From: Desulfuromonadales bacterium
GTDB taxonomy: Bacteria; Desulfobacterota; Desulfuromonadia; Desulfuromonadales; BM103
Assembly (NCBI GenBank): GCA_023701265.1
Contig: JAMPXI010000010.1
Location: forward strand, 1-36,750
Direction of reading: 5' to 3'
DNA length: 36,750 nucleotides
The notes beneath the pieces were generated by a model. The model had not been told where the DNA came from, searched no databases, and saw only the letters and a list, made by a program, of their open reading frames with translations. Below, piece by piece: positions 1 through 36,750 of the stretch (its first letter is position 1; every line of letters begins with the position of its first letter). Position numbers and translations under genes: made by a program.

Positions 1-726
1 AACGACACTGTTCTTGTCATCGTCGAGAAAACGATTTTTCACCACCAGTTTGTCGCCGTGGAACAGCTCGGGGCGATGACATTTCTCACAGGTATCGCGG
101 GCCGGGCGTAAACCGTGGACGGGAGTGGCAATCGGGCGCGGGTAGGTGTTGGCCACGACTGCCAGCAGCTGGCGGGCGCCGGAGATCTTCGATTTGACGA
201 ACCAGTCGGCCCCGGAACCGATGTGGCACTCCACGCAGGTGACTCGCGAATGGGGACCATTCTGATAGGCGGTGAACTCCGGATTCATGACCTTGTGGCA
301 GAATTGCCCACAGAAGGTGGTCGACTCCATGTAATGGTAGGCACGGTACAGAAACAAGCTGAAGACCGTGAAGTTGATCGAGGTCAGCAGAACGATCAGA
401 AAGACGTTTCGCCGCAGTCGGCCGAATAGTTCCGGTTCGGTGAAGTACTTGCGCAGGTATTCGAGTGTGAACAGGTGTACTTCACGGGTGCCGCGGAAAA
501 AAAAGGAGCCGATGAAGATCATCGCAAGGCCGCCGAGAAAGACCGGACCGAGCAGCAGGTAGACAGCTCCACCGAAATACGGGTTTTTCACATGCCAGAG
601 CGTGTCGACCAGCATGTAGCCAAACAGCAGCGGCGTCACCACGGTGACCAGCATGGCACCGACCAGCGCTATCCGGCTGCGGCTCATGCCGAGGAAGAAA
701 TCCTTAACCATATCAAACTGTCCCAT
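1..726 (-). CDS. NapC/NirT-family multihaem cytochrome c, ImcH-like (3' end outside window)
   Basis: The frame is open from an ATG at 726 to the window edge, so only the first 242 residues are visible. Three hydrophobic segments (about residues 18-40, 54-77 and 108-128) precede a periplasmic region with haem sites C139-x3-C-H144, C164-x2-C-H168 and C213-x2-C-H217. The first site has the CX3CH spacing and a following HKVM stretch, as in NapC/NirT/NrfH quinol dehydrogenases. An AGGAG lies six bases before the ATG. These proteins oxidise menaquinol at the inner membrane and pass electrons to periplasmic cytochromes. Three helices ahead of the NapC domain, rather than one, resembles Geobacter ImcH as I remember it. 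The total haem count cannot be seen, so ImcH is an inference and the family is the firm call. The gene has its own leader and is 419 bases downstream of the next minus-strand operon. Confidence 0.8.
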   Translation of the reverse strand, partial: MGQFDMVKDFFLGMSRSRIALVGAMLVTVVTPLLFGYMLVDTLWHVKNPYFGGAVYLLLGPVFLGGLAMIFIGSFFFRGTREVHLFTLEYLRKYFTEPELFGRLRRNVFLIVLLTSINFTVFSLFLYRAYHYMESTTFCGQFCHKVMNPEFTAYQNGPHSRVTCVECHIGSGADWFVKSKISGARQLLAVVANTYPRPIATPVHGLRPARDTCEKCHRPELFHGDKLVVKNRFLDDDKNSVV

Positions 727-752
727 GGAGAACTCCTATTCGAGAACATCGG

Positions 753-768
753 GCCGGCAAGTGCCGGC
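753..768 (-). promoter_or_regulatory. Leader hairpin upstream of the ImcH-like gene
   Basis: GCCGGC at 753-758 and again at 763-768 flank AAGT. Each arm is self-complementary, so the pair forms a 6-bp GC stem with a 4-base loop, 27 bases upstream of the cytochrome start codon. It has no T-run on the minus strand and is not a terminator. Any role in mRNA stability or translation is a guess. Confidence 0.3.
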
Positions 769-836
769 GGTTGAAAGTATTAATTGCCCCCTCTCTAGCA
801 AAATTCCCAAAATAAAACAAGCAGAAAGGAGATATT

Positions 837-878
837 ATGAATCCCAAAGCCCCTAAGATCCCTCTAACTTTTTATTGA
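837..878 (+). CDS. Possible 13-residue mini-ORF with a strong ribosome-binding site
   Basis: AAAGGAG at 825-831 is followed five bases later by ATG (837). The frame encodes MNPKAPKIPLTFY and stops at TGA 876-878. The stop overlaps the TTGACA -35 element (875-880) proposed for the next small gene. The ribosome site is as good as any in the window, but 13 codons are too few to judge by composition and no similarity is recognised. It could be a leader peptide, a very small protein or chance. Confidence 0.25.
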   Translation: MNPKAPKIPLTFY

Positions 879-903
879 CACGGGACAAGGATGGTGCTAG
901 ATA
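875..903 (+). promoter_or_regulatory. Sigma70-type promoter for the 41-residue membrane protein gene
   Basis: A consensus -35 TTGACA (875-880) is followed, after 17 bases, by TAGATA (898-903), which matches the -10 consensus at three of six positions. Transcription would start near 911, just ahead of the AAGGAGG at 915-921 and the ATG at 927, giving a very short leader. Confidence 0.45.
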
Positions 904-926
904 TGCCGGATATCAAGGAGGTCGCC

Positions 927-1052
927 ATGACAACTCAACCTAAATCATACCTCATGACTATCATTTCTGCCCTCGGCGTGGTTGCCTTCGTTGCCGCCCT
1001 CATTATCGCCTGGCCGGCGCTGACGTACATCATCTCGAAACTGTTCAGTTAG
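927..1052 (+). CDS. Small single-helix membrane protein, 41 aa
   Basis: ATG at 927 follows AAGGAGG (915-921) by five bases, and the frame stops at TAG 1050-1052. The product has a short polar N-terminus (MTTQPKSY), one long hydrophobic segment at about residues 9-37, and a short tail (SKLFS). A candidate promoter lies upstream and a clean terminator at 1097-1129 downstream, so it looks like a free-standing transcription unit. It matches no family I recognise. Its size and shape resemble the small accessory subunits of membrane oxidoreductases (CydX or CcoQ type). Its position between the ImcH-like and CbcU-like genes, on the opposite strand, makes such a role possible but unproven. Confidence 0.6.
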   Translation: MTTQPKSYLMTIISALGVVAFVAALIIAWPALTYIISKLFS

Positions 1053-1096
1053 AGCCATATCGGTCCAAACGACTCAAGTATACGATAATTCATCGA

Positions 1097-1129
1097 CGGC
1101 CGCCCCTTAAGGGCGGCCGTTTTGTTTTT
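1097..1129 (+). terminator. Rho-independent terminator after the 41-aa gene
   Basis: A perfect 9-bp GC stem (CGGCCGCCC at 1097-1105 with GGGCGGCCG at 1111-1119) closes a 5-base loop and is followed by a T-rich run at 1120-1129. The T-run is only on the plus-strand side, so it serves the small plus-strand gene rather than the minus-strand NrfD-like gene. Confidence 0.85.
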
Positions 1130-1145
1130 ATCGGCCGATGCAGGG

Positions 1146-2450
1146 TCAGTGTGTGTCCCTGTCCTCCATGAAGGCCGGGATGATCATATTGAGGAAATAG
1201 AAGATCACGAATGGGGTGGTGATGACCATCAATGCCCCCAGCAGCCCTTCCTTGAAGGTCTCGATATCGTGAGGGATGATCGGCAGGTGATAGTGCATGA
1301 AGCCGTCGAAGGTCAGGGAGAACGCCTGACCACCGATGACCACGTTCCAGCGCATCATGAACACGCCGAACAGCACCAGCAGGCTGGCCAGGACCGCGCG
1401 CCGTACGGTAAGTCCCGGCAACAGCAGGATGACGAACGGCAGCAGGTTGCCGATCCCGTATTGCATGATGAAAATCTTCACGAAGTCGTGCTCGTAGATG
1501 ACATCGCGCAGGATGTCCCACGATTTCACTGCCGTATAACCGCGGAAAATGATGTCGAGCAGTTCCAGGGTGATCGCCAGGGTCATGAAGATCAGCAGGT
1601 ACTTGGCGGTCATGGTGACTTCGTGGCTCTGGACGCTGCGCAGGTGGTCGACATCGACAGCGTGCTCGCCATGGGCCACGGCGTCGGGGAGCAGGAAACT
1701 CTTGCCGCGGCGCGCCGCCCATTTACGGATCTCCATAAAGATGGCGTAGCTGATAATGCACAACGCAATTCCCGAGACCACCGCCGAACAGATGAAAATC
1801 ACCGGCATCAGCGGTGTCATCCACAGGGCGTTGGCTTTGACCGAACCGAAGATGAAGCCGGCGTAGCCGTGCAGGAAGCAGGCAACCGGAATGCCGATGC
1901 CCGCCAATAGCTTGACTGCCTTATGATCGGCCTCGATGGCTTTGTGGCTGAGGTCGCGGGCGCCGAGGGCGATGACTCGGTAGATCAGCAGCAGCAGGCT
2001 TTCGAAGCCGCTGCGCTCGCTCTTGGCTTCGAGGCGCAGCAGCGATTCGACAAAGAACTTGCGGTAGACGAACCAGATCTCTGCCCCGACGATGCACGCG
2101 TAGGTCATGAAGACGATGCCGAACGCCGAGATTGCCGAGGTGAAGTGCGGAGTCATCATGACATGGATACCGCGTAGCGGCTGCTGCAAATGCAGCATCA
2201 GCGGCATCATCGCCACCGGCAGCAGGGCAAAGGAAAAAACCAGGGCGTATCGGGCGATCTCTTTGAGTTTCTCCACGTTGAACACGTGGTAGAGCGAGGA
2301 GAGTACGAAGGCGCCGGCGACCAGGCCGGTCATGTACGGGTACATGACGATCTGGATCGACCAGTAGACGTATTCATTGGGGAGGACGAAGAGATCCTTG
2401 ATCGTCCACGCTTCGCCGTGGACCACCATCTGGGCAACTTGCTCGACCAT
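1146..2450 (-). CDS. cbcU: NrfD/PsrC-type integral membrane quinol oxidoreductase subunit (CbcU-like)
   Basis: The 434-residue protein has about ten hydrophobic segments and no cofactor-binding cysteine motif, as expected of the NrfD/PsrC family, which forms the quinone-binding membrane anchor of several respiratory complexes. Early features include the aromatic stretch EYVYWSIQIVMYPY near residue 27 and a first helix beginning around residue 32. The ATG at 2450 lies two bases after the stop of the ferredoxin gene, so the two are translated together. With the tetrahaem cytochrome and four-cluster ferredoxin upstream, the gene order matches the Geobacter Cbc4 complex (CbcS-CbcT-CbcU), a predicted menaquinol:cytochrome c oxidoreductase. 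Family membership is firm. The specific Cbc4 assignment rests on subunit make-up and gene order. Confidence 0.8.
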   Translation of the reverse strand: MVEQVAQMVVHGEAWTIKDLFVLPNEYVYWSIQIVMYPYMTGLVAGAFVLSSLYHVFNVEKLKEIARYALVFSFALLPVAMMPLMLHLQQPLRGIHVMMTPHFTSAISAFGIVFMTYACIVGAEIWFVYRKFFVESLLRLEAKSERSGFESLLLLIYRVIALGARDLSHKAIEADHKAVKLLAGIGIPVACFLHGYAGFIFGSVKANALWMTPLMPVIFICSAVVSGIALCIISYAIFMEIRKWAARRGKSFLLPDAVAHGEHAVDVDHLRSVQSHEVTMTAKYLLIFMTLAITLELLDIIFRGYTAVKSWDILRDVIYEHDFVKIFIMQYGIGNLLPFVILLLPGLTVRRAVLASLLVLFGVFMMRWNVVIGGQAFSLTFDGFMHYHLPIIPHDIETFKEGLLGALMVITTPFVIFYFLNMIIPAFMEDRDTH

Positions 2451-2452
2451 GG

Positions 2453-3232
2453 CTAGCGCACCTCCTCGTTGAGTCCGATGTAATAGACATTGGGTTTGGT
2501 GCCGTACTCACTGCGCAGAACCCCGACCCGCTCGTTCATGACAGCTTTTGCCACCGGGTCGTTCGGGTCGCGCAAATTACCGATCTGGCGGGCGCCGAAG
2601 GGGCAGGCCTGGGCGCAGGCGGTGTTCCCCCCCTTGCTGATGCGGTGGTAGCAGAAGGTACACTTGTCGGCCACGCGCTCGATCGGGTGGAAGAAACGTA
2701 CCCCGTAGGGGCAGCCCATGATGCAGTAGCCGCAGCCGATGCACCATTTGCGGTCGACCAGCACGACCCCGTCGCCGGTCTGATAGGTGGCGCCGACCGG
2801 GCAGACCTGTACGCAGGCCGGGGTGCTGCACTGATTGCAGAGCTTCGGCACGAAGAATGCCTGGGTAATTTCTTCATCGGGAACCAGCCGCATCCCCGAC
2901 GCATTCTCGTCGAGCAGTTTGCTGGTATAGCCGGCGAGCGCCCCATTCGGGCAATCCCGGATCGTCTCGCCGCTCTTGGTCATCACGTAGCGCTCGACCC
3001 AGGTCCGGGTCACGTGGGCTTCCAGCGGGATGTCGTTCTCGATTTTGCACGCCTTCACGCAGAACCCGCACCCCACGCACTTGTAGGTGTTGACCAGAAA
3101 GCCCCAGCGCAGCTTCGGATTGGCGGCCAGCAGCTCTTTGGGATCGATAAACTCCAGGGCCGAGAGGGAAATCGAGACTCCGGAAACGAAGACCGCTGTA
3201 TTCTTGAGGAAATCGCGCCGTTTCATGGTCAC
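2453..3232 (-). CDS. cbcT: Tat-exported four-cluster [4Fe-4S] ferredoxin subunit (CbcT-like)
   Basis: The N-terminus carries a twin-arginine signal (KRRDFLKN, then a hydrophobic stretch), so the folded protein would be exported to the periplasmic face. Sixteen cysteines form four cluster motifs: C52/55/58/62, C132/135/140/144, C164/167/170/174 and C191/194/206/210, the last with a CX2CX11CX3C spacing typical of the DmsB/NrfC/PsrB family. It would carry electrons between the NrfD-type anchor and the tetrahaem cytochrome. The GTG at 3232 overlaps the stop of the cytochrome gene by four bases (GTGA). An ATG two codons later (3226) is an equally possible start, since GGAGG lies 4 or 10 bases before the two. 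No catalytic molybdopterin subunit is encoded nearby, which fits a quinol:cytochrome role rather than a DMSO or nitrite reductase. Confidence 0.82.
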   Translation of the reverse strand: MTMKRRDFLKNTAVFVSGVSISLSALEFIDPKELLAANPKLRWGFLVNTYKCVGCGFCVKACKIENDIPLEAHVTRTWVERYVMTKSGETIRDCPNGALAGYTSKLLDENASGMRLVPDEEITQAFFVPKLCNQCSTPACVQVCPVGATYQTGDGVVLVDRKWCIGCGYCIMGCPYGVRFFHPIERVADKCTFCYHRISKGGNTACAQACPFGARQIGNLRDPNDPVAKAVMNERVGVLRSEYGTKPNVYYIGLNEEVR

Positions 3233-3699
3233 ATATCCTCCAGGCTGGGATTATGCGGGTTGTGGCACTCGACGCACTCGGTCTTGGCATTGTGTTGTTC
3301 GGAGTCGATACCGGCGATTTTGTTGCGGCCGCTCGACGGCATCAACAGTTTGGCGTGACAGCGGATGCACAAGTCCCGGCTCCGGTCGATGGTCAGTTTC
3401 TCCGGTTTGTCGGGATGGCCGAAAGCCGCACCGTGGCAGTTTTCGCAGGGGATGATGGCATGCGCCGAGGCCTCCCAGCTTTTGACCTTGTCGTCATGGC
3501 ACTCGGTGCAGTAGCTGTTATTCTTGTACTTTGCCGGGTAATCCTTCCACTCCTGCTCGTTGCCCAGGCGGTGGAAGCCGAAGGTGTAACCTTGCTCCTG
3601 GGTGCCAAAGTCGGCCGGTACGTAAACCAACCGGAACAGCAGGATGCCGGCCACCAGTCCGAGTACCACAAACAGGGGGCGCCATACGTGATTTTTCAC
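3229..3699 (-). CDS. cbcS: Membrane-anchored tetrahaem cytochrome c (CbcS-like)
   Basis: The 156-residue protein starts with one hydrophobic segment (residues 8-26) that would act as an uncleaved membrane anchor. Four CX2CH haem sites follow: C64-H68, C85-H89, C111-H115 and C142-H146. Histidines in the surrounding sequence (for example H80 and H149) could serve as distal ligands. It is the first gene of a three-gene operon with the ferredoxin and NrfD-type genes and is preceded by a good sigma70-type promoter at 3756-3784. In the Geobacter Cbc4 model the tetrahaem subunit receives electrons from the ferredoxin and passes them to soluble periplasmic cytochromes. A small NrfB/TorC-like tetrahaem carrier is the main alternative, but no partner reductase is present. 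Confidence 0.8.
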   Translation of the reverse strand: MKNHVWRPLFVVLGLVAGILLFRLVYVPADFGTQEQGYTFGFHRLGNEQEWKDYPAKYKNNSYCTECHDDKVKSWEASAHAIIPCENCHGAAFGHPDKPEKLTIDRSRDLCIRCHAKLLMPSSGRNKIAGIDSEQHNAKTECVECHNPHNPSLEDM

Positions 3700-3755
3700 C
3701 GCAGTCCTCCTCGTGTAGGATAGACAAGGCTCGCTAAAAATAAAACACAGTTTTT

Positions 3756-3784
3756 AATTTACTCTATGGTGATCGGCTTGTCAA
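3756..3784 (-). promoter_or_regulatory. Sigma70-type promoter of the cbcSTU-like operon
   Basis: Read on the minus strand, a consensus TTGACA (3784-3779) is followed after 17 bases by TAAATT (3761-3756), a four-of-six match to the -10 consensus. Transcription would begin near 3749, about 50 bases before the cytochrome start at 3699. Confidence 0.6.
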
Positions 3785-3986
3785 TTGCCACAAGTTTTCG
3801 AAGATTACTGCAAATAAATTATAGCCGATGTTGCGGATCTTGCTTTACGAAAACCATAAAACCCAAATCTTGGCGAAAACCCATTGGATAGAAACGATTA
3901 AAATCAACTAAATTGTAACTTCGTGGTTGTTTTTAGCGTGGGGGAGAAAGAGATGAGGAGGGGTAGGACGCTTGACAGGGGGGGAA

Positions 3987-4015
3987 TTGACATCTGCAAC
4001 AAAATAAAATATTGT
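3987..4015 (+). promoter_or_regulatory. Sigma70-type promoter of the DUF2339-like gene
   Basis: TTGACA at 3987-3992, a 17-base spacer, and TATTGT at 4010-4015 (four of six) make a good candidate. A second TTGACA at 3972-3977 has no matching -10. The start codon at 4093 lies about 70 bases beyond the expected start site. Confidence 0.55.
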
Positions 4016-4020
4016 TTTAT
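4004..4020. repeat. AT-rich inverted repeat over the -10 element
   Basis: ATAAAA (4004-4009) and TTTTAT (4015-4020) flank TATTG, forming a short inverted repeat that covers the proposed -10 hexamer. It could be an operator, but in AT-rich DNA this short a repeat could also arise by chance. Confidence 0.3.
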
Positions 4021-4092
4021 GTAGTCCGAAATTCGCAAAATTAATCCTTGTTCAAGAAGCTAAACGAAAAGCTTCGCGTCGGGGAGATTGCC

Positions 4093-5874
4093 ATGGCGGA
4101 GTCGAATGGAACCTTGGAGCAAAGAGTCTCCCGGCTGGAAGCCCAGGTCGACGAGTTGACGGCTGCTCTTGCGGCCCTGCGCGGCACGGTGGCGCATGAG
4201 GCTGTGGCGCCGTTGCCGCCGGTGACCGCCCAGGGTTTAGCTACGGCGGATGGCGCCTCGGAGGAACTGCTCTCCTGGGTCGACCGCGCCTACGTCCTAC
4301 CACGCCTTGCCACCACCAGTTTCATTCTGGTGGTGGCCCTGGCCTTGCGTACCCTCACCGATGGCGGTGTGATCGCGCTTCAACTCGGCACCCTGCTCGG
4401 CATGACCTATGCTTTCGTATTGATCGCCTACAGCTGGTTTGCCTACGGCAACCGAAGTGCCCAGGCACCGGTCTTTGCCCTGTGGGGAACCGTGGTCATG
4501 TGTGCGGTGGTGGTCGAAACCCATCGGGTTTTTCAGTCATTGCCAACCCTGGTTGCCTACCTCCTGCTTGCTTCCACCGGGTGGACGACAGTCCTCATGA
4601 GCCGCCGCTTCCGGGTGGCGCTGCCGGTCTTTGCCGGAACCATCGGCATGAGTTTTGGCGCCTTTGCCATCAACTATCCAAACCCGGTCTTCCCCCTGCT
4701 GACAATCATCATGATTCTGGCCAACGCCTTTGCCGCCTATGCGACCGGTCTGCTGCGCGCCTCATGGTTGCGCTGGCTGCTGCTCCTCCTGACCTTGTTC
4801 ATGGTGCAGGTCTGGGCGCTCAAGCTGGGGGTCTCCCTGGACCGCAAGGAACCTCTGGATGTCTCGATCGCAGGGTTTTTCCCGGCTGTCTGGGGGTTGG
4901 CTTTGGCCCTTGCCGGCATTGCCTTGGCCGGGGTGCTCGGCAAGATCCAGGAAAAGGTGTCAAGGTTCGACATTGTCCTGCCGGTATTCAATGTGTTGGG
5001 AATTTTTGGAGCAGTCTCCTATGCTCTCAGCCACAAGCTTGCCGAACCTTGGATTTTCGGCGTTCCGGCTGTCTGTGTCGGGTTTGCCCATCTTGCGGTT
5101 GCCTGGTGGCTGCTTCGGCGCGGTGGTGAACTGGCGCATGGCACAACCTCGTTTGCCCTGGCCGGCGGCGTGCTGATTGCCTTGGCGCTCCCGTCTGCGG
5201 TCGGACACGCCCTGGTCGCTTCGACAGCCACCGCCGCCCTCGCCGTAGGGCTGGCGCTGGTTTCCCTGCGCATCGGCGCTGGCGGGTTGCGCCTGGTTTC
5301 TTATCTGTTGCAGTTTTATGCCAGCGCGTCGCTGGTCGTGCTGGTGCATGCGACCGAGACGACGGCCCCGTCGCTGGTCGGCGCGGCGGCTTCGGGTTTG
5401 CTGGCGTTGATCGGGGCCTATCACTATTACTGGTCACGCCGTAATCCGCCGCTGTCCGGCGGGCCGCTGACAGACCGTTTCAATCGCGATGACCGTTGGG
5501 CGGCGCTATTGTTGGTTGCTGCGTTACTGAGCGGTTTTTTCACCTTGCGCATGGGGCTTTACCAGATGCTTCAGGCCCTCCAACTGGCTACGCCGCCTAT
5601 TTTTAGCGGCGGTCAGTCGCTGCTGATCAATCTGGCGGCCATGGCGTTGCTGAGCATCGGTTTGCGCCAGCACAGCAAGGAGTTGCGCAACATCGGTGTC
5701 TTGGTAACGATTGTGGCGGTCTGCAAGGTCTTTCTCGATCTGTTCAGCTTCAAGGGCCTCCCCCTGCTGATCAGCATCTTTTCTTTTGGCGTGGTCGCGG
5801 CCATTGCTTCTTTTGTCCTGGGGCGCTGGGGAAAGGCTGTTGCTGGGCAGAAGGAGCCTGCCGGGACGGATTGA
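4093..5874 (+). CDS. DUF2339-like polytopic membrane protein, unknown function
   Basis: The start is placed at ATG 4093 because GGGGAG (4081-4086) lies six bases before it. An in-frame TTG at 4048 has no ribosome site. The 593-residue product begins with a cytoplasmic coiled-coil-like segment (heptad pattern LEQRVSRLEAQVDELTAAL, about residues 8-26), then a Pro/Ala-rich linker, then a long series of roughly a dozen or more hydrophobic helices. This layout (N-terminal coiled coil plus many helices) is that of DUF2339 'predicted membrane proteins', which have no established biochemical role. No enzyme or transporter motif is visible. It has its own promoter region and converges on the CbcL-like gene with a shared terminator, so it is probably a single-gene unit. 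The family call is tentative; the membrane topology is clear. Confidence 0.65.
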   Translation: MAESNGTLEQRVSRLEAQVDELTAALAALRGTVAHEAVAPLPPVTAQGLATADGASEELLSWVDRAYVLPRLATTSFILVVALALRTLTDGGVIALQLGTLLGMTYAFVLIAYSWFAYGNRSAQAPVFALWGTVVMCAVVVETHRVFQSLPTLVAYLLLASTGWTTVLMSRRFRVALPVFAGTIGMSFGAFAINYPNPVFPLLTIIMILANAFAAYATGLLRASWLRWLLLLLTLFMVQVWALKLGVSLDRKEPLDVSIAGFFPAVWGLALALAGIALAGVLGKIQEKVSRFDIVLPVFNVLGIFGAVSYALSHKLAEPWIFGVPAVCVGFAHLAVAWWLLRRGGELAHGTTSFALAGGVLIALALPSAVGHALVASTATAALAVGLALVSLRIGAGGLRLVSYLLQFYASASLVVLVHATETTAPSLVGAAASGLLALIGAYHYYWSRRNPPLSGGPLTDRFNRDDRWAALLLVAALLSGFFTLRMGLYQMLQALQLATPPIFSGGQSLLINLAAMALLSIGLRQHSKELRNIGVLVTIVAVCKVFLDLFSFKGLPLLISIFSFGVVAAIASFVLGRWGKAVAGQKEPAGTD

Positions 5875-5904
5875 ATCAAGCGACCTGCGCGGCAGAGGGA
5901 AGAC

Positions 5905-5940
5905 AAAAAAACGGGGCTGCCATTATTGGCAGCCCCGTTT
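5905..5940. terminator. Bidirectional terminator between the DUF2339-like and CbcL-like genes
   Basis: A perfect 13-bp stem (5909-5921 with 5928-5940, arms starting AAACGGGGCTGCC) encloses the loop ATTATT. The A-run at 5905-5911 becomes a U-run on the minus strand, so termination should be strongest for the CbcL-like gene, whose stop is at 5970. On the plus strand only GTTT follows, giving weaker termination for the gene ending at 5874. Confidence 0.85.
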
Positions 5941-5969
5941 GGCATGCTGGGTCTAACCTGGCCACCGGA

Positions 5970-7826
5970 TCAGTGGCCGCCCCCGGATTTGAAAGCCAAA
6001 ATCATCAGGAACAGGCAGGCCACTCCGGTGAAGACGGCAAGATAACCGAAGCCCTTGAGGCAGAAGTCATAAAACGGCCCGCTCACCCTCTTGCAGGCAA
6101 ACTCCTCGGTAATCCCCTCTTCTTCATAGCGCTTCCACTGATCGCCGCGTTCTTCGACAAACTCTTCTTTTGCCATCTGGCCATTGAAGATGACGAAGTC
6201 CATCGGGAACTTCTCCGGCCGGCCGTGGGTATTGTAGAAGTGCACGGTGAAGATGAAGCCGGTGGCCAGCAACGCTTCGTCAGAGTGGATGATGGTGGCT
6301 ACGTTGAACATCCAGCCTGGCAGGAAGTAGCCGAAGATTTCGGGGAACCAGAGCATCAGTCCCGAGCCGCCGATGGCGAACATACCCCAGAAGACCGCGA
6401 GGAAGTCGAATTTCTCCCAATAGGTCCAGCGTTCGAAGGTCGGCTTCGGTCCCATGAAGAGGAACCAGCGGACCATTCCCACGACGTCGCGGATGTCACG
6501 CAGGTTGGGGCAGAGCGAGTCCGGCCCGAACAGGCGCTGCAGCCACATCCCCTTGACGTCCTTGCGGATGAAGAGGAAGTCAACGCTCATGATCAGTGCC
6601 GAAACGAAGTAATAGAAGGTGATAACGGCGCAAGCGCGATGAAGCAGGCCGGCATTGAAGGTGCCGCCATAGAAGTTCATCATGACCTGGGCCCAATGCT
6701 GGTTGCTGAACTTCAGCGGCAGGCCGGTCAGAGTCAAGCCAAGAAAGCTGATGATCACCGTGAGGTGCAGAAAGACGTGACGCCGCTGGAAACGCCGGTA
6801 CTGTTTGTGCGGTTCACTGATCTCATGACCCACGTGGTGGCCTTCGTGCAATGCCGCAATTTTTCGGCGGTTTTCCACGAAGCCGCGCCACATCCAGAGC
6901 AGAGTGTGGATCCAGAATACGGCAAAGGTGCCGACCAACAGGCCGGTCATGCTGATGAAGGTCCAGTAAAGGATCGGATACTTGCTGCTGTCGGTCATCT
7001 CGCCGTGTGAGTAAAATTTGGCAAAAAGCAGCGAGGCACCTTCGTGGCATTGGGCACAAGTGCCAACTATATTGGCTGAGTTGACGCTTGATTTCGGGTC
7101 CTTTTGAGGCAGAACCGTATGTGCGGTGTGGCAGTCGGCGCAGCCGGCGACCTGGTCCGGGAAACCGAGCCGGTAGTTCTTGCCGTGGTAACTTTCCATG
7201 TAGGTGGAGACCGCGACGTTGAATACGTTGTTGCGGGCCATCATTTCCTTGTCGGCATGGCACTTCAGGCAGACTTTGGTGTGAAACTCGCGGTTGATAT
7301 GGCTTTTTGCATCACCAAGTTGTTCGATGCGGTGAAGACCGTGGCAGTCGTTGCAGGCTGCCGAATCCTGATTGCCGGCGGCAACCGCCTTGCCATGGAT
7401 GGAACCGAGATAATCCTCGTGGTCGTCATGGCAGCTGGTGCACTTGGCAACAACCTTGTTCTTGTCTTTTTTCCAGGGGCGAAGTTTGTGGATGTCGTCG
7501 TGGCAGTCAGCGCATTTCACCTCGTTGAGCTGGTGAACGCTGGCAAAGTGATCGGCGGATTCTTGCTTGTGGCAGCGTACGCACTTGGGTGGGCTCGGCA
7601 TGACATTGCCGGCCATGTGCTGCTCCAGAGAGGTCACTTCCATGTGGCAGCTGGTACAACCATTCTGCCCGTGCACTGATGCCCCGAATTCAACCGGGGA
7701 GACGACACCATCATGACATTTGAGGCAGGTTTCGGGCGCGATGGCCATGCCGCTCTCGGCGGTAGCCAGCGCCGGTGCCAGCAGCAGCGCCGCCAGCAGG
7801 AAGAACAAGAAACGTCGACAGCTCAT
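5970..7826 (-). CDS. cbcL: Nine-haem cytochrome c / six-helix cytochrome b fusion (CbcL-like)
   Basis: The 618-residue protein has a cleavable signal peptide (hydrophobic residues 5-21, then ATAES), a periplasmic domain of about 250 residues with nine CX2CH sites (C34, C57, C82, C105, C129, C158, C186, C229, C257), and a membrane domain from about residue 283 with six helices. Several helices carry histidines suited to b-type haem ligation ([41 protein letters not shown]). Nine c haems followed by a HydC/FdnI-like dihaem cytochrome b is the architecture of Geobacter CbcL, the menaquinol oxidase needed for electron transfer to low-potential extracellular acceptors. ATG 7826 is preceded by AGGAGG at nine bases. 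It is a single-gene unit with its own leader and terminator. Confidence 0.82.
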
Positions 7827-7929
7827 GGAAGAAAACCTCCTGTTTTCAGGATGGATCGAATGACGAAAGGGAAAAGTTCGTTAACAAAATAAATAACGTG
7901 AAAAAACCCAAAAAAATCGGGGAAGTTGC

Positions 7930-7950
7930 CTGTATAGGAAATATATACAG
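7930..7950. repeat. Inverted repeat CTGTATA-N7-TATACAG in the CbcL leader
   Basis: CTGTATA (7930-7936) and TATACAG (7944-7950) are exact inverse complements with a 7-base centre. The repeat lies just downstream of the candidate cbcL promoter (-10 at 7966-7971), where a bound repressor would block transcription. Half-sites of the same sequence occur near atpE and nuoA. It is not a LexA box: the CTGT...ACAG spacing is 13, not 8. Confidence 0.4.
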
Positions 7951-7965
7951 CAAAAGATTAACGGG

Positions 7966-7994
7966 TGTTTATCACAGGGTCGGTCAAAAGTCAA
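7966..7994 (-). promoter_or_regulatory. Candidate promoter of the CbcL-like gene
   Basis: On the minus strand TTGACT (7994-7989) is followed after 17 bases by TAAACA (7971-7966), which matches the -10 consensus at three of six positions. The predicted transcript would carry a leader of about 130 bases that includes the inverted repeat at 7930-7950. No gene is seen in the 291 bases between 7826 and 8118. Confidence 0.4.
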
Positions 7995-8117
7995 TTGTGA
8001 AACCGACCTGAATACGGCTTCTTGTACGTTGATCCATGGTGCACTTGAGCTTGTATGTCCGAACCGGTTAAGATGTCGTTCGAGAACAATAAACCCGCTT
8101 CATAAGGAGAAGCATCA

Positions 8118-8351
8118 ATGTGGGAAAAGTGGCGCGGCTGGGTGCTGGCAGGGGCGGCCCTGACGGTTTACGTGATTGGCGGTCTCGGGGTCATGGCCGG
8201 CCTGGTTCTGATCGGCATTGTCGGTGATCGTGATCTCTGGGGATGGGGACAGGCCAGCTCGATCGGCTATCTCTGTTTCGGCGCCGGTTTGTGTCTCACC
8301 ATCCTCGGAGTGTTGGTGATGCGCATCATGCGCAACCGGCGAATCGCCTGA
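8118..8351 (+). CDS. Small two-helix membrane protein, 77 aa, unknown
   Basis: ATG 8118 follows AAGGAGA (8104-8110) by seven bases. The product has two hydrophobic segments (about residues 8-35 and 46-68) joined by a short polar loop containing GDRDLWGWGQ, and ends with a basic tail (RIMRNRRIA). The basic tail predicts that both ends are cytoplasmic. No family is recognised. It is divergent from the CbcL-like gene, and a strong terminator at 8364-8403 separates it from the convergent atp operon, so it is probably transcribed alone. It could be an accessory subunit for a neighbouring membrane complex, but only its location suggests this. Confidence 0.65.
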   Translation: MWEKWRGWVLAGAALTVYVIGGLGVMAGLVLIGIVGDRDLWGWGQASSIGYLCFGAGLCLTILGVLVMRIMRNRRIA

Positions 8352-8363
8352 CGACCTGTTCTT

Positions 8364-8403
8364 AAAAAAGGGGGGTGCAGCCGCAAGGCTGCACCCCCCT
8401 TTT
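8364..8403. terminator. Bidirectional terminator with GCAA tetraloop
   Basis: A perfect stem pairs 8366-8382 with 8387-8403 (core GGGGGGTGCAGCC) around a GCAA (GNRA) loop. An A-run on the left (8364-8369) and TTTT on the right (8400-8403) give U-runs for both strands. It ends the 77-aa gene (plus, stop 8351) and the atp operon (minus, stop 8426). Confidence 0.9.
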
Positions 8404-8425
8404 CGTTGTTGCAGACGAACGGCTA

Positions 8426-8698
8426 TTAGTGGGCCGCGCCGGCCAGCTGCATCACCTGGGCGGTGAACGGATTGGCGAAAAGGATGATCATGGCGACAAC
8501 GAACACATAAATCGCCAGGGATTCGATCATCGCCAGACCGATCAGCATGATGGTCATGATTTTGCCGCTGGCGCCAGGATTGCGGGCCACACCCTCAACC
8601 GCACTTTTCACTGCCAGACCCTGACCAAGACCGGTCCCGAAGGACCCGATCGCCATACCGAAACCGGCAGCGATCATACACCACGCGAAAAACTGCAT
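8426..8698 (-). CDS. atpE: ATP synthase Fo subunit c
   Basis: The 90-residue protein is a two-helix hairpin, the unit of the rotating c-ring. The first helix contains the glycine-rich run [14 protein letters not shown], the polar loop is ARNPGASGK, and the second helix carries the ion-binding glutamate E59 in [10 protein letters not shown]26, S60 and Y64 occupy positions that ligate sodium in Na+-type rings; the Q-to-E spacing of 33 equals that of Ilyobacter, but the threonine that follows the serine there is leucine (L61) here. The coupling ion is therefore open. It is the last gene of atpZ-I-B-E, 76 bases after atpB, with an inverted repeat in that gap. The F1 genes and subunit b are not in this window, matching the split atp arrangement of Geobacter relatives. 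Confidence 0.97.
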
Positions 8699-8737
8699 TG
8701 TCCTGCTCCTTTCATTTCTGCTGCGCTGTTAGTTGTT

Positions 8738-8754
8738 TCCTATACAGTATAGGA
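8738..8754. repeat. Perfect 17-bp inverted repeat between atpB and atpE
   Basis: TCCTATAC (8738-8745) and GTATAGGA (8747-8754) are perfect inverse complements around a single A. The repeat sits in the 76-base gap between the atpB stop and the atpE start. It has no T-run and the centre is too tight for a normal hairpin, so a dimeric protein-binding site is more likely than an RNA structure. The 10-mer TATACAGTAT inside it recurs upstream of nuoA (11777-11786). Confidence 0.45.
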
Positions 8755-8774
8755 CGCTGACCCGAAGTCCGGGT

Positions 8775-9443
8775 CTAGTGGGCTTCTTCAAGGGCTCCGG
8801 CGATATAGATCATTGCCAGCAGCATGAACACGAACGTCTGGATGAAGGCGACCATCACCCCCATCAGCATCATCGGCAGTGGCACCAGAATCGGCACCAG
8901 GGTGAAGAAGATCATCAGCACGATCTCATGACCGTACATGTTGCCGAACAGACGCAAAGTCAGTGATAGCGGTCGGGCGAGGTGCCCGATCAACTCGATC
9001 GGCACGATCAGCGGTGCCAGCCAGATGACCGGACCGCAAAAATGCTTGAAATAGGCCAGTCCGTGCTCCTTGACCCCGATGATGTGGGTCATGGCGAAGA
9101 CTGTCAGCGCTATAGCGGCATTGGTATTGAGGTTGGCGGTCGGCGGGTAGAAGCCGGGGATCAGGGCGATCAGGTTCGACGTCAGGATGAAGAAGGCAAT
9201 GCCGGCAATCAGCGGAAAGTAGGCTTTGCCGTGGGGCCCCATGTTCTCCTCGACCATCCCCTCGATGCCGGCAATGATCGGCTCGAAGAAGTTCTGCAAC
9301 CCGCTCGGTACGGTCTTGATGCTGCTCTTGACCATCAGCGCTACAACGATGAGCAGTAACATGACGAACCAGGTGTACAGGACGTGCTCGCCAATATGCA
9401 ACTGCTCGGCAAGTGACTTTAAAAACAGAAATGGATGGATCAT
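8775..9443 (-). CDS. atpB: ATP synthase Fo subunit a
   Basis: This 222-residue membrane protein is the stator channel subunit that lets ions reach the c-ring. The diagnostic C-terminal motif [13 protein letters not shown] contains the essential arginine at R164, and the following helices end in [16 protein letters not shown], the conserved subunit-a terminal helix. Five to six hydrophobic segments are visible. The start at 9443 is 20 bases after the stop of the atpI-like gene. Length is slightly shorter than in E. coli, as is common in this phylum. Confidence 0.97.
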
Positions 9444-9463
9444 GACGAACCTCTATGCCTCCT

Positions 9464-9832
9464 CTACATCAGGGCGCGCTGGAGCGTGAGCCAGAGCAGA
9501 TTGATGACCACCACCGAAAGACCAATGGCCAGCCCGACGGGGTGAATTTTTACGACGGCGATCAGCAGGGCGAGAACGCCTGCCAACATCAGCAGACGTG
9601 CCACATACCCGAATTGATAACGAGCCCGCGAACCATGGGCCGAATCGGCCAGCAGGCGCCGGAGCGAACGCTGCAGCCAGGCGAAGCCGGCAATCGCCAC
9701 CAGTCCCCCGGCCAGGATGCCCGCTGAGACCGGCCAATTTGCAAACGGCAGGCTGACAGTCAGCAGTATCCCGAGAATGATCCAGTTGCGGCGGCTCAGG
9801 GACGCAGGCAGCTGCTCAAGTTCCATCGCCAT
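9464..9832 (-). CDS. atpI: ATP synthase I-chain-like membrane protein
   Basis: The 122-residue product has four hydrophobic segments (about residues 17-33, 36-54, 76-94 and 99-116) with a basic stretch between the second and third (RSLRRL, SRARYQ). This size, topology and position directly upstream of atpB are typical of the ATP synthase I chain, which assists c-ring assembly in other bacteria. The start at 9832 overlaps the end of the atpZ-like gene by 17 bases; a second ATG at 9826 reduces the overlap to 11. Sequence conservation in this family is low, so the call depends largely on context. Confidence 0.75.
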   Translation of the reverse strand: MAMELEQLPASLSRRNWIILGILLTVSLPFANWPVSAGILAGGLVAIAGFAWLQRSLRRLLADSAHGSRARYQFGYVARLLMLAGVLALLIAVVKIHPVGLAIGLSVVVINLLWLTLQRALM

Positions 9833-10061
9833 CCTTGCCGTCCTGCTCGCGCAGAGCCCGGCGGGTCAGGATAAAGATGTTGCGGAACCCGGAGGCGATG
9901 CCGAAACCGAGCCACAGCAGGGTCATCCACGGAGAGGTGCCCCACCAGCCGTCCAAGGTGTAGCCGATGAACAGGCCGATGCACGAGGCCGCCACCATCG
10001 AGATCCCCACGCCGGAGAGGAAACCGAGGGAACGGAACAGTTGGCGCTTGTCGTCAGCCAT
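9816..10061 (-). CDS. atpZ: AtpZ/AtpI-family protein (putative Fo-associated subunit)
   Basis: The 81-residue product has a short basic N-terminus (MADDKRQLFRSLG), two helices (about 12-34 and 43-64), the connecting motif GYTLDGWWGTSPWM, and a charged C-terminal tail. The GxxLDxxxGTSPW-type linker between two helices is characteristic of the AtpZ/AtpI family (ATPase_gene1, sometimes labelled as a Mg2+/Ca2+ transporter subunit). It is the first gene of the Fo operon, with a good promoter in the gap after hemL. Its role in assembly or ion supply is not settled in the family. Confidence 0.8.
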   Translation of the reverse strand: MADDKRQLFRSLGFLSGVGISMVAASCIGLFIGYTLDGWWGTSPWMTLLWLGFGIASGFRNIFILTRRALREQDGKDGDGT

Positions 10062-10101
10062 GCAGCGACCGGCAACTTTTACCCGGACCGAAAAGCGACC
10101 T

Positions 10102-10131
10102 TTGATAGCACATGGCTTCGATGCCTGTCAA
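10102..10131 (-). promoter_or_regulatory. Promoter of the atpZIBE operon
   Basis: On the minus strand TTGACA (10131-10126) and TATCAA (10107-10102, four of six) are separated by 18 bases. The site begins only 18 bases after the hemL stop (10149), so the atp operon can be transcribed independently although hemL lies upstream on the same strand. No terminator is visible between them, so read-through from hemL is also possible. Confidence 0.55.
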
Positions 10132-10148
10132 CCCTGGGAATTGTCGCA

Positions 10149-11432
10149 TTAAAGCATCCGGAACGCCTTGCGTGCCGCCATGATGGTACGGTCGAGATCG
10201 TCCCGTGAGTGGGCGATGCTCATGAAGCCGGCCTCGAACTGGCTGGGAGCAATATTGATCCCCTCATCGAGCAACTGGCAGAAAAATTTGCCGAACGCTG
10301 CCGTATCGCTTCTGACGGCATCGGCGAAGTTGTCGACCGGCCCTTGCTGAAAGTAGGTGCAGAACATCCCGCCGACCCGGTTGAAGCAGGTCGGCACGGC
10401 ACATTCCCTGGCCGCCTCGAGCAGGCCTTTCTCCAGGTAGGCGCTTTTTTCCTCGAGTTGCTCGTAGAAGCCCTCTTCTTTCAGCAGGGTCAGAGTCGCG
10501 ATGCCGGCCGCCATGGCCAGGGGATTGCCCGAAAGGGTGCCGGCCTGGTAGACGCCGCCGACCGGGGAGAGCTTCTCCATGATGGCGCGCTTGCCGCCAA
10601 AGGCGCCGACCGGCAACCCGCCGCCGATGATCTTGCCGAGGCAGACCAGGTCGCCATAGACCTTGAAGCGTTCCTGGGCGCCGCCGTAGGCGACGCGGAA
10701 CCCGGTCATCACCTCGTCGACAATCAGGACGATCCCCTCCTGGTCGCAAATCTGGCGCAGCCCCTCGAGGAAGCCTGGCCTGGGCGCGACGCACCCCATG
10801 TTGCCGGCGATCGGTTCGAGGATGATGCAGGCGATTTCCCCCCGGTTCGTTGCCACCAACTGTTTGACCTCGTCAAGATCGTTATAGGTGGCGGTCAGGG
10901 TGTGTTTGGCAAAGTCAGCAGGGACGCCCGGCGAGGTCGGCACACCGAAGGTGGCGGCACCGCTGCCCGCCTTGACCAGCAGACTGTCGGCGTGTCCATG
11001 GTAACAGCCGTCGAATTTGAGGATCTTGTCGCGGCCGGTATGCCCGCGCGCCAGGCGGATGGCACTCATGGTCGCTTCGGTGCCGGAGGATACCATGCGC
11101 ACCATCTCGATATTCGGATAGGCGGCGCAGACCATTTCGGCCAGTTCGATCTCGCGCTCGGTCGGAGCACCGAAGGACGCCCCTGACCCGGCGGCTTCGC
11201 GTATGGCTTCAACCACTTTGGGATGACAATGCCCGAGGATCATCGGCCCCCAGGAACCGACATAGTCAATGTAGGTGTTGCCGTCGGCATCGAAAATTTT
11301 CGAGCCTTGCGCGCGAGTAATGAAAATCGGATCGCGGCCAACCGACTTAAAGGCGCGGACGGGACTGTTGACCCCGCCTGGGATCCGTTCCTTGGCTTTG
11401 GCAAAGAGCGCGGTTGATTTACTGTAGTTCAT
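10149..11432 (-). CDS. hemL: Glutamate-1-semialdehyde 2,1-aminomutase
   Basis: HemL converts glutamate-1-semialdehyde to 5-aminolevulinate, the second step of the C5 route to haem. The 427-residue product is full length for the family. It shows the N-terminal [10 protein letters not shown] motif, [15 protein letters not shown] (residues 115-129) in the PLP-phosphate region, the cofactor-binding VDEVMTGFR (239-247) and the PLP lysine K267 in [13 protein letters not shown]. The frame extends 25 codons upstream of [10 protein letters not shown], but that part has no family similarity; ATG 11432 is preceded by TGGAGA and fits the family start. It is divergent from nuoA and lies next to the atp operon, which I recall as the arrangement in Geobacter. 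A nearby supply of haem precursor suits this cytochrome-rich locus. Confidence 0.97.
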
Positions 11433-11567
11433 GACGGTCTCCAGGGTCGATCTTCTGGTTGGGTTGCCGGTGTGGGGAAGCTGCCCCCCGCGGACCCGGC
11501 GTCTCATTTATATATAATAAGCTAATAACTAAAATTGCAGGCGGTGGGGAGTGACCGCACCCGCCGT

Positions 11568-11597
11568 CTGTTAGCATAGAGCCTTCCGGAGAGTCAA
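11568..11597 (-). promoter_or_regulatory. Candidate promoter of hemL
   Basis: On the minus strand TTGACT (11597-11592) precedes TAACAG (11573-11568) by 18 bases, and TGC just ahead of the hexamer gives an extended -10 feature. The leader would be about 130 bases. An alternative AT-rich -10 (TATTATATATAA around 11509-11521) cannot be excluded. Confidence 0.35.
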
Positions 11598-11732
11598 GTT
11601 GTCGAAGGGTTGCCATCCCCGGTGAAAAAGTGGCCTCGAAATACCCGCAACCCTGCCGGAATTTCGGATTAAATACTTCCAAGATCAGCCATTTAAGAGT
11701 TTTTTCACACCCTTTTTGTTTTCCGGTAATAT

Positions 11733-11753
11733 CATATAAAGCCGCATATAAAG
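11733..11753 (+). repeat. Direct repeat CATATAAAG x2 upstream of nuoA
   Basis: CATATAAAG occurs at 11733-11741 and 11745-11753, a 12-base period close to one helical turn. The pair lies about 50 bases upstream of the -35 element, a place where an activator could bind. The repeats also resemble -10 elements. Confidence 0.3.
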
Positions 11754-11800
11754 GGCGTTTGCGAGATTGGTTTTTGTATACAGTATGCGGTATTTTTCGC

Positions 11801-11829
11801 TTGACAAGCCTATTTAATTGTCCTAACGT
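11801..11829 (+). promoter_or_regulatory. Candidate promoter of the nuo operon
   Basis: A consensus -35 TTGACA (11801-11806) is followed after 17 bases by TAACGT (11824-11829, three of six). The start site would be near 11837, giving a leader of about 75 bases before nuoA at 11911. No other good promoter is seen up to nuoN. Confidence 0.5.
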
Positions 11830-11910
11830 GCAGGCGGCCGAGGTGCTTGTTAAACCTATCCTTGTGCCCTCTGTTTGGTTGATCCGTTCATCGGTCAGGA
11901 GGACCTTTCG

Positions 11911-12267
11911 ATGCTGGACAGTTACCTTCCGATTCTTACGCTGATTGTTATCGCCATCGCTTTTGCCGTCGGGTCGACTGTATTTTCCCGCCTGATCGGT
12001 GAAAAGAAGCCGTCCGAAGTCAAGCTGGCACCTTACGAGTGCGGCATGCCCCCGGTCGGTTCGGCCCGCGAACGCTTCTCGGTCAAATTTTATATTATCG
12101 CGATGCTGTTTATCGTCTTCGATATCGAGGTGGTCTTCATGTACCCCTGGGCGGTGATGTTCAAACGTCTCGGGATGTTCGGTTTTGCCGAGATGGGCGT
12201 ATTCATCCTGATCCTGCTGGTCGGTTACATCTACGTCTGGAAAAAAGGAGCGCTGGAATGGGAGTAG
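11911..12267 (+). CDS. nuoA: NADH-quinone oxidoreductase subunit A
   Basis: The start is set at ATG 11911 because CAGGAGG (11896-11902) lies eight bases before it, giving the usual 118 residues. Three helices are visible. The YECG motif (42-45) and the acidic [12 protein letters not shown] segment (D71, E73) are hallmarks of subunit A and line the region near the quinone channel entrance. It is the first gene of the nuo operon, and its last ten bases overlap nuoB. Confidence 0.97.
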
Positions 12268-12767
12268 AAGAAACCCTCGGCAATAACGTCATCACCACGA
12301 GCCTGGACAAGGTTGTCAACTGGTCGCGGGCCAGTTCCCTCTGGCCGATGACCTTTGGCCTTGCCTGCTGTGCCATCGAGATGATGGCGACAGGGGCGGC
12401 TCGCTTCGACCTTGACCGTTTCGGGGTTCTCTTTCGTGCCTCGCCGCGTCAGGCCGACCTGATCGTTATCGCCGGCACCGTGACCAAGAAAATGGCACCG
12501 GTCATTAAAACCGTCTATGAGCAGATGCCGGAACCCCGTTATGTCATCGCCATGGGCGCCTGTGCCTGTTCGGGGGGCGTCTTCGACACCTACAGCACGG
12601 TGCAGGGAGTCGATGAGTTCCTGCCGGTCGATGTCTACGTTCCCGGCTGTCCGCCGCGCCCGGAAGGGCTCCTCTACGGCATCATGAAGTTGCAGGAGAA
12701 GATTATGAAGGAGCGCAACTCCTTCGGTGCGGCGATCGGTATCGGCGAGCGGATCAGCGAGATCTAG
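12258..12767 (+). CDS. nuoB: NADH-quinone oxidoreductase subunit B (N2 cluster)
   Basis: ATG 12258 lies inside the end of nuoA, seven bases after AAAGGAG (12244-12250), and gives a 169-residue protein of normal length; upstream in-frame sequence is nuoA in another frame. It holds the N2 [4Fe-4S] cluster, the last electron carrier before quinone. The ligands are visible as the tandem C37-C38 (GLACCAIEM), C102 (GACACSGG) and C131 (PGCPPRPEG). Overlap with nuoA suggests coupled translation. Confidence 0.98.
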
Positions 12768-12812
12768 GTCGCATCCCTGTCTTCCCTTATTTATTCAACA
12801 GAGAGACCAGTT

Positions 12813-13295
12813 ATGAGCGCACAGGTTGCGGTTGACAAACTGAAGGCCCAGTTCGGCGAAACGGTGCTCACGGTCAGCGAGTTCCGTGGCGAGACCACCG
12901 TGGTCGTCAAGAAGGACGAGATTGTCGCGATTTGCGCATTCCTCAAGAAGGAGCTCGGTTACAACTTTCTGACCGATCTCTGCGCGATCGATTATCTCGG
13001 CCAGGCGCCCCGTTTCATGATCGTTTACCAGTTGTACAACATCGGCATCCACCAGCGTCTGCGGATCAAGGCGGCGGTTGATGAAAGCGATGCGCGCATC
13101 GACACGGTGAGTTGTGTCTGGGCAACGGCCAACTGGCTGGAGCGCGAGTGTTACGATCTCATGGGGATCGTTTTCAACAATCATCCGGACCCGCGCCGCA
13201 TTCTCCTGGCGGCCGACTGGGTCGGTCACCCCCTGCGCAAGGACTACCCGGTGCAGGGACCCGATCGTGAACCGTATCAGGGCCGGCTGCAGTAG
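12813..13295 (+). CDS. nuoC: NADH-quinone oxidoreductase subunit C (30 kDa)
   Basis: The 160-residue protein contains the 30-kDa subunit signature ERECYDLMGIVFNNHPDPRR and ends with the conserved LRKDYPVQG region. It is a separate gene, not fused to nuoD as in E. coli. It has no cofactor and helps hold the peripheral arm together. The ribosome site is weak (AGAGAG), and a 45-base gap separates it from nuoB. Confidence 0.96.
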   Translation: MSAQVAVDKLKAQFGETVLTVSEFRGETTVVVKKDEIVAICAFLKKELGYNFLTDLCAIDYLGQAPRFMIVYQLYNIGIHQRLRIKAAVDESDARIDTVSCVWATANWLERECYDLMGIVFNNHPDPRRILLAADWVGHPLRKDYPVQGPDREPYQGRLQ

Positions 13296-13342
13296 TCTTT
13301 CCCGCAAGCACCAGGTTCCTTCATAGACCAAGAGGCGGACTT

Positions 13343-14521
13343 ATGGCGAATTTTGAAACCATGACCATCAACATGGGCCCTCAGCATCCCTCCACGCACG
13401 GGGTTCTGCAGCTGGTTCTGGAGCTCGACGGCGAAATTGTGGTCAAGGCCACGCCGCATGTCGGTTTCTTGCATCGTGGTGTGGAAAAGCTCTCCGAGCA
13501 CCGCACCTACCATCAGGTGCTCCCCTTGACCGACCGGCTCGATTATCTGGCGCCGATGCACAATAACCTCGGCTATGTGCTGGCCGTGGAGAAGTTGCTC
13601 GGTCTGACCGACGCGATTCCCGAACGCGCCCAGGTTGTGCGGGTGATGCTGGCCGAACTGACTCGTATCAAGAGCCATCTGGTCTGGCTCGCCTGCCATG
13701 CTCTCGATATCGGTGCGATGACCGTGTTCATCTACTGCTTCCGCGAGCGCGAGCACATCATGAACTTCTACGAGAAGATCTCCGGTGCGCGCATGACTTC
13801 CAACTACTTCCGGGTCGGTGGCCTTTCGGCGGATCTTCCGGATGGTATCGAGCAGGAAATCCGTCAGTTCATCGACGACATGCCCGGTCATATCGCTACT
13901 TATGAAGGTTTGCTGACCGGAAACAAGATCTGGCAGAAACGTATCCAGGGCGTTGGCGTAATCAGTGCCGAGGACGCCATCGATCTCGGCGTGACCGGTC
14001 CGTCGCTACGCGGATCCGGGGTCGACTGGGATCTGCGTCGCGACCAGCCTTACAGCGGCTACGAAAATTATGACTTTGAAGTGGCCGTAAGTGATGGCTG
14101 TGACACCTGGGCGCGTTATCATGCCCGTCTGAAAGAGATGCGCGAGTCCTGCAAGATCATCCGTCAGGCTCTCGACAAGCTCAAGCCGGGCCCGATCCTG
14201 GCCGACGCACCGAAGATCTGTCTTCCGCCGAAGAAGGATGTGGTCAACAGCATCGAGGGGTTGATTCATCACTTCAAGATCGTCACCGAAGGGTTCAAGC
14301 CGGAACCGGGCGAAGTGTATGTCGGGGTCGAGAATCCCAAGGGCGAAGTCGGCTTCTATATCGTTTCCGACGGTTCGCCACGCCCCTACCGGATGAAGAT
14401 CCGTTCGGCGTCGTTTGTCAACCTGCAGGCCCTGCCCAAGATGTGCGAGGGTTCGCTGATCGCCGACGTGGTCGCGGTCATTGGAACGCTCGATATCGTC
14501 CTGGGCGAAATCGATCGCTAA
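13343..14521 (+). CDS. nuoD: NADH-quinone oxidoreductase subunit D (49 kDa)
   Basis: The 392-residue protein is full length. It begins with the conserved MGPQHPSTHG loop that reaches the quinone site, followed by GFLHRGVEKL (quinone-binding histidine) and LPLTDRLDYLAPMHNN, which includes the tyrosine that contacts the quinone head group. The C-terminus ends in the typical DIVLGEIDR. Related to the large subunit of [NiFe] hydrogenases, but without the nickel cysteines, so it is a true complex I subunit. Confidence 0.98.
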   Translation: MANFETMTINMGPQHPSTHGVLQLVLELDGEIVVKATPHVGFLHRGVEKLSEHRTYHQVLPLTDRLDYLAPMHNNLGYVLAVEKLLGLTDAIPERAQVVRVMLAELTRIKSHLVWLACHALDIGAMTVFIYCFREREHIMNFYEKISGARMTSNYFRVGGLSADLPDGIEQEIRQFIDDMPGHIATYEGLLTGNKIWQKRIQGVGVISAEDAIDLGVTGPSLRGSGVDWDLRRDQPYSGYENYDFEVAVSDGCDTWARYHARLKEMRESCKIIRQALDKLKPGPILADAPKICLPPKKDVVNSIEGLIHHFKIVTEGFKPEPGEVYVGVENPKGEVGFYIVSDGSPRPYRMKIRSASFVNLQALPKMCEGSLIADVVAVIGTLDIVLGEIDR

Positions 14522-14554
14522 TCCACGTTCCGTCGAGAGCGAGGTGCAAAAGCT

Positions 14555-15055
14555 ATGAGCGAAGCAGTGGAGACCACGGTTGCGGAAGAGGAAATCGATC
14601 TCGCCGGCGCCAATGAAATCCTCGACCACTATGTGGGCATGCCCGGGGCGCTGATGCCGGTGCTGCAGGCAATCCAGGAACATTATGGCTACATTCCCGA
14701 GCCGTGCGTGCACCTGACGGCCGAGCGGTTGAACGTCTATTGCAGCCAGATCTACGGGGTGCTGACCTTCTACGCGCAGTTCCATCTCGAGCCGCGCGGC
14801 AAATACATCGTCCGGGTCTGCAAGGGGACGGCCTGCCACGTCAGGGGGGCCAACCGCATCGGTGACACCCTCCAGGAACGGCTCGGTATTGGCCACGCCG
14901 AAACCACCGCGGATCTCAAGTTCACCGCCGAGTACGTCGCCTGCATTGGTGCCTGCGGTATGGCCCCGGTGATTATGGTCAACGATGCCACCTACGGCAG
15001 CCTGACCGTGCAGAAGATGAACGAGGTTATCGACAAGTACGTGAGCATGGATTAG
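14555..15055 (+). CDS. nuoE: NADH-quinone oxidoreductase subunit E (24 kDa, N1a cluster)
   Basis: The 166-residue thioredoxin-fold protein carries the N1a [2Fe-2S] ligands C89, C94 (CKGTAC), C130 and C134 (CIGAC). A helical N-terminal half (NEILDHYVGMPGALMPVLQ) matches the family. It pairs with NuoF, encoded 23 bases downstream, in the NADH-oxidising module, so this complex I has a full N-module and should oxidise NADH. Many complex I-like enzymes lack it. Confidence 0.97.
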   Translation: MSEAVETTVAEEEIDLAGANEILDHYVGMPGALMPVLQAIQEHYGYIPEPCVHLTAERLNVYCSQIYGVLTFYAQFHLEPRGKYIVRVCKGTACHVRGANRIGDTLQERLGIGHAETTADLKFTAEYVACIGACGMAPVIMVNDATYGSLTVQKMNEVIDKYVSMD

Positions 15056-15078
15056 CCGTAATACGGATCGAGGATTAT

Positions 15079-16860
15079 ATGGCCGAAACTGCGGAAAACA
15101 TCCAAGTACTGATCTGCACCGGCACCGGCGGCTTTGCCTCCGGTGCCCAGAAGGTCATCGACGCTTTCGAAGCTGAGTTCGCGAAGCAGGGCGTCGAAGC
15201 CAAGGTCGGTAAACGCTGTGATATCAAGAAGACCGGTTGCCGCGGGCTGTGCGCCAACGACGTGCTGGTCGACATCGTCCTGCCCGGCCAGGAGGGGGTG
15301 ACTTACGATTTCGTCACTCCGGAGTTGGTGCCGCAGATTGTCGAGGAGCATATCCTCGCCAACCAGGTGGTCGAAAAGAAGAAGGCCGGCAAGTACTACG
15401 GGGACTTCCTGGCGAAGCAGCAGCGCATCATCTTCTCGCGCTGCGGCACCATCGATGCCGAGAGCATCGAGGACTTTGTCGCCCACAACGGGTTCACCGG
15501 CATCAAGAAGGCGGTGACCATGACCCGGGAAGAGGTCATCGAGGAAGTCAAACGCTCCGGCTTGCGCGGCCGTGGGGGCGGCGGCTTCCCGACCGGGGTC
15601 AAGTGGTCGTTCTGCAAGGCCTCGCCGGGTGACCAGAAGTTCTTGATCTGCAACGCCGACGAGGGCGACCCGGGGGCGTTCATGGACCGTTCGGTCCTTG
15701 AGGGCGACCCCTATGGCGTCATCGAGGGGATGATGATCGCCGCCTATGCCATCGGCTGTACTTTTGGCTATGTCTACTGCCGCGCCGAGTACCCGCTGGC
15801 GATCAAGCGCCTGCAGAAAGCCATCGATACCTGCTACGAGCGCGGCATCCTCGGCGATAACTGCATGGGTTTCGGCTTCAAATTCGACATGAAGATCAAG
15901 GCCGGCGCCGGCGCCTTCGTCTGCGGCGAGGAAACCGCCCTGATGGCCTCCATCGAGGGGCAGCGCGGCATGTCTCGCCCCCGCCCGCCGTTCCCGGCGG
16001 TGCGCGGCCTGTGGGGGAAGCCGACCAACATCAACAACGTCGAGACCTTCGCCAACGTCTCCTACATCTTCTATAACGGCGCCGACTGGTTCTCGTCGAT
16101 CGGCACCGAGGGGACCAAGGGGACCAAGATCTTTGCCCTCACCGGCAAGATCAAGCACACCGGTCTGGTTGAAGTCCCCGCCGGCACCACCATGCGCGAG
16201 GTCATCTACGACGTCTGCGGCGGCATTCACAAGAACCGCAAGTTTAAGGCGGTGCAGGCTGGCGGCCCGTCCGGTGGCTGTCTCCCCGCCGAGGCGCTCG
16301 ACGCTCAGGTCGATTACGACTCGCTGATCAAGGCCGGCGCAATGATGGGCTCCGGCGGCCTGGTGGTCATGGACGAGACCACCTGCATGGTCGACGTCGC
16401 CCGCTTCTTCCTCAACTTCACCCGCGTCGAGTCGTGCGGCAAGTGCATCCCCTGCCGCATCGGCCTGAAGATCATGCTCGAGATCCTCGAGCGGATCTGC
16501 GCCGGCGAAGGCAAGGAAGGGGACATTGAACTATTGCAGGACATGTCCTACGACATCAAGAAAAGCTCCTTGTGTGGCCTCGGCCAGACCGCGCCGAACC
16601 CGATCCTCTCCACCATCCGCTATTTCCGGGATGAGTACGAGGCGCACATCAAGGACAAGTACTGCCCGTCCCATGTCTGTAAGCCGCTGCTCTCGTTTGC
16701 AGTGATTGAAGGTACCTGCAAGAAGTGTGGGTTGTGCGTCAAGGCCTGTCCGGTTGACGCCATCCGTTGGGAGAAGGGGCAGGTCGCTTTCATCGAGCTC
16801 GAAAAGTGTACCCAGTGCACCTCCTGTTACGACGCCTGCCCGTTCATGGCGATCGAGTAG
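15079..16860 (+). CDS. nuoF: NADH-quinone oxidoreductase subunit F with extra N- and C-terminal Fe-S domains
   Basis: At 593 residues it is much longer than E. coli NuoF. The core has the NADH site GLRGRGGGGFPTG, the FMN loop CNADEGDPGAF and GAGAFVCGEETAL, and the N3 cluster ligands in ESCGKCIPC with LCGLG further on. An N-terminal thioredoxin-like domain (residues 1-90) precedes it, and two [4Fe-4S] ferredoxin motifs end the protein (C547/550/553/557 and C577/580/583/587). This layout is shared with HydB/HndC-type diaphorases. The N-terminal domain normally binds [2Fe-2S] through four cysteines (CX4C and CX3C); here C13, C54 and C58 are present but the second position is G18, with an extra C47. 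It would oxidise NADH and pass electrons to NuoG. Why it needs extra clusters is not clear from the sequence. Confidence 0.97.
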   Translation: MAETAENIQVLICTGTGGFASGAQKVIDAFEAEFAKQGVEAKVGKRCDIKKTGCRGLCANDVLVDIVLPGQEGVTYDFVTPELVPQIVEEHILANQVVEKKKAGKYYGDFLAKQQRIIFSRCGTIDAESIEDFVAHNGFTGIKKAVTMTREEVIEEVKRSGLRGRGGGGFPTGVKWSFCKASPGDQKFLICNADEGDPGAFMDRSVLEGDPYGVIEGMMIAAYAIGCTFGYVYCRAEYPLAIKRLQKAIDTCYERGILGDNCMGFGFKFDMKIKAGAGAFVCGEETALMASIEGQRGMSRPRPPFPAVRGLWGKPTNINNVETFANVSYIFYNGADWFSSIGTEGTKGTKIFALTGKIKHTGLVEVPAGTTMREVIYDVCGGIHKNRKFKAVQAGGPSGGCLPAEALDAQVDYDSLIKAGAMMGSGGLVVMDETTCMVDVARFFLNFTRVESCGKCIPCRIGLKIMLEILERICAGEGKEGDIELLQDMSYDIKKSSLCGLGQTAPNPILSTIRYFRDEYEAHIKDKYCPSHVCKPLLSFAVIEGTCKKCGLCVKACPVDAIRWEKGQVAFIELEKCTQCTSCYDACPFMAIE

Positions 16861-16893
16861 TCGAACAGACCGGCAAAAAGGATAAGTGACTCC

Positions 16894-19368
16894 ATGGTCA
16901 ACCTGACGATCGACGGCAAACAGATCACGGTCTCCCGGACCGCAACCATTTACGAGGCGGCGCTGGAAGCGGGAATCAATATTCCGGTCCTTTGTTACGC
17001 CAAAAAGCTTCTTCCGTTCGGTGCCTGCCGCATCTGCCTGGTGCAGGTGGAGCAGATGAAGGGGCGCCTGATCCCGTCCTGCACCACCCCGGTTAGCGAG
17101 GGGATGGTGGTCACCACCATGTCCGACGAGATCCTCAAGGTGCGCAAGACCGTCCTCGAGTTCCTGCTCGTCAACCACGTTATCGAATGCCCGGTCTGTG
17201 ACAAGGGCGGCGAGTGCGACCTGCAGGAACTGACCTACGCCCACGAGGTGGTCACCAACCGCTTCCAGGGGGAGAAGTTCAACCTGGAGACCGATGAGGT
17301 CAATCCGCTGATCGAGCGCAACATGAACCGCTGCGTGCTCTGCGGGCGTTGCGTCCGCGTGTGCGACGAAGTGGTGGGCTACGGTTCCTATTCGTTTATC
17401 AATCGCGGCTTCGAAACCAAGATCGCCACTGCTTTTGACCGCGGCCTTAATTGTGAATTTTGCGGTCAGTGCGTGTCGATGTGCCCGGTGGGGGCGATCC
17501 TGCCCCGTCCGTTCAAATTCAAGGCGCGCCCCTGGCAACTCAAGGAAGTCGACACGGTCTGCGGCTATTGCGGCAACGGCTGCACCGTGTCCCTCGGCGT
17601 TCTCGACAAGAAAATCGAGACGATCCGCTTCAACGACAAGATCGGCGTCAATGACGGCAATCTCTGTATCCGCGGCCGTTTCGGCTACTCCTATGTCAAC
17701 AGCGAGGAGCGCCTGACCACCCCGCTGGTCCGCAAAAATGGCCAGTTGGTCGAGGCTAGCTGGGATGAAGCGCTGCAGGTCGTGGCCGATGGCTTCAAGC
17801 AGGCGCAGGCCAGCTTGGGAATCCTCTCGGGCGCGCGTCTGACCAACGAGGAACTGTTCCTGCTCAAGAACCTGGCCAAGGTTGCCGGGACCGCCAACCT
17901 CGACCATTCCGGGGGCGAATGCTACAAGGGGGTCACCGAGGGGCTCGCCGGTTCACTCGGCATTGCCGCCTCCACTGGAACCTTCCCGCAGGTCGAGGAG
18001 TGCGAGGCGATTCTTGCCATCCGCTCCGACTTCTACGAAACCCACCCGGTATTCGGCATGGTGGTCAACCAGGCGGTCAAGCGCAACGAGGCGCAACTCT
18101 GGCTGGTCGCCGACAAGCGTGGCAAATTCGCCAAGCTCCCCGGTGCCCAAAACCTGCTGCATCGCCCGGGGATGGAACTGGACGTGCTCAACGGTTTGGC
18201 CAGGGTGCTCCTGGACGAGGGTCTGGCCCAGACCGAAGGGGTCGAGGGCTTGGCTGAACTGAAGCAGGCGTTGGCCGAGTTCGGCGCTGATCAGGTGGCT
18301 ACCCGCACTGGTGTCGATGCCGAAACGTTGCGTGTTGCGGCTCGCCAGCTGGCTGCTGCCAAGAAAAGTGCCATTCTGCTGGCTTATGGACTCCCCTATA
18401 CGGCCTATAGCCGCGAACTTGGTATTGCCGCCGCCAATCTGGCGATCCTCGTCGGCATTCCGGGGCGTGCCGGCAGCGGGCTTTATCTGTGTGGTGAAAA
18501 AGCCAACAGCCAGGGGGCGATCGACCTCGGCATCGTGCCGCAGACGGGTGGCCTCGGCGCCCAGGCGATGCTTGATGCCGCCGCCAATGGCAAGCTCAAT
18601 GCCCTCTACGTGGTCGGTGAAGATCTGCTGATCTCCTATCCTGATCGCGGCAAGGTTGAGAAAGCCCTGGAAAAGGTGCCGTTCCTGGTTGTGCAGGACA
18701 TCTTCCTCTCGTCGACCGCAGCCAAAGCCCATGTGGTGCTGCCGGCCGCCTCCTTCGCCGAGAAGGATGGAACCTTTACCAATGCCGAGCGCCGTATCCA
18801 GCGGGTGCGCCCCGGCATTCCCCTCCCGGGTCAGGCGAAGACCGACGGGACGATTATTGCCGCTCTCATCGAAAAGCTCAGCGGTAACCTGGCGTTCACC
18901 GGCCCAGCTGCCATTTTTGCCGAGATCGGTCGCAGCGTGCCGGCTTATGCGACAGTCAGTTTCAATGGCATTGGCCCTCAGGGTTTTGTCTGGGGTGGAG
19001 AGATCCTGACTCCGTCACGCCGTCGCTTGCAGCCGGTCGGTGGTGCCGTCCCGGTGGAGGGTACGTTCCAGTTGCTCACCGGCAGCGCGCTCTATCACAG
19101 TGGCACGGTATCGACTCGCGCCAAGGGGCCGCAGGCCGTTGTTGCCGAAGCTTATGTCGAGTTTGGCCGCGAAGATGCCAAAGCGCTGCAACTCAAGGAT
19201 GGCGATCTGGTCAAGGTGACGGGGAACGGTGTCGAACTGCGACTTAAAGCCAAAGTGGACAACCGGCTGCCGAAAGGGGTGCTTTTTGCTCCCTATCATT
19301 TTGCTGCCGCCGGGATCAACCGGCTTTACAAGGGTGAGGCGGCCGTCTCCGTGACGGTCAGCAAGTAA
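16894..19368 (+). CDS. nuoG: NADH-quinone oxidoreductase subunit G
   Basis: The 824-residue protein carries the chain of clusters between NuoF and NuoI: N1b (C34, C45, C48, C63), N5 with its histidine ligand (H95, C99, C102, C108), two ferredoxin-type [4Fe-4S] motifs (C147/150/153/157 and C187/190/193/197), and an N7-type motif (C223, C226, C230, C258). A molybdopterin-oxidoreductase fold follows (residues 220-820), without a recognisable active-site cysteine or selenocysteine. The second ferredoxin motif is more than the single N4-type cluster of E. coli NuoG and resembles the N-terminal part of iron hydrogenases and formate dehydrogenases. The next gene begins 22 bases after the stop. Confidence 0.96.
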   Translation: MVNLTIDGKQITVSRTATIYEAALEAGINIPVLCYAKKLLPFGACRICLVQVEQMKGRLIPSCTTPVSEGMVVTTMSDEILKVRKTVLEFLLVNHVIECPVCDKGGECDLQELTYAHEVVTNRFQGEKFNLETDEVNPLIERNMNRCVLCGRCVRVCDEVVGYGSYSFINRGFETKIATAFDRGLNCEFCGQCVSMCPVGAILPRPFKFKARPWQLKEVDTVCGYCGNGCTVSLGVLDKKIETIRFNDKIGVNDGNLCIRGRFGYSYVNSEERLTTPLVRKNGQLVEASWDEALQVVADGFKQAQASLGILSGARLTNEELFLLKNLAKVAGTANLDHSGGECYKGVTEGLAGSLGIAASTGTFPQVEECEAILAIRSDFYETHPVFGMVVNQAVKRNEAQLWLVADKRGKFAKLPGAQNLLHRPGMELDVLNGLARVLLDEGLAQTEGVEGLAELKQALAEFGADQVATRTGVDAETLRVAARQLAAAKKSAILLAYGLPYTAYSRELGIAAANLAILVGIPGRAGSGLYLCGEKANSQGAIDLGIVPQTGGLGAQAMLDAAANGKLNALYVVGEDLLISYPDRGKVEKALEKVPFLVVQDIFLSSTAAKAHVVLPAASFAEKDGTFTNAERRIQRVRPGIPLPGQAKTDGTIIAALIEKLSGNLAFTGPAAIFAEIGRSVPAYATVSFNGIGPQGFVWGGEILTPSRRRLQPVGGAVPVEGTFQLLTGSALYHSGTVSTRAKGPQAVVAEAYVEFGREDAKALQLKDGDLVKVTGNGVELRLKAKVDNRLPKGVLFAPYHFAAAGINRLYKGEAAVSVTVSK

Positions 19369-19390
19369 GGCGATACACGGGATAACTTCG

Positions 19391-20353
19391 ATGGAATGCC
19401 CCAAATGCCAGGCGCGGGTGATGACAAGCGCCAAGTTCTGCGACCAGTGCGGTCTCAATCTGGTCGAGAACGTCGAGTTTCTGCACCGCAAGGCGGTTGA
19501 TCTTTACCACCGCGGGCAGATCGACGAGGCCCTGACATTTTGGGACCGTGCGCTTGAGTACGAGCCGGGCTTCAGCAAGGGTCACTACTACCGGGGGCTG
19601 GCACTTTACGACCACGGTGACCTGGCAGAGGCGGTCAGCGCCTTCCAGCAGGCCCTGGTAGGAGAAGCCGAACCGTTCCGGGTTTGGTTCAAATTAGGAA
19701 TGGCCCAGTACGGGCTGGGTAATCTGGAGGCGAGTGTCGAAAGCTTTCAACGGGCTCACGCGATCAACCCGGGCAGTGCCGAAACCCTTTACCGACTCGG
19801 TCTGTCGCATCTGCGCATGTCGGAGCTGGATGCCGCCCGTACCTCGCTGGAGCAGGCGGTCCGGATCAACCCCAAATATACCCGAGCCCTTTACATCCTC
19901 GGGATGGTGGTCGCACAGCAGGGGGATCAGGGCGAAGCAATCGACCTGTTCCGACGGGTCGAAGCCGTCAGCCCGACCTACACGGCGGCCCGGTTCGAAC
20001 TCGGTATGGCGTTGTTCCGCCAGGGGAAGCTGCGGGAGGCGGTTGAGCAGTTCGACGGCGTTGAGGCGGTCAGCCCACGTTTCGCCCCCGCCCCGTACAT
20101 GCTTGGCGAGTGCCACCGCAAGTTAGGGGTTTTCGGAGAGGCCGTTGCTGCCTACCGGCGCATGTTGGAGCTCAACCCGGACGATGCCGAAGCCTGGGTG
20201 CGGATTGCCGAGTGCCAGCTGCAGCAGGATTTACTTGACGCTGCCCGCGAGGCTCTCGATAAGGCGCTGGCCATCAGCCCGCAACATGCCGAGGCAAATT
20301 ATCTGAAGAAACATCTGGGTGAAATGGCTACGCCGCACAAGCCCGGTTTTTAG
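19391..20353 (+). CDS. Zinc-ribbon plus eight-TPR protein inserted in the nuo operon
   Basis: The 320-residue soluble protein begins with a zinc ribbon (C3-x2-C6 and C17-x2-C20). Residues 28-299 divide exactly into eight consecutive 34-residue tetratricopeptide repeats with no insertions (first repeat 28-61, last 266-299), and a 21-residue tail follows. TPR arrays form curved scaffolds that hold other proteins. It has no signal peptide, so it should be cytoplasmic, on the side where the complex I peripheral arm is assembled. It lies 22 bases after nuoG and 46 before nuoH, on the same strand, so it should be co-transcribed with them. It is not a complex I subunit. An assembly, stability or regulatory role for complex I is inferred from position alone. 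I do not recall it in the nuo operon of Geobacter sulfurreducens. Confidence 0.88.
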   Translation: MECPKCQARVMTSAKFCDQCGLNLVENVEFLHRKAVDLYHRGQIDEALTFWDRALEYEPGFSKGHYYRGLALYDHGDLAEAVSAFQQALVGEAEPFRVWFKLGMAQYGLGNLEASVESFQRAHAINPGSAETLYRLGLSHLRMSELDAARTSLEQAVRINPKYTRALYILGMVVAQQGDQGEAIDLFRRVEAVSPTYTAARFELGMALFRQGKLREAVEQFDGVEAVSPRFAPAPYMLGECHRKLGVFGEAVAAYRRMLELNPDDAEAWVRIAECQLQQDLLDAAREALDKALAISPQHAEANYLKKHLGEMATPHKPGF

Positions 20354-20399
20354 TGGCAAAAACGTTCACAGTCCAAACGGAGCGAGGAAGAGGATTGTC

Positions 20400-21464
20400 A
20401 TGACGGAAATGCTGAGCATGTCGAATAATTGGCCACTGTTCGTGGGAATAATGCTGCTGAAGCTGGTGGTGGTCTTCGCTGTGACCATGTTGATCGTTGC
20501 CTACGCCACCTGGTGTGAGCGCAAGGTCATTGGCCACATGCAGACCCGTCTCGGTCCCATGCGCACCGGATGGCACGGCTTGCTGCAGCCGATCGCCGAC
20601 GGGCTCAAGCTCTTCTTCAAGGAAGACATCATCCCGGCCCAGGCCAGCAAGGTGCCGTTCCTGTTGGCGCCGATGATGATCCTGGTCCCGGCGCTGATCA
20701 CCATTGCGGTCATCCCCTTCGGCAAAGACGTTACGGTGGGAGGGTTCACGGTGCCGCTGCAGATCACCGACCTGAACATCGGGGTGCTCTACATCCTGGC
20801 GTTCGCCGGTCTCGGCGTCTACGGCATCGTGCTGGCCGGCTGGAGCTCGAACAGCAAGTACGCCCTGCTCGGTGGCGTGCGCGCCACGGCTCAGATGATC
20901 TCCTACGAACTGGCCGCCGGCATCACCATCATTGCGGTATTCATGCTCAGCGAGACCCTGAGCCTGCGCGAGATCGTCGCCTTGCAGGCGGGTCCGCTCT
21001 GGGGCACAATCACCTTCCTGCCCGACTGGTACGTTTACAAGCAACCGCTCGCCTTCGGCCTGTTCATCATTACCGGTCTGGCTGAGATCAACCGGACGCC
21101 GTTCGACATGCCGGAAGCCGAAAGCGAACTGGTCTCAGGGTTCTGTACCGAATACTCGTCGATGAAGTACGCCCTGTTCTTCATGGCCGAATACGCCAAC
21201 ATGATCGTTATCTCCGCTATCGCCGCGACCCTGTTCCTTGGTGGCTGGGGTGCTCCGCTCAATATCGGGATTCTGAACATGGTGCCTGGTGTTGTCTGGT
21301 TGCTGGCGAAAGTCTTTGCCATCATGTTCTTTTTCATCTGGCTGCGCGCCACCTTGCCGCGCGTGCGCTATGACCAGCTGATGCAGCTCGGGTGGAAGGT
21401 TCTGATCCCCCTGGCGCTGGCCAACCTGGCCGTGACCGGCCTGGTGGTCGTTCTGCAGCTGTAA
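20400..21464 (+). CDS. nuoH: NADH-quinone oxidoreductase subunit H
   Basis: ATG 20400, after GAGGAAGAGG, gives 354 residues; the frame runs 27 codons further upstream into the end of the TPR gene and is not used. The eight-helix protein links the quinone site to the proton channels. Conserved segments include WCERKVIGHMQTRLGP with LLQPIADGLKLFFKED, and EINRTPFDMPEAESELVSGF, the acidic loop near the quinone entrance. Confidence 0.97.
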   Translation: MTEMLSMSNNWPLFVGIMLLKLVVVFAVTMLIVAYATWCERKVIGHMQTRLGPMRTGWHGLLQPIADGLKLFFKEDIIPAQASKVPFLLAPMMILVPALITIAVIPFGKDVTVGGFTVPLQITDLNIGVLYILAFAGLGVYGIVLAGWSSNSKYALLGGVRATAQMISYELAAGITIIAVFMLSETLSLREIVALQAGPLWGTITFLPDWYVYKQPLAFGLFIITGLAEINRTPFDMPEAESELVSGFCTEYSSMKYALFFMAEYANMIVISAIAATLFLGGWGAPLNIGILNMVPGVVWLLAKVFAIMFFFIWLRATLPRVRYDQLMQLGWKVLIPLALANLAVTGLVVVLQL

Positions 21465-21491
21465 ACGCTCCGAGAATACGAGGTCAAACCA

Positions 21492-21887
21492 ATGTTCACA
21501 GCGATCGCCAAAGGCCTAGGCATTACTTTCAAGCACATGCTGCCGGGGCATTCGACCACCGTGCAGTATCCGACCGTCAAACTAAAAATGTCCGCTCGCT
21601 TCCGCGGCCTGCATCGTCTGGTGCCGACCCAGGACCGCGAGAAATGCGTGGCCTGCTACCTCTGTCCGACGGTATGCCCGGCCAAGTGCATTACGGTCGA
21701 AGCGGCCGAGAACGACAAGGGTGAAAAGTACCCACGGATCTACAAGATCGATCTGCTGCGCTGCATCTTCTGCGGTTACTGCGTGGAAGCCTGCCCGGTC
21801 GAGGCGTTGGAAATGACCGACGCATACGAGCTGGCCAACTACCGGCGCGAGGATTTCGAATTCACCAAGGAGCGGCTGCTCAAGTAA
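21492..21887 (+). CDS. nuoI: NADH-quinone oxidoreductase subunit I (N6a/N6b clusters)
   Basis: The 131-residue ferredoxin-like protein carries two [4Fe-4S] motifs, C52/55/58/62 and C91/94/97/101, which relay electrons from NuoG to the N2 cluster in NuoB. An amphipathic N-terminus (AIAKGLGITFKHML) would dock it to the membrane arm. It is somewhat shorter than the E. coli protein, mainly at the C-terminus. One extra cysteine (C66) follows the first motif. Confidence 0.97.
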   Translation: MFTAIAKGLGITFKHMLPGHSTTVQYPTVKLKMSARFRGLHRLVPTQDREKCVACYLCPTVCPAKCITVEAAENDKGEKYPRIYKIDLLRCIFCGYCVEACPVEALEMTDAYELANYRREDFEFTKERLLK

Positions 21888-21907
21888 GCCGGAGGAGCGT
21901 GTAAACC

Positions 21908-22411
21908 ATGGAGACAATTTTCTTCTATCTAGTTGCGCTGGTCACTGTCGTTTCGGGATATCTGGTAGTCCGCTGCCAGAGTCCGGTCAACAGCGGCCTC
22001 GCCCTGGTCAACACCTTCTTCTGCCTGGCGATCTTCTACGTCATGCTCTATGCGCCGTTCATGGCCGCCATCCAGGTCATCGTCTATGCCGGGGCGATCA
22101 TGGTACTGATCCTCTTCGTCATCATGCTGCTGAACCTTGGTACCGAGGCACGCAAGCGTTATACCCACGGTGTGGTGTGGGCGGCCATTGCCAGCCTGCT
22201 GGTGCTGCTCAATCTGGTGTTCTTCGTCAAGCGCGGCCGGGTGACCGGTGCCGAGGGTGACATCACCAGCTCCCTGATCATGACCGAGGGCCATACCGAG
22301 CTGATCGGCAAGGCTCTGTATACCGATTTCCTGCTCCCCTTCGAAATTGCCTCGGTCCTGTTGCTGGTGGCGATTGTCGGTGCGGTAGTGCTGGCCAAGA
22401 AGGACGTCTAA
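21908..22411 (+). CDS. nuoJ: NADH-quinone oxidoreductase subunit J
   Basis: The 167-residue membrane protein has five hydrophobic segments. The motif QVIVYAGAIMVLILFVIMLLN is the conserved third helix, where a bulge in the chain is part of the coupling mechanism in known structures. It starts 20 bases after nuoI and is followed by nuoK in the usual order. Confidence 0.96.
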   Translation: METIFFYLVALVTVVSGYLVVRCQSPVNSGLALVNTFFCLAIFYVMLYAPFMAAIQVIVYAGAIMVLILFVIMLLNLGTEARKRYTHGVVWAAIASLLVLLNLVFFVKRGRVTGAEGDITSSLIMTEGHTELIGKALYTDFLLPFEIASVLLLVAIVGAVVLAKKDV

Positions 22412-22441
22412 CCCCTACTCGGGATAACGGGAGATTCACAG

Positions 22442-22741
22442 ATGAGCGTTTACCATTACCTGACCGTCAGCGCTATTCTCTTTGCCCTTGGAACCTATGG
22501 GGTGCTGACCCGGCGCAACGCGATTGTCATTTTCATGTGCATCGAACTGATGCTCAACTCGGTGAACCTGACCTTTATCGCCCTGTCCCGGCATCTCAAC
22601 AGCCTGGATGGCCAGATATTCGTGTTCTTTGTCATGACCGTGGCAGCTGCCGAGGCGGCGGTCGGCCTGGCTTTGATGATCGCCTTCTTCCGTAATCGGG
22701 AGACGATCGATGTTGATCAGATCAATCTGCTGAAGTGGTAA
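22442..22741 (+). CDS. nuoK: NADH-quinone oxidoreductase subunit K
   Basis: The 99-residue protein has three helices. The two membrane glutamates essential for proton pumping are present at E35 ([10 protein letters not shown]) and E71 ([11 protein letters not shown]), corresponding to E36 and E72 of E. coli. Length and order in the operon are normal. Confidence 0.97.
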
Positions 22742-22793
22742 GAGCTGCCTGTCTGGTTTTGTGAACGGTTTACTTCGTCCGGAGGATAGATAG

Positions 22794-24782
22794 ATGCACG
22801 ACAAACTGTGGCTAATCCCCTTCTTCCCGCTGGTCGGTTCGATCATCAACGGGTTGTTCGGCAAGCGCTTCATCCGGAACGAGGCGGTGATCGGGGCAAT
22901 CGGCACCGGCGCGGTGTTCCTGTCGTTCCTGGTCACCTGCATGCATTTCTTCCAGTTGGGTGGCGAGACGGAGCGTATTCAGCAGGTCGTGGCGTCCTGG
23001 ATGACGGTCGGCAATCTGCAGGTCGATTGGGGGTTCCTGTTCGATCCCCTCTCGGCACTGATGCTGATGGTCATCTGCGGAGTCGGCTCGCTCATCCATC
23101 TCTACTCGATCGGCTACATGCACGGTGAGGAGGGGTTCTACCGCTTCTTCAGCTACCTGAATCTGTTCGTGTTCTCCATGATCATGCTGGTGCTGGGTAA
23201 CAACGCCCTAGTCATGTTCGTCGGCTGGGAAGGCGTTGGCCTCTGCTCCTACCTGCTGATCGGTTACTACTTCGAGAAGCAGAGTGCCGGCGATGCGGCG
23301 AAAAAAGCCTTCGTCATGAACCGCGTTGGCGATTTCGGTTTCCTGCTCGGCCTGTTCACCATCTTCTGGACCCTTGGCAGCAAGCATGGCGTGTGGACCA
23401 TCAACTTCGTCGAGATCAGCGAGCAGGCGCACCTGCTTTCGGGTGACATGATGTTCGGTGTCGGTGTAACGACCGTTGCGACCCTCTGTTTCTTCCTCGG
23501 CGCCACCGGCAAGTCGGCGCAGATTCCGCTCTTCACCTGGTTGCCGGACGCCATGGAAGGCCCGACTCCGGTTTCCGCCCTGATCCATGCGGCAACCATG
23601 GTCACCGCCGGCGTCTACATGATTGGCCGCATGAACGTGCTCTTCGCCATGAGCCCGACCACCATGGCCGTGGTCGCACTGGTCGGTGCCTGCACGGCGA
23701 TTTTCGCCGCCAGCATCGGCTTTGCCCAGAACGACATCAAGCGCGTGCTGGCCTATTCGACCGTTTCCCAGCTTGGCTTCATGTTCATGGCCATGGGGGT
23801 CGGCGCCTTCACCGCCGGTATCTTCCACCTGATGACCCATGCCTTCTTCAAAGCCTGCCTGTTCCTCGGCTCCGGCTCGGTCATCCACGCCATGCACCAT
23901 GCCCTGCATCACGCGCATGTTGACGATGATCCGCAGGACATGCGCAACATGGGTGGGCTGCGCAAGTTCATGCCGATTACTCACGCGACCTTCGGGCTCT
24001 CCTGTCTGGCGATCGCCGGCATCCCCTTCTTCTCCGGTTTCTTCTCCAAGGACGAGATTCTCTGGTGGACCTTCGCCTCGACCCGAGGCAGCCTGCTGGT
24101 CTGGGGGATTGGCGCCGTTGCTGCCACCATGACCGCCTTCTACATGTTCCGTTGCCTGTACATGACCTTCTATGGCGAGCAGCGCACCCACAAGAAGGCC
24201 AAGGATCATGTCCACGAATCACCATGGGTCATCACTCTGCCGTTGGTGGTTCTGGCCGCACTGGCGACGGTCGGTGGTCTGGTAGGGATCCCGCACGCGA
24301 TTGATATTCTCCATGTAGGCAACAAGCTGGAGCATTTCCTGGCACCGGTTTTCGAGCATTCCCAGAAGCTCCACGCGATCGAGGCCCACGGTTCTGCTGC
24401 GACCGAGATCAGCCTGATGGTCTTCTCGGTGGTGGTTGCGGCGATCGGTATCAGCTGCGCAACCTTGTTTTATCTGAAGAAAACGGACCTGCCAGGCAAA
24501 TTTACCAGCACGTTCCCGAACCTGCACCGCTGGGTCTTCAACAAGTGGTACATCGACGAGCTCTACGATGCCCTGTTCGTCAACCCGACCAAGCGGCTTG
24601 GTACCTTCTGCTGGAAGGGCTTTGATGTCCAGGTGGTCGACGGCATCGTCAACGGCACCGGGAAGCTGGTTAACGTCTTCTCGACCGCGTTGCGCTACAC
24701 ACAAAGTGGCCTGTTCCAAAATTACGCCCTGACCATGGTTCTTGGCATGGTGGTCATGGTGGCGATATTCATCCTGCAATAA
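22794..24782 (+). CDS. nuoL: NADH-quinone oxidoreductase subunit L
   Basis: The 662-residue antiporter-like subunit pumps protons at the far end of the membrane arm. Conserved features include WEGVGLCSYLLIGYY (pumping glutamate), the LPDAMEGPTPVSALIHAATMV segment, and HAFFKACLFLGSGSVIHAMHH. The C-terminal region carries the long lateral helix and ends with one more membrane segment (VLGMVVMVAIFIL). It is longer than the related NuoM and NuoN, as expected. Confidence 0.97.
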   Translation: MHDKLWLIPFFPLVGSIINGLFGKRFIRNEAVIGAIGTGAVFLSFLVTCMHFFQLGGETERIQQVVASWMTVGNLQVDWGFLFDPLSALMLMVICGVGSLIHLYSIGYMHGEEGFYRFFSYLNLFVFSMIMLVLGNNALVMFVGWEGVGLCSYLLIGYYFEKQSAGDAAKKAFVMNRVGDFGFLLGLFTIFWTLGSKHGVWTINFVEISEQAHLLSGDMMFGVGVTTVATLCFFLGATGKSAQIPLFTWLPDAMEGPTPVSALIHAATMVTAGVYMIGRMNVLFAMSPTTMAVVALVGACTAIFAASIGFAQNDIKRVLAYSTVSQLGFMFMAMGVGAFTAGIFHLMTHAFFKACLFLGSGSVIHAMHHALHHAHVDDDPQDMRNMGGLRKFMPITHATFGLSCLAIAGIPFFSGFFSKDEILWWTFASTRGSLLVWGIGAVAATMTAFYMFRCLYMTFYGEQRTHKKAKDHVHESPWVITLPLVVLAALATVGGLVGIPHAIDILHVGNKLEHFLAPVFEHSQKLHAIEAHGSAATEISLMVFSVVVAAIGISCATLFYLKKTDLPGKFTSTFPNLHRWVFNKWYIDELYDALFVNPTKRLGTFCWKGFDVQVVDGIVNGTGKLVNVFSTALRYTQSGLFQNYALTMVLGMVVMVAIFILQ

Positions 24783-24826
24783 TGAGCCACTCCGTTCACG
24801 TGATGAGATAAAAGGAGCGCAGACCC

Positions 24827-26392
24827 ATGAGTAATCTCCTCAGCCTGATGACCTTCTTCCCGCTTGTCGGGATGGTTGTCCTCCTGTTCCTCCCCCGGGA
24901 GTCCGACCGTCTGCTCAAAACGGTGACTCTGGTCATCACCCTGATCACGTTCCTGATCAGTCTGCCGCTGGCCTTCGATGATGCCTTCCGCACTTCGGCG
25001 GAGATGCGTTACGTCGAGTTTGCGCAATGGATCAACATCGGCGAATATTTCCGCATGAACTATTACGTCGGCATCGACGGCATCAGCCTCTGGCTGGTCC
25101 TGCTGACCACGTTCATCATGCCGATCTCGGTGCTTTCGACCTGGCATGCGGTCGAGAAGAACACCAAGGGGTTCATGGCCCTGCTGCTCCTGCTCGAAAC
25201 CGGTATGCTCGGTGCCTTCATCGCCCTCGACGTGTTCCTCTTCTACATCTTCTGGGAACTGATGTTGATCCCGATGTACTTCCTGATCGGCATCTGGGGC
25301 GGCAAGAACCGGATCTACGCGGCAATCAAGTTCTTCATTTTCACTGCCGTCGGCTCGCTGCTGATGCTGGTGGCCATCATCTACGTCTACTACTACGCGG
25401 TGAAGGCGGGACTGCCGTTCCAAAGCGGGTTCAGCATCGCCCACTTCTATCAGCTTAACCTGCCGGCGCATCTGCAGACCTGGCTGTTCCTGGCCTTTGC
25501 CTTCAGCTTTGCCATCAAGGTGCCGATGTTCCCGGTGCATACCTGGTTGCCCGACGCACATACCGAGGCGCCGACCGCCGGTTCGGTCATTCTGGCCGCT
25601 ATCATGCTGAAGATGGGGACCTACGGCTACGTGCGCTTCGCCATCCCGCTCTTCCCGGAGGCAACCCTGCAGTTTACCCCACTGTTCGCCACGCTCGCGG
25701 TGATCGGCATCATTTATGGCGCGCTGGTGGCGATGATGCAGGATGATGTTAAAAAACTGGTCGCCTACTCATCAGTATCGCACCTTGGCTTCGTTATGCT
25801 CGGCATTTTTGCCATGAACCTGCAGGGGCTCGCCGGCGGCATGCTGCAGATGATCAACCACGGCATCTCCACCGGCGCACTGTTCCTTATCGTCGGCTTT
25901 ATCTACGAACGCCGCCATACCCGCCTGATCGCCGAGTTTGGCGGGATCTCCAAAACCATGCCGGTGTTCGCGACGATCTTCATGATTATTACCTTCTCCT
26001 CGATCGGTCTCCCCGGAACCAACGGCTTTGTCGGCGAGTTCCTGATCCTCGTGGGTGCCTTTGAAAGCGGCCTTCGCTGGTATGCGGTGCTCGCAACCAC
26101 CGGCGTCATTCTTGCCGCGGTCTATATGCTGTGGATGTTCCAGCGGGTCATGATGGGCAAGATTACCAACCCAAAGAACGAGAAACTCGAAGACCTCTCG
26201 GCGCGCGAGGTGGCAGTCATGCTGCCGCTGCTGCTGTTTGTATTCTGGATCGGTTTCTACCCCAATACCTTCTTGGACAAGATGAACCCTTCGCTGGAAA
26301 ATCTCATCCAGCAGGTTAAGGGGAAACAGCAGGTCGCCATGCTGGTTGAGGCACCGACCCCGTCGGTAGCCAAGATCACGGTCAACGAATAA
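24827..26392 (+). CDS. nuoM: NADH-quinone oxidoreductase subunit M
   Basis: The 521-residue antiporter-like subunit contains YYVGIDGISLWLVLLT, FWELMLIPMYFLIGIWGG (pumping glutamate), LPDAHTEAPTAGSVILAAIML with the following KMGTYG lysine, and KKLVAYSSVSHLGFVMLG. AAAGGAG precedes ATG 24827. The short polar C-terminal tail after the last helix (about residues 490-521) has no known function. Confidence 0.97.
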   Translation: MSNLLSLMTFFPLVGMVVLLFLPRESDRLLKTVTLVITLITFLISLPLAFDDAFRTSAEMRYVEFAQWINIGEYFRMNYYVGIDGISLWLVLLTTFIMPISVLSTWHAVEKNTKGFMALLLLLETGMLGAFIALDVFLFYIFWELMLIPMYFLIGIWGGKNRIYAAIKFFIFTAVGSLLMLVAIIYVYYYAVKAGLPFQSGFSIAHFYQLNLPAHLQTWLFLAFAFSFAIKVPMFPVHTWLPDAHTEAPTAGSVILAAIMLKMGTYGYVRFAIPLFPEATLQFTPLFATLAVIGIIYGALVAMMQDDVKKLVAYSSVSHLGFVMLGIFAMNLQGLAGGMLQMINHGISTGALFLIVGFIYERRHTRLIAEFGGISKTMPVFATIFMIITFSSIGLPGTNGFVGEFLILVGAFESGLRWYAVLATTGVILAAVYMLWMFQRVMMGKITNPKNEKLEDLSAREVAVMLPLLLFVFWIGFYPNTFLDKMNPSLENLIQQVKGKQQVAMLVEAPTPSVAKITVNE

Positions 26393-26424
26393 GCCCGGAA
26401 TTAACGTCGCTGAGGAGCCTGTTC

Positions 26425-27885
26425 ATGGAAAACCTGGTGCAAATAGCCCTGCAGAATGTCAACCTTGCGGCCATCATGCCGTCTCTGGTCCTGGTCTGCT
26501 TCGGCATGGGCCTGCTGTTGATCAATGTTTTTCTGCCCCGTGGTACCACTCGCCCGGCGGCATGGGTCAGTCTGGTCGGGATTGCGGTGACTGCGGGTGT
26601 GGTCCTGCAGGGTTGGGGGAATCCTCAGTATGGTTTCTCCGATGCAGTGGCCCTCGATAATTTCGCGACCTTCTTCAATGTGACCTTCCTGGTGGCAGCA
26701 GCAATGACCATCCTGATGTCGGATGACTATCTGCATCGCGAAGGCTACCCGGTCGGCGAATACTATCCGCTGATTCTGTTCGCTACCGCCGGGGCGATGT
26801 GGATGGCTTCGGGTACCGACATGATGACCATCTTCCTCGGGCTGGAAGTGATGTCGGTCAGTCTTTACGTGCTGGCCGGGTTCTTCCGCGGCCAGGTTGC
26901 CTCCAACGAGGCCGGTCTCAAATACTTCCTGCTGGGAGCCTTCTCCACCGGGTTCTTGCTCTATGGCATCGCCCTGATCTACGGGGTGACTGGTTCGACG
27001 CGCCTGACCGAGATCGGCGTCTATCTCAACTCGCATTCTTCTTTGCTGACCAACCCGATGACCTTGGCCGGGCTGGCCTTGCTCTCCATCGGGTTTCTGT
27101 TCAAGATTGGCGCGGCGCCGTTCCACATGTGGGCGCCAGACGTTTACCAAGGTTCGCCGACCCCGATTACGGCTTTTATGAGTGCCGGGCCGAAGGCCGC
27201 CGCTTTCGCTGCTTTCCTGCGAATCCTCGAATATTGCTTCTTCAGCCTCAAGCCGGAATGGACCATGATGCTCTGGGTGCTGGCGGTGTTGACCATGACC
27301 ATCGGCAACTTCATTGCCATCTCCCAGACCAACATCAAGCGAATGCTGGCTTATTCCTCGATCTCGCATGCCGGATACGTGATGGTAGGCTTGGTCGCGG
27401 CCAACGAGATCGGTTATTCCGGCGTGCTCTTTTATATGCTGGCCTACACCTTCATGAACCTGGGTGCTTTTGCGGTGCTGGTGCTGGCCGGCAAGAAGGG
27501 GGAGGAGAACCTGACGTTGGACGGTTTCGCCGGCTTTGGCTATAAGCGGCCGTTCCTCGGCGTGGCGATGACCATCTTCCTCTTCTCGCTGATGAGCATG
27601 CCGCCGACGGCAGGTTTTGCCGGCAAGTTCTATCTTTTCGCCGGGGCCATCAAATCGGGATACATCTGGCTGGCTGTCATTGCCATGTTGAATTCGGCAG
27701 TTTCCTTCTACTATTACCTGCGAGTCATGGTTTACATGTACTTCCGCGAGCCTACTGAGGACTATGCCTGGGTCGGTATGCCAGTTGGCGTGCTGGCGAC
27801 CATCATCTTTGCCATCATCGGCAGCCTCTATCTAGGCATTCTGCCGAACGAGGTCATGGCCATGGCGAAAATGGCGATCTTCTAG
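26425..27885 (+). CDS. nuoN: NADH-quinone oxidoreductase subunit N
   Basis: The 486-residue antiporter-like subunit completes the set of 14. Typical segments are FLGLEVMSVSLYVLAG (pumping glutamate), FKIGAAPFHMWAPDVYQGSPTP and KRMLAYSSISHAGYVMVGL. It is the last gene of the operon and a strong terminator follows 24 bases after the stop. Confidence 0.97.
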   Translation: MENLVQIALQNVNLAAIMPSLVLVCFGMGLLLINVFLPRGTTRPAAWVSLVGIAVTAGVVLQGWGNPQYGFSDAVALDNFATFFNVTFLVAAAMTILMSDDYLHREGYPVGEYYPLILFATAGAMWMASGTDMMTIFLGLEVMSVSLYVLAGFFRGQVASNEAGLKYFLLGAFSTGFLLYGIALIYGVTGSTRLTEIGVYLNSHSSLLTNPMTLAGLALLSIGFLFKIGAAPFHMWAPDVYQGSPTPITAFMSAGPKAAAFAAFLRILEYCFFSLKPEWTMMLWVLAVLTMTIGNFIAISQTNIKRMLAYSSISHAGYVMVGLVAANEIGYSGVLFYMLAYTFMNLGAFAVLVLAGKKGEENLTLDGFAGFGYKRPFLGVAMTIFLFSLMSMPPTAGFAGKFYLFAGAIKSGYIWLAVIAMLNSAVSFYYYLRVMVYMYFREPTEDYAWVGMPVGVLATIIFAIIGSLYLGILPNEVMAMAKMAIF

Positions 27886-27908
27886 GTCAGTGATCTCAAG
27901 CATTTCAA

Positions 27909-27942
27909 ACCCCCGGCGATATCGTCGGGGGTTTTGTTTTTT
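27909..27942 (+). terminator. Rho-independent terminator of the nuo operon
   Basis: A stem of about ten pairs (27909-27918 with 27923-27932, one G-U pair) encloses a short ATAT loop and is followed by a T-rich run to 27942. It separates the nuo operon from the menaquinone genes. Confidence 0.9.
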
Positions 27943-28011
27943 CAGGTTTACTCGGGGAAGAGTTACGTTATGGTTTAACAGGAATTGTCATACACAGGCT
28001 CAGGATTGGGT

Positions 28012-29388
28012 ATGTCATCTGGCGATTTAAAAAGTTTCATCCACCTGCTCGAGCAAGCCGACCAACTCGTGCGGATCTCGACTGTGGTCGATCCACACTT
28101 GGAGCTGGCCTGCATCGTTGACCGGGTAAGCAAGGGCGCTGGTAGAGGCCGAGGCCTACTTTTCGAGACGGTGCTAGGATCAGCCCTGCCGGTTGCCGTC
28201 AATCTCTTCGGTAGCTTGGAGCGAGTGGGCTGGGCTCTTGGTACGACCGACCTGGAAGGGATGGCACGGCAATTTGCCGCTGATTTGCAGGCGACCGGTG
28301 AAGGGGATGGCGAAAGGGCGATGCGCGTATTGAGCGGGAAAAACGAATGGCAGCCGGTCGTCGTCAGCAATCCGGTCTGCCGCACGGTCAACCACAGCCG
28401 ACGAGGATTGAAGGTGTTGCCGCCGATCACGGCCTGGCCGGGAGATGGTGGCCCCTACTTGACGATGACCCAGATATATTCCCGACATCCGGATGGTGGG
28501 ATGCTCAACTGCGGCATGTACCGCATTCAGTGCCACGGCAGCCACACGGCAACCATCCGCTGTCGGCCCGGCAGCGGTGCTGCCAGTCACCTCGCTGCCT
28601 GGCATGCCCGTGGCATGGCAATGCCCGTGGCTGTGGCAATCGGGGGCCCGCCGATTCTGAACTGGGCTGCCGCGGCGCCGCTGCCGAACGACGTTGAAGA
28701 AACCGCCTTTTGTGGCTATCTGCAGGGAAGGCCGCTGGCTATGAGCAACTGCCAGACCAGTGACCTGCAGGTTCCGGCCAGCGCCGATATCGTCATCGAA
28801 GGGGTGATTGAGCCGGGGGTGATGAGAAGTGAGGGCCCATTTGGAAACCACACCGGTAGTTACGATGTTGAGGCGTCCGCCCCGGTTTTCCAAGTGCAGA
28901 GTGTCCATGCCCGGCAGGACGCCATCTGTCCATGGACTCTGGTCGGGCCGCCGCCGATGGAAAATATCCAGCTCGCCCGTGTGACGGCCCGTCTTTTCCT
29001 CCCGCTGGTCAGAATGGTCCTGCCAACCTTGCGAGGATTGCACATGCCAGGTGAGGGGATCTTCCACCGCGCCGCTTTGGTGACCGTCGATCCGGCCGAA
29101 CAACGTCCGCTGACGGAAGTTGCTCGTCTGCTCTGGGATACCTTGCTGCTGAAGGGTGCACGACTTCTGGTCGTTGGTGCCGACGATCACGACCCCCATG
29201 ACCCGTCGGCAGTGTTCTGGCGGGTATTGAACCGGGCTGATTGGCAGCGTGACCTGCTGATAGAGAACGGACAGATGGCGATCGATGCCCGTCGGCTGCC
29301 CGCCGGCGAACCGGTGCGTTGCGACCCTGGAATGCTGGCAAAGGTATTGGCGCGTTGGCATGAGTACGGGCTCGATGGCTCCGATTGA
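28012..29388 (+). CDS. mqnL: UbiD-family menaquinone biosynthesis decarboxylase (MqnL-like)
   Basis: The UbiD fold is recognised by NCGMYRIQ (166-173, with R171), MPVAVAIGGPP (204-214) and RSEGPFGNHTGSYD (272-285). UbiD enzymes use prenylated FMN, made by UbiX proteins, to decarboxylate aromatic acids. In the futalosine pathway this subfamily is thought to remove the carboxylate from the prenylated naphthoquinol. The ubiA-, ubiX-, mqnE- and mqnC-type genes downstream support menaquinone rather than ubiquinone. At the position five after the catalytic glutamate (E274), where UbiD has Asp and Fdc1 has Glu, this protein has N279; this could be usual for MqnL. ATG 28012 follows AGGA at six bases; an upstream TTG (27985) is less likely. 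The 458-residue length is normal. Confidence 0.85.
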   Translation: MSSGDLKSFIHLLEQADQLVRISTVVDPHLELACIVDRVSKGAGRGRGLLFETVLGSALPVAVNLFGSLERVGWALGTTDLEGMARQFAADLQATGEGDGERAMRVLSGKNEWQPVVVSNPVCRTVNHSRRGLKVLPPITAWPGDGGPYLTMTQIYSRHPDGGMLNCGMYRIQCHGSHTATIRCRPGSGAASHLAAWHARGMAMPVAVAIGGPPILNWAAAAPLPNDVEETAFCGYLQGRPLAMSNCQTSDLQVPASADIVIEGVIEPGVMRSEGPFGNHTGSYDVEASAPVFQVQSVHARQDAICPWTLVGPPPMENIQLARVTARLFLPLVRMVLPTLRGLHMPGEGIFHRAALVTVDPAEQRPLTEVARLLWDTLLLKGARLLVVGADDHDPHDPSAVFWRVLNRADWQRDLLIENGQMAIDARRLPAGEPVRCDPGMLAKVLARWHEYGLDGSD

Positions 29389-29404
29389 TAAAGGAGGCAG
29401 GGTC

Positions 29405-29983
29405 ATGCGTCATTTTATGCTATGGCTGTTGCTCCTCTGGCCGGCAACCGGGCTTGCCGCCTCACCGGTGCCGACTGAAATCTACGCCGAAGTCGATCAT
29501 GCCTTGCGTCCGGCAAAGGTATTAGCCACACCGGAAGCATACCTGGGGCGCACATTGCTGCTTGGCGGTGTCGTGGAGCGCACGGTCAGCGAACCAGGGA
29601 ACGTGCTGGTGGAGATTGTCTGCTATAACCTGACGGACGATGATCGTCCCGTACAGCCTGACCCGGTTCTGGGGCGAGTGCTCATCAGTGGTTCGGAGCT
29701 TGACGGGGCAATCCTGCAGCCGGGGCGGTTGCTCACCCTGGTCGGGGAGGTCGTCGGCCGGGGTCAATCCGACACAGGTGCGCTTCCCTTGCTTAAGGTC
29801 AAATTCATTCATCACTGGCCGACCGCCGAGGAAGAGGCGGAGCGAGAAGCTGCCCGCCGGTATTACCGCCCCTACAATCACTGGTGCGATCCGTGGTACT
29901 ACGATCCATGGTGTGACCCCTGGTATTATGGACCGTATCCGCGCTGGCATTTTGGCGCCGGATACTACCGTCACTGGCATTGA
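29405..29983 (+). CDS. Slp-like envelope protein with a Trp/Tyr-rich tail
   Basis: ATG 29405 is preceded by AAGGAGG (29391-29397) at seven bases. The 192-residue product has a signal peptide (hydrophobic residues 4-18, cleavage likely after GLAA). The body shows the pattern of the Slp outer-membrane lipoprotein family: YLGRTLLLGGVVE, an EIVCYNLTDDDRPV segment, GRVLISGSELD and GRLLTLVGEVVG, ending near HHW. Unlike Slp it has no lipobox cysteine, so it may be soluble in the periplasm. The C-terminus (residues 153-192) is rich in Tyr, Trp, His and Asp-Pro, with the unit CDPWYY repeated (161-166 and 170-175). It lies 16 bases after mqnL and 87 before mqnP, so it is co-oriented with quinone genes; no role there is known. 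Confidence 0.65.
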   Translation: MRHFMLWLLLLWPATGLAASPVPTEIYAEVDHALRPAKVLATPEAYLGRTLLLGGVVERTVSEPGNVLVEIVCYNLTDDDRPVQPDPVLGRVLISGSELDGAILQPGRLLTLVGEVVGRGQSDTGALPLLKVKFIHHWPTAEEEAEREAARRYYRPYNHWCDPWYYDPWCDPWYYGPYPRWHFGAGYYRHWH

Positions 29984-29996
29984 TCTCCCGCCACGC

Positions 29997-30025
29997 TTGA
30001 ACACCTCGGCCGTGCGGTGTAAACT
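29997..30025 (+). promoter_or_regulatory. Candidate internal promoter before mqnP
   Basis: TTGAAC (29997-30002) and TAAACT (30020-30025, four of six) are separated by 17 bases in the 87-base gap between the Slp-like gene and mqnP. It could let mqnP-mqnM-mqnE-mqnC be transcribed apart from mqnL. Confidence 0.4.
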
Positions 30026-30070
30026 GACCGATTGCAACAGAACTCCGCTGAAAAGGTTACAAATACGACG

Positions 30071-30943
30071 ATGGGCGATACAACCTGGACAAAGGTCGTC
30101 ACGCTGCTGGAGATGATCAAGTTCTCCCATACGGTGTTCGCCTTTCCGTTTGCCCTGATGGGAGCGACACTGGCAGCATTGGCCAGCGGCCGGCCGCCGA
30201 CTGCTGCCCAAGTCGGCTGGATCTGCCTGGCAATGGTCGGGGCACGCACTGCGGCGATGGGGCTCAACCGCATCATCGATGCCCGCATCGACGCGCAGAA
30301 TCCGCGCACTGCCAACCGGCCGCTGCCGGCCGGCAAGGTGACCCTCACTGAATCCTGGCTGATGGTGGTTGTAGCGATCGTTCTGCTGCTGGTGGCGGCG
30401 GCGATGCTCAATCCACTATGCCTGGCTTTGGCCCCGGTGGCGGTCGGTTTTTTCGTCCTGTACGCATACTGCAAGCGCTTCACCGCCTTTGCCCACGTGG
30501 TGCTTGGCCTCTGTCTGGCCGCGGCACCGGTGGGTGCCTGGATCGCTCTGCGTGGCGATATCGACTGGCCGGTGCTGGTGCTGGGGGCGGCGGTCCTGTT
30601 GTGGGTGGCCGGCTTCGACATCTTCTATGCCCTGCAGGACGTCGAATTCGATAAAACCAAGGGGCTGCATTCGATACCCGTGCGGTTTGGGGTAAAGAAT
30701 GCCATCCTGCTTGGCAAGCTGCTCCATGGCGGGATGATCGCCCTGCTGCTGCTCATCCCCTTCGGCCTGCCGCTGGGGTGGCTCTACTTCGCCGGGATCG
30801 CGGTTATCAGTGCCCTGATCGCTTACGAACACCAGCTGGTCAAGCCGCATGACCTGTCGCGGCTGAATGCGGCGTTTTTCAATATGAACGGCTACATCAG
30901 CGTAACAATCTTCTTTTTCACTCTGGCGGATGCTCTGATCTGA
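30071..30943 (+). CDS. mqnP: UbiA-family prenyltransferase (MqnP-like)
   Basis: The 290-residue integral membrane protein has the two aspartate-rich motifs that bind Mg-diphosphate in UbiA enzymes: NRIIDARIDAQNPRTANRPLP and DIFYALQDVEFDKTKG. About eight to nine helices are visible. In the futalosine route it attaches the polyprenyl chain to the carboxylated naphthoquinone ring. ATG 30071 gives a normal length; an in-frame TTG at 30032 would add 13 residues, and neither has an ideal ribosome site (AAAAGG lies 15 bases before the ATG). mqnM starts one base after its stop, so the two are tightly linked. Confidence 0.87.
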   Translation: MGDTTWTKVVTLLEMIKFSHTVFAFPFALMGATLAALASGRPPTAAQVGWICLAMVGARTAAMGLNRIIDARIDAQNPRTANRPLPAGKVTLTESWLMVVVAIVLLLVAAAMLNPLCLALAPVAVGFFVLYAYCKRFTAFAHVVLGLCLAAAPVGAWIALRGDIDWPVLVLGAAVLLWVAGFDIFYALQDVEFDKTKGLHSIPVRFGVKNAILLGKLLHGGMIALLLLIPFGLPLGWLYFAGIAVISALIAYEHQLVKPHDLSRLNAAFFNMNGYISVTIFFFTLADALI

Positions 30944-30944
30944 T

Positions 30945-31553
30945 ATGAAACATATCCTTGTTGCCATCACGGGAGCTTCCGGCTCGGTCTATGGTCTGCG
31001 TCTGGTGGAGGCATTGTTGCGCGCCGAGTGCCGGATCAGCCTGCTCTTCTCTGAACCGGGCCGGCAGGTACTCAACCACGAAACCGGACTCGGCTTGAGC
31101 ATCGATCCTGCCGAGCGGCAACGGCAGGTTCGTACCCATTTTGGCTCGGACCGGATCGTCGGCCTGGACAATGCTGACCTGTTTGCAGCGGTGGCCAGCG
31201 GTTCCAACGCTGCGGACGCCATGGTCATCGTCCCCTGCTCGATGGGTACTGCCGGGCGGGTGGCCGCGGGGCTGAGTGGAACGCTGCTGGAGCGGGCCGC
31301 CGACGTCATGCTCAAGGAGCGCCGGCCGCTGCTGCTGGTGCCGCGTGAAACTCCCTTGAGTGTGATCCACCTCGAGAACCTGCTGCGCCTGGCGCGCGCC
31401 GGGGCGGTGGTGATTCCCGCCATGCCGGCCTTCTATCACGCCCCGCAGTCGCTCGACGATCTGGTGAACTTCGTGGTCGGCAAGGTGCTCGACCAGCTTG
31501 GGGTTGAGCACCAGTTATTCACGCGCTGGGGCAGCAATGCGTGCGCTGAGTAA
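30945..31553 (+). CDS. mqnM: UbiX-family flavin prenyltransferase (MqnM-like)
   Basis: The 202-residue flavoprotein makes prenylated FMN from FMN and dimethylallyl phosphate, the cofactor needed by the UbiD-type decarboxylase encoded in the same cluster. Family motifs are ITGASGSVYGLRL at the N-terminus, PCSMGTAGRVAAG in the middle, LVPRETPLS, and IPAMPAFYHAP near the C-terminus. It starts one base after the mqnP stop. Confidence 0.9.
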   Translation: MKHILVAITGASGSVYGLRLVEALLRAECRISLLFSEPGRQVLNHETGLGLSIDPAERQRQVRTHFGSDRIVGLDNADLFAAVASGSNAADAMVIVPCSMGTAGRVAAGLSGTLLERAADVMLKERRPLLLVPRETPLSVIHLENLLRLARAGAVVIPAMPAFYHAPQSLDDLVNFVVGKVLDQLGVEHQLFTRWGSNACAE

Positions 31554-31578
31554 AATTAATTCACCGAAAAACAGCCAT

Positions 31579-32655
31579 ATGGATAACTTGTTGAACACAG
31601 TACGAGCCAAGGTTGAGCAAGGCGAGCGGCTTGACGATGCCGAGACGCTGGAGCTGTTCGGCTGCGATGATCTGCTGGCGATCGGCGAATTGGCGGCGCT
31701 GGCCAACGCCCGGTTGAACGGCGATACGGTCTATTTCAACGTCAATCGCCACGTCAACTACACCAACCTTTGCGTTAACCGCTGCACCTTCTGCGCCTTC
31801 AGCCGTGAGGCCGGCGACGAAGGGGAATACACCCTGGCGCTCAATGACATCCTCGCCAAGGCGGCCGAGGCGGTAGCAAGCGGAGCGACCGAGTTGCACA
31901 TGGTTGGCGGGCTGCATCCGGATTTGCCCTTCGATTTCTATCTGGAGATGCTGGCGGCACTCAAGGCCGATGCCCCGCAGCTGCACATCAAGGCGTTCAC
32001 CGCCGTCGAGCTCGATTATTTTACTCAGCTAACCGGGCAGCCGGTCGAGGTCGTGATCGATGAACTGAAAGGCGCCGGGCTCGGTTCGTTACCGGGAGGC
32101 GGGGCGGAGATTTTTGCTCCGGCGGTGCGGGCGAAGATCTGCCCGGAGAAGATCAGCGGTGCGCGCTGGCTGGAGATCAGCGAGGCGGTCCACCGCGCCG
32201 GGCTGAAAAGCAACGCCACCATGCTCTTCGGCCATCTGGAGAGCCATGCCGACCGCGTCGACCATCTCCGCCAGCTGCGGCAGCTGCAGGATCGTACCGG
32301 CGGCTTCCAGGCCTTTATCCCGCTGGCTTTTCAGCCCGACAACACCCGGGTGCCGGGGGCGAAGGGGGTCGGCGGCGTCGATGCGTTGAAGACCCTGGCG
32401 ATCAGCCGGCTCTACCTCGACAATTTCCGTCACATCAAGGCTTACTGGGTGATGCTCGGCCTGAAGATCGCCCAGGTCGCCCTGTGCTTCGGGGTCAACG
32501 ATCTCGATGGCACGGTGGTCGAGGAAAAGATCGGTCACGACGCTGGAGCTGATTCCCCCCAGCAGTTGAACAAGGAACAGCTGATGACGTTGATTCGCAA
32601 GGCCGGCAAGGTGCCGGTGGAGCGGGACACGCTGTATCGCGAGGTGGGGCGGTAA
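31579..32655 (+). CDS. mqnE: Aminofutalosine synthase (radical SAM)
   Basis: MqnE joins the product of MqnA to the adenosyl group of SAM to make 6-amino-6-deoxyfutalosine, the second step of the futalosine route. The radical-SAM cluster motif CX3CX2C is at C65, C69, C72 (CVNRCTFCAF), followed by MVGGLHPDLPF and SLPGGGAEIF, typical of the MqnC/MqnE/CofH group. The 358-residue length from ATG 31579 is normal. This start has no clear ribosome site; an in-frame ATG at 31537, inside the end of mqnM, would add 14 residues. mqnC follows five bases after the stop. Assigned as MqnE rather than MqnC because it is the first of the pair and closer to the MqnE consensus. Confidence 0.9.
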   Translation: MDNLLNTVRAKVEQGERLDDAETLELFGCDDLLAIGELAALANARLNGDTVYFNVNRHVNYTNLCVNRCTFCAFSREAGDEGEYTLALNDILAKAAEAVASGATELHMVGGLHPDLPFDFYLEMLAALKADAPQLHIKAFTAVELDYFTQLTGQPVEVVIDELKGAGLGSLPGGGAEIFAPAVRAKICPEKISGARWLEISEAVHRAGLKSNATMLFGHLESHADRVDHLRQLRQLQDRTGGFQAFIPLAFQPDNTRVPGAKGVGGVDALKTLAISRLYLDNFRHIKAYWVMLGLKIAQVALCFGVNDLDGTVVEEKIGHDAGADSPQQLNKEQLMTLIRKAGKVPVERDTLYREVGR

Positions 32656-32660
32656 GGACG

Positions 32661-33725
32661 ATGACGGAAATGACCGCCCGCACGTTGCCCGCCGGCCGGC
32701 CGCTCTCGCGAAACGAGGCGCTGCATCTGCTGACCAAGGCCGACCTGATCAAAGTCGGCAAGCTGGCCGATGCCATCCGTCGGCACAAGCATCCGCACGG
32801 CCGGGTGACCTTCGTCGTCGACCGCAACGTCAACTACACCAACGTCTGCACCACCCAGTGCCGCTTCTGTGCCTTCTACCGCGACGCCGGCCACCCCGAT
32901 GCCTATGTACTCAGCTATCACGACATTCTGGCCAAGGTGCGCGAACTGGTCGAACATGGCGGTACCCAGCTGTTGATGCAGGGGGGGCTGCACCCCGACC
33001 TGAAAATCGACTGGTTCGAAGACCTGTTTCACCAGATCCGCGCATACTTCCCGACGGTGCGCATCCACTCGCTGTCGCCGGCGGAGGTGGTGCACATCGC
33101 CAAGCTTTCCAACCTGACCATGGAGGAGTGCCTGGGACGGCTCCACCAGGCCGGGCTGCAGTCGCTCCCCGGCGGCGGCGCCGAGATCCTGGTCGACGAG
33201 ATCCGTCGCGAAGTCTCGCCCAACAAGATCGGCTGGCAACAGTGGGCGGCGGTCATGCGCGCGGCGCATGCCCTGAACATGCCGACCACGGCGACCATGA
33301 TGTTCGGTGCCACCGAGCGGGCCGAGGACATCGTCGAGCACCTCTTCCGGGTGCGTGAGCTACAGGCTGAAACCGGGGGATTCACCGCCTTCATCCCCTG
33401 GACTTACCAACCGGGGAACACCGACCTCGGCGGCGAGACGGCGAGCGGCGTCGAATATCTCAAGGTGCTGTCGCTGGCGCGCATCGTCCTCGACAACATC
33501 CCCAACATTCAGGCCAGCTGGGTGACCCAGGGGGCGATGATGGCCCAGGTGGCCCTGTTCTTTGGCGCCAACGATCTGGGGGGCACCATGCTCGAGGAGA
33601 ACGTGGTGGCTGCCGCCGGCTGCAACTTCCGCCTGTCAATCGGTGAAATCATCGAGCTGGCCCGCGGCGCCGGCTTCACCCCGGCCCGGCGGACGACGAC
33701 GTATGAGATACTGGAAACTTACTGA
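32661..33725 (+). CDS. mqnC: Cyclic dehypoxanthinyl futalosine synthase (radical SAM)
   Basis: MqnC cyclises dehypoxanthinyl futalosine, building the second ring of the naphthoquinone. The 354-residue protein has the CX3CX2C motif at C63, C67, C70 (CTTQCRFCAFYR), then MQGGLHPDLKIDWF, SLPGGGAEILVDEIR and FIPWTYQPGNT, which fit MqnC closely. It is paired with mqnE. The other early enzymes (MqnA, the MqnB or MTA-type nucleosidase, and MqnD) are not in the window and must lie elsewhere. Confidence 0.92.
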   Translation: MTEMTARTLPAGRPLSRNEALHLLTKADLIKVGKLADAIRRHKHPHGRVTFVVDRNVNYTNVCTTQCRFCAFYRDAGHPDAYVLSYHDILAKVRELVEHGGTQLLMQGGLHPDLKIDWFEDLFHQIRAYFPTVRIHSLSPAEVVHIAKLSNLTMEECLGRLHQAGLQSLPGGGAEILVDEIRREVSPNKIGWQQWAAVMRAAHALNMPTTATMMFGATERAEDIVEHLFRVRELQAETGGFTAFIPWTYQPGNTDLGGETASGVEYLKVLSLARIVLDNIPNIQASWVTQGAMMAQVALFFGANDLGGTMLEENVVAAAGCNFRLSIGEIIELARGAGFTPARRTTTYEILETY

Positions 33726-33743
33726 CATCTTTGGGGTAATCGG

Positions 33744-34796
33744 ATGAATCTTCTGCGTCCCAACATTGCCGCCATGGCCGGCTACGTGCCCGGCCTCCAG
33801 CCGCCCGATGCCGAGCGTTGGATCAAGCTCAATACCAACGAGAACCCCTATTCACCGTCACCGCGGGTGCGGGAAGCGATCTTGGTCGAACTCGGCAACG
33901 CCGGCGAGACCCTGCGCAAGTACCCCGACCCTGGCAGCCGGCTGATGCGTGAAGCGGCGGCACGGCTTTACGGTTTTCCGGTCGAATGGGTGATCACCGC
34001 CAACGGCTCGGATGAGTTGCTCAACAACCTGATCCGCGCCTGCGCCGGAGAAGGAGAGGAGATCGGCTACATCCATCCGTCCTATTCCTACTATGCCACC
34101 CTGGCCGAGATTCAGGGGGCGAAGGTGCGGACCTTCGGGTTGACCGATGATTTCCGTATCAAGGATTTCCCCGAGCGCTACGATGGTCGGCTCTTGTTCC
34201 TGACCACGCCCCACGCCCCGCTGGGCTTCGCCTTCCCCCTGGAGTATATCGATGAGCTGGCTCGCCGCTGCGCCGGCGTATTGGTGATCGATGAAGCCTA
34301 CGTCGACTTCGCTGAATTCACAGCCTTGGAGCTGGTGAAAAAGTACGCAAACGTGGTGGTGACGCGCACCTTCTCCAAAAGCTATTCCCTGGCCGGGATG
34401 CGCCTCGGCCTGGCGGTGGCCCGCCCGGAGATCGTCGCTGCCCTCGACAAGATCCGCGATCACTACCACCTCGACCGCCTGGCGCTGGCTGCCGCCAGCG
34501 CGGCCCTGGGCGACCAGCCGCACCTGCAGGCGACCGTGGCCAGGATTCGCGCCACCCGCGCACGTTTCTGTGCTGGCTTGCAGCAGCTTGGCTACGCGGT
34601 CATCCCCTCGCAGGCCAACTTTGTTTTCGCCTCCCCGCCGGACCGTAATGGCAAGCGCATTTACGACGCCCTCCACGCCCGCAAGATCCTGGTGCGCTAC
34701 TTCGCCGATCCGCTGCTGGCGCACGGCATGCGCATCACCATCGGCACCGATGCGGAGATGGATGCGACCCTGGTAGCTCTGAAAGAAATCGGGTGA
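33744..34796 (+). CDS. hisC: Histidinol-phosphate aminotransferase
   Basis: The 350-residue PLP enzyme catalyses the seventh step of histidine synthesis. Seen are the N-terminal LNTNENPY (residues 29-36), TANGSDELL (85-93), VIDEAYVDF (181-189) and the PLP-lysine motif [16 protein letters not shown] with K212. Where most fold-I aminotransferases have (N)NPTG, it has HAPLG (157-161), so the usual asparagine is absent. HisC-like proteins also act on phenylalanine, tyrosine or threonine-phosphate, but this one has the classic HisC signature. It follows mqnC by 18 bases with no other his genes nearby, and its stop overlaps mutY by four bases. Confidence 0.9.
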
Positions 34797-35926
34797 CCAC
34801 GCGACGCCGTAGGGGCACGGCGCGCCGTGCCCCTACCGAATCATTCCCCTTTGATCCCACCGAAGTCGCCCCGCGCCTGCTCGCCTGGTACGGGGCACAC
34901 GGCCGCGACCTCCCCTGGCGGCACACCCGCGACCCCTACTGCATCTGGCTTTCCGAAATCATGCTGCAGCAGACCACGGTAGCGGCGGTCATCCCCTACT
35001 ACCAGCGCTTCCTGGCGACCTTTCCCGAGGTGGCAACCCTGGCGGTGGCCCCGCCGGAGCGGGTCATCGAGCTATGGGCGGGCCTCGGCTACTATTCGCG
35101 GGCGCGCAATCTGCACCGGGCCGCGCAGAAAGTGGTCGAGGAGCATGGCGGCGACTTCCCGAAAACGGTCGAGGCTCTGGCCGCGCTCCCGGGAGTCGGC
35201 CGCTCCACAGCCGGGGCGATCGTCGCGATTGCTTTCGATCGTCCGGCGCCGATCCTCGACGGCAACGTACGTCGGGTGTTGGTGCGCCTCTTCGCCTATG
35301 ATGGCGACCCGCGCGGCACCCTGGCGGAGCGCGCGCTCTGGAAATGGGCCGAGGCACTCACTGCCCGGGAGCGGGCGCACGATTATGCCCAGGCGATCAT
35401 GGACCTGGGCGCCACCGTCTGCACGCCGCGCGACCCGGGCTGCCCTGATTGCCCGTTGGCAGCGCTTTGCCAGGCGCGTCGGCAAGGCCTGGAGCGGCAG
35501 TTGCCGGTGGCCCGGATCCGCAAAAGTGTGCCGGTGCGTCGTCAGGTGGCCCTGCTGGTCGAGCGCGAAGGGTTTTACCTGGTGCGCCCGCGTCCGCATG
35601 AGGGTTTTCTCGGCGGGCTCTGGGAGTTTCCTGTTGCTGACGTGCGCGCCGACGAAACACCGCTGACCGTGGCCGGTCGCCTGGCTCAGGAACTGGGGTT
35701 CTCTGGTCAAAAGCTGGCGGTCGGCAGGCTGAAACACGCCTACAGCCATTTCACCCTTGAACTTGATTTGGTTCGGATAATGGGGCGGTACGAAGAGCGG
35801 GTGGCGGAAGGCGACTGGCAGTGGCAGGCGCCGGGGATGTTGGTGAAAATGCCGCTGCACGGGGCTCACCGCAAGGCGTTGGAGCGTTTCGTTCTGGTTG
35901 CCGCATCGGGAGCTGTCGATGAGTAG
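34793..35926 (+). CDS. mutY: A/G-specific adenine DNA glycosylase
   Basis: MutY removes adenine mispaired with 8-oxoguanine. Catalytic E55 ([10 protein letters not shown]) and D156 (PILDGNVRR), the helix-hairpin-helix [10 protein letters not shown] and the [4Fe-4S] ligands C210, C217, C220, C226 (CX6CX2CX5C) are all present, followed by a C-terminal NUDIX-like 8-oxoG recognition domain ([13 protein letters not shown]). All key residues are offset by +18 from E. coli MutY, because the protein starts with an Arg-rich extension ([17 protein letters not shown]). Most of it is encoded by the perfect 28-bp palindrome at 34809-34836. The GTG start overlaps the hisC stop (GTGA), and the first in-frame ATG is codon 57, inside the catalytic region, so GTG is the credible start. 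Confidence 0.95.
34809..34836. repeat. Perfect 28-bp palindrome in the 5' end of mutY
   Basis: Two 14-base arms, GTAGGGGCACGGCG (34809-34822) and its exact inverse complement (34823-34836), meet with no spacer. The whole element is in frame and encodes roughly [10 protein letters not shown]. In mRNA it would fold into a very stable GC hairpin starting 16 bases after the GTG start codon. It looks like a short dispersed palindromic (REP/MITE-like) element; related GTAGGGGC-type palindromes are common between genes in many bacteria. Only one copy is seen in this window. Confidence 0.8.
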
Positions 35927-36750
35927 CGTCCCCCTGCTGTTGATCGTCCGCCAGCGCCCGTCCCCCCACGCGGAGCTGGAGAGCCTGGCTGACGAACTCC
36001 AGAGCGGGTTCGGTCTCGATTCCTACACCTCCCGTCAGCGCCTGCTCGGGCCCGGGCTGGCCCAACTGGCCCAAGGAGAGCGGCAAAAGCTTGACGACAT
36101 TGCCACGCTGCTGCGTCGGCACGGTTACACCTGCTGGGTAGTCGCCCCGGCCCGCCCCACCTTTGCCCCGCTCCGGCTGCGCAGCCTGACCATCGGCAGC
36201 GATGCGGTGGATTTTTTCTGCGAAGGGGAGCAGCGGGTGCGGTTGGAGCGGGGAATGGCGGTGGTCGGCGTGCTGGCCGACCTATCCGGGGAACTGGCCG
36301 GGCGTCAGGTCAAACGGATGTTGGCGCAGAATGCCTATCTGGGGCGTGAGCAGGTGAGCCTCTTGACCCCCGGGGAAATCCGTCAGGCGATCCTCAAGGG
36401 GCAGCCGGTGTTCGACGGCTATTTGCTCGATGCGGCCGGAGCGGTTACGACGGCCTTCCGGGTGCTTCCCGGCCGGTTCAACCCGGAAGGGCTGGGAGGA
36501 CGCGCCAGTCTCGGCGCGGCCCGCAACCTCGAGGCGATCGTCGATCTGGTCGATGAATATGCGGGGGGCTGCCGCCTGTATACCGATTTCGGCCTCAGCC
36601 AGCTTCCGGGCTGTCTGCCGCAGCCGGTCAAGGACAATCCCGCCGCGTTGATGGCCAACCTCGACGCCCTGACTCTCTATGGCTGGCTGGTCTCCGGCTT
36701 GGGCGAACCGCCGGTTTCCGGGGAGGAGTCCTCCCCGGGAACCGTGCTGG
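35919..36750 (+). CDS. Unrecognised protein, partial (3' end outside window)
   Basis: The frame is open from ATG 35919, which overlaps the mutY stop by eight bases, to the window edge, giving at least 277 residues. It begins [16 protein letters not shown] and contains no signal peptide, membrane helix or cysteine cluster. An N-terminal segment (about residues 15-70) is Leu/Arg/Gln-rich and probably helical; the middle part (about 85-145) alternates hydrophobic and polar residues (LRSLTIGSDAVDFFCEG, GMAVVGVLADLSG), suggesting beta strands. Codon use matches the neighbours. I do not recognise a family. Overlap with mutY suggests they are translated together, but nothing ties it to repair. Confidence 0.75.
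   Translation, partial: MSSVPLLLIVRQRPSPHAELESLADELQSGFGLDSYTSRQRLLGPGLAQLAQGERQKLDDIATLLRRHGYTCWVVAPARPTFAPLRLRSLTIGSDAVDFFCEGEQRVRLERGMAVVGVLADLSGELAGRQVKRMLAQNAYLGREQVSLLTPGEIRQAILKGQPVFDGYLLDAAGAVTTAFRVLPGRFNPEGLGGRASLGAARNLEAIVDLVDEYAGGCRLYTDFGLSQLPGCLPQPVKDNPAALMANLDALTLYGWLVSGLGEPPVSGEESSPGTVL

Follow-up and report, generated by a model that had tools for sequence, protein, structure and literature searches.

A zinc-ribbon TPR protein gene between nuoG and nuoH whose presence is uncoupled from that of complex I

LapB/YciM is an FtsH adaptor composed of TPRs and a rubredoxin-type metal domain, while Ycf3 (NF002725) is a soluble TPR factor for the biogenesis of a redox membrane complex. 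Among bacterial complexes I, that of Thermus thermophilus contains a lineage-specific extra protein, Nqo16, an accessory structural subunit that wedges into the peripheral arm (PMC8762328). The gene analyzed here also adds a protein to a complex I locus, as it encodes a zinc-ribbon/TPR protein between nuoG and nuoH. No description of a TPR gene in nuo operons was found in the literature searched, which covered few subscription papers.

The gene is located at 19391..20353 on the forward strand of a 36,750-nucleotide stretch of DNA from a Desulfuromonadales bacterium (the window), and its open reading frame starts with ATG and codes for a product of 320 amino acids. The window holds a complete set of 14 nuo genes, the zinc-ribbon/TPR gene being the fifteenth gene of the operon. 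The operon spans 11875..27885 (+), with nuoA inside 11875-12267, followed by nuoB to nuoG, the TPR gene, and nuoH to nuoN. As the original prediction stated, the gene is on the same strand as its two neighbors and closely spaced with them: 22 bp separate it from nuoG upstream (16894..19368, +) and 46 bp from nuoH downstream (20400..21464, +; PF00146, 1e-125). The nuoG assignment is based on Pfam and NCBIfam, with a score of 463.3 bits against TIGR01973 NuoG, for which the cut-off is 470.05. The TPR gene is probably cotranscribed with the nuo operon. A strong terminator-like hairpin after nuoN (27907..27934, +), with 12 pairs and a T run, likely marks the operon end; it is a pattern match only, the overall number of such matches being at chance level, and the matches near nuoG-TPR-nuoH are short intragenic stems, also at chance level. 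Downstream of nuoN, positions 27985-34796 hold a menaquinone-type cluster encoding UbiD, an Slp lipoprotein, UbiA, a UbiX-like flavoprotein, two CofH/MqnC-type radical SAM proteins and an aminotransferase. Elsewhere in the same genome, further NADHdh matches are found on G000:C12 and G000:C144, and the NuoH- and NuoJ-type matches on G000:C12 belong to a second complex I-like cluster.

The encoded protein begins with a predicted Cys4 zinc ribbon (residues 1-22; 19391..19456, +) of the pattern C3-x2-C6-x10-C17-x2-C20, with two CxxC knuckles. Residues 1-30 alone score 25.1 bits against Pfam Zn_Ribbon_1 (cut-off 25) and 27.1 against DZR, just below its cut-off of 27.3, and all four cysteines are invariant (>=97%) among 33 orthologues. 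The protein can thus be placed among the zinc ribbons, and zinc binding is predicted. Eight contiguous 34-residue TPRs follow (residues 28-299; 19472..20287, +), starting at residues 28, 62, 96, 130, 164, 198, 232 and 266, a spacing of exactly 34 with zero insertions. Membership in the TPR repeat superfamily is supported by a Pfam TPR_2 match (5e-52), by the alignment register and its entropy, and by an AlphaFold2 model made with three sequences (pLDDT 92.8), which has 16 helices in TPR register plus short C-terminal helices. Both the zinc ribbon and the eight uninterrupted repeats of the original prediction were therefore borne out. In its fold the protein is a TPR superhelix of the ordinary kind, with 8- and 16-repeat consensus CTPR proteins and the TPR domain of OGT as nearest matches (TMq 0.75-0.79). 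No membrane anchor was found in the sequence or the model. Among the 25 best NCBIfam matches listed, no curated equivalog cut-off was reached; the PilW equivalog, for instance, matched at 84.8 bits with a cut-off of 154.

The original prediction proposed a survey of nuo operons for the gene and its phylogenetic range. Based on a six-frame search of 277 genomes of the class (E<=1e-45), 40 encode an orthologue, one per genome and all within the window's order; the proteins are 53-95% identical with almost no indels. Among 395 sampled genomes of the phylum there were five matches, all from the same order. As both searches matched only this order, probably the Desulfuromonadales, the TPR gene appears to be order-specific. 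Two close relatives, Desulfuromonas sp. MnB_14 (VEPG01000093) and Deltaproteobacteria bacterium D1FN1.001 (VAUL01000006), are MAGs of the same genus, and a scan of genome contigs returned only these two and one 40-residue zinc-ribbon match. All 28 genomes with both an orthologue and a type-1 nuo operon have the order nuoG-TPR-nuoH, so the gene is encoded with the operon, as would be expected of a dedicated complex I assembly factor. Given this constant position and the lack of a curated equivalog, its description as a non-standard, extra gene of the nuo operon holds. A different departure from the usual gene order is seen in a type-1 operon of family f18 (L085; G047:C1:3415000-3434000, 11254-13528), where nuoD is directly followed by nuoH and nuoE, nuoF and nuoG are missing, which suggests a complex I without the NADH module.

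The gene is not present wherever complex I is present among close relatives. Intact type-1 operons without it were found in six or more lineages. Most of the window's own family is among these, and there nuoG and nuoH are 80-106 bp apart. Across the order, genomes without an orthologue have a closed-up operon with a nuoG-nuoH spacing of 49-107 bp, and in outgroup orders of the class the spacing is 34-48 bp. On a tree of NuoG+NuoH+NuoI, a single gain of the gene requires seven losses, or six with weak nodes collapsed, and unrestricted parsimony gives eight changes; most genera of the family to which the window belongs are among those that lost it. The residues of NuoG (C-terminal 490 aa), NuoH and NuoI that change with gene loss are not in excess (3 columns versus 4 in the reverse control). 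As no residue there tracks gene loss, a contact site on these three subunits cannot be named. These results bear on the role first proposed for the protein, that of a dedicated assembly factor linking the peripheral arm with the membrane arm, against which absence of the gene from the nuo operons of close relatives was to count; most of the window's family displays just that absence. The position of the gene at the boundary of peripheral-arm and membrane-arm genes is consistent with such a role, and by analogy so is the aid TPR proteins give to other redox complexes, as Ycf3 does to photosystem I. However, operons that dispense with the gene and the lack of tracking residues both argue against it.

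The reverse situation is found in one sister family, f4, to which all 12 orthologue-bearing genomes without a type-1 NuoH belong. Where f4 genomes have any NuoH, it is of a second type, ~51-54% identical. Three of the genomes (G114, G115 and G116) keep the TPR gene with zero matches to PF00146 (NADHdh/NuoH) and zero to PF00499 (NuoJ); two of the three are rated 99-100% complete. In seven of the eight f4 loci read, the TPR gene is 3' of a poly(A)-polymerase-like gene (termed pcnB), the contig ending in the eighth, and ubiD is downstream in all seven loci that extend far enough, with or without two hydantoinase genes between. This hydantoinase A/B pair (hyuAB) is present in L031, L032, L039 and L042 and absent in L035, L036 and L037. 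In several loci ubiA, ubiX and radical-SAM menaquinone (mqn)-type genes are found further downstream. Since these downstream neighbors are the ones that follow the window's nuoN, where the same ubiD cluster is directly 3', the nuo genes on both sides were lost in f4 while the TPR gene stayed. A loss of all fourteen nuo-1 structural genes has been described for P. carbinolicus, in two papers that do not mention a TPR gene (PMC2923632; PMC2669807).

The f4 copies are neither absent nor decaying. Closer f4 pairs (dS 0.76-1.22) have dN/dS values of 0.04-0.13, indicative of strong purifying selection, and most nuo-linked pairs of similar dS have values of 0.05-0.08, with dS close to saturation for many pairs. 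Low dN/dS and intact reading frames led us to reject the possibility that the f4 copies are relics. As the gene is kept under purifying selection in f4 genomes without NuoH and NuoJ, the TPR protein is functional without any complex I. Complex I genes thus exist without the TPR gene, and the TPR gene is under purifying selection without complex I genes. In its strict form, a dedicated arm-joining factor is refuted by gene-less operons and operon-less genes alike, and we consider that role very unlikely overall. Uncoupling in both directions is also what would be expected if an unrelated TPR gene had inserted once into the ancestral operon within the order and were merely cotranscribed as a passenger, with no link to complex I; the absence of NuoG, NuoH or NuoI residues that track the gene is in keeping with that history. 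Against it, the gene has never relocated in any of the 28 nuo-1-bearing genomes.

What the protein might bind is suggested by the pattern of conservation over the repeats. Which TPR positions face the concave groove is known from general TPR structure, and among unrelated TPR proteins the groove positions are the variable, ligand-specific ones. In the 33 orthologues, concave positions 2, 5, 6, 9, 12 and 13 have mean entropies of 0.33-0.60 bits, versus 2.2-2.7 bits for the outward helix B positions 18, 19, 22, 25, 26 and 29. Invariant groove residues, f4 included, comprise R97, K101, Y107, E131, R135, R142, R165 and Q176, among others. Because positions that are normally ligand-specific are here near-invariant, the sequences point to one conserved ligand.

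The C-terminal end of the protein has a different history. Seventeen columns are conserved in nuo-linked copies and changed in f4, and 13 of these are past residue 270, in the last repeat, the C-terminal helix and the tail. The tail, TPHKPGF (residues 314-320; 20330..20350, +), is among the most conserved parts of nuo-linked copies and was not part of the original prediction. In the AlphaFold2 model its last six residues, 315-320, are disordered (pLDDT <50). The tail is exact in 22 of 28 nuo-linked proteins, variant in three (PGY; PGN plus three residues; TPHKSG plus an extension) and absent in three, and none of the eight f4 proteins read carries it. Synonymous sites vary among its codons, so conservation for DNA-level reasons was rejected. 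Recurrence of the motif in other proteins was rejected as well: each of ten genomes searched has a single instance of PHKPG with F or Y and then a stop, always in the TPR gene. TPHKPGF thus looks like a short linear motif. As f4 copies are sister to the tail-bearing f1 copies with full support in the tree, the tail was lost on the f4 line, and that placement led us to reject a loss shared with f5. Two lines that retain nuo lost it too; since G103, G104 and G127 have nuo without the tail, TPHKPGF is not strictly tied to complex I. Still, its limitation to nuo-linked copies speaks against a mere passenger, a history we regard as improbable.

Two accounts then compete over what the protein does. 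In the main rival, an ancestral, non-essential accessory or assembly factor of complex I was repurposed once, acquiring a new client in f4 after operon loss. An operon position that is unbroken in all nuo-1-bearing orthologue genomes would fit such an origin, as would the changed C-terminal repeat and missing tail of f4, and the gene outlived nuo in a single event, which may be one co-option. However, the groove has hardly changed in f4, an indication that the ligand is the same, and there were at least six losses of the gene in lineages that keep complex I. We consider repurposing somewhat unlikely. In the account we favor, tentatively, the protein is a peptide-binding scaffold or chaperone whose main client is not complex I, which is co-expressed with complex I and probably touches it via its C-terminal part. 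Under this scenario, the zinc ribbon would cap the N-terminus of an eight-TPR superhelix in a soluble cytosolic protein whose concave groove holds one conserved peptide-like ligand. As the gene and complex I each occur without the other, the core client is likely not specific to complex I; a maturation factor in shared use would be one candidate, some other membrane or redox enzyme a second. This double dissociation and the groove conservation are the basis for favoring a client other than complex I. The operon location would provide co-expression with complex I. The last repeat and the disordered TPHKPGF may serve as an accessory docking element in the complex I setting, one that decayed in f4, where the operon was lost; the place of the gene in the operon and the set of copies with the tail suggest this extra contact, either with complex I itself or with its assembly intermediates. 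Complex I biogenesis would accordingly be helped by the TPR protein and not depend on it.

A more specific form of the favored account, which we judge less probable than the repurposing scenario, is that this is a maturation scaffold confined to one order, so far undescribed, with complex I as one of several membrane redox enzymes served, the groove taking a shared client and TPHKPGF docking specifically on the 14-subunit complex I or its intermediates. Should a shared client be found, the protein would count as a new maturation scaffold for bacterial redox enzymes. The locus provides a natural experiment both ways, as one family lost the flanking complex I genes and kept the TPR gene while others did the reverse. 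The role of an accessory protein encoded within an operon can thereby be tested directly, and the case cautions against assigning function from operon position alone.

Both domains of the protein are common. In the literature searched, we found no account of the two together with a conserved tail in a gene that is embedded in an operon and yet has a history independent of the complex, and we regard the protein as an uncharacterized zinc-ribbon TPR scaffold. Like consensus CTPR superhelices, the OGT TPR domain and MamA, it has a long TPR superhelix without gaps and a concave groove for peptide binding. The TPR scaffold MamA (NF040959) is its best NCBIfam match by E-value among the matches listed, but at 121 bits against a cut-off of 200, and the window gene has no magnetosome context and has a zinc ribbon and a conserved tail. 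LapB/YciM is similar as an adaptor with a TPR array and a small Cys4 metal-binding domain; however, the LapB match is 48.4 versus a cut-off of 363 bits, the metal domain is C-terminal in LapB and N-terminal here, and the window protein is without an apparent membrane anchor in sequence or model. Ycf3 (33.5 versus 143 bits) has fewer TPRs and acts on a different complex, and the link of the window protein to its complex is not obligatory. Like Nqo16, the TPR protein is a lineage-specific extra protein associated with bacterial complex I; unlike Nqo16, a structural subunit, it is known here from sequence and its presence is uncoupled from that of complex I.
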